A stretch of DNA of 64,000 bases from Theocolax elegans. Lineage: Eukaryota; Arthropoda; Insecta; Hymenoptera; Cerocephalidae. This document shows positions 1 through 64,000 of this stretch, piece after piece. The stretch covers positions 48,131,678 through 48,195,677 of the forward strand of contig CM047425.1 in NCBI GenBank assembly GCA_026168455.1. The letters are read 5' to 3'. Position numbers and translations under genes: made by a program. Within the stretch, counting starts at the first letter, position 1; each line of letters opens with the position of its first letter. The notes under the pieces are model-generated. The model was not told where the DNA came from. It was given only the letters and a program-made list of their open reading frames with translations, and did not search any database.

Positions 1-357
1 TCAAAATACTTTCTATTCCTAAAACTTGAAGTTAGAAATTTAATATAATAAATGATATTATATTCTTGTAAATACGATGTACTTATCACTCTTACAAAAC
101 AAAAGTTAATATTTTTAATAATGAAAATTTGAAGTTTTTCTAAGTAGAAAAAAAGATAGAAGCAGAAATGAAGATATTTATTTTATCAGTTAACGATTAT
201 CATTATACTTGCGTATTCTCACACCTTCGTGGAAGGTGTTATTTCAAATACTTTCTATTCCTAAAACTTGAAGTTAGAAATTTAATATAATAAATGATAT
301 TATATTCTTGTAAATACGATGTACTTATCACTCTTACAAAAACAAAAGTTAATATTT
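1..357. repeat. Partial tandem repeat, about 242 bp period
   Basis: The sequence beginning at base 2 (aatactttctattcctaaaa and onward) starts again at about 244 and runs in register for roughly 115 bases. A short hairpin at 221-239 (ACACCTTC, 3-base loop, GAAGGTGT) lies just before the second copy. A hairpin with the same stem and a different loop occurs at 8892-8910 and in its duplicate near 10697. No coding potential was seen. The stretch from 358 to about 540 is AT-rich and I see nothing else in it. Confidence 0.7.
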
Positions 358-614
358 TTTTTAAAATACAAAAATACAAGGCTTAACACGTGTATTTAGT
401 TAAAAAGCAAAATAATTATATAAAACACGTACTTATTTATTAAGGTTAGGTTGAAACGTCAAAATATAAAGTAATCGTTCTATTAAAAATCACGTCGTTT
501 GCATTAACATTTTTTTCGTGTTCAAGTATAATTACGTAAACAATATAAATTTTTAGTAGGAATTTGTCGATCTGACGGAGGCGAAGGAAAAGAAAAAAAA
601 CACAAAAAGTTTTT

Positions 615-665
615 CTTCCAAGCGACGTTTCGTTGGCTTGGTCTGCCAACCTCTTCAGGCTATTT
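615..665 (-). ncRNA. Hammerhead ribozyme in Penelope tail
   Basis: On the minus strand the conserved core CTGAAGAG is followed by stem II (GTTGGC pairing with GCCAAC, loop AGACCAA), then GAAACGTCGC. This matches the hammerhead pattern CUGANGA, stem II, GAAA. Penelope-like retroelements are known to carry hammerhead motifs in their pseudo-LTRs, and the position just 3' of the reverse transcriptase ORF fits. Stems I and III are short and I could not confirm them by folding. Confidence 0.75.
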
Positions 666-866
666 TTTATTGATAACACACAAATAACAAATTAACAGAA
701 CGCACAAACAATATTGAAAAACTTAGATGTAAAAAAAATACCTTTTTTATAATCGGATAACCGATTCGTCAAGCGGTTAGATAAACAGTCAACATAAGCA
801 AAACTCGGTGTATTTATATATATATCGCTAAAGGTAGTGTAACGTAAACATTGTACAACTGTCAAA

Positions 867-3203
867 TCAGGCATTTAAATTTCTGAGAACTGGGAAATAA
901 GAGCTATTTAAAAATCTAATATCGTCTTTCTTATTAATATTATTAACATCAAGTTTAATGTGTAACATTTCCGAAATAAGACGCTTTTTATAATTGATCT
1001 CCCTATCGACAATTTTTACACCATCCCAATCAAATTCATGTTTATTTAAAAACATATGTTGATTAATAACTGAATCAGTATTGTTATTCTTTTTGTGTTC
1101 ATTAATCCTCGTTTTTAGTAAACGTTTAGTTTCACCAACGTAAGATGCAGGCCGGTCTTTACAATTTAATTTATAAACAACATTCATCTGTTCAAACTTT
1201 TTTGTACCATCTTTACCCAGTTTAATAATAGAATTCAAACTTTTTTGAACTAATGGTAGAGTTTGAATATTAACAGACCTTAATATGCGAGATAATTTAT
1301 CAAAATTCTGAGAAAAAGGTAATGGTAAATAGGCAAGACGTTTAATTCTGGAAGTAGATTGAATATTTTTTTTAAATTTTAACTTATTTAGACGGAAGTG
1401 AATATTTTGTTTAATAAATTTGATATTGTAGTCATTGTCGATAAGTAGATTTTTTACAATATTTAAATTAGTTGTATGATATCGTACATCTGATAATAAA
1501 AAAGCTCTGTCTACTAAATTATAAATAACATTCTTTTTTTGTTGAGTTGGATGATTTGAAAAATAATTAATCAATCGACCAGAAGCTATGGGTTTTTGGT
1601 ACCAATTTGTTATAATACGATCATTTTCTCTAATTAAGGTAATGTCAAGAAAATTGATTTTTTGGTTTATTTCTAATTCTGAAGTAAATTGTAAATTTTT
1701 ATTATATGAATTAAAAATATTTATAACTAAATTTACATGTTCTTTCTTAACACACAAGATAGTATCATCAACGTATCTAAAATAAAAAAGTGGTTTGCAA
1801 TTATGTTCGTTCAATAATTTATTTAAGCAATCATTTTCCAAATCATCCATTACAATATCAGCAAATAACGGAGAAATCGGAGAACCCATGGGAGTACCAT
1901 GAATTTGTTGATAATAGATATTGTTAAAAACAAAATATGTATTATTGTAAAGAAATTTCGTACATACTAAGATCTCATTGAACGGAATGCGACATTTATT
2001 ATTAATAGAAGAAAAACGTTTTTCTAGACTATCTAATACTAAATTGCAAGGGATGTTAGTAAAAAGTGAAACAACATCCAATGAAAGTAAAACATGATCA
2101 TTGTCTAAAATAACATCCTTTAATTTTTCTTTCAACTGAAAACTATTGTTAATGTGAGATTTCGGTAATTTAATAGCTGTTTTTAATTCATTGTAAATTA
2201 TTTTAGCAAGAAAATGTGTAGGGCTATTAACTAAAGAAATGATAGGTCTTAACGGGTTATCAATCTTATGGATTTTTGGTAAACCATAACCTTTCGCTAA
2301 ACAAGTATTAGAACAGGTGAGTGCATTAGTGTGAAATTTGTGTTGTAAAAATTCATGATTATTTAAATGTTTCAAAATTTTAGAAGTAGAAGATTGTAAG
2401 TTTTTTAATGGATTCTTAGAAATACACCTATAGACAGTATTATCCGAAAAAATGTTAGTCATTTTTGTAACATAATCAGATTTGTACATACAAACTGTTT
2501 TGTTACCTTTATCCGAAGTAGTAAAAAATATGTTTGGATTGTTATTTAAAAAAATTTTTGTAGTATTAATTTTATTGATAAGTACTTTTTCTTTACTATC
2601 TAAATGAGTTTTTGTTTTTATGGTTAAATTGATGTTATTTATCACTTGTTCTCTAATATTTGAACTAACAACTTTACTGATATCTAAAGTTTGCAAACAA
2701 TTTTCCGTGCTTTTAATGATATCAATAACTATTGGATTCGATAAATTCGATTTAAGACTAAAATTCGGACCAAGAGTAACAATGTCTTTAACTTCATTAG
2801 GAATATATATTTTTGTTAAATTTATTAACCATCTGTTATTATCTGACATAGTCACCATTGTATTTAATGATTTAATTTTTAAATCCTTTAAGTGTTCAAA
2901 TTTTTTCAGTAATAAAGCATCGTGTTTACTTCGTAACTTAAAATATTTCTGAGTAGTCATGTCAAAGAAAACTTTAAATACATCTTTATCTGTCACACAA
3001 TCATAAATTTTTTGTTTAAGATTATTAAGAGATTTCTGAATAAAATTTATATGAAAATTAATATCTCTAATTTCCAGATTCAAAATTTTTCTTAAAAAAT
3101 AGTTCTTAAAATCCTTGATTTTGTTTATACAAGTAAAACTTTGGAAGGACAGGGCTTTAAAACGCTTACTTATGTCAAGAATATGCTGTGGAACAACCAG
3201 CAA
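867..3203 (-). CDS. Penelope-like reverse transcriptase with GIY-YIG endonuclease
   Basis: This uninterrupted 778-residue ORF encodes the single protein of a Penelope-like retroelement, which copies element RNA at a nicked chromosomal target. The N-terminal third is lysine/asparagine-rich. The RT core follows: GLPKIHK near residue 305, a motif A region (LSLDVVSLF) near 374, motif B (GTPMGSP) near 438 and the catalytic YVDD near 478. The C-terminal GIY-YIG endonuclease starts near 673, with YVGETKRLL and the downstream RINEH. Length and domain order are those of endonuclease-bearing Penelope proteins. One odd point is that the second cysteine of the Cys-x2-Cys pair just before YVGET is arginine here (NCKDR), whereas the inverted truncated copy at 3290-3600 keeps NCKDC. 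The ORF is otherwise open, so the copy may be recent. The start codon chosen is the first ATG in frame. Confidence 0.92.
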   Translation of the reverse strand: MLVVPQHILDISKRFKALSFQSFTCINKIKDFKNYFLRKILNLEIRDINFHINFIQKSLNNLKQKIYDCVTDKDVFKVFFDMTTQKYFKLRSKHDALLLKKFEHLKDLKIKSLNTMVTMSDNNRWLINLTKIYIPNEVKDIVTLGPNFSLKSNLSNPIVIDIIKSTENCLQTLDISKVVSSNIREQVINNINLTIKTKTHLDSKEKVLINKINTTKIFLNNNPNIFFTTSDKGNKTVCMYKSDYVTKMTNIFSDNTVYRCISKNPLKNLQSSTSKILKHLNNHEFLQHKFHTNALTCSNTCLAKGYGLPKIHKIDNPLRPIISLVNSPTHFLAKIIYNELKTAIKLPKSHINNSFQLKEKLKDVILDNDHVLLSLDVVSLFTNIPCNLVLDSLEKRFSSINNKCRIPFNEILVCTKFLYNNTYFVFNNIYYQQIHGTPMGSPISPLFADIVMDDLENDCLNKLLNEHNCKPLFYFRYVDDTILCVKKEHVNLVINIFNSYNKNLQFTSELEINQKINFLDITLIRENDRIITNWYQKPIASGRLINYFSNHPTQQKKNVIYNLVDRAFLLSDVRYHTTNLNIVKNLLIDNDYNIKFIKQNIHFRLNKLKFKKNIQSTSRIKRLAYLPLPFSQNFDKLSRILRSVNIQTLPLVQKSLNSIIKLGKDGTKKFEQMNVVYKLNCKDRPASYVGETKRLLKTRINEHKKNNNTDSVINQHMFLNKHEFDWDGVKIVDREINYKKRLISEMLHIKLDVNNINKKDDIRFLNSSYFPVLRNLNA

Positions 3204-3285
3204 GTCGGTAGTTAAGATTCATCCAATTCTTCAAGTACTTTTTGATGTGCGAACCATAATTTTCTTCGATATATTTGAAGTAGGA

Positions 3286-3599
3286 GTATCGTAAAATTAA
3301 ATTGTAAAGACTGTCCTGCATCTTACGTTGGTGAAACTAAACGTTTACTAAAAACGAGGATTAATGAACACAAAAAGAATAACAATACTGATTCAGTTAT
3401 TAATCAACATATGTTTTTAAATAAACATGAATTTGATTGGGATGGTGTAAAAATTGTCGATAGGGAGATCAATTATAAAAAGCGTCTTATTTCGGAAATG
3501 TTACACATTAAACTTGATGTTAATAATATTAATAAGAAAGACGATATTAGATTTTTAAATAGCTCTTATTTCCCAGTTCTCAGAAATTTAAATGCCTGA
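3286..3599 (+). pseudogene. 5'-truncated Penelope GIY-YIG fragment
   Basis: In the plus strand this region encodes the last hundred or so residues of the same Penelope protein, from KLNCKDC through the final NLNA. The ATG at 3411 is internal to the domain and is not a real start. The fragment has kept the second cysteine of the zinc-type pair that the full-length copy lost. It begins abruptly at about 3286, which fits 5' truncation during target-primed reverse transcription. Confidence 0.85.
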
Positions 3600-3802
3600 T
3601 TTGACAGTTGTACAATGTTTACGTTACACTACCTTTAGCGATATATATATAAATACACCGAGTTTTGCTTATGTTGACTGTTTATCTAACCGCTTGACGA
3701 ATCGGTTATCCGATTATAAAAAAGGTATTTTTTTTACATCTAAGTTTTTCAATATTGTTTGTGCGTTCTGTTAATTTGTTATTTGTGTGTTATCAATAAA
3801 AA

Positions 3803-3850
3803 ATAGCCTGAAGAGGTTGGCAGACCAAGCCAACGAAACGTCGCTTGGAA
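3803..3850 (+). ncRNA. Hammerhead ribozyme, inverted Penelope tail
   Basis: This is the plus-strand copy of the motif at 615-665: CTGAAGAG, stem II GTTGGC/GCCAAC, then GAAACGTCGC. The core is intact. Its presence in the truncated copy means both inverted tails could self-cleave if transcribed. Confidence 0.72.
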
Positions 3851-3905
3851 GAAAAACTTTTTGTGTTTTTTTTCTTTTCCTTCGCCTCCGTTAGATCGAC
3901 AAATT

Positions 3906-4374
3906 CCTACTAATTACCATGGAGAGCGCTCATCATATTTATGGAATATAAATTTTTGATAAAAAAGTGTACTACATACCCTTCTTTTTAAGAGTAATAC
4001 TTTTCATAAATACAAACATAGTCGCGTGCATGCTGTTTTACGTTAAAACTTTTTTGTTTACATGCGTTACGATATCGATATTCAGTATGCGTAGGCGTAT
4101 GTCATGTACTAAATACTATAATAGGAAAATTTGTACATTTATGACACGAAAAATTCTGATAGAATAATTTAGACAAATGTAAATATTAATAAAAATGAAA
4201 ACTTAATTCAACTGACTCAATGGCAACTTAAAATTTTTCTTTTAAAATTCTTAGAACTTTATTATTCAGGTAAAAGTTATTTTAATAAATTTTCTTCCTC
4301 GATTAATTATATTTACATAAAATATTAACAAAATATTATACATTAACATCAGTACAATACTCATAAAATTTTGT
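3906..4374. other. AT-rich spacer, no feature seen
   Basis: Stop-rich, AT-rich sequence between the Penelope tail and the YRDC fragment. Only short open stretches without recognisable motifs were found. Confidence 0.5.
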
Positions 4375-4740
4375 CTAATTTTTCACAGATACATTCTTGA
4401 AATCTTCAGATGTTTCAGAATGTTCAATTGTCTCTTTTGTTACTTCATCACTAACTGATTCCATTTTTCTTGTTGCATTCTTATCAGTTATTCGTTTAAG
4501 TTTATAAATTTTCAAAGTTTTCATAGTTTTTGCATATCCAATGCTTTTTCTAACTATTTTAAATTTTCCTTTTTCTGTTAAGTCCACTATAGTTGAGCCA
4601 GATCTGCATGATCTCTTTAAGTTAGTTGTACTCATTTTTTCATAAAATATTCCACCAAGATGTAGCCACTATTCAGTGAATTCACTAGGATGTAAGGTAC
4701 TTCATGTGGTTGATTAACCATTTTAATGTCGCTCGTTTTA
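4375..4740 (-). pseudogene. YRDC: YRDC C-terminal exon, disrupted
   Basis: The minus strand encodes the C-terminal part of the YrdC/Sua5-type threonylcarbamoyl-AMP synthase domain, which makes the t6A precursor for ANN-reading tRNAs. Visible matches are the block SGSTIVDLTEKGKFKIVRKS (vertebrate homologues have LGSTVVDL..GKFGIIRPG at this place) and, upstream in the same frame, STLHPSEFTE followed by an in-frame TAG where the family has leucine before tryptophan. Further upstream the frame is lost near 4725. The stop and the shift suggest a pseudogene or sequence errors. The other visible exon of the same gene lies at about 5022-5346, with a tRNA-derived SINE between. The middle of the domain is not found. 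Confidence 0.7.
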
Positions 4741-4765
4741 TCCTCCCAACTTGTTGATAATACAT

Positions 4766-4860
4766 TCCCCAGTGGTGCTTGTCTCAATCAGCATAGACCA
4801 GGAATCAATCCTGCGACTTTTGTATACAAGTCCACCACTCTACCAACAAAGCAAAGTTTC
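4766..4860 (-). repeat. tRNA-derived SINE head
   Basis: On the minus strand a box A-like TGGTAGAGTGG and a box B-like GGATTGATTCC are spaced as in a tRNA gene and embedded in a tRNA-like sequence (GTTGGTAGAGTGGTGGACT). It lies in the presumed YRDC intron. A second, indel-ridden copy lies at about 5310-5400. The parent tRNA is uncertain; tyrosine-type tRNAs look closest. Confidence 0.55.
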
Positions 4861-5021
4861 TTTTAATAAATTCTATGAATTTCTTTAAATGCACAATAAA
4901 CCAATACAAACTTGAAGTAGTAATAGTAAAAAATATTTAAATAATATTTAAATTTTAATTATTAGTACTTATTGTGATAATATAAGTAAGAATATCAATA
5001 ATTAAAATGGAATGTATACAC

Positions 5022-5346
5022 TACCAAACAGCAAGTGGTTTGCTTAAATCTCTATTTTTAATGGAATATAACTTTGAAATTGATTCATTATCTTGAGATA
5101 AACCAGCTAAACATAAATTGTATCTGTTGGTACAGCTATTACTTTTCCTTTTTTAAGTAATCCTGCTGCAACAGTTGCACTACGAATACCTCCACAAAAC
5201 CATTCTCTTGTACCTGGCAAACTTTTGATTGTATTTTTAGCATCATTCAAGTGCATCTTTACAGGACCCATCATTAACCTTTCTTGTTGTGATTTATGTG
5301 TTTCCCAGTGGGGTCTTGTCTCAATACAGATAGACCAGGCCATCAA
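5022..5346 (-). pseudogene. YRDC: YRDC N-terminal exon with frameshift
   Basis: The minus strand encodes AAGLLKKGKVIAVPTDTIY, the characteristic N-terminal nucleotide-binding strand and loop of YrdC-domain proteins. One base is then missing: the family has GLAGL after TDTIY, and here that sequence continues in another frame (GLSQDNESISKLYSIKNRDL, then KPLAV) and ends near 5023 at a possible donor (GTAGTG). The residues before AAGLL do not resemble a usual YRDC N-terminus and may be intronic or rearranged. The frameshift lies at about 5117. Either this locus is a decayed copy or the base was lost in assembly; the noisy neighbouring duplicate at 5303-5590 makes the second reading plausible. Confidence 0.68.
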
Positions 5347-5590
5347 TCCTGCGACTTTTGATACAAGTACCCACCTACAACAAAGCCAAAGTTTCTTTTA
5401 TAAATCTATGAATTTCTTAAATGCACAATAAACAATACAAACTGAGTAGTAATAGTAAAAATATTTAAATAATATTTAATTTAATTATTAGTACTTATTG
5501 TGATAATATAAGTAAGAATATCAATAATTAAAATGGAATGTATACACTACCAAACCGCAAGTGGTTTGCTTAAATCTCTATTTTGGACCC
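5303..5590. repeat. Indel-ridden duplicate of 4760-5082
   Basis: The SINE, the AT-rich intron and the end of the YRDC exon are repeated here in the same order with many single-base deletions in homopolymers. The flanking words match too: ggacccatcattaacc occurs at 5267 and again at 5585. Confidence 0.75.
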
Positions 5591-5748
5591 ATCATTAACC
5601 TTTCTTGTTGTGATTTATGTGTACATACATTTAAAATAAGCGTAATATTCATACCTAAAATTATTCAAACAGTTATATACGTTATATTGATAAAAAATAC
5701 AAATATAGTATGCCGATAGTTTGCTTAATAAATTGTAGCTATACATTT

Positions 5749-6049
5749 TTATTCTCGCCAATTTTTGTAAAATGTTGTCATAGATTCATCAGCAGATCGT
5801 TTTGAATTTGCATGAAAAATGCTCAATTGTAAGATCATTTAGGACAACGTTCTTCAGTAGAATTAACGTTTTCCCATGCAACAGCACCGCCAAAAACATC
5901 ATCCACTTCTTTAAGTTTAGGATATGTTCGAGTGTTTACTCGACGATTAACATTGCATATGTATGGGTATGTATTGCATGCAAAACGCAATGAAACGTTT
6001 CCTTCTTCTATATGTAAAACGTTACCATAAGTTGGGCAAAAAAAAGCAT
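5749..6049 (-). pseudogene. POLR3K: POLR3K (RPC10) pseudogene
   Basis: The minus strand encodes a recognisable but broken copy of the small zinc-ribbon subunit of RNA polymerase III (TFIIS-like, RNA cleavage and termination). The strongest block is YPKLKEVDDVFGGAVAWENV, near-identical to the family. Decay is clear. The run of T after the ATG is one base short, FCPTCGN reads FCPTYGN, the CNTCPY motif reads CNTYPY, and CPKC ends in a stop (CPK, then TGA). The C-terminal half is shifted (FFMQIQ) and the last cysteine pair is deleted, ending TFYKNWRE. At least three zinc ligands are gone, so the product could not fold. No intron is visible, which fits a processed copy, although the size of the gene leaves this open. 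Confidence 0.85.
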
Positions 6050-7183
6050 TTTTTAATCATTGATAAATAATTAAATAATGTTACAAATTGAAGCTAAAAA
6101 ATGCATTATATTTATCATTTTAATAGATAAGGTTATTTTTATTTGTTATCTACTATTAAGTTACAATAAATAAGTGGCAGCATATGACTTATATATAAAT
6201 ATGCATTTCGATATCTTACCAAATAATTCATGACAAAATAAAGTTAAAAACATTGTTAATTTGCATCAAAACATAATACGAGAATGACTCACTTACGTGG
6301 TATGGGTACTTTTGCTTTAAAAAATGTGTATAACTGAAAAGCTAAAAAGCCGACGAAAATGATCGTCATAATTATTATACCGTACCTGTGAAAACTGTAG
6401 TCCAGAACCAAGAATTTGACAAACATTTAAATTATCAACATTAAACATAACCAATAATTGTCACTGACAGGTTCTGCTACGCGCACGCTTCTCGGCAAAT
6501 TAGATGATTGACGACCGTGTAAGATAAAAGATGACCGTTTAAGATAATGAAAAAAATAACAAGATCACGCGTGTCTCAATCATTCTTTCGTTTTCCCCTA
6601 TAGCTCTGTCTCAACTTTTTCGAGTAGACATATTTATATAGGAGACGAAATAAATATCGAAAAATACATATCCGAGTAAAAGAAAATTTGACATCTCAGA
6701 TATTTACATGGAGTTTTTATTTAAAGTATTACTAAATAATTTATCGAAAACTTAGTAAACTGAAAAAATATTCAAAAAGAAATAATATATGATATCAAAA
6801 GTTACGTAAACAACATATATATTAATATTCAAAAATAAAAAAACCGCAAGTGCAGTTAGATGTCTAATAGGTGCTAGCGCACATTATATTTGCGTTGGCT
6901 CCGCTACCGCGCACCTTGATGCATACCCACATACAAGTATAATTTAAATTACTTACATCGCTTTACCGATATTTAAGAAAGTATCAATCAAAAAACAATT
7001 AAAATATAAAATTGAATAAAAAGTTATATTATTGGTGTAATTATAGGTATTGAATCGATTAAAAACGATATCGAAGTGATTTTCTTAATAAAATGTATTA
7101 GGAGATTAGAGGTGAAAGACGCATAATGCTATATTAAAACCTATAGCTGTCAAGGACCCCACTCCTCAACATTATATATTACC
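6050..7183. other. Gene-free AT-rich region with a diverged repeat
   Basis: No coding region was recognised. The interval 6460-6930 resembles 12690-13160 in the same orientation: TAGACATAT-TATA-GGAGACGAAA, then about 390 bases from the first landmark a GC-rich palindromic patch (GGTGCTAGCGCAC ... GCGCACC). The remainder is low-complexity AT-rich sequence. Confidence 0.5.
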
Positions 7184-8987
7184 TCCGATTTCTTTTATTT
7201 ATCAGATAAAGAGTATTCTCCGCCTAAATCTAAAATTTCACTAGGTTTGTAATGGCGGCCTAAACGGTGACTCGACCCGTCTTTACAATCGTCCATTAAT
7301 TCGCTTTGATGTATACATCTGTCGTAAGCCGGCGCGTCGGGTGACGCTGGCGAGTCCGGTATCGACCGTATGTCGGCCAGGAAGGTCGAGGAGATGCTGG
7401 TCCGCTACGCCGCTGCCATAGTGGCTTCTGCGTTGGCTGAGGGAGGACACAGCACTAACCCCTCAAGTAGCTCTCTACGAGCCTGGCCCTGGCCTCGAGA
7501 AACTCGTGGCCAGAGTCGGACGGTTGGATGACCGCCGGTGAGCTCCGCTCACTTTATGAAGTTCTTAGTAGGGTTGGTCAAGATGGACCAACCCAGGAGC
7601 GAGCCGCTCTAACGGCGAGTTGTTCTCGGAGGAAGATGGAGGCGCCCTGTAGGTGGCAGTATGACGTCAGCGACCACTCGAGGTTTAACCTCGGCTTGCG
7701 CTGGACTGCCTCTAACGGTGTAGCCGCTATGGTAGGATCTCGCCTAGGTGGAGGTGGCGGTTCTACTCGGATCCTCGGAGTCCCTGGAGGTGGTAGATCA
7801 AACCGCACCGTCCGCTGTACACCGTTGTCCACCAGCCAACCCTTGAGAGGAGTGAGTCGGGGTAGCGGTAGCTCCGTCTGGGTGCTGATGCTGCTGGCGG
7901 TTTGAGTGGCCTGGTTCTATTTGACGATGGTCTGGGCAGCGGCGGTCCGATTCCGGTACTCCAAGGTGATCCAGGCGGCGAAGTCTTGAACGAGGGAGAG
8001 CCCGATGTATTCGCTCTCGGTGAATTCGTACGGCATGGATGGGATGGGAGAAGGTGCTAATAATTATGACCAAACAAATGATCTTAATTTAAATTCGCCT
8101 TTATTGAAAACTGTATAGGTGGTACAGTAATTGCCCCGAAAGGTGGGGTACTCCCGCAGTGGGAGAAGGCGAGCTGCTGTACGCTCGAACGGGCCTATAC
8201 TTATAACGGTGCCTGCTTATCTTCATAACGGGAACGGCGCGATAAGGGGGTAGCCACCTTACGGCCGTTATTGGTACTACATACTATGTATAAGCTATAT
8301 GTATAAAGGCCGTGCGGTTCACGCCTATAGATAGTAAGCTTGCGAATAACACATCAAAATATGACGAAAGGTCAAGAGAATAGTTGCTGTTTAAATCAGT
8401 ATTTTTTGAATAATACACGTTTTTTCAAAATATTGTTAATTTATCGAATAAGTAACCTTGAATCATCAAAATAACTTATATATTATAGTTTTTTTGATTA
8501 ACATAAATGTCTTACCATATAGTTTATACATGGCGGGATCTATATGGCCATCGTAAACGTATAAAAAAAGTAACAAATTGTAAATTTTCGTACATTTCAG
8601 GCGTTACTTGCAGAATATAAAGCAGATAAAAAATTTTTTCACTAAAAAATTATTGGTTTAAAGAGCAACTATTCTCTTCGCTTTTCTTCACATTTTGAGT
8701 GTACATTACAAAGCTCCATAAAAAGTTTCTGCAATTGAAAGTACTGAAATCAAAATAGCAACGGCAAGTATTTTATAGATATCAACAGAAATTTTTTATT
8801 TATTTATTAGAGTTTCACTTTCAGTAATTTTATTATTCATTATTAAATATTCCACGTTGAATTTGTATCTCTAGACAGTACTTTATATAAAACACCTTCT
8901 ACGAAGGTGTCAACATTCGCCAGTATGGTTTCCAATCACACTTTCAAAAATGTTATCTGATAAAAAAATCTTTAATTATTACTTCCA
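7184..8987. repeat. Tandem segmental duplication, unit 1 (1804 bp)
   Basis: This 1.8 kb block is followed directly by a near-identical copy. Landmarks recur at a constant offset of 1804-1805 bases, and the only difference noticed is one base in a T run (8640 against 10440). Each unit holds a GC-rich, coding-like minus-strand segment, a GC-rich leader (about 8100-8340) with an AATAAA-type signal at its end on the minus strand, and an AT-rich half ending in a hairpin (ACACCTTC/GAAGGTGT). Confidence 0.9.
7195..8036 (-). pseudogene. Decayed GC-rich ORF of unknown family, copy 1
   Basis: On the minus strand an ATG at 8036 opens MPYEFTESEYIGLSLVQDF, continues past one in-frame TAG to a proline-rich stretch (FDLPPPGTPRIRVEPPPPPR) and stops near 7578. 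A further segment, shifted in frame and broken by one more TAG, reads through HYKPSEILDLGGEYSLSDK to a stop at 7195. GC content and codon use differ sharply from the AT-rich surroundings. The leader-like GC-rich sequence upstream suggests a retroelement gag, but I do not recognise the family and claim no function. Confidence 0.45.
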
Positions 8988-10790
8988 TCCGATTTCTTTT
9001 ATTTATCAGATAAAGAGTATTCTCCGCCTAAATCTAAAATTTCACTAGGTTTGTAATGGCGGCCTAAACGGTGACTCGACCCGTCTTTACAATCGTCCAT
9101 TAATTCGCTTTGATGTATACATCTGTCGTAAGCCGGCGCGTCGGGTGACGCTGGCGAGTCCGGTATCGACCGTATGTCGGCCAGGAAGGTCGAGGAGATG
9201 CTGGTCCGCTACGCCGCTGCCATAGTGGCTTCTGCGTTGGCTGAGGGAGGACACAGCACTAACCCCTCAAGTAGCTCTCTACGAGCCTGGCCCTGGCCTC
9301 GAGAAACTCGTGGCCAGAGTCGGACGGTTGGATGACCGCCGGTGAGCTCCGCTCACTTTATGAAGTTCTTAGTAGGGTTGGTCAAGATGGACCAACCCAG
9401 GAGCGAGCCGCTCTAACGGCGAGTTGTTCTCGGAGGAAGATGGAGGCGCCCTGTAGGTGGCAGTATGACGTCAGCGACCACTCGAGGTTTAACCTCGGCT
9501 TGCGCTGGACTGCCTCTAACGGTGTAGCCGCTATGGTAGGATCTCGCCTAGGTGGAGGTGGCGGTTCTACTCGGATCCTCGGAGTCCCTGGAGGTGGTAG
9601 ATCAAACCGCACCGTCCGCTGTACACCGTTGTCCACCAGCCAACCCTTGAGAGGAGTGAGTCGGGGTAGCGGTAGCTCCGTCTGGGTGCTGATGCTGCTG
9701 GCGGTTTGAGTGGCCTGGTTCTATTTGACGATGGTCTGGGCAGCGGCGGTCCGATTCCGGTACTCCAAGGTGATCCAGGCGGCGAAGTCTTGAACGAGGG
9801 AGAGCCCGATGTATTCGCTCTCGGTGAATTCGTACGGCATGGATGGGATGGGAGAAGGTGCTAATAATTATGACCAAACAAATGATCTTAATTTAAATTC
9901 GCCTTTATTGAAAACTGTATAGGTGGTACAGTAATTGCCCCGAAAGGTGGGGTACTCCCGCAGTGGGAGAAGGCGAGCTGCTGTACGCTCGAACGGGCCT
10001 ATACTTATAACGGTGCCTGCTTATCTTCATAACGGGAACGGCGCGATAAGGGGGTAGCCACCTTACGGCCGTTATTGGTACTACATACTATGTATAAGCT
10101 ATATGTATAAAGGCCGTGCGGTTCACGCCTATAGATAGTAAGCTTGCGAATAACACATCAAAATATGACGAAAGGTCAAGAGAATAGTTGCTGTTTAAAT
10201 CAGTATTTTTTGAATAATACACGTTTTTTCAAAATATTGTTAATTTATCGAATAAGTAACCTTGAATCATCAAAATAACTTATATATTATAGTTTTTTTG
10301 ATTAACATAAATGTCTTACCATATAGTTTATACATGGCGGGATCTATATGGCCATCGTAAACGTATAAAAAAAGTAACAAATTGTAAATTTTCGTACATT
10401 TCAGGCGTTACTTGCAGAATATAAAGCAGATAAAAAATTTTTTTCACTAAAAAATTATTGGTTTAAAGAGCAACTATTCTCTTCGCTTTTCTTCACATTT
10501 TGAGTGTACATTACAAAGCTCCATAAAAAGTTTCTGCAATTGAAAGTACTGAAATCAAAATAGCAACGGCAAGTATTTTATAGATATCAACAGAAATTTT
10601 TTATTTATTTATTAGAGTTTCACTTTCAGTAATTTTATTATTCATTATTAAATATTCCACGTTGAATTTGTATCTCTAGACAGTACTTTATATAAAACAC
10701 CTTCTACGAAGGTGTCAACATTCGCCAGTATGGTTTCCAATCACACTTTCAAAAATGTTATCTGATAAAAAAATCTTTAATTATTACTTC
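8988..10790. repeat. Tandem segmental duplication, unit 2 (1804 bp)
   Basis: Second copy of the block at 7184-8987. It ends at ttacttccatcc near 10795, where the first unit runs into the start of the second. The near absence of differences means either a very recent duplication or an assembly artefact. Confidence 0.9.
8999..9840 (-). pseudogene. Decayed GC-rich ORF of unknown family, copy 2
   Basis: Identical to 7195-8036, including the same in-frame TAG codons and the same frame change. The defects therefore predate the duplication. Confidence 0.45.
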
Positions 10791-11943
10791 CATCCTATTT
10801 CTACTTATATTTTGTTTAAACTCCATAAAAAGTGTTTGCAATAGAAAGTACTGAAATAAAAGCGAAATAATCGACAAGTATTTTTTGCCATACTATATTT
10901 TGTATTTTTGTGAATTAAACTTTTATATATTTTGCTTAAACTCTATAAAAAGTCTTGATTAATTTCCACAAAACTGATAAAAAGGAAACTTATTTTTTTT
11001 TATTCTCTTTAAATAAAGAATGTCTATCCTTCCCGTGCTTTACATCAGTAGATAACAATTTTATAGAATAATAATAATTCATTTGTGCAAAATTAATTTC
11101 CGCATAACTAATAAAAAGTAATTTCTCTCTTTTTTATGCTCTAATTCTACATCAGAGTATGTGGAAGCAACACTTTTCAATGCCAATAACAAAAACCATC
11201 GCATTGTTAAGTCGCTAAAAAATTTGTACGCTTCAGCGCAGACGTGAAATATTTTTTTCGTATTCTTCTTATATACTATTAAAAAAAATTTTTTTACTTT
11301 ATCTCTTGTTTAATGAAATTCATCTATTTTTAATTTATATTTTGTTATTATTAAAACTTAAAAATGTCTTAGCAATGAATGTCTTAGTCTAAATGTTTTT
11401 GCAACATACCCAAAATTTTCAGCTTTTAAATTGATTATTTAAAATTACAATGTTTGCGTTGAAAGTTTATGACTTATTTACTAATGATTAGCGTCTAAAA
11501 ATTGTTTACTCATAATTATTATTAAAAAAAATTATTATTTCTTAAAAGATCCAAACGCTATGCCCTTGGTTTTGTTTTAAGCTACCAGTATGAATTATTT
11601 AGATTTTTAATTTAATATATTAATTATAATATTTATGTTGAAAGGTGTAGATTCGTGTAATTTGTGTCTGATATTACGTTCAGGAAAATTTAGTCAAATT
11701 AAAAGATTCATCACACACTCTTAATCCCAAAGAGTAAAAACTGAACCTTAAATGAGTAATTTGTTGACTTTACTACTCTTTAAGTAACGTTAAAAATCCC
11801 ACAACTACACCTTCTAAACGACTAAACAACTAAAATTACTCTTTGAACAGTGGAAAATACGACAGGGTAAAAAGTAAAAATTTCAGTCCATTAAAGAAAG
11901 AAGAAAGTGGAACTATTGCTCTATTGAAAAGTATAAACTAATA
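10791..11943. other. AT-rich region, decayed repeats only
   Basis: Fragments of the preceding unit recur in diverged form (ctccataaaaagtgtttgca near 10820 and ctctataaaaagtcttg near 10941). No gene was recognised. Confidence 0.5.
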
Positions 11944-12650
11944 TAATCCGAATGGCCTTCCCAGTTACTCGAGTTAATATTGTACTATTTATTTCCAATC
12001 ACTGGAGTTGTAGTGAATCATGTTTAAACAATTATTAATTTATATCCACTATACTGGAGTCATTGGGAAGTCTATTGAGATTATACGCAAGCTATCTTAT
12101 ATATGTAAAGTTTCTATTTTACTTTATGAGTATATGCTCTCAAGAGACATTCTGGCAACTAAATAAAACTAAAACAAACCAATTGACGACAATGCATCAC
12201 ACATGATAGCTTGTGTATAATTAGAATGGACTTCTCCGTTACTCGAGTAATTTAATATTGAACTATTTATTTTCCGCCACTGGAGCTGTAGTGAATTTCA
12301 CCATGTTTAAACAATTATTAATTTATATCCACTATACTGAAGTCGCTGGGAAGTCTATTAAGATTGGACGCAAGCTATCTTATATATGTAATGTTTCTAT
12401 TTTACTTCATGAGTATATGCTCTCAAGAAACTTATGGCAAATAAGAAAAACTAAAACGAACCAATTGATGAGAATGCATAACATATGATAGCTTGTGTAT
12501 AATCTCAAAGGACTTCCCAGTTACTCGAGTAATATAATAATTGTACTATTTATTTCCAATCACTGGAGCTGTAGTGAATTTCACCATGTTTAAACAATTA
12601 TTTATTTATATTCACTATACTGAAGTCACTGGGAAGTCTATTGAGAAATA
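11944..12650. repeat. Three related MITE-like units with short TIRs
   Basis: Three units start near 11950, 12228 and 12508. In the third, GACTTCCCAGT pairs with ACTGGGAAGTC about 140 bases later, extending to CTCAAAGGACTTCCCAGT against ACTGGGAAGTCTATTGAG. Units 1 and 2 carry the same ends with substitutions, plus about 130 bases of shared downstream sequence (cttatatatgtaa, gagtatatgctctcaag, gatagcttgtgtataat). They look like a short TIR element trapped in a local tandem array. No transposase is present. Confidence 0.65.
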
Positions 12651-12689
12651 ATAAAATAAAATGTTTATCAAGTTATGTATAACCAAAAA

Positions 12690-13160
12690 AAAACATTGGG
12701 TGACAGTCACAGGTAAATTTACAGCAGCTTCCTCTCGCTGACATGTCTAAAATTCTGCGCCTGCCAATCATTGGGAGCTCTGTACGCGTTCTTTGACCGG
12801 CTGACACGCAACGCTATCTTTCTATCTCACACATCTCCCATTTCGCTATCTCTTTTCGCTTTCTATAGACATATATATACATAGGGAGACGAAAAAGGGA
12901 TGAAGCAAAAATCGAGAAAAGGAATTTAGCAACTAATATCTATGGCATCGATTTTCTTAATTATGCGTTAATGAATTCGGACAAAACTTGTTGTACAGTA
13001 AAGAAGAGTAAATAAGGAACGTTATGCGTGATCAATAACGCAAATAAATAATGTAATAATTTAGTGGTTAGAAAAGTAAAAAACTGAGGGGCTAGTTAGC
13101 TGTATAGAATGGCTCTCGCGCTATACTTGAGTCAGGCGCTATCGCGCCTTTTGATATTTC
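12690..13160. repeat. Diverged repeat, partner of 6460-6930
   Basis: It shares with 6460-6930 a pyrimidine-rich stretch ending at a TAGACATATATA-type word, the word GGAGACGAAAA and a GC-rich inverted-repeat patch (GGCTCTCGCGC ... GGCGCTATCGCGCC) in the same order and spacing. The sequences between are strongly diverged. Confidence 0.45.
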
Positions 13161-13189
13161 ATGTTTAAAAAAGAGAAATCTTTATTCTT

Positions 13190-13760
13190 TGTTACTAGAG
13201 AAAAGACAAACTCTTAACCACCAGATGAAGCTAAGTCAATATTTGGTGATCGATAATCAATATTTTACAAATAATTATTTTATCGTTTTGTTATGTAAAC
13301 CATTATATAAAACGTTCAAACTTTATAATAAATAGTTACACCGTGATTTAATCGCATCGATATTTTGATAATTGGTAATCGATAACTCTTTTAAGATACA
13401 TTTGATCAATTCGCGGTATTAAACTTTTGTATAGTACGAGAAGAGACAAACAAAAATACCGTGAATTGATCCAATCGATATTTGGTGATCGATATTCGAT
13501 ATCTTTACAAATAATTATAACTTTGCTTTAATTCGTATGTCGTTGTATGAAGTGTTCAAATTGTTAGATAAAGCCTATATTTGGTGATTAAGTAAAATCG
13601 ATACATCGATAATCGATAATCGATAACTCTTTGAATATTAATTTGATTAATTCGCAATATTACCCTTTTTTAAAAATTAACCAGAGACGAACAAAAAACT
13701 CTTATCCGCGAATTGGTCCGATTGGTATATATTGTTAAATCACGTTAATTAAAAATTAAA
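13190..13760. repeat. Degenerate tandem repeat rich in ATCGAT
   Basis: A unit of about 240 bases beginning AGAGACAAAC is visible near 13197, 13440, 13683 and, as a remnant, 13859. Each unit carries several ATCGATA words, for example aatcgatacatcgataatcg near 13600. No coding potential was seen. Confidence 0.55.
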
Positions 13761-14163
13761 AGTATTAGGAGACCAGAAAAATGTAGCTGTAAAGAGTTAT
13801 ATTAATTTCGTGAATATCATCTTTATCTTGGTGCGATATTACGTTTGTATAGTAACGGTAGAGACAAACTTTGCTCGAGGTAATAAGCCGCTATACGACG
13901 GTACGCAGTACTTTAATAACGTCGGTAATATTGTAAGGTATACGAATAGAATAGTTAAATTCGCGAATTGTAAGTCGTCGGAGCCTTTCGTATGTCAAGG
14001 CCAACCGACGATACTTGTTTGTTTTTCTACGAGTGTACACTTACGCGCGCGACCATATGTAGGGATGAGAGCCCGAGAGAGTGTGTGTGTGTTTCCCACT
14101 TTCATTCCTTTTTCGGGAAATTAGGCGATTGCCTAATCAGTGTGTAATAATCCGTCGATCAAG

Positions 14164-14478
14164 ATGGATTATTGGTTTTATCGTGATCGCGTGCTACTCG
14201 TGAGTGCCGAGAGCGCGCCCCACCTCTCTCCTGCATTAAGCTCTGTGAACGGCTGTTCCGGAGTAGGGCTAAGTGTGGAGACCCGCGTGGACGTCCGAGT
14301 GTTCCGTGAGGTATGTGTGTTTAAGGACGGGGTCGTGCGCGAGTGGCACGCGGACCGCCAGGAGCTCGCCACAACAGGGGCCGCCTTCACGGTCTCAACT
14401 AGAGGTCGTCTCCTTCTCCAGGAGGTCGACCAGTTGCCGAGGATCGGTTGGGCCATCCCCGAAAAGCGTCACCGGTAA
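14164..14478 (+). other. Coding-like GC-rich segment inside the left inverted repeat
   Basis: An open frame begins MDYWFYRDRVLLVSAES and runs through RIGWAIPEKRH to a strong splice-donor match (CCG|GTAAGTG) at about 14474. The right arm encodes the related RIGWAIHGTHPEK on the minus strand in a shifted frame. Conservation of the reading frame near the donor in both arms hints at a former 5' exon, but the product is not recognised. Confidence 0.4.
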
Positions 14479-14976
14479 GTGTTTTATTACTTTCGTGACC
14501 ACCCCCCCCCCCCGCGTGTGTGTGTACATCGGGAGTGTGTTCGAGTACGACGGTATTCGAACAGCGGGTCCTAGGAGTTAAAACCTGTCGCAGGCGAGGA
14601 TCTCGATCCTACAGGTTTCCCGGGACTTCCGTCCGCGTGTCTTTGAATTGTCGCGGCATCAGGTCTGGATGGTTAAATGTTAATTAAAATTAAATAAATG
14701 TTTTATTCATTTTTATTTTAATTCAGTGTGTATAATTATTGTTCTCCCCGCTCCCGCCGACATCCTCTTTAATTTAAAGTAAACCGTGTCGAGGCAAGAA
14801 GGATCGTCCGAATCCTCCACACCGTTCGTCCCAGCGAACTCGTGTACCTGACGACAGCGAGCATCTTCGCGACAACAATAAATTAGTTGTGTGCGCGGTA
14901 TTGGGCAACGCGGCCAAACGATTATTTTTAATTATTTACATTAATTAATTTCACCGGGTGCACAACTCGTCATATA

Positions 14977-16830
14977 ATGTATTATGAAAGTAGTAGGCAT
15001 TATCAGACAATTTTAAATTTTATAGGTGCATCGGGTAGTAGAGATTACTGCATACCATGTAATAAAAAATTAACATGTAGGCAAAATCACAAGTGTCCGC
15101 ATAACTGTCAAAGATGTTTGCAGGCTTTACTTTGTAATGTTAATGAAATTAAAATAAAATGTACTCGGTATAGTAGAGAATTTTTCGGTCCGTCTTGTTT
15201 ATCGAAGCATTTAGAGGGAGATTCTTTTGGTAAAAATCTTTCGGTTTGTGAAAGTGTCAGAATTTGCAAAATATGTTGTAAGACTGTCAGAACTAGTGAT
15301 CGAGATGCGCATAAATGTAATATAATATTTTGTAAGATTTGCAATAAAAAAAGCGGATATTGATCATATGTGTTGTATGCAAGCTATAAAAGATAGTCCA
15401 AACCGATAAAAGACAAATTTGCACTTTATTATTTTATGATTTTGAAACTCAGCAGTCGGAGAGTGTAGTGGGTGATGATACAGTAAAATTACGCGTGCCA
15501 AATTTATGTATTGCTCAAGAAGTTTGTACGGTATGTCTCGAAAACGATGAGATTACGGATCCTTGTAATGTATACAGAATATGAGAGTATGTATTTAACA
15601 TTGATCCGGTAAAACAGCTACTCGATTTCGCACTGACACCAAGACAAAATTTTCAAGAAGTCATCTGTATTGCGCACAATGTGCAAGGTTTCGATGCACA
15701 ATTTATTTTACGACATCTAGCGGAAAGAAAAGATATACGGGAAAACCCTTCGATAATTCTCAACGGGCGAAGGTAGTTGTTATGCGAGTGCTACACGTAA
15801 AATTTCTGGACTGTCTCAATTATTTACATATGCCATTAAGCGCATTACCGAAGGCCTATGGACTTAGAAATATTGAGAAGGGTACGTTCCCCCACTTATT
15901 TAATACTCTAGAAAATCAAGGTTATGTGGGTTTGATGCCACTATTGTGAACGTACTCGCCAGAATCGATGAGTGTGAAACAGCGAAAAGACTTACTGGAA
16001 TGGTACAACGAGACGTGTGAGCGAAATTGTATCTTTAATTTTCAAGATGAGATAATTAAGTATTGCAAGCAGGATGTTAAGATATTGAGATTAGTATGCC
16101 TCGCCTTCAGAAAGACATTTATGACATGTGGCTGAACGGATCCCTTTCTAGAATGTTGCACTATTACATCATCATGCATGAAGTTGTATAGAAAAAGTAT
16201 TTAGAACAGAACACAATCGGAATTATCCCGCAAGATGGCTACAGGTGTTCCAATAGACAATCGATGAAAGCCATGCAGTTGATCTGCTGGATGGAGCAAA
16301 TATTACATTGTCAAATTCAGTTTTCAGGGCGAGCGCGAGAAAAGAGACTACCCGAGGGACTCCAGTGGATGGTTATTGCGAATTAAGTGAGGCCGACAAA
16401 GTAGTTTTGCAATTTCACGGGTGCTATTGGCATGGCAGTCTAAGATTTTTCACGCTAAACAGAAATATTCGTCTCGTAAATGGTGAAACCATGGAAATTT
16501 CAGAGAAAATTAGTAGCTCTGGTAACCAGCTCATCGAAATGTAGGAATGTCAATTTGATCGTCAATGCAGTCAAAATCGCATGATGGCTGATTACAGCAG
16601 TGAGAAAATGAAAATTTACCATTCACCGCTTGACCCGAGAGACGCGATTTTCGGCGGCCGAACCAGTAATATCGTCAAATTGTACGACGTTCAAGAAAAC
16701 GAAAAAATTAACTATGTGGATGTTTGTTCGTTGTATCCGTATATATGTAAGTATGGACGCTATCCTGTACATTGGTGAAGAAGTGAATTAGTGGATGTGA
16801 GTATATTCAGTATGTAGTGCGTGTGCAAAA
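14977..16830 (+). pseudogene. Polinton protein-primed DNA polymerase B, N-terminal half
   Basis: This is a broken family B DNA polymerase of the Polinton/Maverick type. It starts with a cysteine-rich region (CIPCNKKLTC, CPHNCQRC, CKICCKT). After frame changes it shows the exonuclease motif FYDFET near 15440, then CIAHNVQGFDAQFILRHL near 15680, LSALPKAYGL and GTFPHLFNT near 15850-15900, KYCKQDVKILR near 16060, VDGYCE with QFHGCYWHG near 16370-16430, and DPRDAIFGGRT leading to the palm motif A region VDVCSLYPYICKYGRYP near 16720-16770. It stops there, so the remaining palm motifs are absent. In-frame stops and shifts occur throughout (for example near 15582, 15775 and 15948). It cannot encode an active enzyme. 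Confidence 0.9.
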
Positions 16831-17565
16831 TATATATATTGTGACGTGGTATTCGCGAACCCGGTAAAATTAATTTATTTTTATAATTAATAAGAACCGT
16901 TGGGCCGTGTTGCCCAATACCGCGTACACAATTAATTTATTTTGTCGCGAACTGCGGGCTGTCGCCAGGAACACGAGTTTGCTGGGACGAACGGTATGGA
17001 GGATTCGGGCGATCCTCCTTGCCTCGATACGATATATTTTAAATTAAATGAACGTCGGCGATAGCGGGGAGAATAATAAATAAACTCAATAATTAAAATA
17101 ACAATGAATAAACATTTATTCTAATTAATTTAACGAAATGAACAATTGGCCATCCAGGCCGTGTGCCGCGACAATATTACTTTCGCGTTGGCGGAAGTAT
17201 CGGGAGTCAACCGATCGAGTTACTCGCCTGCGGTTGACTATGCCCCGATCTCCGCTATCCGGGTACGGGCGTACCCGTATACACTCCTGAGGTTTCACAC
17301 ACATACATTCGGGGAAGGGGGGGGGGAACGCGTGGTAATATAACAAACTTTTCGGGATGCGTCCCGTGGATGGCCCAGCCGATCCTTGTCTCTGCGGCCT
17401 CCTGGGTAACGGAGGACCGACGTCGGCTGTGGTGGTGAAAAGGCGGCCCAATGCCGCGGCGAGTGACTCGCGAACCGCGTCCACACTCACTCACTCCCCG
17501 TCCTTATTCACACAGCAAAAAGTCACTCGCGGCTCACTCGCGACGACGATCCTGGCAAATAACAT

Positions 17566-17955
17566 GACATATTTGAGACAATATTTGGTTTTCAGAATCC
17601 GGAGCAGAATTACTGATTTTCACAATTTAAGGTTTAAATGGCTTACAAGAGTGTTACAGAATACGTATATGACTTTAAAAGGATCTTCAATGAAAAATTC
17701 AGAACATTTAACAAAAAAAATGATATTTATGTTTATAGTAATAAATGCATTCCCTGGGAGCTACAAAATAATGAAATTGGGCATATAATGCAAAAAAGTA
17801 CTAAATGTCAATTTTGACTCTTTGTAACTTAAAATAACGGCCTCGAAAAAATCTGTAAAAATTCAGGAGAACTATTGGACACCTCTTAAACATATTCCCA
17901 CAGGTATAGAAATATTCATTTTTTTCATCTTCGATTTCACAGAGAAGCACCTATA
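17566..17955 (-). mobile_element. Diverged half copy of the GGGTGGTTC fold-back element
   Basis: This matches the right arm of the element at 17994-20062 (ccggagcagaat, tggcttacaagagtgt, cctgggagct, aggagaactattgg, catcttcgatttcacagaga) with about 10 percent differences. It abuts the truncated Polinton arm. Confidence 0.7.
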
Positions 17956-17993
17956 ATTAGCCTATAACCAACCTATAATTTATATATATATAT

Positions 17994-20060
17994 GGGTGGT
18001 TCTCTGTGACATCGAAGATGAAAAAAATAAATATTGCTATAACTGTGGAAATATGTTTTAGAGGTATCCAGTAGTTCTCCTCAATTTTTTCAGATTTTTT
18101 CTGGGCCATTATTTTAAGTTACAGAGAGTCAAAGTTGACATTTTAGCACTTTTTTGCATTATATGCCCATTATCATGAATTTTTAGCTCCCAGGGGATGC
18201 ATTTTTCACTAAAAACATAAGTATGACTTTTTTTGTAAAATTTTCCGAACTTTTCATAAAAAATACTTTTAAAGACATAAATGTATGCTGTCACACTCTT
18301 GTAAGCCATTTAAACCGTAAATAGTGAAAATCAGCATTTCTGCTCCGGACTCTGGTAACCTAATACTGTCTAAAAGATGTCTTTTTATAGTCAGAAACTG
18401 CCTAAAAATTTCCAGAGTGGGTCAAAATCATTAAGATCACTTATGGTCAAAATATCCGGGAAAAGTGGCCGAAATATTAATAGAAATGTATATTTGTTGC
18501 CTTATAACGATGAATCTAGTAGCATGATCATTGCAAAAAAATTTATGCACTTACCTTGGAATGGTAGAAAAGTATCTCCACTTGTTTCAGTATCCATCTA
18601 ATCCCCTGTAAGCTGCTAAAAATACAAATATTATTATAAAATTATAAAAAATTATTTTTTAAACATTTATAATGCTGGATTTTTAATTTTACATCCCTTA
18701 CAAGAATTATAATACTAATCTGAAGGATTACTATAAAAGTATCAACATTATTATTATTATTATTCAGCAATACATTGTTTAGATTTCACAAACTTGTCAC
18801 TGTCACGTTATCATATTATTCATTATAATTATATATCCGATTTATTTATATCACTTATGGTCAAAATATCCGGGAAAAGTGGCCGAAATATTAATAGAAA
18901 TGTATATTTGTTGCCTTATAACGATGAATCTAGTAGCATGATCATTGCAAAAAAATTTATGCACTTACCTTGGAATGGTAGAAAAGTATCTCCACTTGTT
19001 TCAGTATCCATCTAATCCCCTGTAAGCTGCTAAAAATACAAATATATTATAAAATTATAAAAAATTATTTTTTAAACATTTATAATGCTGGATTTTTAAT
19101 TTTACATCCCTTACAAGAATTATAATACTAATCTGAAGGATTACTATAAAAGTATCAACATTATTATTATTATTATTATTCAGCAATACATTGTTTAGAT
19201 TTCACAAACTTGTCACTGTCACGTTATCATATTATTCATTATAATTATATATCCGATTTATTTATATCTTTTGTATTAAATACGTATATTCAGTTATTGT
19301 AATAATGATGTTTATATATTTATAGTAATCCTTCAGATTAGTATTATAATTCTTGTAAGGGATGTAAAACTAAAAATTCAGCATTATAAATGTTTAAAAA
19401 TTAATTTTTTACATTTGTACAATAATATTTGTATTTTTAGCAGCTTACAGGGGATTAGATGGATACTGAAACAAGTGAAGATACTTTTCTACCACTCCAA
19501 GGTAAGTGCACAAATTTTTTTGCAATGTTCATGCTAATAGATTCATCGTTATAAGGCAACAAATATACATTTCTATTAATATTTCGGGCACTTTTCCCGG
19601 ATATTTTGACCATAAGTGATCTTAATGAATTAGACCCACTCTGGAAATTTTTAGGCGATTTCTGACTATAAAAAGACATCTTTTAGACAGTATTAGGTTA
19701 CCAGAGTCCGGAGCAGAATTGCTGATTTTCACTATTTAAGGTTTAAATGGCTTACAAGAGTGTGGCAGCATACATTTATGTCTTTAAAAGTATTTTTAAT
19801 GAAAAGTTCGGAAAATTTTACAAAAAAAGTCATACTTATGTTTTTAGTGAAAAATGCATCCCCTGGGAGCTAAAAATTCATGAAAATGGGCATATAATGC
19901 AAAAAAGTGCTAAAATGTCAACTTTGACTCTCTGTAACTTAAAATAATGGCCCAGAAAAAATCTGAAAAAATTCAGGAGAACTACTGGATACCTCTAAAA
20001 CATATTCCCACAGTTATAGCAATATTTATTTTTTTCATCTTCGATGTCACAGAGAACCAC

Positions 20061-20062
<2 letters not shown>
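17994..20062. mobile_element. Fold-back DNA element, copy A
   Basis: The element starts GGGTGGTTCTCTGTGACATC and ends with the exact inverse, GATGTCACAGAGAACCACCC, inside (AT)n tracts, so a TA or AT target duplication is likely. Its two arms of about 0.8-1 kb are inverted copies of each other. The left arm holds an extra 417 bp direct duplication (18439-18850 against 18856-19260). No transposase is visible. Short open frames recur in every copy (MAYKSVAAYIYVFKS; MSFYSQKLPKNFQSG), but they sit in the arms and I do not treat them as genes. Confidence 0.8.
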
Positions 20063-20092
<30 letters not shown>

Positions 20093-21351
20093 CGCTCAAT
20101 AGAAAGTATTTGATGAAAGTAATCGGTCGAATACTTTTTCGAATACCGAATATTCGATGAAAGTATGTGATCAAATACTTTTCGAATGCCGAGTAGCAAT
20201 TTTTAATATAATTAAATTTTATATAATTGTAACTTTCATTTTTAAGAAGATTTTAACTTTCATTGCTAAACAGTATACCGTAAAATACGCAATAAAGTAA
20301 TAAGGTTTACATAAATCTAATCGTTGCTACATATAATTTAAAGATTAAACAATCAATAATCGGTAAGTAGTCATAACTAGTAATTGGTATACGTATCGAA
20401 AATTTACTGATAAGAAATTGGTACTTCCCACTTTTTTTCTTAAATCCTTGCTTGGAAGTTTAATACTTGTACTTTCTGTATGCCTCGAAATATATACAAT
20501 TATTCTATGAACGTACGAATTTGTCTTAGCTGATCAACAACTGGATCTGTGACGGTATGAAGAAGATATTTATGTATAACATGATTTCTATTAAACTAGA
20601 ACAATATTCATATTTTAACATTTATAATGGAATATAATAATAATAAACAACTGAATTTAAACTCAGGACTAAAACAAGTAGCAAATATTATTTTGTAATG
20701 ACAATAAAAAATTGAATACCTGTTACAGTAACTCTTATTATAACGATATTTCCTTTCAAAAAATACTCTATAAGTATAGTGATTTTGATGATATACGTAT
20801 GAAACGATGTATCATTATAAAAACCCTGAGAAGTTCTCAAAGTTTGTTCATATATGTTCTTATATATTCTTTAAGTAACTATATGGTTGCTATCTCTATA
20901 CTTATTCGCAATAATAAATAATATATTAATTTTTTGCTTTCTTTTAATGCGTAATTTTTACATTTTTTATTTCAGTTATAAAGATTTACCTGGTAATCCT
21001 TTAAAGTATACTTTCGATGGAACTCTTAAAGATTGGTAGCAAATTGTAAACCCAAAACAAAAAAAATTTTTATCAACAGCTGAGTATTCATGTAAATGAA
21101 TTAGAAACAAAAAAAACAGTTCAAATGTATATGGGTTGGTTCGTTATTGAAAGAAGAAAAAGAAATTATTTTATATCCAAATAAAGAATGGTACTGTTGC
21201 TACTTTATTAGATGAAGCAAAAAAACAAGTCGAATTATCGGAAAATGGATCAGGACGATTAAGAATTTAGAAATCGTTAGCAACAAATTACAACCTGACC
21301 AAAAGAAGACGTACTATTAGAAAGTTTAAACACAAATGGTTCTAAGATTTG
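20063..21351. repeat. Duplicated USP7 intron/exon segment, unit 1 (about 1480 bp period)
   Basis: From about 19873 to 21348 the sequence (end of the fold-back arm, an (AT)n tract, intron and the start of a USP7 exon) is repeated at 21352-22835 with an offset of 1480. The join is at 21348-21352, where the exon runs directly into fold-back sequence (tctaagattt|gaaaaaattcatg). Confidence 0.85.
20976..21350 (+). pseudogene. USP7: Damaged duplicate of a USP7 exon
   Basis: This is a partial copy of the exon at 22457-22961, preceded by the same acceptor (ttatttcag). It carries at least six one-base insertions or deletions relative to the clean copy, most in homopolymers (AAAGATT for AAAGAATT, one T lost in TTTTTT, extra A in an A run, one G lost in CCTGGACC), and stops abruptly at 21348. 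The pattern is that of uncorrected long reads rather than of neutral decay. Confidence 0.8.
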
Positions 21352-22456
21352 AAAAAATTCATGAAAATGGGCATATAATGGCAAAAAAGTGCTAAAATGT
21401 CAACTTTGACTCTCTGTAACTTAAAATAATGGCCCAGAAAAAATCTGAAAAAATTCAGGAGAACTACTGGATACCTCTAAAACATATTCCCACAGTTATA
21501 GCAATATTTATTTTTTCATCTTCGATGTCACAGAGAACCACCCATATATATATATATATATATATATATAACGCTCAATAGAAAGTATTTGATGAAAGTA
21601 ATCGGTCGAATACTTTTTCGAATACCGAATATTCGATGAAAGTATGTGATCAAATACTTTTCGAATGCCGAGTAGCAATTTTTAATATAATTAAATTTTA
21701 TATAATTGTAACTTTCATTTTTAAGAAGATTTTAACTTTCATTGCTAAACAGTATACCGTAAAATACGCAATAAAGTAATAAGGTTTACATAAATCTAAT
21801 CGTTGCTACATATAATTTAAAGATTAAACAATCAATAATCGGTAAGTAGTCATAACTAGTAATTGGTATACGTATCGAAAATTTACTGATAAGAAATTGG
21901 TACTTCCCACTTTTTTTCTTAAATCCTTGCTTGGAAGTTTAATACTTGTACTTTCTGTATGCCTCGAAATATATACAATTATTCTATGAACGTACGAATT
22001 TGTCTTAGCTGATCAACAACTGGATCTGTGACGGTATGAAGAAGATATTTATGTATAACATGATTTCTATTAAACTAGAACAATATTCATATTTTTAACA
22101 TTTATAATGGAATATAATAATAATAAACAACTGAATTTAAACTCAGGACTAAAACAAGTAGCAAATATTATTTTGTAATGACAATAAAAAATTGAATACC
22201 TGTTACAGTAACTCTTATTATAACGATATTTCCTTTCAAAAAATACTCTATAAGTATAGTGATTTTGATGATATACGTATGAAACGATGTATCATTATAA
22301 AAACCCTGAGAAGTTCTCAAAGTTTGTTCATATATGTTCTTATATATTCTTTAAGTAACTATATGGTTGCTATCTCTATACTTATTCGCAATAATAAATA
22401 ATATATTAATTTTTTGCTTTCTTTTAATGCGTAATTTTTACATTTTTTATTTTCAG

Positions 22457-22961
22457 TTATAAAGATTTACCTGGTAATCCTTTAAAGTATACTTTCGATG
22501 GAACTCTTAAAGAATTGGTAGCAAATTGTAAACCCAAAACAAAAAAAATTTTTTATCAACAGCTGAGTATTCATGTAAATGAATTAGAAACAAAAAAACA
22601 GTTCAAATGTATATGGGTTGGTTCGTTATTGAAAGAAGAAAAAGAAATTATTTTATATCCAAATAAGAATGGTACTGTTGCTACTTTATTAGATGAAGCA
22701 AAAAAACAAGTCGAATTATCGGAAAATGGATCAGGACGATTAAGAATTTTAGAAATCGTTAGCAACAAATTACAACCTGGACCAAAAGAAGACGTACTAT
22801 TAGAAAGTTTAAACACAAATGGTTCTAAGATTTATAGAATTGAGGAAATACCTAAAGATGAATTGAATTTATGTGAAGATGAAATATTAGTTCCTGTTGC
22901 TCACTTTCATAAAGATGTATTTGCAACGTTTGGTATACCATTCTTTTTCAAAATAAAACAC
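22457..22961 (+). CDS. USP7: USP7 exon, C-terminal ubiquitin-like domains
   Basis: This exon encodes about 168 residues of ubiquitin carboxyl-terminal hydrolase 7, a nuclear deubiquitinase with a MATH domain, a catalytic core and five C-terminal ubiquitin-like (HUBL) domains. The segment begins YKDLPGNPLKYTFDGTLKEL, with one preceding base shared with the upstream exon. It continues through FYQQL, FKCIWVGSLLKEE, LRILEIVSNK, YRIEEIPKDEL and VPVAHFHKDVFATFGIPFFF. These blocks match the HUBL3-5 region of animal USP7. The borders are good: acceptor ttttattttcag at 22456 and donor CAC|GTAAGT at 22962, phase 0. The next exon that fits lies 19.5 kb away at 42457. No catalytic-domain exon was found upstream in this window. 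Confidence 0.93.
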
Positions 22962-23683
22962 GTAAGTTTTAATGTTTAAATAAATTATAAATATTTAAGA
23001 TAATAATAAATTTTTCCAATAAAAAAAGTACTTTGAAGATTTTATGTATACTATGAGTATTAATTACTGTGATAAGTGTCCCGAAGATAGAAAAGTTTAA
23101 AATGCTATTAAAGAATTAAATTGTCTCATTGTATACACGCTTTAGTAGTTTTTAATTTTTACGCCATTTAATCCTTTGCAAATTCAGATTCATTCCAGTC
23201 CATCTAATTTGAATTTTCTAGCAAAAGTCGATTAATTTATCTGTACTTATAATGAGTTTGAAAAGTCAATTTCGCAAGACATGGTAGCAAAGAGAGGACT
23301 ATCTCGTACGTACCTTAACTCGTCACGGGAAATGCGTAAACGGTTGGGAAGCGTCTATATTTTTTATTATATCATAACAATATTTTTATAATTTAATCTT
23401 GCCCCTTCTCAATTTTGAAATTTAATTCTTTCATGTACTAAGGAGTTTTTTAACTTAAAATAAAAATTAATATTTATGTTCTTCGTAATAATTGAAATAA
23501 TAGAGTACTACTGAAATCGAAAAATTTAATTTTATTAAAATAAAATATGGTAATATTTATGAAAATAGTGACATTGTGCCTAAAGTAATCATTCATTATA
23601 ATTACTGTTAGGTGAGTTTTTCAAACAGCTAAAATATTAATTTAAACAGTGTTGTTAGTTTTTTGAACTGTTATAATGGTTGA

Positions 23684-24120
23684 CTATATTGCTCATGAAA
23701 CGGTTGACATGATTATAGCTGTAGAGCAGTGCCATCAAAATTACCTTTTTAGACATATGTATAGCTTTTAGATATTATGCTTATCATACCGGTCTAACGT
23801 TAGCCTTAAGACCACGTTACTTTCTACGACGTGTTATTTATTATCAGTGGGCTTTACAAATGATTTATGATGATCTTTATTTCTTTGGTATGCACTTTTC
23901 TCTGATGAGGCTACATTTTGCAGTGATGGACAACTCAATAGACACAACTGTTATTATTGATAAATTGTAATTCCTAATTGGTATTTACCTGTAAACCTAC
24001 CAAACCTGGTATGGTGTAAAATTATTAAGCTATTTAATTGGTCCTTATATTTTTTGGTATGTACATACATGCACTCTTCGAGTCGGGTTATTCATCGACC
24101 ACCGTTGTTGCTCGCTCTTA
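23684..24120 (+). pseudogene. Mariner-like transposase remnant
   Basis: The plus strand opens with MVDYIAHETVDMIIAVEQC, resembling the N-terminal helix-turn-helix (DUF4817-type) of an insect mariner-related transposase family. After frame changes it shows YYQWALQMIYDDLYFF and FSDEATFCSDGQLNRHNCYY, which is the FSDEATF..G..NRHN block around a catalytic Asp of that family. A weaker VWCKIIKLF..GPYFF-like block follows. Stops and shifts break it several times and much of the middle is deleted. Confidence 0.7.
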
Positions 24121-25329
24121 ATGCCGTATAGTGTCCGAGGCCACCCTAGCGCTAATTATGAAATACGCGGAATTACTATTTTTCCTATCGATCTTATTGG
24201 CTTTTAAAAGCCAATGGTGTGACAGTGATCCTCTCAAAGCTGCGCCTAGAGTATTTAGTTTTTGAATGTAAGTAGAATAGCTATCCCCTACCAAACTAAA
24301 GCTACACGAATGTCGTAGCTAGAAAAAAGAAAAAAGAATAAAAAAAGAAACGCATATAAATAAATAAATACTTTAACGAAAGCATAAAATGTTCTATTGT
24401 CATTGCTAGCCGATTGGAAAGTGCATAACTTCAATTTCTGACATAATATACAAAGTATTTTTACAGTCCAAACAACTAGCCGCTGCTATTTTTTTAATTT
24501 GTTGTGTACAATCTATGAGAAAGTTTTCATTGCCTCTCACTGAGGGTTATTTTATTAAAATAAAATATTTCGTTAAATCGTTATAAAAATCCCAAGTAAG
24601 AGGCAAGGGGAATTTATTATAATAAAGCACTCAAAGTATGTGACAAAGCAAGTACGTTACTTGTCAATAAAGAGAGCCTCTATACTATTACACTATATTT
24701 TTTTCCCAGCGACCACACACACACAGACCTTATCACGGAACCCACCTACCTAAGCTTAGCTTACCCTACCTACAACATCTAACATGAACCAAGGAAGCCT
24801 TCTTAGTACCAGGAGCCTTACACCAGTTTCGATTGCCACACACTGATATAGACTGTATACAGAACAAGGCATAGGGAAAGGTTGCGTGAGCTATAACAAT
24901 GTTCATGCCCGTCGACCCGCTAAGCTGACTAATACAACAAGAATAACAACAGTCCCGACTTCTTGTTGTTGTCGCCGTCGTACGTAGCCACTCGATACGC
25001 ACAGTCAGCCATATTGTTTTGCCTCACTCGACGTAAGGCCGTGTACAGCGCCATGGGCTGTCGTGGCACCTGCATGCATTCGCTTTTCGCGTCGACGAGG
25101 TTGGGAGAGGAAAGCTCTGATACCAGATATCGTGGTAACATGTATGCACAGTTATTGAGAGACAGAGCTTACCCGTGTTTCGTATGCGTACTCAAAGTAT
25201 ACTCGCTACGCATCCTTTACGCCCCGAAATGGCAAATATTATGATAACGCTTTCTTATCTTTGTCAAACCATTATTATTGAGCAGAGCATTAGTACTAAT
25301 TAATTGAGCCGTCCTGGCATAAAGTAGGT

Positions 25330-26830
25330 ATGAATACGTACGTATATGTCCATTTTCTTCACTTGATTTTATGAGATCTTATATACCATTAATTATTACA
25401 ATTGCACAACCCATAATTACTTTTTGTCAACAATCGTTTGTCGTGGATCCAGGTACAAACTGAATACATAAAAAGTTGAAGTTTCCAGGTCCACATCCAC
25501 ATCATATTATAATTTTGTATCTAAAATGAGCACTTTTCCGTGAGTTTCCCGTTCTACTGTAAATAATTATAAATAAACATTATCGTTTTCAGATTTATGT
25601 GTACCTGACATTATGCCAAACAACTACTGACTAAAAAATTTATTCTCGGAACCTGATTGTATAATTATTTTAATATTATAAGATGAACAAGTCTGCGTCT
25701 GTACGTACGTGTCCATTTTCTTTGATTAATGTTATGAGATCTTATACACCTTTAATTACTACAATTGCACCTGCAATAATTGCTTTTTATCACCAATTGT
25801 TTGTCGTGGAGCTAGGTACAAACTGAATACATAAAAAGTTATAATATCCACATCCACATCCACATTCACATTATATTAAAATTTTATATCGAAAATGAAC
25901 GCTTTTCTGTGAATCTCCCCTTCTACTGTAAATCATTATAAATAAACATTATCTTTATAGACTTAATGTTTACCTGATACTATGCCAAACAACTAATGAC
26001 TAAAAAAAATTTATTTTCGGAACGTGATTGTTTCGTTTTTTTAATATTATAAGATGAACATGACCGCGTACATACGTACGTACGTATCCATTTTCTCCAT
26101 TTAATTTTATGAGATCTTATATACCATTTATTATTACAATTGCACAACCGATAATTAATTTTTTGTCAACAATTGTTTATCGTGGAGCTAGGTACAAAAC
26201 TGAGTACATAAAAAGTTGAAGTTTCCAGGTCCACATCCACATCATATTATAATTTTGTATCTAAAATGAGCACTTTTCCGTGAATTTCCCGTTCTACTGT
26301 AAATAATTATAAATAAACATTATCGTTTTCAGATTTATGTGCACCTGACATTATGCCAAACAACTACTGACTAAAAATAATTTATTTTGTAACGTGATTG
26401 TTTAATTATTTTGATATAAGATGAACATGACCGCGTCCGTACGTACATAAGTACGTACGTACGTGTACATTTTCTTCAATTAACTTTAAGAAAGCTTATA
26501 TAACATTAATTAATACAATTGCACAACTGATAATTAATTTATTGTCAACAATTGTTTTTTGAAGTGCCAGGTACAAACTGAATACATTAAAAGTTATGGT
26601 ATCGACATCCACATCCAAATTATATTAACGTTTTGTATCTAAATGAACACTTTTCTGTGAATTCCCAGTTCTACTGGAAATAATTATAAATCATCATCAT
26701 GATTTTTAGAGTTAATGAGTACCTGACACTACGCCAAACAACTACTGACTAGAAAATTTATTTTCGGAACCTGATTGTATAATTATTTTAATATTATAAG
26801 ATGAACAAGTCCGCGTCCGTCCGTACGTAC
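25330..26830. repeat. Satellite, about 370 bp unit, four copies
   Basis: Units beginning gtacgtacgt-gtccattttctt are spaced 363, 375 and 377 bases apart (25348, 25711, 26086, about 26463). Each contains atgagatcttatata, gtacaaactgaatacataaaaag, aataattataaataaacatt and tttattttcggaac. Further units continue at 35189-35612 and 40040-40160, beyond the inserted LTR elements, so the elements landed in one array. Confidence 0.88.
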
Positions 26831-26904
26831 TGTCACGTTGCACTGGGGTTCAGGGTGCGGGAGGTCTCCAGGAGTACCGCAACCTCGGCAATTTCGATTT
26901 GGAC

Positions 26905-26945
26905 ACTCTGCTACTTAATGGCCTAAGTTGTTGCAATTGAAACAT
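26905..26945 (-). other. Gag zinc knuckle with internal stop
   Basis: The minus strand reads CFNCNNLGH, a stop codon, then VAEC, a CX2CX4HX4C nucleocapsid knuckle in which one residue has become TAA. It lies downstream of the capsid ORF in the expected place and shows that the element is defective. Confidence 0.7.
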
Positions 26946-27267
26946 GGCTCGGTCTGTTTGCGCGGATGGTTATAAATGATTGGCGAATTATTAATGGTGG
27001 CTTGGGTTTGACTTCTTGCATTTTGGGGTACTTGCAGTGTTGTTTACCTTGGCCAATTGCTGTTGGCATTTTTGGGCTGTTGTGCTGGTGCTTGTTGCTG
27101 GATTTCGCTAGTATCCTTCACTGCTTCGCTATATTATTTTCTAGCGGATTGCTGTTTATTAGATTTCTGTATGCTCTATCCAACTGATCTTGCATCGGTA
27201 ATGGCGGCTTAACTTGATCCAACATACCCCTTAATTTCATTAGGTATGTAGATATATCTTCGTTTGG

Positions 27268-28260
27268 CTATTGTGTACGGATTTCAATTAATTGCTTAAG
27301 ACTATTTTGTGTGTCTTCAGGCCCAAATTGCAATCTGATTGTTTCTGCAAAATCATCGAAAGTTTGCCAATTACTTCGCTCTCGGATTAGCAAGTCCCAT
27401 GCGTCTTCGTCCATCACTGTTGGCAGCGTTCTAATTATGTCCTCCATTGTGAGTACATAAACTTCTTTGCATTCTTTTAGATGCATTAAGAATGTTTCTG
27501 GATTTCTTCTTTTTGATGCCTTGAATTGTATGTGATATTTATACAGGATCTCTCTTTTCCTTTTTTCTTTCACATACTGCGATTCATCTGCGTAGCTGTA
27601 GGAACGGTAGGGAATGAACGTTGGAGGTGGACTTGGCTGTGCTTGTGGAATAGGGGAATAGGGAATTTCGTAAGTTTGGTCGTTTACTTGTTGGCTTTGT
27701 GGAGCTGTGGCGGCGTTTTGTTTTTGATGCTGTTGTGGTTGGCTGGCGTATAAATTCTCGTCGTCCCAATGTACATTTGGTGCTATTCTATTTTGACTTT
27801 TGCTTGTTGCTATTGGTTTCAGGTCGTTCAGGTTCGTATTATAATTTTGCTTTGCTTCTATCCTTTGCTGCTTTTGTGTTGTTTGGTTGGCTACCGTAAC
27901 GATTGGGCGAAAGGCTGACTGCTGGACACAGTGGGATTGACGGGGTTGGGAATTAATTAGGCAGCTGCTGGTGTATGTTGTGGTAGGTGCGGTATAGTGT
28001 GTAAATGGATTGCTTATTAAGTATGGGTTATTTGGCCGTGTGGGTGCTATTGTCTGTATGCTATAATGCGAGGTCGAGTTAACTGTAAGTTGTACTGTGA
28101 TTACATCGGGTATTGTACAAAAGATTTCTTCGTTTGGAGCATCAATTATATTTGGTCTCGTCGTTGGCACTGGCGTCGGTGTGAGTCTATAGGCTGTTGA
28201 TTGGGCTTGTGAGTTGCTGGCTGTTTGTCTCCTTATTGGCTTATCAAAATTATTACTCAT
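27268..28260 (-). CDS. Ty3/gypsy gag, capsid part
   Basis: This 330-residue open frame begins with a Q/T/P-rich region of low complexity and ends with a retrotransposon Gag capsid domain in its last 100 residues (YHIQFKASKRRNPETFLMHL through DAWDLLIRERSNWQTFDDF and FAETIRLQFGPED). Gag packages element RNA into particles. The frame is the same as that of the upstream ORF 28273-28725; only one TAG separates them, so the two probably formed one Gag. The zinc knuckle lies just downstream at 26905-26945. Confidence 0.8.
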   Translation of the reverse strand: MSNNFDKPIRRQTASNSQAQSTAYRLTPTPVPTTRPNIIDAPNEEIFCTIPDVITVQLTVNSTSHYSIQTIAPTRPNNPYLISNPFTHYTAPTTTYTSSCLINSQPRQSHCVQQSAFRPIVTVANQTTQKQQRIEAKQNYNTNLNDLKPIATSKSQNRIAPNVHWDDENLYASQPQQHQKQNAATAPQSQQVNDQTYEIPYSPIPQAQPSPPPTFIPYRSYSYADESQYVKEKRKREILYKYHIQFKASKRRNPETFLMHLKECKEVYVLTMEDIIRTLPTVMDEDAWDLLIRERSNWQTFDDFAETIRLQFGPEDTQNSLKQLIEIRTQ

Positions 28261-28272
28261 TACTCTATTATG

Positions 28273-28725
28273 CTACTCTACTTCTGACTTGCTTGCTTGT
28301 GGGCTGCTGCTACACTGTACTTGAGTGTGTGTCGGTAATTGTTGTGCTGGCTGTGTCATTTCTTGCATAGAAATTGGGTCCGATGATTGATATGAATCGC
28401 GGCTGTGTCCAGTTTCCAATTCTGGTATTAGCATATTTCTGTTTATTTGCTGGGGAGCTGTTTGCGAATTATTTTGCACGGGAGGAAAATAGTTAGTTAT
28501 TTCTGATTGGATAAGGGATAAAGAAAGGTCGTCATGGCTTATTTCTACTAAAGGCTGCTGATCTATGTGAGCTACATTTCCTACGGAGTCCTCATCAAAC
28601 CACAATTGTTCCGTTCGAGGCTCCCATTCGGCTGCAGAGTCCCCGAAATTACTTCTAATTTCATAGCAGGCTACTCTGTCACGAATAATTGCTATGCTAG
28701 TGTGTAAATTTAAAAATGTACCCAC
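28273..28725 (-). CDS. Ty3/gypsy gag, N-terminal part
   Basis: This 150-residue frame (ATG at 28725) may extend upstream in frame through RCVNNLPDGRVVFYVGTF to a poly-C tract near 28815. It contains DRVACYEIRSNFG and an acidic, glutamine-rich tail. It ends in a TAG four codons before the ATG of the next Gag frame, with no frame change. The N-terminal role (matrix-like) is inferred from position. Confidence 0.6.
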   Translation of the reverse strand: MGTFLNLHTSIAIIRDRVACYEIRSNFGDSAAEWEPRTEQLWFDEDSVGNVAHIDQQPLVEISHDDLSLSLIQSEITNYFPPVQNNSQTAPQQINRNMLIPELETGHSRDSYQSSDPISMQEMTQPAQQLPTHTQVQCSSSPQASKSEVE

Positions 28726-28799
28726 ATAGAAGACAACTCTTCCATCAGGTAAGTTATTAACGCATCTTCTAATAATAGGTGCGCCTTGGGCTGCACTTA

Positions 28800-29847
28800 C
28801 TCCGCTTAATTTACCCCCCCCCCCCCAATCTATAACTAATGGACATTTTGCTCAAGGGAGAGTTTTATTGCTTGGTTTAGTAGCTCTTTGCTTCAATTGT
28901 TTAGCTCGTTGCTTACTAGAGTAGGGAGGAAATGAGAAAAAAAAATTTACGTTATATATTATGCAAGCAATTAGCAATACTTAAAAAAAATTTTATTTGC
29001 TCGAAAGCGGTGCTTGAAAGAGGGAAAAACAAATTTAAAGCACTTAGCAACTAAAAAAAAAGAACTTTATGCACACCGCAAAAATTAAATGAAAATTTAT
29101 TAATGCACACAGAAAAAATAAGAGCAAAGGGTTATTATTTTAATGCACTCTGCAAAAGAAATATTTTACTGCACTCCGTAATTTAAAAAAAAATTTTATG
29201 TACTTCGTACGTTTATGCAAAAATATACACCTGCTATAAGGAAAAGGAAAAAAAAGGGGAGAGAAAAAAAATTTAAAGCTGTTAATTAAGCTAAATATTG
29301 GCAATAGGTTTATTTTTAGGTCAAGTGCAAAAATAAAATAATATATATATATATATGTATATGGCTGTGGTAATGGCTAAAAAAAATTAAATCATAATTG
29401 CAATGTTAAGAAGGCGGAAAATATGCAAGAAGGGTTAGTGCAATTACTATGTATAATCATTCAATTTAATAAGGTTATTATTTACCCCCCCCCCCCAAAA
29501 CGAATTTGCAAGCAATGGCGAATCCCAATTAAGGTTAATAAGCAATAAATAAATTATGCAAAATAATAAATAAATGCAAATATATGTATATAGCAAATTA
29601 TATATGAAATAATAAACAATGCAAATATATATGTTTGTAGCAATTACATGCGAAATAATAAGCAAATGCAATATGTGTGTATAGCAATTATATGCAAAGT
29701 AATAAATAAATGCAATATATATGTATATAGTAAGCAACTAAGTTTGAATTATATGAAAGAAGAATAATGCATATGCTATGCGTATCCGGGTGTATACCTA
29801 TATATATTTATATATAGCTATATATACCCTGCGTGTTAACAGAGCAA

Positions 29848-29887
<40 letters not shown>
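28800..29887 (-). other. Gypsy leader with short repeated words
   Basis: This is non-coding sequence between gag and the fold-back insertions. It contains two poly-C tracts (near 28808 and 29485), four or five copies of a tgcac-c-g-aaaa word between 29069 and 29200, and four imperfect units of about 55 bases with gcaatatatatgtata between 29545 and 29735. No ORF with recognisable content was found. Confidence 0.5.
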
Positions 29888-30415
29888 GGGTGGTTCTTGT
29901 GAAATCTAAGATGAAAAAATAAATTTTGGGTGGCGATAACTGTGGGAATATGTTTTAGAGGTATCCGTAGTTCTCCTGAATTTTTTCAGATTTTTTCTGG
30001 GCCATTTTATTAAGTTACAAGAGTCAAAGTTGACATTTTAGGTAAAACCTTAAATAGTGAAAATCAGCAATTCTGGCTCCGGACTCTGGTTAACCTAATA
30101 CTGTCTAAAAGATGTCTTTTTAATAAGTCAGAAAACTGCCCTAAAAAATTTCCAAGATGGGTCTAAATTCATTAAGATCACTTATGGTCAAAATATCCGG
30201 GGAAAAGTGGCCCGAAATAATTCCCAATAGAAATGGATTATTGTTGCCTTATTACGATGAATTCTAGTAGCATGATCATTGCAAAAAAATTTATGCACTT
30301 ACCAATTGGAATGGAGAAAAGTATCATCCACTTGTTTCAGTATCCATCTAATCCCTGTAAGCTGCTAAAAATACAAATTATTAATTATAAAACTTAATAA
30401 AAAATTATTTTTTAA
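29888..30415. repeat. Indel-ridden half copy of the fold-back element
   Basis: This is the left arm of the fold-back family (GGGTGGTTCT start) with part of the arm deleted and dozens of single-base insertions relative to the clean copy that follows at 30423. The error pattern resembles raw long reads. Confidence 0.8.
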
Positions 30416-30422
30416 ATATATA

Positions 30423-32076
30423 GGGTGGTTCTCTGTGACATCGAAGATGAAAAAAATAAATTTTGCTATAACTGTGGGAATATGTTTTAGAGGTATCCAG
30501 TAGTTCTCCTGAATTTTTTCAGATTTTTTCTGGGCCATTATTTTAAGTTACAGAGAGTCAAGTTGACATTTTAGCACTTTTTTGCATTATATGCCCATTT
30601 TCATGAATTTTTAGCTCCCAGGGGATGCATTTTTCACTAAAAACATAAGTATGACTTTTTTTGTAAATTTTCCGAACTTTTCATTAAAAATACTTTTAAA
30701 GGCATAAATGTATGCTGTCACACTCTTGTAAGCCATTTAAACCTTAAATAGTGAAAATCAGCAATTCTGCTCCGGACTCTGGTAACCTAATACTGTCTAA
30801 AAGATGTCTTTTTATAGTCAGAAACTGCCTAAAAAATTTCCAGAGTGGGTCTAAATCATTAAGATCACTTATGGTCAAAATATCCGGGAAAAGTGCCCGA
30901 AATATTAATAGAAATGTATATTTGTTGCCTTATTACGATGAATCTAGTAGCATGATCATTGCAAAAAAATTTATGCACTTACCTTGGAATGGTAGAAAAG
31001 TATCTCCACTTGTTTCAGTATCCATCTAATCCCCTGTAAGCTGCTAAAAATACAAATATTATTATAAAATTATAAAAAATTATTTTTTAAACATTTATAA
31101 TGCTGGATTTTTAGTTTTACATCCCTTACAAGAATTATAATACTAATCTGAATGATTACTATAAAAGTATCAACATTATTATTACAATAACTGAAGATAC
31201 GTATTTAATACAAAAGATATATAAATAAATCGGATATATAATTATAATGAATAATATGATAACGTGACAGTGACAAGTTTGTGAAATCTAAACAATGTGT
31301 TGCTGAATAATAATAATAATAATGTTGATACTTTTATAGTAATCATTCAGATTAGTATTATAATTCTTGTAAGGGATGTAAAACTAAAAATCCAGCATTA
31401 TAAATGTTTAAAAAATAATTTTTTATAATTTTATAATAATATTTGTATTTTTAGCAGCTTACAGGGGATTAGATGGATACTGAAACAAGTGGAGATACTT
31501 TTCTACCATTCCAAGGTAAGTGCATAAATTTTGTTTGCAATGATCATGCTACTAGATTCATCGTTATAAGGCAACAAATATACATTTCTATTAATATTTC
31601 GGGCACTTTTCCCGGATATTTTGACCATAAGTGATCTTAATGATTTAGACCCACTCTGGAAATTTTTAGGCAGTTTCTGACTATAAAAAGACATCTTTTA
31701 GACAGTATTAGGTTACCAGAGTCCGGAGCAGAATTGCTGATTTTCACTATTTAAGGTTTAAATGGCTTACAAGAGTGTGGCAGCATACATTTATGTCTTT
31801 AAAAGTATTTTGAATGAAAAGTTCGGAAAATTTTACAAAAAAAGTCATACTTATGTTTTTAGTGAAAAATGCATCCCCTGGGAGCTAAAAATTCATGAAA
31901 ATGGGCATATAATGCAAAAAAGTGCTAAAATGTCAACTTTGACTCTCTGTAATTTAAAATAATGGCCCAGAAAAATCTGAAAAAATTCAGGAGAACTACT
32001 GGATACCTCTAAAACATATTCCCACAGTTATAGCAATATTTATTTTTTTCATCTTCGATGTCACAGAGAACCACCC
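30423..32076. mobile_element. Fold-back DNA element, copy B
   Basis: Starts GGGTGGTTCTCTGTGAC and ends GAGAACCACCC within (AT)n. The two arms of about 0.75 kb are inverted copies that meet near 31200. No transposase. It is inserted in the gypsy leader. Confidence 0.85.
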
Positions 32077-32083
32077 ATATATA

Positions 32084-32120
<37 letters not shown>

Positions 32121-32122
<2 letters not shown>

Positions 32123-33481
32123 TGTCACACTCTTGTAAGCCATTTAAACCTTAAATAGTGAAAATCAGCAATTCTGCTCCGGACTCTGGTAACCTAATAC
32201 TGTCTAAAAGATGTCTTTTTATAGTCAGAAACTGCCTAAAAATTTCCAGAGTGGGTCTAAATCATTAAGATCACTTATGGTCAAAATATCCGGGAAAAGT
32301 GCCCGAAATATTAATAGAAATGTATATTTGTTGCCTTATTACGATGAATCTAGTAGCATGATCATTGCAAAAAAATTTATGCACTTACCTTGGAATGGTA
32401 GAAAAGTATCTCCACTTGTTTCAGTATCCATCTAATCCCCTGTAAGCTGCTAAAAATACAAATATTATTATAAAATTATAAAAAATTATTTTTTAAACAT
32501 TTATAATGCTGGATTTTTAGTTTTACATCCCTTACAAGAATTATAATACTAATCTGAATGATTACTATAAAAGTATCAACATTATTATTACAATAACTGA
32601 AGATACGTATTTAATACAAAAGATATATAAATAAATCGGATATATAATTATAATGAATAATATGATAACGTGACAGTGACAAGTTTGTGAAATCTAAACA
32701 ATGTGTTGCTGAATAATAATAATAATAATGTTGATACTTTTATAGTAATCATTCAGATTAGTATTATAATTCTTGTAAGGGATGTAAAACTAAAAATCCA
32801 GCATTATAAATGTTTAAAAAATAATTTTTTATAATTTTATAATAATATTTGTATTTTTAGCAGCTTACAGGGGATTAGATGGATACTGAAACAAGTGGAG
32901 ATACTTTTCTACCATTCCAAGGTAAGTGCATAAATTTTGTTTGCAATGATCATGCTACTAGATTCATCGTTATAAGGCAACAAATATACATTTCTATTAA
33001 TATTTCGGGCACTTTTCCCGGATATTTTGACCATAAGTGATCTTAATGATTTAGACCCACTCTGGAAATTTTTAGGCAGTTTCTGACTATAAAAAGACAT
33101 CTTTTAGACAGTATTAGGTTACCAGAGTCCGGAGCAGAATTGCTGATTTTCACTATTTAAGGTTTAAATGGCTTACAAGAGTGTGGCAGCATACATTTAT
33201 GTCTTTAAAAGTATTTTGAATGAAAAGTTCGGAAAATTTTACAAAAAAAGTCATACTTATGTTTTTAGTGAAAAATGCATCCCCTGGGAGCTAAAAATTC
33301 ATGAAAATGGGCATATAATGCAAAAAAGTGCTAAAATGTCAACTTTGACTCTCTGTAATTTAAAATAATGGCCCAGAAAAAATCTGAAAAAATTCAGGAG
33401 AACTACTGGATACCTCTAAAACATATTCCCACAGTTATAGCAATATTTATTTTTTTCATCTTCGATGTCACAGAGAACCAC

Positions 33482-33483
<2 letters not shown>
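32121..33483. mobile_element. Fold-back DNA element, copy C (left end missing)
   Basis: Nearly identical to copy B at an offset of about 1406, but it starts inside the left arm (gctgtcacactcttgtaagcc) directly after an (AT)n tract. It is best explained by tandem duplication, or misassembly, across the AT tracts. Confidence 0.85.
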
Positions 33484-33531
<48 letters not shown>

Positions 33532-33814
33532 TGTTAAAGCAGTATTGCAAATGCTAAAAAAAATTCGCGCTCAAATTAATTAATTAGCAACAAGAAAAAA
33601 AAACGATAATTTCAGCTTGCTAGCAACAATAAAATTTAAATTAAATTCGTTAAGCTATTATTTCAGCCACGCAGTCGAATCAAAATGGCCGTACTTTGTC
33701 GACTCGCGTGTGTGTGCGCACAAACAAACGACAAGAAAAATGGCTATCGGCTTCTCGCTCGAAGCGTACAATTATGCTGCTTGCTCGATCCCTTTATCAA
33801 AATTTTAAAAAAAA

Positions 33815-33832
33815 ACACACGTTGGGCGCCAA
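33815..33832 (-). promoter_or_regulatory. Primer-binding site, tRNA-Lys type
   Basis: Immediately after the LTR terminus TGACA the minus strand reads TTGGCGCCCAACGTG, complementary to the 3' end of a tRNA-Lys of the type used by several retroviruses and gypsy elements. It fixes the direction of the element. Confidence 0.8.
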
Positions 33833-35064
33833 TGTCACGTTGCACTGGGGATCAGGATGCGGGTGACCAAATTAAGTTAAATTATCACTTATTCAATAAT
33901 TTATTATAACAGCGGGTGCTAGTCGCGTACGCTCCGACGTTTTTCGTGATTTGTTACTCGATTTAACGCTCAGTCGGATACACGTAATTGTCTATATATG
34001 ATGATCCGAAATACGAACAACGGACGGCACGACTGAAATACGCGTTAATAAGCCGGCTACTTCGCGCGCGAAGGGGGGAGGGGAAGAAGCTGGGGTACAC
34101 TGAATTTACGCGGCGAGCAAGGCTAGTTGCACAAGGATGAAGCTAGGGATACACGGGAGTTCGCGGCACACACAGGCAAGGGAAACGGCTCTCAAATATT
34201 GGGACTAGGTCGCACCTTGGCGACGATTTGGCGATGCTGGCACACATGCGGCACACACACTTCGCTATGCTCTTTCTCTCTCTCTTTCTCGCTGTCGTCA
34301 CGTCGGTACTTTCGATCGGTAGTTTCGAATCGGCGATCGAACGAGCTCTGAGCTCTCGTCGTCGTCGACGTGAGAGAGTCGCTACGCGCATGCGCCGTGA
34401 CCACTTGGTGCGTACGCGGCCTTCTGCCGCGTGTGGCTTAACGAAGATGTCCGCCGCGCACGAATGTAAATACGACGGCGAGTTGGTGGCGACGACGAAG
34501 ATAGCTGTTCGGCCTTCTCTCCGTGGTCTTCCTGGCTGCCTCCTTCTTCTCTCTTGGCGATTACTGGCTCCAGGACTCGGGAAAGCGATACGGCGTGTTC
34601 GCTTAGATGAGTTATAAACCGTACGGCTTTTCGGTTTACATGTTGTTGTTTTCACCTAACCTCTTTTCTGCACCCATCCTATACACAGCTGTTTAACTGC
34701 TGTATGATTCTGTGTTCTCCTTTATAAAGTGCATATTGTAAAAAGTAATCATACAGGTTTATTTGCTGTTTCTGGATGGCTGCTGTGGGAGGCGATTCTG
34801 GCTACGCTGCTTCTCCAGGTGTGCTGTAAAGGACTTCTCCTCACCACTTCCTGGCATTGCTTTGACTTCAAGCTTCCTCTGGATCTTCTTGGGGACTCCT
34901 GAGCTCTTACTTATGTGCTCGGTGATGTGGCTTCCCTGTGTGTGTAGGCTGGTAGGGTTTGGTGAGGCTTAGGTAAGGTTCGGTCAGGGCTTGGATAGGG
35001 TTCCATAAGGACTTCAATGGGCTACGTGCTCGTTTAACTTTGACATGCATTAAATGCATTGTCA
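33833..35064 (-). repeat. Gypsy 5' LTR
   Basis: The low end TGTCACGTTGCACTGGGG is the LTR terminus next to the primer site. The related LTR at 49687 begins TGTCACGCCGCATTGGGG and shares the following layout (gctagtcgc, then a G-rich run). The upper end is placed at about 35064 (TGACAATGCATTTAATGCA on the minus strand), before satellite sequence resumes, and is not certain. Open frames in this GC-rich segment (34143-34655) look incidental. Confidence 0.6.
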
Positions 35065-35077
35065 TAGTTCATACGTA

Positions 35078-35180
35078 CAGGGTTGCCAGATGGCGATTTT
35101 TTCTCCTTGTTGCTCTTGCTTAATAAACATGAATATACGTAAGAGAGAAAAGGAAAAAAAATCGCCAACTGGTCACTCTG
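35078..35180. mobile_element. hAT-type MITE, 103 bp
   Basis: The TIRs CAGGGTTGCCAGATGGCGAT and, from the other end, CAGAGTGACCAGTTGGCGAT flank about 60 bases. A perfect 8 bp target duplication, CATACGTA, lies at 35070-35077 and 35181-35188. The 8 bp duplication and CAGGG-type ends indicate a hAT element. Confidence 0.88.
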
Positions 35181-35188
35181 CATACGTA

Positions 35189-35612
35189 CGTACGCATCCA
35201 TTTTCTTCACTTAATTTTATGTGATCTTATATACCATTTATTATTTCAATTAGACAACTGATAATTGAATTATTTTAACAATTGTTTGTCGTGTGTAAGG
35301 AACAAACGTAATAGACAAAAAGTTATAATATCTACATCAACTTCCAAATTATATTAACATTGTGTATCTAAATGAACACTTCTGTGAATTTCCCGTTCTA
35401 CTGTTAATAATTATAAATAAACATTATCTTTTTTAGACTTCATGTGTACCTGCCACTGTGCCAAACAATTACTGAATAAAAAATTTATTTTCGGAACCTG
35501 ATTGTATAATTATTTTAATATTGTAAGATGAACATGTCCGCGTCCGTACGTACATTCATACGTACTTACGTGTCCATTTTCTTCACTTATATTTATGAGA
35601 ACTTTTATATCA
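35189..35612. repeat. Satellite, fifth unit and start of a sixth
   Basis: Continuation of the 370 bp array of 25330-26830, interrupted by the copia element at 35613. Confidence 0.85.
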
Positions 35613-35704
35613 GTGCTTCACACTATACATGATTAGCGTACAATATTGAACTTGGTTTGAACTTGGGTATATAACAATATAAATGTACATATTATATTTC
35701 AACA
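35613..35704 (-). repeat. Truncated copia 3' LTR
   Basis: These 92 bases match the first 92 bases (minus strand) of the 5' LTR at 39949-40039 with one visible substitution (gcgtacaata against gcgtacgata). The rest of the LTR is absent. Confidence 0.85.
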
Positions 35705-35764
35705 CGCCTTCTTACATTTATATTGTATTATTTATTTAAACTTATTTGCTCTATATTATATTCA

Positions 35765-36370
35765 GTTTCATTCTCAATTTGTCAAACTTTTCTTTGCATA
35801 ATGCTTTAGTAAAAATATCCGCAACATTTTCATTTGAATCAATTTTTCACACTTCAATTAATTTTTCCTTTAGACTCTCATGTACAAAATGATAATGTAT
35901 TTCTATATGTTTTGAATTTTTCGTAAAATAACCATTATTTGCAATGTTTATTGCTCCCGAATTGTCTTCGTAAATTTTTATAGATTCATTTATACTTATG
36001 TCGAATATTTTTACTAATTCTCTATAAATTTTATCTCACTTACTACCTCAGATAATGCTACATACTCTGCTTACGTCGAAGCTTTGGTTATACATTTTTG
36101 TTTTCGAGATTTCCAATCGATCACATTCCCATACATTTTTAAAACATATCCAGTCGTAGATTTTCGATCATTATTATCGCCTGCCCAAGCGGCATCAACA
36201 TAGCAAGTTATAGTATCACAATTTTCATTTCTTTTATAGTGTAAATTTAAATCTTTTGTTAAGTACAAATATTTCAAAATTCGCAATGCGTATTTCCAAT
36301 GTGTTTCGCTATAACTATTTTGATATCTACTCAAATAATTAACACTATAACTTATATCTGGCCTTGTATT
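35765..36370 (-). pseudogene. Copia RNase H
   Basis: The minus strand shows SETHWKYALRILKYLYLTKD, then TCYVDAAWAGD and RKSTTGYV, which is the copia RNase H with its first catalytic Asp in CYVDAAWAG. In-frame stops interrupt it; the frame continues after position 36071 (AEYVALSEVV, EDNSGAINIANN, HIEIHYHFVHE) to about 35765. Confidence 0.85.
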
Positions 36371-36447
36371 TCAACTAATGTATAATAAAGCACCTATTAA
36401 ATTTCTATATTTTATATTTGACTCACAGCTTTCAGATTTCTCTAGCT

Positions 36448-37284
36448 TTAAATTTGTCTCCATAGGAGTACTATACAATCTACTGTTTTTATTTGATATT
36501 TCTCAACTAACGACTCTATATATTTCGTTTGGCTTAAAGTAAGCTTATTTTCTACATAATCATAAGTTATATTTATTCCAAGATACTCTTTGATTTCTCC
36601 TAAGTCTTTCATTTTAAATTTATCTGACAAGAGTTTCTTAACGCTTTGAATGTTTTCCTTACTTTTACTGCAAATTAACAAATCATCTACATAAATCAAA
36701 ATATAAATTTCATTTTTCTCTTTACCTTTTTTACATAAACATAAATCTACATTATTTCTTTTGAATCCTAATTTTGTAATACACTCACCAAAACACTCAT
36801 ACCAGTCTCTCGGACTTTCTCGTAATCCATACAACGCTTTTGACAATTTGTATACTCTATTTGTTTTATCTTCGTAACCTTTTGGTTGATTTACATATAC
36901 CTCAGAGTTTATTTTTCCATTAATAAATGCAGTTTCTACATCCATTTGTTCAATTTTTAATTCATTTTGACAACAATAAGAAAGTAAAATTTTTAAGGTT
37001 TGATTCTTTGCTACTGGAGCGTATATGTCATCAATTTCATCTGTTTGTTGAAAACCTGTTACACCTAGCCTAGCTTTATATCTATCATCAGATTTTCTCG
37101 TATAAACCCATTTAACATCTAAGACTTTTTTGTCTTTTATTCTTTCTACTAATATCCAGGTTGTATTTTTATTTATGCAATTTATTTCTTGATTCATTGC
37201 TTTTTCCCAATTTTTACTATCTATACAATTTATCGCCTCCTCAAATGTACCAGGCGTATCTACTCTACAGTAATTTACACACAT
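36448..37284 (-). CDS. Copia reverse transcriptase
   Basis: This 278-residue open frame covers an RVT_2-type reverse transcriptase. It begins TFEEAINCIDSKNWEKAMNQ, continues with DVKWVYTRK and KARLGVTGFQQ, motif A QMDVETAFINGKI, KALYGLRESPRDWYE, and motif C YVDDLLI near residue 200, ending ITYDYVENKLTLSQTKYIE. The expected RLVARG/CKARLVVQGF region has glycine for valine. A single in-frame TAA (37285) separates it from the integrase frame above, so the polyprotein is interrupted although the RT frame itself is open. Confidence 0.88.
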   Translation of the reverse strand: MCVNYCRVDTPGTFEEAINCIDSKNWEKAMNQEINCINKNTTWILVERIKDKKVLDVKWVYTRKSDDRYKARLGVTGFQQTDEIDDIYAPVAKNQTLKILLSYCCQNELKIEQMDVETAFINGKINSEVYVNQPKGYEDKTNRVYKLSKALYGLRESPRDWYECFGECITKLGFKRNNVDLCLCKKGKEKNEIYILIYVDDLLICSKSKENIQSVKKLLSDKFKMKDLGEIKEYLGINITYDYVENKLTLSQTKYIESLVEKYQIKTVDCIVLLWRQI

Positions 37285-38337
37285 TTATTTTTTATTACTT
37301 TGTTCTTCTTTATTTTCATCCGCGCTTTCAAAAACGCTATCATTTAACTCGTTTTCTGTATTTTCATCGTTTTCTTTTTTATTTTCATTTTCATCAAAAC
37401 TAATACATTTAATATTTTCTTCGATAAATTCAATATGCCTTGTAACTAATATTTTATTATTTAACAAAACTCTATAGCCAACATCACTATAGCCTAATAG
37501 AATTCCCATATCCGCTTTTTTAACCCATTTTGAAAATCTTTTTTGATCTGGCCTTTTTACAAAAACTTTACTCCCATATAAGCGTAAATGTTCAACATTC
37601 GGTTTCTTCTTAAAGAAAATTTCATACGGAGTTTTTCTCTCAATAGTATTAGCGAGCGTTCGATTTTTCAAATAAATAGCCGCACATATTATTTCAGGCC
37701 AAAACCGTTTGTGTACTTGTGCCTCTGTTAGTAAACATCGCGACATATCCATTATCGTTCTATTGAATCTTTCCGCTGTACCATTTAACTCATGTACATA
37801 GGCTGGACAATTATTCAAAATAATGCCTTTCTCTCTCGAAAATTTAGAGAAACGATTATTTAAATATTCTTTCCCGTTATCGCTCTCAGAATTTTTACTC
37901 GTTTTCCGGTTATATTTTCACTTTCATTCACATATTGTATTAAACAATTATATACCTCATCTTTAGTCTTAATACAATAAACCTTAGCTATTTTGCTATA
38001 ATCATCCATAAAAAAACAAAATAATTTTCCCCATTAAATCCAGTAGTTTTAAATGGACCGCAAACATCAGTATGTATAAGCTCCAAAATATCGTTTGCTC
38101 GAGTTCTATTATTTTTAAATGGAAGATTATGCATTTATTATCTATGCAAATTTTACACTTCATATATTCCGATTCAAGTTCATTAGGAATTCCCGTTAGC
38201 AACTGTTGTTTACATAATGTATTCAAATAACTAAAGTTTACGTACCCTAAGACTCTATGCCATCGTTCCTTTTGACTCATATTTTTATTTTTCTCGGCAC
38301 TATTCACATACGTCTCATATTTCAATTTACTTTTCAT
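37285..38337 (-). pseudogene. Copia integrase
   Basis: The N-terminal zinc region reads ERWHRVLGYVNFSYLNTLCK and CKICIDNKC (HHCC-type; the second histidine is tyrosine in GYVN). The catalytic core is shifted between about 38130 and 37820 (ELIHTDVCGPFKTTGFNGEN is readable in another frame). The C-terminal part at 37285-37818 is open: VHELNGTAERFNRTIMDMSR with the core Glu, FWPEIICAAIYLKNR and the GKRP-like tail FVKRPDQKRFSKW. An acidic, asparagine-rich linker leads to the stop before RT. It inserts the cDNA in active relatives; this copy is broken. Confidence 0.85.
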
Positions 38338-38369
38338 TTTGTATACTCGATTTTCTTTGTAAGCTACAG

Positions 38370-38632
38370 CTATTAATCTATTATTTTTATCTATAATTTT
38401 TGCATAATTTCCTTTTGAAACAATCGTATTTTCGTTATCGATTAATTTCCCAAAACTAATAAGATTCCAAAATAACTAACAACATTTCCAATCTTTGTTG
38501 CTTTTATAGACCGATTATCATCTAAATAAATATTTATCGGTTCTTTCAAGACAATACATTTTTCAAAGTAACTTTCATCATTTACAATATGATCCGAACA
38601 CCCGCTGTCTAATAACCAATGTATTTCGTTAC
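38370..38632 (-). pseudogene. Copia aspartic protease
   Basis: The minus strand reads EIHWLLDSGCSDHIVNDES, with the DSG active site in the usual copia context, followed by an unrecognised stretch and a frame break near 38460. It overlaps the end of gag in a different frame. Confidence 0.8.
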
Positions 38633-39562
38633 CTGACTGACTGAATTTTATTCTTTACATAATCTGTCGTTTGATCTTCTTCTTTTAACCCCCTGGCGCA
38701 GTATCCCGAGATATCTCGTCCAAACAAGGTTGTTACCGTAGCCAGTAGGACGAGATATCTCGTCCAGATGTTTTTGGCTATAACTTTTAACTGATACATT
38801 TTTAGAGTACGTACGATCCCGCAAAATAAAGCTGAGGACTTTCTCTTTAAGATTAGCTGAATTAAACTTTCGATTATATCCAATAACTTTTTCCAAAATT
38901 CCTCAAAAAAATGTAATAATTTAAAAGTAACTTTCTTTCCTGAACAAGCAAATAAAAAAAGTATGCATTTGGTGATGGAAAAGTCGGGGAAAACGCTTAC
39001 ACAGGGGGGTTAATGTATCGATCAAATCACCAATATAACTGTATGATTCTGGCAACGTGTTTAGTATATAATTTAATTTCTCTTTTTCACTTATTTTGGC
39101 GCCTGCGCTTTTCAATTCGTTCACAGCTTTTTCAAAGTCGGTGAAAAATGATGCTGTATCACCATAATTATTTAATATTATTTTTTCAATTCTGTTTCTG
39201 CACACAATTTGTAATGCTGTAGATTCTTTCAAATACATGCCGTCTAATTTCTTTATTATCTCATAGGCTGTTGTCTCTTCACAAATCGAGCTGTATATTA
39301 TATTAATAGCCTTTAAATCTTGTTCATCCCAATTTGCTGCATCTGTAATAGCTTTTTCCCTTGTAATCACTGTATCACATTTTTTCATCTTCATAAACAT
39401 TGTGATTCTCTTTTTCCACATGCTATAATTTTCTCCATCAAACACTGGGATATTTATCTCTGTTCTCTCGATATCGTATTCTTCAATATCGAACTTTCCT
39501 TCGTGTTCAGATATACTTTCTTCTTTTTTTACCTCTTCTTCAACAATTTTGTCTTTATCCAT
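38626..39562 (-). pseudogene. Copia gag, split by a MITE
   Basis: The ATG at 39562 opens an acidic N-terminus, then IPVFDGENYSMWKKRITMFM and later ALQIVCRNRIEKI and EKLNYILNTLPESYSYIGD. This is the UBN2-type copia Gag. At about 39010 the frame enters a TTAA-flanked MITE (38689-39009). After it, KEEDQTTDYVKNKIQ continues to a stop near 38629. Confidence 0.85.
38689..39009. mobile_element. piggyBac-type MITE, 321 bp
   Basis: The element is flanked by the TTAA target duplication (38685-38688 and 39010-39013), with matching termini CCCCCTG and CCCCCCTG. It lies inside copia gag, so it is younger than the copia insertion. It carries an 18 bp perfect palindrome, GGACGAGATATCTCGTCC, at about 38748-38765 and a near copy at 38706-38723. 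Confidence 0.82.
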
Positions 39563-39682
39563 AAACGTCTCGAATGTTCCTTCGGATTCACTTTACACAG
39601 ACACGTGGCTTCCTTTCTTCTTTCTTCTTAAATATTTCCTTATCTTCCCGAAGGTTGATAAGAAAATAATTAAAAATACTAA

Positions 39683-39698
39683 CCATGCTTTGCTACCA
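39683..39698 (-). promoter_or_regulatory. Copia primer-binding site
   Basis: Directly after the LTR end TCAACA the minus strand reads TGGTAGCAAAGCATGG, similar to the internal initiator-Met tRNA primer sites of many copia elements (TGGTATCAGAGC type). Confidence 0.65.
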
Positions 39699-40039
39699 TG
39701 TTGAGGTGTGGATATAAAATGGGGAGAATTTTATTTAATAATGATGTGGATTTATTTAATTACTACTTCTTATATACATCGACGTGTTTATTTGGTGAAG
39801 GCTCAAGCCAGAGAGCTCGAGAAGCAGTGAGAGCGTCGTATTGTCCGACGTCTCTCGCAGTATAGTCGTACTCACATACATACTGGAGAGGGGAGACTTT
39901 TAAGTGTGTCTCCACTCACACTCATTAGCACGCTCACTTATTTTGGCGTGCTTCACACTATACATGATTAGCGTACGATATTGAACTTGGTTTGAACTTG
40001 GGTATATAACAATATAAATGTACATATTATATTTCAACA
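39699..40039 (-). repeat. Copia 5' LTR, 341 bp
   Basis: Minus strand TGTTGA at the start and TCAACA at the end, a perfect inverted terminus. The low end abuts the primer site and the high end abuts satellite sequence. Confidence 0.85.
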
Positions 40040-40167
40040 CAACTATCTGACTAAAAATTTATTTTCGGAACGTGATTGTTTAGTTTTTTTAAAATTATAT
40101 GATGAACATTTCCGCGTCCGTACGTACATAAGTACGTACGTTCGTGACCATTTTCTTCTCTTAATTT
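40040..40167. repeat. Satellite fragment
   Basis: The end of one 370 bp unit (gactaaaaatttattttcgg) and the start of the next (gtacgtacg-gaccattttcttctcttaattt), cut at 40168 by the LTR-like segment. Confidence 0.8.
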
Positions 40168-40463
40168 TGTAACGGAGTGAATCTTTGCCGGAGTCTTGCT
40201 CAGATTCCAGGTTTCGAATCAAGTAGGGAATTTGAAATAATTGTGACTGATTTATAATAACAAATGCCTTAGCATATTTATTTGAAAATAGTGCTCCTCC
40301 TAACACTGTAAGAACAATAAATAAATACATATGATTAACTTACGAGGTTACAATAGATGACTTAATATTAGACCTAGTCGGACGCGGTTCTACCCCGTAC
40401 AGGTTTTAACACGGTTTACGGTTCGTTTCGGGACCTCTGGGAAGTTGTCCGTCTCGGAATCCT

Positions 40464-41073
40464 TGATCCCCATGTGTTCACGGGGATCGTGGATTGCCCT
40501 AGTTTGGATGTCTGCCACGTGTGCTCACGAGGCAGAGTAGTCCTCGACGATCGGGATGTAATCGGATAGGAGCGGGTTCTCGGTAGGCGGCTACGAGTGC
40601 TCACGTACTCCGGCTGTCGGTTAATCGGGTTATCTCTAGTTCTTATCGCGTGTGCTAACGAGACAAATTCTAGGGATACCTTGACGGTCGGGATGTAGGT
40701 GGATCGGAGTAAGCCCTCGGTAGGCGGTTACGTGTGCTCACGTACCTCGGCCGCCGGTAGGTTGATTTGTCTCTGGTCCTTAAAACGTATGCTCACGAGA
40801 TAAGTCCCAGAGGGTCCGTCCAGGCGATTGCGACGTCGACGTGTGCTCACGACGATGCTGCAGGCAGGATAAAGTCACCACGTGTGCTCACGAGGTGATA
40901 GCAGGTACGGTGTGGTAACGGGTTTACGGTTGTCTATTACCACGTGTGCTCACGAGGTAATAGCGGGTAACGGTACGGTAACTGGTTTACGAACGTGTGC
41001 TCATGGACGTAACCCAGGTATCTGCCCGAGGCTAAAAAAAAGAGATCCTGAACATGTGCTCACGATCAGATCG
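40464..41073. repeat. Array of eleven hairpins with near-invariant tip and variable stems
   Basis: A motif close to A-CGTG-TGCT-CACG-A recurs about every 60 bases: near 40471, 40517, 40592, 40648, 40730, 40785, 40839, 40879, 40941, 40992 and 41051. CGTG and CACG pair, leaving a TGCT loop. In most copies the flanks are also complementary, but different each time: GATCC/GGATC, TCTGCC/GGCAGA, CGTCG/CGATG, TCACC/GGTGA, CTATTACC/GGTAATAG, TTACG/CGTAA and CTGA/TCAG. Two copies add outer stems (CTCTGG/CCAGAG and ATCTCTAG/CTAGGGAT). Compensatory change with an unchanged tip points to selection on structure. There is no ORF. Confidence 0.85.
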
Positions 41074-41084
41074 GTGCCATTGTC

Positions 41085-41130
41085 TGTTGCAGACTGACTC
41101 TAGCGGGTTTCGGTGCGGCTTATATACCCG
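41085..41130 (-). promoter_or_regulatory. TATA plus arthropod initiator
   Basis: On the minus strand TATATAAG starts at 41126 and TCAGTC lies with its A at 41095, 31 bases downstream, the standard spacing of a TATA box and the arthropod initiator TCAKTY. Transcription would run through the hairpin array. Confidence 0.72.
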
Positions 41131-41218
41131 ATTTGCGGGGACGCGCATGCGTAGAATGCGATTCCCGCACTCCGCGACACTAGCACTACGCACCGAGGGA
41201 CGTACCATGACATTGTCA

Positions 41219-42456
41219 TAATCCCTGTGTATAAATTCTTAATGTAAAAAGTCTTAATTTATTCATTATTATCTGGCCGCCTTATTTATTAACCTCTTAA
41301 AGACGGGGATTTTTACGTTAAAACTTGACTTTTTCTTTACACAATATTTATGCATAAAATGAAAGAATATGTCACACGAAGTGCCAATGTTAAAAATCTA
41401 ATTTGGCGAGTTAGAAATATTTTCCCTCATATTTAAATGCGCTGAATACGAAAAAAACATGAAAAATGTTCGGAAGAGACCTCTGATCTTGAGAATTGGA
41501 TTTCAAGATCAAATTCATTACTTGTACTATTTTAGCTCGAGAATAATGTTTCTACGTTTCTTTATGCATGAGTCCCCTTGCCTCTCACGTTGGGGTGCTT
41601 TATTTGAGTACCATTACCTCACACCTCTAAATATTTGACTTTATGATAATGTATCTTCTGTGTATATTTTTTTAAACATGGTGAAAATGAAACCTTTAAA
41701 ATGCGTTTCACCATACGCAATACTATTTGTTACGTACTCGAAACATCAAAATACGTCGGTATACCAATTTTCAGTTCGAAATACCAAATAAAAAATTTTA
41801 CCTTGAAATTACTATTTTAAGATCACATATGCTTTCTAGAATGATGACACTATGTTTCCTACATTCAACAGATAATGTTACCTCTGAAAATATTGGAAAA
41901 TAATATGATACCAAAATGGTCGATATATCTGAAAAGATCCATCCTTGAAAGGTTAATATGGATTGTTGGTACGTAGGAGATCGTCCAATCTCCGCTACCG
42001 TGACCTGCGAGATCGACACCTCGTCCTTGCGATGACGAAAGGAACATGTTCTTTGAGACCGTTTCCGATTTTAATTAGATATATAACTTATGCGTCGTAT
42101 CAGGACGAGATATCGCGTTACAAATATATAAATATTGTTTTTCGTAAATAAAGAGTTATTGATAGCTTATTTGCTATTGTAACATTCACATTATCAAGTC
42201 CCATTTCTGTTTACTTCTATTAACCAGTTCAATAGTAAATTTTTTTAATACTTAATTTAGAGTCCTTGCAATATTAGCTTTTTATTTTAATTCAGAAAAA
42301 TTCTTCATTATTCGGAATTTATCTCTGTAAATATTGAAAGTATTCTGTAGAATTATTTATATGAGGAATTTTGCATGTTTTAGAATGTAAAATTTATTAT
42401 ATCTATGACTGCATTATGTACTTAGTATCTTATTAATACAATGTTCTTTTCACTAG
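41219..42456. other. Rest of the USP7 intron, no gene
   Basis: AT-rich sequence. A TTAA followed by CCTCTTAAAGACGGGG at 41287 and GGACGAGATATCGCG near 42104 recall the piggyBac-type MITE at 38689, but paired ends could not be established. Confidence 0.45.
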
Positions 42457-42528
42457 GGCGAACCATTTTTAAAAATGAAGGAACGGTTATTTAAACGCTT
42501 AGGTGTTCAAGAAAAGGAGTTTGAAAAG
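42457..42528 (+). CDS. USP7: USP7 exon (24 codons)
   Basis: The exon reads GEPFLKMKERLFKRLGVQEK, then EFEK, matching the stretch of animal USP7 that follows the GIPF..I block (vertebrate LDIQEKEFEK). Acceptor cactag at 42456, donor AAG|GTATTG at 42529; phase 0 at both ends, consistent with the exon at 22457-22961 and the one at 42607. Confidence 0.9.
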
Positions 42529-42606
42529 GTATTGTTATTTTTTACACTAGTTTTTTTATTAATGTAAAAAAATTATGACAGTGTATTAATATTAAATAAT
42601 TTTTAG

Positions 42607-42706
42607 TTCAAATTCGCTGTTGTTACAGCAAATAAAGCCCACTTCATTAACGAATCTCCTGATTATTGCATCGACATAGCAGACTTTAAACCACATCAAA
42701 ATCAGA
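42607..42706 (+). CDS. USP7: USP7 penultimate exon
   Basis: The exon reads FKFAVVTANKAHFINESPDY, then CIDIADFKPHQNQ, matching the FKFAIV...YIN....DF.P block at the end of the last HUBL domain. Acceptor ttttag at 42606, donor AGA|GTAAGT at 42707, phase 1. The expected last exon (PRPWLGLDH region and the C-terminus) was not found downstream in this window; it may lie beyond the right edge or be lost. Confidence 0.9.
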
Positions 42707-43262
42707 GTAAGTTTTCTACTCTTTTGATATTACCATTAATTTAATTAGAGAATTATTTACTAAACTTCATAACTTTTACGAGTATATGTAGCAGATTAAG
42801 ATTATGTAAATATGTAATAAATTAGTGTTACTACTATAATAGTAACAGATTTTGGATAATGGTTACTATATCAGAAAAAATATTCATAACGTATCTCTGA
42901 AATTAAAACCTTTAAATTGTAACAATTTATTTATTATTAACTTTTCCTACTCAACTTCCTATTCATCAAAATTATTAATTACATTGTTTATGCTTTAGAA
43001 CTTTATTTTAATTTTAACAAATATATTTTTTCGACCTCAGGCCACGAAATGAATTTCCAGTGAAATGAATGAAATTCATTTCGTGGTCTGTATAGAGATC
43101 GCGAAATACCAAATCCTTGCCGTAGGCCGCTAAATAAAATGAATATAGATTAGAAGTGAGAGAGCGAGTCTGTCATCCAAAGAAAGATATAAATAATAAA
43201 TAATGTATACCAGAGCGAATGATGACGTCAAAACAAAACAAAATAGATACCTTCTAAATATA
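42707..43262. other. Intergenic or last-intron sequence with a perfect hairpin
   Basis: No gene was seen. At 43042-43086 a 16 bp stem (CCACGAAATGAATTTC / GAAATTCATTTCGTGG) encloses a 13-base loop. Confidence 0.6.
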
Positions 43263-44212
43263 CAGGGTGATCCAGAAACATAGGTAACATATATATATTC
43301 CGGTTCAGGAAATTAATGCGAGGATAATCCCGTCGGAATTTTTAAAAAATATTAATTAGGCGAGGCGTAATTGATTTTTTAAATGGGCAAATCAGAGGCC
43401 GGATTAGAGAAGATTAGTGTGCGGCGTTGCCGCGCGAGACTAATGCAACAGGTGAACGAGCGAAGCGGCCGAGGCGCCTGAACATAGCTGATGCGTATAG
43501 CAGAAACGAAGATCGCGAAAGCGAATGAATCGCAAAATATATTTTACGAGATTGATTGTATGAATCAAATGGATAATCAAGAAAATGATTTTTATTTAAG
43601 TTTAAATTAAACCGCAGACTAATAAATTCATTACTACTATTATTAATCCATTTACTAAATCTATGATATGCGTGCGTTATAAATATGAGACTATTACAGT
43701 TTTTAATCTCATCGTATTTACATTAATTTATTTGAAACCTTTATGACGAATTTTAAGACAATAAAATTTTGAACTGAATTAAGTTTTGGGTACAATATAG
43801 CCAATAAGTACGGTTACCATAAAGATATATCGCTACATATTGGAAATATATTAGTTAATTTTGCAAGTATATTGACAATAATATTGCTAGTGAAATAATT
43901 CCTAGTCCGTGTAAAATGAATTTAGCTCAAGCCTCAATTCTCTGCTTAAAAAACAATACCACCGCGAACACTCTCCGATGCCCGCGCACATCAAATTTTG
44001 TACTTGCGGAGTAAGCCCGCCGCGGACGCTCTCGGACGTTCACACTGCAAGAGCAACCGTGCTCGAAAGAAGTTACTTTGTTAAAATTACAATTCATCCA
44101 CGTTTTCATCCACTTGAGGTAATAAAATATCATGGATTCATCGGTAGTATTGACAATTTGGTAAATGTTACGAAGTTATGGAAGACACGAAACATATTGG
44201 TGAAATATTGAT

Positions 44213-44455
44213 AATACTTTGGCACCATATTGGCAATATATTGACAATACTTTGGCAACATATTGGCAATATATTGACAATACTTTGGCAACATATTGGC
44301 AATATATTGGCAATACTTTGACAACATATTGGCAATATATTGACAATACTTTGGCAACATATTGGCAATATATTGACAATACTTTGGCAACGTATTGGCA
44401 ATATATTGACAATACTTAGGCAACATATTGGCAATATATTGATAATACAAATAAT
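44213..44455. repeat. 33 bp minisatellite, left arm
   Basis: About seven units of aatactttggcaacatattg followed by gcaatatattgac. The unit is divisible by three, so all frames stay open on the minus strand (repeating YCQYIANMLPK). Confidence 0.85.
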
Positions 44456-45002
44456 AAATACTTAACGAAATACACTTTAAACTGCAAGATTTAAGCCAGA
44501 CTTTAAGCCATACTATCACAAACACTTTCAGACATACATACAGCCATACAATTACCCATTCTAAAATATCAACTTTTCATTCCTTGTAAATACCCTCTGT
44601 ATTGGTTGGTACGACAGGCCAACTTAAGAAAAATCAACAAAGAACAGATATTTTAGATAAGAAAATAACATGAAAATATCTATTACTACCCTCCTGTATT
44701 TAGGTGGTTGATCAAACTTCTCACACAGGTTTGTGCTACTAATGCAAGAACGAGAAGACGATTTAAAGCAATCAACGAAAGACAAATATTTTAGAATAAC
44801 AAAATAACTCTTTGATTTTTCTTATGTCGGTTTTTATTACCAACCAATACAGAGGGTAGTTACAAGGAATGAAAAGTTGATCTTTTAGTATGGCTAATTG
44901 TATGGCTGTATGTATGTCTGAAAGTGTTTGTGATAGTATGGCTTAAAGTCTGGCTTAAATCTTGCAGTTTAAAGTGTATTTCGTTAAGTATTTATTATTT
45001 GT

Positions 45003-45260
45003 ATTATCAATATATTGCCAATATGTTGCCTAAGTATTGTCAATATATTGCCAATATGTTGCCAAAGTATTGTCAATATATTGCCAATTCAATATATTGC
45101 CAATATGTTGTCAAAGTATTGCCAATATATTGCCAATATGTTGCCAAAGTATTGTCAATATATTGCCAATATGTTGCCAAAGTATTGTCAATATATTGCC
45201 AATATGTTGCCAAAGTATTGTCAATATATTGCCAATATGTTGCCAAAGTATTATCAATAT
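45003..45260. repeat. 33 bp minisatellite, right arm
   Basis: Inverted counterpart of 44213-44455 with a small rearrangement near 45083 (ccaattcaatatattgcc), so the two arms have begun to differ here. Confidence 0.85.
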
Positions 45261-46214
45261 TTCACCAATATGTTTCGTGTCTTCCATAACTTCGTAACAT
45301 TTACCAAATTGTCAATACTACCGATGAATCCATGATATTTTATTACCTCAAGTGGATGAAAACGTGGATGAATTGTAATTTTAACAAAGTAACTTCTTTC
45401 GAGCACGGTTGCTCTTGCAGTGTGAACGTCCGAGAGCGTCCGCGGCGGGCTTACTCCGCAAGTACAAAATTTGATGTGCGCGGGCATCGGAGAGTGTTCG
45501 CGGTGGTATTGTTTTTTAAGCAGAGAATTGAGGCTTGAGCTAAATTCATTTTACACGGACTAGGAATTATTTCACTAGCAATATTATTGTCAATATACTT
45601 GCAAAATTAACTAATATATTTCCAATATGTAGCGATATATCTTTATGGTAACCGTACTTATTGGCTATATTGTACCCAAAACTTAATTCAGTTCAAAATT
45701 TTATTGTCTTAAAATTCGTCATAAAGGTTTCAAATAAATTAATGTAAATACGATGAGATTAAAAACTGTAATAATCTCATATTTATAATGCACGCATATC
45801 ATAGATTTAGTAAATGGATTAATAATAGTAGTAATGAATTTATTAGTCTGCGGTTTAATTTAAACTTAAATAAAAATCATTTTCTTGATTATCCATTTGA
45901 TTCATACAATCAATCTCGTAAAATATATTTTGCGATTCATTCGCTTTCGCGATCTTCGTTTCTGCTATACGCATCAGCTATGTTCAGGCGCCTCGGCCGC
46001 TTCGCTCGTTCACCTGTTGCATTAGTCTCGCGCGGCAACGCCGCACACTAATCTTCTCTAATCCGGCCTCTGATTGGCCCATTTAAAAAATCAATTACGC
46101 CTCGCCTAATTAATATTTTTTAAAAATTCCGACGGGATTATCCTCGCATTAATTTCCTGAACCGGAATATATATATATATATATATGTTACCTATGTTTC
46201 TGGATCACCCTGTA

Positions 46215-47490
46215 TAATCTAAATTTATAATCCTTCTAGCCCCCGTTACCTTAACCCGATTCATTCCTACCCACATATCATTAACTTCCTGTTTTGTCAT
46301 CCGACATCGTACAACATTAGAAGTAAAAAATTTTTTATGTTAACTACAATTTAACGGCCTTTGGGCGAAAAAATAAATAAAAATACTATGATACTATGAA
46401 ATTACCTTATGGTCCTAATCAATTCGCCGAAAAATGCTACACACTGAGGTAACAGATAACAATATAAACCTTGTAAACTAGTTTATGCCAAATTAAGATT
46501 TGTAAGTATTTGCAACAGTTATTCTTACTGGTACCAATCAATAAATACGATTGAGTAGTAACTAGTTTACTATCGTTGGTTTCCAATTCTGTGTACATTA
46601 AAACATTGTTTAAACAATGTTAATTATGAAACGCATTCAATAATCTATGATGTATGTTTGCATACCGATACAAGGATTGTATACCAAAAAATTACAACCT
46701 AGACCTAATTATGCGGCGTGGGCTCATTAGCTAATCTGCGACGCAGATAAAAAGTCTCATATCGTCAATTAGATACGCTGTGAAGAAGATTTTTTTTCTG
46801 ATGAGCGCTGCGTTACACACGACCGATGGTCTGCGAGTACTGCCAGGTTACGGGGGTCCCAAATTCAATTTTATGACTGAATTATCGACCTGCCGTCGAT
46901 ATAGTAGGTTTCATTATCAGTATAATGTTGGTAGATGGCGTAATTATACTAACATTGTGATTTAATTTTGTGTTAATTTTTTTTCTGTAACTTTAAAAAT
47001 GCCTTCTTAGCGTGTAAAATATCTATAAACAGAAATTGTGTACTTAAATTTTTTATGAATTCAGTTACGTACTGAAATATTTTTAATACCTTAATCCGAT
47101 AAATTCAGGATTGTTTACTCATAATAGAGTTGCCGGCAACCCGGCAGACAGTACTGCACTTGTATAGTTAGTAGTCATTGATATTTTTACTTACTATGGA
47201 GTAATAACAATTTTAATAAATTGTTGAATTTTTATAACAATACGAATCGGAAGCTATAATCTATATACCAACTCTAAAAATTTAGTATACAATAAAAATT
47301 TCCGTGTATTTATTTGCACATTTGAATTAGAAAATTGCTTTTTTTCTGTACAAACTTATTATTAAAAAAAATCCTGTGCAATTTACAATTGCAATTACCT
47401 GCTGATATGAACTGAGAGGTTAGGGGAGCACTAACCTTTCCACCGGTAATATAACTATATAAATCACTGTAAGCTTCTACGGCTAATTAA
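46215..47490. other. No gene recognised
   Basis: AT-rich sequence with only short frames that have no family signal, including one at 46780-46965. Confidence 0.45.
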
Positions 47491-47495
47491 CTTAC

Positions 47496-47740
47496 CTGTA
47501 AATAGCCCCCGGAACTTCACGTTAATCCTATAGCGAGCCAGCGTCGAAGAAAAAGCACCACGTCATCAGCAACACAATGATGAACCCGTTGACAGCTCGG
47601 CAAGAAGCGCGATCGGATACGTATACCGACAGCCAAACGCACGGGCGAACGCTCGCATCATATCGATACCAGCGCAATGCGCATGCGCGCACGGACGAGG
47701 CGAGCCGAGTTCCGACGGAGATGAGACCTCCGTGGACTTC
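47496..47740 (-). promoter_or_regulatory. CpG-rich promoter and 5' UTR exon
   Basis: A GC/CpG-rich island in AT-rich DNA. It carries TATCGATA (DRE, the DREF site of insect housekeeping promoters) at about 47661 and TGCGCATGCGCG (NRF1/ewg consensus) at about 47678. On the minus strand the segment ends at a strong donor, TACAG|GTAAGT, at 47495. It is best read as the first, probably non-coding, exon of a minus-strand gene. The downstream exons were not identified. Confidence 0.55.
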
Positions 47741-48619
47741 GTTTAGAAATGTTTGAATATTATTAGTTAAAACTGAAATAATTGTCTATTTATATCACTT
47801 CCTAATAATCGAAATAGCAATTTTTTTATTTTTCTACAAAATAATGACTTGCTCTAATCGAGCAGCAAAAGCGACTTCGCGGTGTGCGAACGCTGGCAAT
47901 CGACATCGCGGACGGACCATCAACTTCCCACTTTCGAATCTCTCATTCGAGATTGGGTATTTTGGTTGATCCTTGAGAACTAACATAGAAATGTTATTTA
48001 ATTTTTTAAATGTCTATGTTACTTAAATAAATCTAGTAACCTCAATGAGTAATTATCTGTCTTTTTGTAATAAAATAGCGCGTGATTCGAGGAGCTAAAG
48101 CGACTTTGTGGTGCGTCAGACTTTAGTATCATTCTACCGCTAGCGCCACCAAACGGAAATTTATGGCGTAAGATTTTATTTTGTTATTGTCCCGGTATTA
48201 AAATCTACTATTTTTTTTAATTAACATAATATATTTAGGAGTTGACTTCCCTCCGTATATGAATAAGTTAACTATATATAAAGTTTGAGGCAAAAATATT
48301 ATCTCGTTTTTATGTAATCCCGTACCAAAAATGTGTAACGGGCGAAGCATACTCAGAATTTTTGGTAAGGGTTTAATCATAATCGTGATAATATTTCTGT
48401 CCCAAATTTTGTACACACCTAAATACTCCATATACGAAGGGCAATGAACTCTTATTTCTACACATAATATTGTAATTGTTCGATTATAATCGATAATTTG
48501 ATTTACTCAGTCGATAAGGTAAGGAGGATAAAAATTATGCTCGTGAGGAGCCCTCCGCAATCGATGAGCACCCTGAAAGAGGTATACATTGTCTAAAACT
48601 ATGAATAAACTGTATCTTA
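47741..48619. other. No gene recognised
   Basis: AT-rich. Two words of the type agcgacttcg/agcgacttt and a GC patch near 47860-47920 follow the promoter. No ORF with a family signal was seen. Confidence 0.45.
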
Positions 48620-49100
48620 AAAGCAATATGAATTTTAATTGGTATATTCGAGCTAGTTTGTGTTGCTCAATATGCACGAGCGATTTAGAGTCAAAATTTA
48701 AAATAGAATGCTAATGTTGAAATTTGATAAGCAAGAAGGGGGGATGTCTAAAGTAAATATCGAGAAATAAAGACTTCAAGGTACAACGTGCGTGGAATCG
48801 TCGGGTTCCCGGTAGCCAAGTGGTAAGGCAACTGCCTGGTAAGCAGGAGACCGTCGGTTCGATCCCGACCTGTGGACGTTGATTTTTTTCTTTTTCGATC
48901 ATTTCTTAATTAATTTTCTAATACCTCTGGCAACATTTAAAACTTAGCGATATGCAAGTAAGTTGCTAATAAAGAGGGTTTTGTGCAATATTTGAAAAAA
49001 TATTGAGCAACACAAATTAGCTCGTAAATACCGATTAAAATTCATATAATACTTTATAATAAATACATGCACGAGCGATTTAGAGTCAAAATTTAAAATA
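48620..49100. repeat. Inverted-repeat unit enclosing a tRNA-like gene
   Basis: The sequence gaattttaattggtatattc..tttgtgttgctcaat (48629-48672) is inverted at 49003-49048. The word tgcacgagcgatttagagtc, followed by aaaatttaaaat, is repeated directly at 48674 and 49068. The tRNA-like sequence lies between. Confidence 0.65.
48806..48876 (+). tRNA. tRNA-like gene, anticodon GGT by position (Thr)
   Basis: D arm GCC-AAGTGGTAA-GGC, anticodon loop CTGGTAA on a CTGC/GCAG stem and T arm GTCGG-TTCGATC-CCGAC are all present. The boxes TAGCCAAGTGG and GGTTCGATCCC fit Pol III promoter consensus. The acceptor stem pairs with one mismatch and two wobbles, and a T7 run follows at about 48884. A GGT anticodon is unusual for a nuclear tRNA-Thr of animals, so a pseudo-tRNA or SINE head is at least as likely as a working gene. 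Confidence 0.5.
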
Positions 49101-49686
49101 ATATAATTTGTTTAAAAATTTAAGAAATGTTTTCAATTTGTATAAAACAAATTATTAGTTGTTAAAATTGAATATCTTTTTTTTAATTTTAACCCAGGCT
49201 AGTCCCCTCTTAAATCGATGCCTCGGATGAAAGCACAACTCAGATTTTTCCATTTAAAATAACATTACAAAATCTGAGTTGTGCTTTGCTTCGTATAAAG
49301 CGTCAATATAATGTTAATGAAAAAAAATAGTTTTCCATGAGTTCTATAAGCAAGAAATAAAAAATTTTTCTAAAAGATCTCATAAGCTAGAAATACAAAA
49401 AACTAATTTCCCATAAGATCCTATAATTGACTATGCAAATAATTAATTTCTCTTTAGACCCCAAAAACTGCAAATAAAATAACTATAACTAATAAATCTG
49501 TAAAGATTTAATGCTTATAATAACAAAAAAAAACAAGTATTAAAAAAAAAGAAATCCGGAATGAAATCTAAATGACTTTAAAACAAGATCTCAGTATATA
49601 TTTTAAGATTATCTGTCGCTCAAACTTGGAGGTCACAAATAGTTTTGGTTGCAAATTACCATATTTTAACACATAGCTTTAAACAT
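49101..49686. other. AT-rich spacer with one perfect hairpin
   Basis: At 49230-49248 and 49269-49287 a 19 bp perfect inverted repeat (AAAGCACAACTCAGATTTT and its inverse) encloses a 20-base loop. Otherwise low-complexity sequence. Confidence 0.6.
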
Positions 49687-50300
49687 TGTCACGCCGCATT
49701 GGGGATCAGGGTGTGGGACTTCACAAGTAATTACGCGGGGACTTGTAAAACAAATGATAAGATTTATTAACATAACACTTAATATACAACCGGATTTGGA
49801 CGCTAGTCGCTTGTTACCGCGACGAATAATTAAATAATAAAGCGCGATCGGTTAGCGTAGCGAAGGGGAGAAAGGGGAGATGCGGGAGAGAGCCAAGAGC
49901 ACTAAGATGGCGGAAAGGAAATACCCGTACACGCAAGCGCACCATACGCACCCACATTTTGCAACTGCAACCAACAAGTAATCTCTCTGCACCCTTCGTC
50001 ACTCTCGGGTTTCGCACCTAAGGTATAATTGCGGTTCGAATTCGAAAAGAAACCTGCTTATAAAATATCGCGATCAAGCACGCTCGATCGTAGTTCACGG
50101 ACCTCTGTTCTCTGTCGGCACTCGGCTTGTCTCGTCCGTCCGTGCGATCGGCCGTCTGACTACGATTGCGCATCTCGTCGAGCTATCAAGAAGTCGACTC
50201 AATCGGCTGCTGACGACGTAATGGAACTCCTCCGACGCCGGCGTGCCGTGGAATTGGCTTGGGCTTCCTGGGAATATTTACAAGTAAGTCGTTGAGCCGT
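49687..50300 (-). repeat. Gypsy LTR (3' copy), upper border uncertain
   Basis: TGTCACGCCGCATTGGGG at the low end matches the LTR terminus at 33833, and both continue with a G-rich run after gctagtcgc. Flanking DNA below is unrelated AT-rich sequence. A TATAAAA at 50060 on the plus strand and a donor-like CAA|GTAAGT at 50284 are also present; their meaning is unclear. Confidence 0.5.
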
Positions 50301-51606
50301 AGGAGCCTGCTATTATTTATTTTCTTTATTTATAGTTGGGAAAGTTAGTGTCCCCCTAACCTCTCAACTCTTGTTGACAACTTATTACTTTCCCTATTTA
50401 GTGTCGTAGCTTCTCGTTCCTTGTCATCATTTTTCCTAGTAGTGTGCTTGTTCTTATTTATTAATTTTTTCAGAGGAATTTTGCACGAGGTCTCAATTGA
50501 TGACGGGTTTTTCCAGGATACGTGCTGTTACTCCTGAGGTCTGGCACCTGATACATCTCCCAGAGTATATCCAGCCATCTAAGCACTTGCCCATCGAAGA
50601 AAAACCTGTGGCGTCCTGCTTGATTCCCTCCTGAGCTCCTGAAGGAGTGCTGATGGTGTTCGACCTGGTCAACGAGGTCAATACTCTGGCTACCTCTTCG
50701 TTGGAGTATCCTGGTGCTGAATTGTGGGAAACCGGGGAAGGGATGGGTTTCTTGCGGTATTGTTGGGGTAATTGTGGTGTTTAGGGCTGCTAGGAAAATT
50801 ATAATAGGTATGTGTGTGTACGGTATTCGGGTAGGTAGGTTTGTCAAGGGGGGGAGGGAAGGCTACGCTAATGACTTGTCGTTATTTTATTTTACCTTTG
50901 TGACAGGTGTTAAATCATTTTATCAGAACCTTCCTCAAACTGAAGTTACGCGGAGCCGTAACTTTGGCGGGGGGGTGGGGGGATTCCGCAAAGATAACTA
51001 AAGTAGCTAGCCTATTAGTTGATCTAAAATGATCGGTATCATCTACTTTTCAGTGTATTGTGTAGCTGCTTGGCTGCTCCAATTTTTGTATAGTTTGTAT
51101 AGTGTACGCGCTGCGTGTGTTTCTTATTAACCATTTCTCTATTTATTATAATGTGCTTTACTTACTGGCTGCCCTCACAATTTACTTACTTACTAACCGA
51201 TGAGAGCTTCTAAAATTTTGGCGACCATACGCTCCTTCATCCTTTATGTATCTTTCATCCTATTGTATTTACAATGTGAAGAATAAGTTATTGACATAAC
51301 ATTTTAAATTTATATTTTTTTGTATTTCTTTTATTTAGGTAAAGTGCGTACGTTGCTATTATGATAATAAATGTGAGGGGGTGAATTGAATTTAATCGCG
51401 TCCTACCTTTTTTTTATTAGTTATCCAATTTCCTTTATTTTCCCGGCTTTCCTTTTCTTTTTACATGTCAATTGCATTTAAAGGTGTGGATATAGTATTA
51501 TTGGGTTGGTAAATAATAATGTTGCCTTTTTTTTAACTATATATTTAAATATATATATATATATAAATTAAACTATTTAGTTACAAAGAAAAGTTAAAAA
51601 AAACTA
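50301..51606. other. Unassigned retroelement-like sequence
   Basis: On the plus strand a frame after an acceptor-like tttttcag (50474) reads TPEVWHLIHLPEYIQPSKHL to a stop near 50631. It has some coding character but no family that I recognise. A G-rich tract follows at 50850-50985. The remainder is AT-rich. Confidence 0.4.
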
Positions 51607-52328
51607 TTAATAACTGGTTGGTCCCCGTTTCTTCGCCATTTCCTTCCTCCTGTGAAGGACTTCTCGGTGGTAGTCACCACACCGAGGGCAGGATGCGTTT
51701 AAAACGCCTCGCCATCCGCAGTTCCGGCAGAACATGGCCTTCAGCGGTCCGTTCCACCGCACTTCCAGCAGCCCTGCCGGCACTGCTTCTAGGGAGGTCG
51801 GGGTATTCCTTCTCAGAGCTTCTTTTCCTCTTCTAAGCGGAATCGGTCAGATTTGAGGACTCTGGGCATGGCGAGCAGAGACGGTATTTTCTCTGGCTCT
51901 TCTTGGGGATTGCGGGTGGTCACTATGGGGACGGTGAAGTTGGTCGTGCGTTCGGTGATAGTTTGAGCGGGGGCGGGTGAGTAGTGCGTGCGAGCGGGGG
52001 AATGAAACTTTGGGACGGTGAGTTTTTGGGCGGGAGCGAGGGAAGTTTGAATGGGAACAGGGGAAAGTTTGGGTGGGGCATTTGATTTGGATTCCGGGGA
52101 TTTGGATGAGATTGGTGAGGGATTTTGGATAATGGGGCATTGGTATTGGGGGAAATAAAGGAAGAGGTGCAGGGACGTAGATGTAGGTATATTAGCGTGT
52201 GGCGGGGTTGTATACGGGGTTGGAGATGGTAGCGAGAGGTGGTGCGGGGAAAGGATTTGGGGACATGGCGAGAGGGGGAAAGGATTGTCCTGGTGGCGAC
52301 GTGTGAGGCCATCTGATGATTGGTGCAT
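51607..52328 (-). pseudogene. Proline-rich ORF with a C-terminal zinc motif
   Basis: The ATG at 52328 opens a 171-residue proline/serine/threonine-rich frame to 51813. After a frame change the same strand continues LLEVRWNGPLKAMFCRNCGW and then a second CPRC pair (CX2C...CX2C) to a stop at 51607. It lies downstream of gypsy integrase, where some gypsy elements carry an extra gene, but the zinc motif is more like a nucleocapsid or a zinc ribbon. Function unknown. Confidence 0.5.
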
Positions 52329-52623
52329 TTACTGCCGCCATCTAGGAAATTCCTCCCTTACGTTCTATCTGAGCCATGGCGGCCCGGAATTGAGGGTTGT
52401 CGCACAGGTGGCGACCGCCGTGGGTACGTCCTCGGATACCTGGACATCCTCTTATTGGCATACCTTTATCCTTAATTTAGCCATTGCCTCCGCCAGATCC
52501 TCATTCCCTGGCTTGGGCATTTCCACCGGGCAGGATGCGAATCTTCTGTTCTATTTAAAACATTCCTTACCTTTAGTTTCCATTTACATTCTCTTCTTTT
52601 TTTCGCATTACCTGGATTGCTTC

Positions 52624-54069
52624 TTATATTCGCGACCTTAATTTCATTTTAGGGGAGATTATTATATCAGTTTTGCTTTGCGGTTTTACTTTCTTTGGCC
52701 TACCTCTAGCACGTTTCGGGGCTTCGTGAGTCATTTTTGTGGAATTGGGTGGTTCTATTTCCTTAAATTTTTGTTTGGGTTGTTCTGGGGTAGTCTGCTT
52801 TGTTTGATTGGGGAAACACGGGGAGACATACCGTTTCAAGTCGTTAAAGCAAATGATCTTCCGCAGAGGATAGTACCCGATTACGTCTATGTCCCTTCTC
52901 CCCTTATTATAATATTAGGCATGTTTATTATTTGCTTTCTCAATATGCCTTTTCACTAGGTTATAAATAATGGGAAGTCGCTTAATCTTGTTTGACCATG
53001 CTTCTATGTCGGGGTGATGTACGGTTATTGGTGACTCTATGTGTTTTTTTAATAATGCTACGGGTATGAGGTTTCTACCGAAATTGAGGAAAAGCCGGGG
53101 AGTATTTTGTAGACGAATCAGTTACACTGTTCAATACAAAGCAAAATTCTCCTAAATGTTTATCTCATTCCCTATGGTCCTGACCTAGGTAGCTATTTAT
53201 CATCGGTTTTATGTTTCTGTTCACGCGTTCCACTGGGTTAGCCTGGACATTATACGGGAGAATTGATGATTGAATTATTCCGTAATCTGTTAACCTTTCC
53301 GTTATCAATTTGTTTGAAAATTCCGTCCCATTATCAGTAATAAGGTATTTCGGGCATCCCCATGTTGACCACTAGTTCATCTACGGTCGTTAATACGTTT
53401 TCCGCGTCCGCTTTCTTTAAGGGTTTTATTTCTATGTATCGCGTGAACAAATCTTCGAATACTATTATATATTCATACCCTAACTTGGATGGTGATTTTG
53501 GGCCCATAATGTCCGCTACTGCCACAGTCCATGGCCCTTCTATGTTTCTTCCCTCTATGATACCTGCTGGAGGTTGCTAGAAAGATTTGTGTGATTGGCT
53601 CTCCTGACAAACTTTCACAAATTTGCAGGTTTCGCAATAAATACCGGACCATTAATAGTATGTCGCTACCCTCGCATATGTTTTGTCCATTCCCGGACGT
53701 CCTAATTGCGGGAAGTAATTGACCTCAAATAGTACTTTGAGTTGATCTTTCTTGGAGAGTATGAGCTTCCACGCGTCCAAATCGGGGATTAAGGGGCAAC
53801 AAGGGGGTTAGGGCGGTGCCCATATAAATAGCCATTTTCTACTTTTAAGTCTAGGTACTTTTTTAGGTATATTATAAACGTGGCTATTCGTTTCTGATAT
53901 TCTGGATCTCCCAAATCCAAAGGTCCTACTGTTGCTACTACCTTCATGGTTCTCATAAGCTGTTGATAAGGCGTCTGGTACTTTGTGTAATGCACCCTTT
54001 CTATGAACAAATTTAATATTGCAGTTTTGTAGTATCGTATTCCATCGAGCTAGTCTACCAGTAGGATCT
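52624..54069 (-). pseudogene. Gypsy RNase H tail and integrase
   Basis: From 54069 downward the minus strand reads DPTGRLARWNTILQNCNIKF and HKVPDALSTAYEN, the end of RNase H. A linker follows (ATVGPLDLGDPEYQKRIATF), then the integrase zinc region (FPQLGRPGMDKTYARVATYY; CETCKFVKVC), the core DIMGPKSPSKLGYEYIIVFE and, after a shift, LITDNGTEFSNKLI and ANPVERVNRNIKPMI with the catalytic residues. A basic tail with ARGRPKKVK, an AT-hook-like motif, ends at 52624. Several stops and shifts. Confidence 0.85.
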
Positions 54070-55278
54070 TTAACCCATTAACGCCGAAAAAGCCCAAAAT
54101 CTTAACTTTACTTTGCGTTTATTTTTAAATTACTTAAACATCAAGAATATGTCTAAAAATGACTTACTTTATGTTTTTGGAGTCGCTCTACGAGATTCTA
54201 AAGCCAAAATGATAATTAGACTTCAAGAAAATAATATAGCGACTTTTTAGAATAATTTTAAAATCAAATTTTCTATCAAAATAGCATGTTTTTATTCCAC
54301 AAAAATAAGCACAAGTTTGCACAAACATTTCAAACTTTCGAAATATGACTTATAAAAATTCAAAGTTCTAAAATGGACGTGCCAAAATGGCGGCGAAGTA
54401 GAAATTAACTTCAGAAGAGTTTTTTTCGAAAACTAAAGACTTGCAAAAAATTTCTAGGAACAAAAAAGTCTTATATTTGGCCAAGAAATACTCTCAAATT
54501 TTTTCAGATTTTTTTGAGCCAATTTTCGACTTTTTGGAAAATCCGGAACATCTTATTTTTCAGAAATGTCTCTAAAAATTCGGAAAAAATTTGATAGTGT
54601 TCCATGGCTGATTTTAAGACTTTTGTTCTTAGAAATTCATCGCTCAAGTCTTTTGTTTTTGAGAAAAAAATTATTGAATCCTTTAACGAATTAAAATTTA
54701 ATGTTTTTATTGTTTTTCGGTATGAAGACATAAACATTGAGGTGGTACGTTACGTACATGAAAAAATTCTTTTTTTTTTACATAATTACCACAGTGCACA
54801 TTACTTTTTGGCAAACAAAGTTTTGTAGTAAGAATCTAAAAACTAATGTTTTCAATAAAATATCTATTGTTATGCAAAACATTTATTTCTGTTTTTTATC
54901 GGGAAAAAATTTTTTCCTAAGGTTAGACTAAAATCATCTCTATCCTAAATTTATTTTCGTCACTTATTCATCACAGTAATTTCAGTAATTTCAGTAATTT
55001 CATTCAGTAATTTCATCACAGTTTTCATTATCTGAACCAGAATCATTATCGCCAGAATCATCTGGATTAGGGATCATATACATGTCACCTGATTCTTAAA
55101 GTAAATTATCTTCATCAGATTCAACTTGAGATATTTCAACTTGTCGTTTTCGCTTCGGCATTTTTGCATTTACTGATGTGTATATGTAGAATACAGATAT
55201 TTCTTTATCATCCACGCATAATTGATTTTGAAGAAATATTTCTCGATCTTGGTGAATAAACCACACTTTTAATTAGAT

Positions 55279-55318
55279 GGCGACGTTTCGATGACTTTTC
55301 GTCATCCTCTTCAGGCTA
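55279..55318 (-). ncRNA. Hammerhead ribozyme motif, fold-back copy 1
   Basis: The minus strand reads CTGAAGAG, stem II GATGAC/GTCATC with loop GAAAA, then GAAACGTCGCC. The core is intact. Confidence 0.7.
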
Positions 55319-56599
55319 TACCTTTATTTATAAAACGAATACATTTGAATATACATAAATAATTATAGGTTTTGTTTTAAGCCTAATGATTAATAACATT
55401 TTACTTACTACTTGTCAATATAAATCGATTAACGTTTAAATTTTGATCGTAGTATCACTGAGTCGTCGCACTAAAATAATGAAAACAAGGATATTTAAAA
55501 ACAATGAAATTTACTTTATCATATGCACAGAAGTTAACAGCTCGATAATTCAACATTATTCAATAAATAAATAAATTAAATAAATAAATAAATTAAATAA
55601 ATAAATAAATTAAGACAACACAAAATGTAAAATACACGAACAGAAAGCAAAAGCACTCAGAGGACTAGAGCAATTTATCACAGACTGTAAACTAAATTTA
55701 CTCGCAGCTAAATGACACTAACTATACACGTGTCAGAGCGCGATTTTTGAATTTAACTCACATTTAATTTTATTAATTTTAAAATAAATTAATTTTTATG
55801 GTGCATCCAATATTTATAAGCTAAACATTAAATTGTGTATTATGTTAAAATTAATAATAAAAAATAAAAATAAAGCATTTTTATTTAAATTGTAAATTAA
55901 AAAAATTTTTAAAATATAGAATTAAAAGAAAACTATATAAATAATTTTTTTTTTTTTGTTTTTTAATAAATTTTTTTAATTTACAATTTAAATAAAAATG
56001 CTTTATTTTTATTTTTATTATTAATTTTAACATAATACCCAATTTAATGTTTAGCTTATAAATATTGGATACACCATAAAAATTAATTTATTTTAAAATT
56101 AATAAAATTAAATGTGAGTTAAATTCAAAAATCGCGCTCTGACACGTGTATAGTTAGTGTCATGCTATACATTACTATAGCTGTGCATATTAGCTGCGAG
56201 TAAATTTAGTATACAGTCTGTGATAAATTGCTCCAGTCCTCTGACTGCTTTTGCTTTCTGTTCGTGTATTTTACATTTTTTTGTGTTGTCTTAATTTATT
56301 TATTTATTTAATTTATTTATTTATTGAATAATGTTGAATTATCGAGCTGTTGATAAGATGAAGGTAGTCATCGTAATCACTTAACTTCTGTGCATATGAT
56401 AAAGTAAATTTCATTGTTTTTAAATATCCTTGTTTTCATTATTTTAGTGCGACGACTCAGTGATACTACGATCAAAATTTAAACGTTAATCGATTTATAT
56501 TGACAAGTAGTAAGTAAAATGTTATTAATCATTAGGCTTAAAACAAAACCAACAATTATTTATGTATATTCAAATGTATTCGTTTTATAAATAAAGGTA

Positions 56600-56640
56600 T
56601 AGCCTGAAGAGGATGACAAAAAGTCATCGAATTGTCGCCA
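56600..56640 (+). ncRNA. Hammerhead-like motif with damaged core
   Basis: CTGAAGAG and stem II (GATGAC/GTCATC, loop AAAAA) are present, but the conserved GAAAC reads GAATT. It is probably not catalytic. Confidence 0.6.
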
Positions 56641-57439
56641 TCTAATTAAAAGTGTGGTTTATTCACCAAGATCGAGAAATATTTCTTCAAAATGTATATG
56701 TAGAAGTTTCAGAAAAAAAAAAAATTTACAGATAAAAATGGCTGTTGATATACAAAATATCAAATTTGATGTGAATCGAAAAAGTGACGAAAATAAATTT
56801 AGGATAGAGATGATTTTAGTCTAACCTTAGGAAAAAATTTTTTCCCGATAAAAAACAGAAATAAATGTTTTGCATAACAATAGATATTTTATTGAAAACA
56901 TTAGTTTTTAGATTCTTACTACAAAACTTTGTTTGCCAAAAAGTAATGTGCACTGTGGTAATTATGTAAAAAAAAAAAGAATTTTTTCATGTACGTAACG
57001 TACCGCCTCAATGTTTATGTCTTCATACCGAAAAACAATAAAAACATTAAATTTTAATTCGTTAAAGGATTCAATAATTTTTTTCTCAAAAACAAAAGAC
57101 TTGAGCGATGAATTTCTAAGAACAAAAGTCTTAAAATCAGCCATGGAACACTATCAAATTTTTTCGAATTTTTAGAGACATTTCTGAAAAATAAGATGTT
57201 CAGAATTTTCCAAAAAGTCGAAAATTGGCTAAAAAAAATCTGAAAAAATTTGAGAGTATTTCTTGGCCAAATATAAGACTTTTTGTTCCTAGAAATTTTT
57301 GCAAAAGTCTTTAGTTTTCGAAAAAAACTCTTCTGAAGTTAATTTCTACTTCGCCGCCATTTTGGCACGTCCATTTTAGAACTTTGAATTTTTATAAGTC
57401 ATATTTCGAAAGTTTGAAATGTTTGTGCAAACTTGTGCT

Positions 57440-57780
57440 TATTTTGTTGAATATTAGTAATTAACTATTATTTTTGGCAACATAAAAGTTTGTAGTAAGA
57501 ATCTAAAAAACGTATGTTTTCAATAAAGATCTATTGTATGCAAACCCTTTATTTATGTTTTTATCGGGAAAATTTTTCAAGGTTAGACTAAAATCATCTC
57601 TACCGAAATTATTTTCGTCACTATTCTCACAGTAATTCAGTAAATTTCAGTAATTCATCAGTAATTTCATCACCAGTTTTCATTATCTGAACCAGACTCA
57701 TTATCGCCAGAATCATCTGGATTAGGGATCATATACATGTCACTGATTCTTAAAGTAAATTATCTTCATCAGATTCAACT
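57440..57780. repeat. Indel-ridden duplicate of 54820-55120
   Basis: Compared with 54820-55120 this stretch has many one-base losses and gains (ctaccgaaattattttcgtc for ctatcctaaatttattttcg) and a deletion at its start. It marks the join of the 2654 bp duplication. Confidence 0.78.
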
Positions 57781-57889
57781 TGAGATATTTCAACTTGTCG
57801 TTTTCGCTTCGGCATTTTTGCATTTACTGATGTGTATATGTAGAATACAGATATTTCTTTATCATCCACGCATAATTGATTTTGAAGAA

Positions 57890-59345
57890 CTATTTCTCGA
57901 TCTTGGTGAATAAACCACACTTTTAATTAGATGGCGACGTTTCGATGACTTTTCGTCATCCTCTTCAGGCTATACCTTTATTTATAAAACGAATACATTT
58001 GAATATACATAAATAATTATAGGTTTTGTTTTAAGCCTAATGATTAATAACATTTTACTTACTACTTGTCAATATAAATCGATTAACGTTTAAATTTTGA
58101 TCGTAGTATCACTGAGTCGTCGCACTAAAATAATGAAAACAAGGATATTTAAAAACAATGAAATTTACTTTATCATATGCACAGAAGTTAACAGCTCGAT
58201 AATTCAACATTATTCAATAAATAAATAAATTAAATAAATAAATAAATTAAATAAATAAATAAATTAAGACAACACAAAATGTAAAATACACGAACAGAAA
58301 GCAAAAGCACTCAGAGGACTAGAGCAATTTATCACAGACTGTAAACTAAATTTACTCGCAGCTAAATGACACTAACTATACACGTGTCAGAGCGCGATTT
58401 TTGAATTTAACTCACATTTAATTTTATTAATTTTAAATAAATTAATTTTTATGGTGCATCCAATATTTATAAGCTAAACATTAAATTGTGTATTATGTTA
58501 AAATTAATAATAAAAAATAAAATAAAGCATTTTTATTTAAATTGTAAATTAAAAAAATTTTTAAAATATAGAATTAAAAGAAAACTATATAAATAATTTT
58601 TTTTTTTTTGTTTTTTAATAAATTTTTTTAATTTACAATTTAAATAAAAATGCTTTATTTTTATTTTTTATTATTAATTTTAACATAATACCCAATTTAA
58701 TGTTTAGCTTATAAATATTGGATACACCATAAAAATTAATTTATTTTAAAATTAATAAAATTAAATGTGAGTTAAATTCAAAAATCGCGCTCTGACACGT
58801 GTATAGTTAGTGTCATGCTATACATTACTATAGCTGTGCATATTAGCTGCGAGTAAATTTAGTATACAGTCTGTGATAAATTGCTCCAGTCCTCTGACTG
58901 CTTTTGCTTTCTGTTCGTGTATTTTACATTTTTTTGTGTTGTCTTAATTTATTTATTTATTTAATTTATTTATTTATTGAATAATGTTGAATTATCGAGC
59001 TGTTGATAAGATGAAGGTAGTCATCGTAATCACTTAACTTCTGTGCATATGATAAAGTAAATTTCATTGTTTTTAAATATCCTTGTTTTCATTATTTTAG
59101 TGCGACGACTCAGTGATACTACGATCAAAATTTAAACGTTAATCGATTTATATTGACAAGTAGTAAGTAAAATGTTATTAATCATTAGGCTTAAAACAAA
59201 ACCAACAATTATTTATGTATATTCAAATGTATTCGTTTTATAAATAAAGGTATAGCCTGAAGAGGATGACAAAAAGTCATCGAATTGTCGCCATCTAATT
59301 AAAAGTGTGGTTTATTCACCAAGATCGAGAAATATTTCTTCAAAA
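57890..59345. repeat. Fold-back of two Penelope tails, copy 2
   Basis: Near-identical to 55240-56690 at an offset of 2654, including the intact minus-strand hammerhead (57933-57970) and the damaged plus-strand one (59265-59305). Confidence 0.82.
57933..57970 (-). ncRNA. Hammerhead ribozyme motif, fold-back copy 2
   Basis: Same intact core as at 55279-55318: CTGAAGAG, GATGAC/GTCATC stem and GAAACGTCGCC. Confidence 0.68.
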
Positions 59346-60269
59346 TGTATATGTAGAAGTTTCAGAAAAAAAAAAATTTACAGATAAAAATGGCTGTTGA
59401 TATACAAAATATCAAATTTGATGTGAATCGAAAAAGTGACGAAAATAAATTTAGGATAGAGATGATTTTAGTCTAACCTTAGGAAAAAATTTTTTCCCGA
59501 TAAAAAACAGAAATAAATGTTTTGCATAACAATAGATATTTTATTGAAAACATTAGTTTTTAGATTCTTACTACAAAACTTTGTTTGCCAAAAAGTAATG
59601 TGCACTGTGGTAATTATGTAAAAAAAAAAGAATTTTTTCATGTACGTAACGTACCGCCTCAATGTTTATGTCTTCATACCGAAAAACAATAAAAACATTA
59701 AATTTTAATTCGTTAAAGGATTCAATAATTTTTTTCTCAAAAACAAAAGACTTGAGCGATGAATTTCTAAGAACAAAAGTCTTAAAATCAGCCATGGAAC
59801 ACTATCAAATTTTTTTCGAATTTTTAGAGACATTTCTGAAAAATAAGATGTTCAGAATTTTCCAAAAAGTCGAAAATTGGCTAAAAAAAATCTGAAAAAA
59901 TTTGAGAGTATTTCTTGGCCAAATATAAGACTTTTTTGTTCCTAGAAATTTTTTGCAAAAGTCTTTAGTTTTCGAAAAAAACTCTTCTGAAGTTAATTTC
60001 TACTTCGCCGCCATTTTGGCACGTCCATTTTAGAACTTTGAATTTTTATAAGTCATATTTCGAAAGTTTGAAATGTTTGTGCAAACTTGTGCTTATTTTT
60101 GTTGAATATTAGTAATTAACTAATAATTATTTTGACTACAGAATCTCGTAGAGCGACTCCAAAAACATAAAATAAGTCATTTTTAGACATATTCTTGATA
60201 TTTAAGTACTTTGAAAATAAACGCAAAGTAAAGTTAAGATTTTTGGCTTTTTCTGAGTTAATGGGTTAA

Positions 60270-61441
60270 TGTTCTTCAGTCATGACAGACTATGATGTGC
60301 AGTTATGACGACGTATTCCTCACTCTGAAGATAACCTCGTAGCCGGTCCGCTGCCTAAATGACCACCAAGCAACTCCTTTTCAGTGACCGTATAATTTCT
60401 TTCCGCTTTCGTCAGTGACCGACTGACGTAATAGATGGTGTGTTCCTCCCCGTTAATTTCCAGAGTCAGCACTCCCGCTATAGCGTAATCGCTCGCGTCC
60501 GTTTGTAGGGTAAAGGGCAGGAATAAATCCAGTCGGGCTAATACGGGGGCTTGGGTTAGGGCAAGTTTTAGCTTATCAAAAGCATTCTGTTGTTCGGCCT
60601 TCCAGTGTCATCTCACGTCCTTACGAGTCAAGTAGTTTAACGGTACCTTGTACTCAACTAACCTATCAATAAATCTGGAATACCAGCCAATCATCCCCGT
60701 AAACCGACGTAACTGCTTTAAGTTAGTTGGGTCTGGATATTCAATAATGGTTTAATTTTGTCATCATTAGTTCTTAAACCATCCTCGTTTACTATGCAAC
60801 CCAAATATGTTACTTCAACGCAGCACAACTCAGATCTTTCCCGATTTATCTGTAAGTTCACTTTTTGTAACGCTGTAAGGACTATCCTAATCCACTGTAT
60901 GTGTTCCTCAAATGTCTTTGCCGTGATGATTATTTTGGATTATCATCCACATAGGCAAAGATACGAGGTTCCTATTCCGGCTTAATTAATTTATCCATTA
61001 TATGCTGGAATATAGCGGGGGCACTTGTCAATCCACAGGGGACTCTTTTAAACTGAAATAAACCGCGACCAGGAATTGCAAACGCTTTTATCTCTCGACT
61101 TTCGAGGGCAAGGGGGACCTGATGGTAGGCCCGCGAAAGATCAAGTTTGGTTATGTACCTACTTTCCCTAAGCTGTTCCAGTATGTATGATAAGCATACT
61201 TTTAAGTTACTGCATTGACTAGTCTATAGTCAATGCAGAACCTTTATTTCCTGTTTGCCTTGCGTACTATAACCGGACAGCTACACCAAGGACTATCCGA
61301 TGGTTCTATTATTCCCTCTTTTAACATCCTATGGACTTCCTCATAGGCTGTCTTGAGCAATTTCAGGAAATACCTTCTATTCCTCTGCCGAATAGGTTTG
61401 CTGTCTATTAATTCCAATTTGTGTTCAGTTATATTGGTCAT
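60270..61441 (-). pseudogene. Gypsy reverse transcriptase and start of RNase H
   Basis: The minus-strand frame from 61441 reads YEEVHRMLKEGIIEPSDSPW and CSCPVIVRKANRK, the start of a gypsy RT. After frame changes come TKLDLSRAYHQVPLALES (motif A), FAIPGRGLFQFKRVPCGLTS, PAIFQHIMDKL and FAYVDD (motif C, near 60945). RNase H begins LQTDASDYAIAGVLTLE near 60500, then YYVSRSLTKAERNYTVTEKE. It runs to the TTAA border at 60269 and resumes at 54069. Multiple stops show that it is inactive. Confidence 0.88.
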
Positions 61442-62440
61442 TTGTTCTGAGGTTGCTCTAACTAGTCCACCGATACTAGCTATCGCGGGGAAACAACTAG
61501 AGTCTTCATCATAAGGGTCAATTATTCCTTTATTCGTTCACGATGTATCGTTTGTAAAATCTACCTTAATATTAGCTTTCCTTTTAAAATCCATTCCCAA
61601 AATACAATCATAATGCAACATATCCGTAACCTGAAAGGGCATTGTGACTTCTTCCTCGTCCAGTTTAACTTTAATCTCTACTACTCCCTATATTGGAACC
61701 TGTATTCCATCTGCAACCTTAACACTTGTGCACCTTTATGGTCGTAATTTATTTCCCAACATTCTGCTCATTCCCTTTCCAATGAATGAGTGAACTGAAC
61801 CACTATCCAATAAAGCTACTAAAAGTCTACCGTTTAATTCCAAGTTAAAAAATAGTCTGGAATCAACTTCGGGATTATTTGTATCAAGAATTGGGGTTTA
61901 TAGAATTTTCCTGTATGGGGCCCTTTCGGTGCAAATATGGCTCTCTATTTCCTATGACTGAAGTTTTCCTGATTATTATAACATTTTTCGCAGTATATAC
62001 TGCTTACCCCTGTTTGGCCACAACCAACACATTTTCTTGGTTCTGCGCATTCTGATACCCAGTGTTCCATTTTTTCACATCTGAAACATGGTTCTTCTAC
62101 TTTATCCTTTGGGCTTATATTCCTCGCCCCTTGTGAATATTCCTGGATTGGGTTGAAACTTTCTTTATATGGTGGGGACGGTGATTTTTCGAATAACCTT
62201 GCTCTCTTTCCGAGGTTTTAAATGTCTAATTTTGGTTTTTGTAGCCGCGACCGTAATTTTCCTGGGAAATAGTTTCTTTTTCTATTTTCCGCGTCCGATG
62301 TATAATTAGGAGTTGACCTTGGGTAGGTTTTTCTTTTGGTTTTGGGGCTGGGAGGGGGTGTACATAGTTTCTGGGCATAGGTGTGTTTTTCCGGGGTTTT
62401 TGTGGGGTAGATAATATTGCTGTCAATTTCTTAAATTTCT
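61442..62440 (-). pseudogene. Gypsy nucleocapsid and protease
   Basis: A proline/lysine-rich Gag tail (62426-62226) is followed, after shifts, by the knuckle CFRCEKMEHWVSEC (62047-62088), a second cysteine cluster (CVGCGQTG, CEKC), the protease active site LLDSGSVHSFIG near 61800 and LHYDCILGMDF near 61600. The order leads directly into RT. Upstream Gag sequence is missing. Confidence 0.8.
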
Positions 62441-62546
62441 GTTGCGATTACACATACGTGTATTTCGACAGACCGTAGTTTTGTAATTCAAAGGAAACAT
62501 TTTTTTATATCGATTTTTGGTGAACAAACCAAGTAATTATTTAATT

Positions 62547-62586
62547 GGCGACGTTTCGATGGAAGTCCGCCATCGTCATCAGGCTA
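62547..62586 (-). ncRNA. Hammerhead ribozyme with canonical CUGAUGA
   Basis: The minus strand reads CTGATGAC, stem II GATGG/CCATC with a CGGACTT loop, then GAAACGTCGCC. It is the only motif here with the textbook CTGATGA core. Confidence 0.78.
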
Positions 62587-63333
62587 TCCCTTTATTAAAT
62601 CAATAATTTATTTACAATATCTACACTTTTTTATTTGAATACCATTTTGAATGCATATAGATTTACTTACTATTTGGTAAATTATTGCACATATTTGGCA
62701 TTAGGTATAATTTCCGTAGTATCTCTAATGTGTCGCTTTATAATTAAAAACAAAAGCAGTAGCAAAACAAATATTTTTATGTTAAATTTGCACAAAGATT
62801 GAGATTATGTTCATTAATATACGTTTCTTCTTTAAATCCTGCATATATAACATCATAATTTATTCTTAATAAACATATAAATAAATAATTTAATACAACA
62901 GATATAACACTAATAAAGCAAAAAATAGTCAATAATAAAAATTCTTAATAAAAACCAAATTTGCTAGTCATATCACAGACGGTTTTGTAAAGGTATATAA
63001 TTCAAATTTTAGAGACACGTCATTATACGTCTGTATAATGTTACCTTAACAGTACAGATGAGAGGCAGGATGTCAAGAAAATTTGAGTATTAATTCTCCT
63101 GTTTTATTTACAACCAACAACTATAATTTAAAATTTCAGTTAATGCAATTTACAAAAACTTTTTTTAATTTTTACAATTTTTGTCAATAATTATAAAAAT
63201 TCGATGAAATCTAGATTTATGTAAATTGTCCTAGATTGTCTTAAATTTTTTCAAGTTCAATTTATATTTATTATTTATTTTTAAAGCAAATTTAATCAAT
63301 TAAATAATTGTAGGAAGCAGGAGTAGTGTCAAT

Positions 63334-64000
63334 GTGGATTTGTTTAATAATTGTTCCACAAATACTAATAATTATAACAAAAAATGGTTTGTCAATTTAA
63401 CTAACATTAATATACCGGATCAAGTTAAAGATACAGGATCACTAGGCAAAAAATTTAGTTTTATTAATATTTTAGATAAAAACAGCATAATACAAAACAA
63501 TAAAAAATGTGGAACAATTTTTTAAAAATACTGAAATTGCAACAGAAACTATGAATTTGACGAGGAAACATATTACTAACTATACGGAAAAAAATATTAA
63601 AGAAACTAATCATATAAAAATTGAAGATAAATTATTTCCACGAAAATTGAAAAAGATTACATTATTCTTGAAAAATAATAAGAATGTGTTTTTTACCTTA
63701 GCTGACGAGAGTAACGTCACAGTTGCTATAGAAAAAGATGTTTATGAACTTAAAATACGTAATCTTATAATTGGATAGTAACACATATGAACAAATAAAC
63801 AGAAATCCTTTAACTAAATTACAAAAAGATAGACAAAAAATTATGCTCAAGTGGAACAATTTAGAACTTTCAGGTAAAAAGTTTCATAATAATGAACTCC
63901 CACAAACTAACACAGTTTTGTTTCTTGTATTGGTAGCCCGACATATGTGTTAGCTAAAATAGTCGACAAAATGCTTTCAAAATGCATAAAAAAACCTAAA
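63334..64000 (+). pseudogene. Penelope-like RT, N-terminal part
   Basis: WFVNLTNINIPDQVKDTGSL corresponds to the block WLINLTKIYIPNEVKDIVTL of the intact copy at 867-3203. Further matches in changing frames are FLKNNKNVFFTLADESNVTV, then YEQINRNPLTKLQKD, and finally SCIGSPTYVLAKIVDKML near 63925, which corresponds to VNSPTHFLAKIIYNEL. The YGLPKIHK segment between the last two is deleted. Frameshifts near 63510, 63770 and 63910. The rest lies beyond the window. Confidence 0.82.

What the first reader, a model, noticed from the sequence alone, without database searches (positions are those of the whole stretch)
40464..41073. Array of covarying hairpins with a near-constant CGTG-TGCT-CACG tip
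Eleven motifs spaced roughly 40-80 bases apart share the tip A-CGTG-TGCT-CACG-A, while their lower stems differ in sequence but are mostly self-complementary (CTATTACC/GGTAATAG, TCTGCC/GGCAGA, TCACC/GGTGA, GATCC/GGATC, CTGA/TCAG and CGTCG/CGATG with a wobble). The first copy even replaces the A-A mismatch with a C-G pair. Simple tandem duplication would keep the stems identical; independent stems around a fixed tip suggest selection on RNA or cruciform structure. Possible roles (inference) are a packaging or regulatory RNA of an LTR element, or an insulator-like protein-binding cluster as in the gypsy 5' region. I know of no described element with this layout.
Basis: partly seen in the sequence, partly recalled or inferred. 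Interest (0 to 1): 0.88.

Follow-up and report, generated by a model that had tools for sequence, protein, structure and literature searches.

The report
Hairpin array inside retrotransposon LTRs
A family of insect jumping genes carries, at what looks like the very start of its RNA, a row of up to about twenty small hairpins that share one tip while their stems change in matched pairs, which suggests a multi-copy docking site for a protein.

Summary
In detail: eleven CGTG-TGCT-CACG tips (40471-41064) on differing, self-complementary stems (86.9% of cells paired, 67.2% shuffled, 0/500). The array is not a lone RNA gene nor part of the adjacent copia element. It lies in one LTR (40168 to at least 41174; solo or truncated) of a Ty3/gypsy-type retrotransposon whose sense strand is the window's minus strand. 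The host genome (658 Mb) holds 5,853 exact tips against 32 for the reversed pattern and 351 LTR promoter cores against 0. In 51 LTRs, most chosen for an intact core, an initiator follows the TATA box in register in 48, the first tip starts 31 nt later in 49, and no tip lies in about 300 nt upstream. These LTRs carry 1-20 tips. Stem variants found in five or more LTRs mostly keep Watson-Crick pairing; rarer ones mostly do not. Loop, orientation and a central mismatch stay nearly fixed. Most likely a multivalent protein-binding RNA array (Gag or a host factor). Binding was untested, and the data do not separate RNA from single-stranded DNA. Plant Sirevirus LTR palindromes are closest, but differ in place and design.

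The parts
40168..41174 (-). LTR (solo or truncated) of a Ty3/gypsy-type retrotransposon; sense strand is minus; sense 3' end ...GTTACA at 40168; U3 side beyond 41174 not resolved
   Evidence: matches to other LTRs begin at 40161-40168 and run to 41174; GTTACA followed by TGGCGC (primer site) in 8 other LTRs
41119..41126 (-). TATA box TATATAAG of the LTR promoter
   Evidence: core with at most 3 mismatches 351 times in the genome, reversed control 0
41092..41097 (-). initiator TCAGTC, predicted start of transcription A at 41095
   Evidence: CAGTCT in register with the TATA box in 48 of 51 LTRs, GAGTCT in 3; no transcript data
41043..41074 (-). hairpin H11 (tip 41053-41064), first in the RNA, tip 31 nt after the predicted start
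40984..41015 (-). hairpin H10 (tip 40994-41005)
40933..40964 (-). hairpin H9 (tip 40943-40954), stem CTATTACC/GGTAATAG
40871..40902 (-). hairpin H8 (tip 40881-40892), stem TCACC/GGTGA
40830..40861 (-). hairpin H7 (tip 40840-40851)
40776..40807 (-). hairpin H6 (tip 40786-40797), stem partly degraded in this copy
40721..40752 (-). hairpin H5 (tip 40731-40742)
40639..40670 (-). hairpin H4 (tip 40649-40660), stem partly degraded here, CTTATC/GATAAG in L238
40584..40615 (-). hairpin H3 (tip 40594-40605)
40508..40539 (-). hairpin H2 (tip 40518-40529), stem TCTGCC/GGCAGA
40461..40492 (-). hairpin H1 (tip 40471-40482), stem GATCC/GGATC, last in the RNA
40277..40282 (-). AATAAA, possible poly(A) signal downstream of the array
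   Evidence: read; AATAAA occurs after the array in only 2 of 43 LTRs, so weak

Best explanation
The array is the leader (R region) of the LTR of an insect Ty3/gypsy-type retrotransposon. Because R is copied at both ends of such an element's RNA, every genomic RNA would carry the array twice. Each unit is a hairpin with an asymmetric recognised tip (sense: CGUG-AGCA-CACG over an unpaired U.U) on a stem whose main requirement is to pair. I propose that the array works as a multivalent docking platform for a protein that reads the tip. The most likely protein is the element's own Gag (which has a CCHC zinc knuckle), concentrating and packaging the RNA; next a host RNA-binding factor. Copy number (1-20 in the LTRs examined) can vary because binding is by avidity. 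Shown: LTR identity, sense strand, promoter register, position of the array, covariation, nearly fixed tip and fixed orientation. Inferred: transcription, the poly(A) site, RNA (not cDNA) as the folding molecule, protein binding, and Gag as the partner. My own split: hairpin array constrained in an LTR leader 0.9; acting as RNA bound by a protein 0.55; that protein being Gag 0.35.
For: Sense strand: gag, protease, reverse transcriptase, RNase H and integrase domains lie in that order downstream of the array-bearing LTR, on the strand opposite to the tip as first read (L180, also L177). Position: initiator in register with the TATA box in 48 of 51 LTRs, first tip 31 nt after it in 49 of 51; no tip on either strand in about 300 nt upstream of the promoter core in the 51. 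Structure: covariation in the window's 11 units. For 12 main-family arm pairs found in at least 5 LTRs plus the window's 11, 88 of 115 stem pairs (positions 2-6) are Watson-Crick against 40.2 +/- 4.8 permuted (maximum 60 in 20,000), with all four pair types at positions 2, 4 and 5. Fixed tip: loop AGCA in 568 of 603 units and U.U below the tip in 531 of 603 (units were picked by allowing at most 2 tip mismatches). 518 exact tips in one orientation, 0 inverted. Gag knuckle: CWRCKQRGHNRNQC in L174, L177 and L180.
Against: No strand preference: mean folding excess is equal on both strands. One-sided stem states: in variants found in at least 5 LTRs 3 cells are A.C and 0 G.U in the sense strand, against what sense-RNA selection would favour; in variants found in 2-4 LTRs 8 are G.U and 4 A.C. 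Variants found in 2-4 LTRs are fully paired in only 2 of 13. In folds of the whole array the mean tip-pair probability is only about 0.35 over 14 LTRs (0.66 in the window copy), because units can pair with one another. One of five covariation measures does not exceed shuffling. No transcript, binding or small-RNA data. LTRs with 1-5 tips exist, so the full array is not shown to be needed.
Confidence: 0.55

Rival explanations
1. Double-stranded DNA function: the tip is a 12-bp interrupted dyad bound by a host DNA-binding protein (enhancer, insulator or silencer cluster just downstream of the LTR promoter, as the Su(Hw) cluster of Drosophila gypsy, recalled). Stems would be incidental.
For: The tip is a dyad CGTG-N4-CACG kept better than its surroundings (with the picking bias named there; tip 0.22, spacer 0.32 divergence). 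Folding signal is equal on both strands. PMC10760457 (passages read) notes that TE cis-regulatory regions are often arrays of repeats, sometimes palindromic.
Against: A bound dyad does not need complementary but changing stems. All tips examined lie after the predicted start and none in the 300 nt upstream, an odd place for a pure enhancer cluster.
Confidence: 0.2
2. Mutational by-product: a minisatellite of imperfect palindromes that grows by reverse-transcriptase slippage, with stems kept complementary by template switching between the arms (quasipalindrome correction), without a function of the hairpins.
For: Template switching can create and maintain hairpins with compensatory changes (PMC8794818, passages read). 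Array length varies widely. One unit in L179 is a perfect 20-bp palindrome, as correction would make. No consistent G-U preference.
Against: Correction through the tip should erase the central mismatch and invert the loop. The U.U mismatch is kept in 531 of 603 units, 1 of 603 is a perfect palindrome, and no exact tip is inverted (518 to 0). But PMC8794818 also finds loop inversions rare in rRNA, where loops are conserved, so correction in the stem plus selection on the tip remains possible.
Confidence: 0.17
3. Splicing or silencing device: the sense tip holds GTGAGC, like a 5' splice site, and a TTACAG acceptor-like site lies near the LTR 3' end; or the hairpins feed host small-RNA silencing as proposed for Sirevirus palindromes.
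For: TTACAG after the array in 37 of 43 LTRs, in 36 of these 195-199 nt from the LTR end. Maize small RNAs map in excess to palindrome clusters of Sireviruses (PMC10760457, passages read, citing Bousios et al. 2016).
Against: Bases -1 and -2 do not fit the recalled splice-site consensus, the GT lies inside the stem, and most copies compared are young, so conservation of the acceptor says little. Being a silencing target does not explain why the element keeps the structure.
Confidence: 0.06

Closest known systems
Repeated palindromic motifs (RM) in LTRs of plant Sireviruses (Ty1/copia), PMC2829016 (passages and section 9 read)
   Same: 8-32 short palindromic motifs per element, clustered in the LTR, mostly high identity, suspected regulation
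   Different: Sirevirus LTR motifs lie upstream of the TATA box, are plain dyads without a fixed asymmetric loop over a mismatch, and are near-identical within an element; plant copia elements, not insect gypsy
Multiple dispersed packaging signals of RNA viruses and HBV (PMC6281560, PMC7612645; only the abstract openings in the listing were seen)
   Same: many stem-loops presenting one recognised loop motif
   Different: dispersed along a whole genome, bound by coat or core protein in tests; here clustered in R of a retrotransposon, partner unknown
Drosophila gypsy Su(Hw) insulator cluster (recalled)
   Same: array of repeated protein-site-like motifs near the 5' end of a gypsy-type element
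   Different: linear DNA sites without covarying stems, placed after the LTR rather than in R (recalled)
Ty3/gypsy-type retrotransposon proteins of ants (closest named match Lasius niger, P0006)
   Same: RNase H-integrase region 54% identical over 93% of the query; an unnamed protein (P0001, source ena) is 61% identical over 96%
   Different: whether those elements carry the array could not be examined

Membership tests
Ty3/gypsy-type LTR retrotransposon (family of longer copies) | gag, then protease, RT, RNase H, integrase in this order on one strand | tested here: met
   L180 raw coordinates 5336-6448 gag, 6352-7434 protease and RT, 7898-9472 RNase H, H2C2, rve; they are separate open stretches, not one frame
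Ty3/gypsy-type LTR retrotransposon (family of longer copies) | paired LTRs and a tRNA primer site next to the 5' LTR | tested here: met
   4 pairs measured of 5 tried: three pairs 6.2-6.6 kb apart 98.2-99.2% identical, one pair 1.8 kb apart 99.9%; GTTACA followed by TGGCGC in 8 LTRs; assignment to tRNA-Lys is recalled
Ty3/gypsy-type LTR retrotransposon (family of longer copies) | the window copy has its own coding region | tested here: not met
   window 36000-46000 matches the family only at 40161-41174; it is an LTR only, solo or truncated
Ty3/gypsy-type LTR retrotransposon (family of longer copies) | target-site duplication around the window copy | tested here: inconclusive
   the U3 end is not resolved, so the flanks could not be compared
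Sirevirus repeated motifs | palindromes upstream of the TATA box | tested here: not met
   0 tips in about 300 nt upstream of the promoter core in 51 LTRs; array starts 31 nt after the initiator in 49 of 51
Sirevirus repeated motifs | host element is a Ty1/copia Sirevirus | tested here: not met
   integrase follows RNase H; gypsy-type domains
Packaging-signal array | many stem-loops with one loop motif and free stems | tested here: met
Packaging-signal array | loop bound by the capsid or Gag protein, needed for assembly | not testable with these tools
   no binding data; a CCHC knuckle lies in the gag frame
gypsy-type insulator | binds Su(Hw)-like zinc-finger protein and blocks enhancers | not tested
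   no motif or protein test made; the one paper search for it failed
Known structured RNA family (Rfam 15) | match above gathering score | tested here: not met
   the only match in the window is a tRNA at 48806-48877

The most novel reading that the evidence does not exclude
An insect retrotransposon family has evolved, within R, a self-expanding array of RNA aptamers: each new unit keeps an oriented tip with a U.U mismatch and re-diversifies its stem (which may also reduce pairing between units, as in the window's subfamily), so that one RNA presents many equivalent docking sites to Gag or to a captured host protein. This would be a retroelement counterpart of viral packaging-signal arrays and of protein-titrating RNAs.
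Probability: 0.3. Interest if true: 0.75.

Novelty: new variant of a known kind. Interest (0 to 1): 0.57.

Why it matters
To my knowledge (recalled, not searched) how LTR retrotransposons of animals mark their RNA for packaging is poorly known. This recently active, many-copy family offers a natural experiment: hundreds of LTRs, with 1 to 20 near-identical hairpin tips in the 51 examined, on changing stems. If the tip binds Gag, copy number against transposition success can be read from the genome. If it binds a host factor, the array is a ready-made bait. It also gives a clean case for asking whether compensatory stem changes come from selection or from template switching.

Tried and rejected
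Part of the adjacent copia element: rejected. That element is 35613-40040 with 93-bp LTRs; the array lies outside, beyond a piece of a 371-bp repeat. A search of viral contigs with that copia RT fragment found no relative; it taught nothing about the array.

A stand-alone long non-coding RNA gene with its own promoter: my first reading from the TATA and initiator; dropped when the genome search showed thousands of tips and the regions fetched held them in LTRs. Two of the first twelve regions (L184, L185) hold a single tip and were not studied.

One search counted a 10-base core in the 165 loci held then: 84 had none, the highest count was 4 (L138). A few are evenly spaced (L138 every 45, L150 every 51, L130 every 32 bases) and look like ordinary tandem repeats; the others look like chance. 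None was studied further.

Known RNA family: none at gathering score. Literature: the 12-base tip is in no held paper. Searches showed no insect LTR hairpin array among the rows listed (11, 11 and 10; one search had 114 papers). Bousios et al. 2016 is not held. A Ty1/Ty3 packaging review (PMC4974528) had only a reference-list hit for the terms asked.

Strand test by wobble pairs and by folding: no preference. For the window copy alone the sense strand folds further from shuffles (z -4.0 against -2.2). SAP-like look of the Gag N-terminus: not supported by Pfam at E up to 1.

Divergence of tip, stem and spacer between the window copy and 9 relatives: tip 212/969 = 0.22, stem 241/794 = 0.30, spacer 716/2256 = 0.32. 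Copies L240-L242 do not align well past H4, so this is only weak support for tip conservation.

Full report
What is there. The eleven motifs stand at the coordinates given. Ten of the 11 match the 12-base tip with at most 1 mismatch where shuffles give 0.03. The stems are self-complementary beyond chance in two tests. Exchanging arms among units never reached the observed pairing in 20,000 trials (60 pairs against 30.2 +/- 5.2, maximum 54). The pair count on the 11-row alignment gave 86.9% standard pairs against 67.2% and a covariation score of 0.564 against 0.195, each 0 of 500 shuffles, and lower values in all six slid controls; one measure, the number of pairs changed on both sides, does not exceed shuffling (5 against 4.2). 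Rfam has no family matching here at gathering score.

What it is. The neighbouring copia element (minus strand, 35613-40040) has its own 93-bp LTRs and ends before the array. A search of the host genome (658 Mb, 1,277 contigs) found 5,853 exact tips against 32 for the reversed pattern. Regions fetched around some of them show arrays inside direct repeats (L174, L177, L181, L182) next to gag-pol stretches, i.e. LTRs. Window homology begins at 40161-40168 (the LTR letters TGTAACGG, reverse complement of the LTR 3' end, start at 40168) and runs to 41174. No internal sequence of the family adjoins it, so the window copy is a solo or truncated LTR. Longer copies encode, on the strand opposite to the tip as first read, Gag (PF03732, with a CCHC knuckle in the same frame), aspartyl protease, reverse transcriptase, RNase H and integrase in Ty3/gypsy order, in separate open stretches. 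Of 751 related proteins (120 listed) the best are unnamed (61% identity over 96%); the closest named one is from the ant Lasius niger (54% over 93%), followed by other ants, a firefly, flies and others. The host is probably an ant or a relative; this was not proven.

Where the array sits. In the 62 loci L174-L235, 58 promoter cores were found and 51 were distinct. Fifty of these loci were chosen because they carry the core, so core conservation itself is not evidence. In register with the TATA box, CAGTCT stands at the expected start in 48 of 51 and GAGTCT in 3, and the first tip begins 31 nt later in 49 of 51 (25 and 38 nt in the other two). No tip on either strand lies in about 300 nt upstream of the core. 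Main-family arrays are 34-bp repeats that end, towards the promoter, in three further hairpins, most often spaced 37, 78 and 56; tips per LTR run from 1 to 20 (some LTRs are cut or decayed). The window copy belongs to a diverged subfamily with 11 individually different hairpins, all shared with L236 (90% identical) and in part with eight other copies fetched. Three LTR pairs 6.2-6.6 kb apart are 98.2-99.2% identical and one pair 1.8 kb apart 99.9% (gaps not counted), so the family moved recently. AATAAA stands after the array in only 2 of 43 LTRs, so the poly(A) site, and with it the exact extent of R, is not established.

Do stem changes keep pairing? Among 592 units (window copy left out), variants found in at least 5 LTRs are fully Watson-Crick at four stem positions in 9 of 13; variants in 2-4 LTRs in 2 of 13; variants in one LTR in 11 of 57. 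By cells the Watson-Crick share is 48 of 52, 35 of 52 and 143 of 228. Widespread forms include ATCC/GGAT, ATCT/AGAT, ACCC/GGGT and GTCC/GGAC. Taking 12 arm pairs found in at least 5 LTRs plus the window's 11, 88 of 115 stem pairs are Watson-Crick against 40.2 +/- 4.8 when arms are exchanged, and positions 2, 4 and 5 show all four pair types. Between subfamilies the promoter-proximal hairpin has CTGA/TCAG in one and CTGG/CCAG in the other. In L244, hairpin 1 shows C-G to T-A on both sides. Decayed copies of the window's subfamily break pairs in several hairpins, as dead copies would.

What stays fixed. Loop AGCA (sense) 568 of 603; unpaired U.U below the tip 531 of 603 (tips with more than 2 changes were not counted, so this is inflated). 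Exact tips in sense orientation 518, inverted 0. One unit (L179) is a perfect palindrome, as arm-copying correction would produce, but the form has not spread. A fixed asymmetric tip on free stems is what a protein that reads the tip of a hairpin would leave behind.

RNA or DNA? Position after the predicted start and absence upstream favour RNA. Folding excess is on average the same on both strands (14 LTRs, 30 shuffles each, mean z -2.72 and -2.76); for the window copy it is larger on the sense strand (-4.0 against -2.2). One-sided states in the commonest variants are A.C rather than G.U in the sense strand (3 to 0), in variants of 2-4 LTRs the reverse (4 to 8). So RNA is inferred, not shown; hairpins in single-stranded cDNA, or stem correction by template switching combined with selection on the tip alone (mechanism in PMC8794818, passages read), remain open.

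Proposed working. RNA starts at the initiator; the hairpins follow at once and would recur at the 3' end because R is repeated. Many equal tips give avidity, so copy number can drift. The partner is most likely Gag, for packaging or assembly, by analogy with multiple packaging signals that share a loop motif (PMC6281560, PMC7612645: abstract openings in the listing). A host factor is the alternative.

Comparison. Sirevirus LTRs (PMC2829016, passages and section 9 read) carry palindromic motifs (8-32 per element by the text) but upstream of TATA, as plain dyads, in plant copia elements. I file this as a new variant of a known kind: repeated palindrome-like motifs in LTRs, here placed in the transcribed leader and built as covarying hairpins with an oriented tip. 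I saw no description of such an array in insects in searches, which cover only the held library and the rows listed.

Noticed in passing
40307-40312 (minus strand): TTACAG after a pyrimidine-rich stretch, acceptor-like; a TTACAG stands after the array in 37 of 43 LTRs, in 36 of them 195-199 nt from the LTR end. With GTGAGC in the sense tip it could point to splicing of the leader.
   Followed up: partly
35613-40040: copia-type element on the minus strand with very short LTRs (93 bp, 98.9% identical), inserted in a 371-bp repeat also found at 25334-26834 and 35179-35612
   Followed up: partly
41287-41958: about 670-bp stretch with inverted ends (27-nt arms, 74% complementary) next to TTAA; piggyBac-like MITE by look only
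   Followed up: no
867-3203: ORF with reverse transcriptase and GIY-YIG endonuclease domains, Penelope-like by recall
   Followed up: no
7171-10802: 1.8-kb tandem duplication, 99.6% identical
   Followed up: no
43259-46216: 1.4-kb inverted repeat (96.7%) whose arms hold a 33-bp minisatellite
   Followed up: no
22515-22979: exon-like ORF for the C-terminal domain of the ubiquitin protease USP7 (PF14533, E 1.6e-42)
   Followed up: no
L206/L207 (C1:49068024 and 49069787) and C3:293820/295522: promoter cores only about 1.7 kb apart, the first pair 99.9% identical over 1,208 bases: could be short derivatives with little internal region that still carry the array; internal part not examined
   Followed up: partly
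48805-48878: tRNA-Thr-like gene with anticodon GGT, unusual for a eukaryote nuclear genome (recalled)
   Followed up: no
L138, L150, L130: bacterial stretches with a 10-base tip core repeated 3-4 times at even spacing (45, 51, 32 bases)
   Followed up: no
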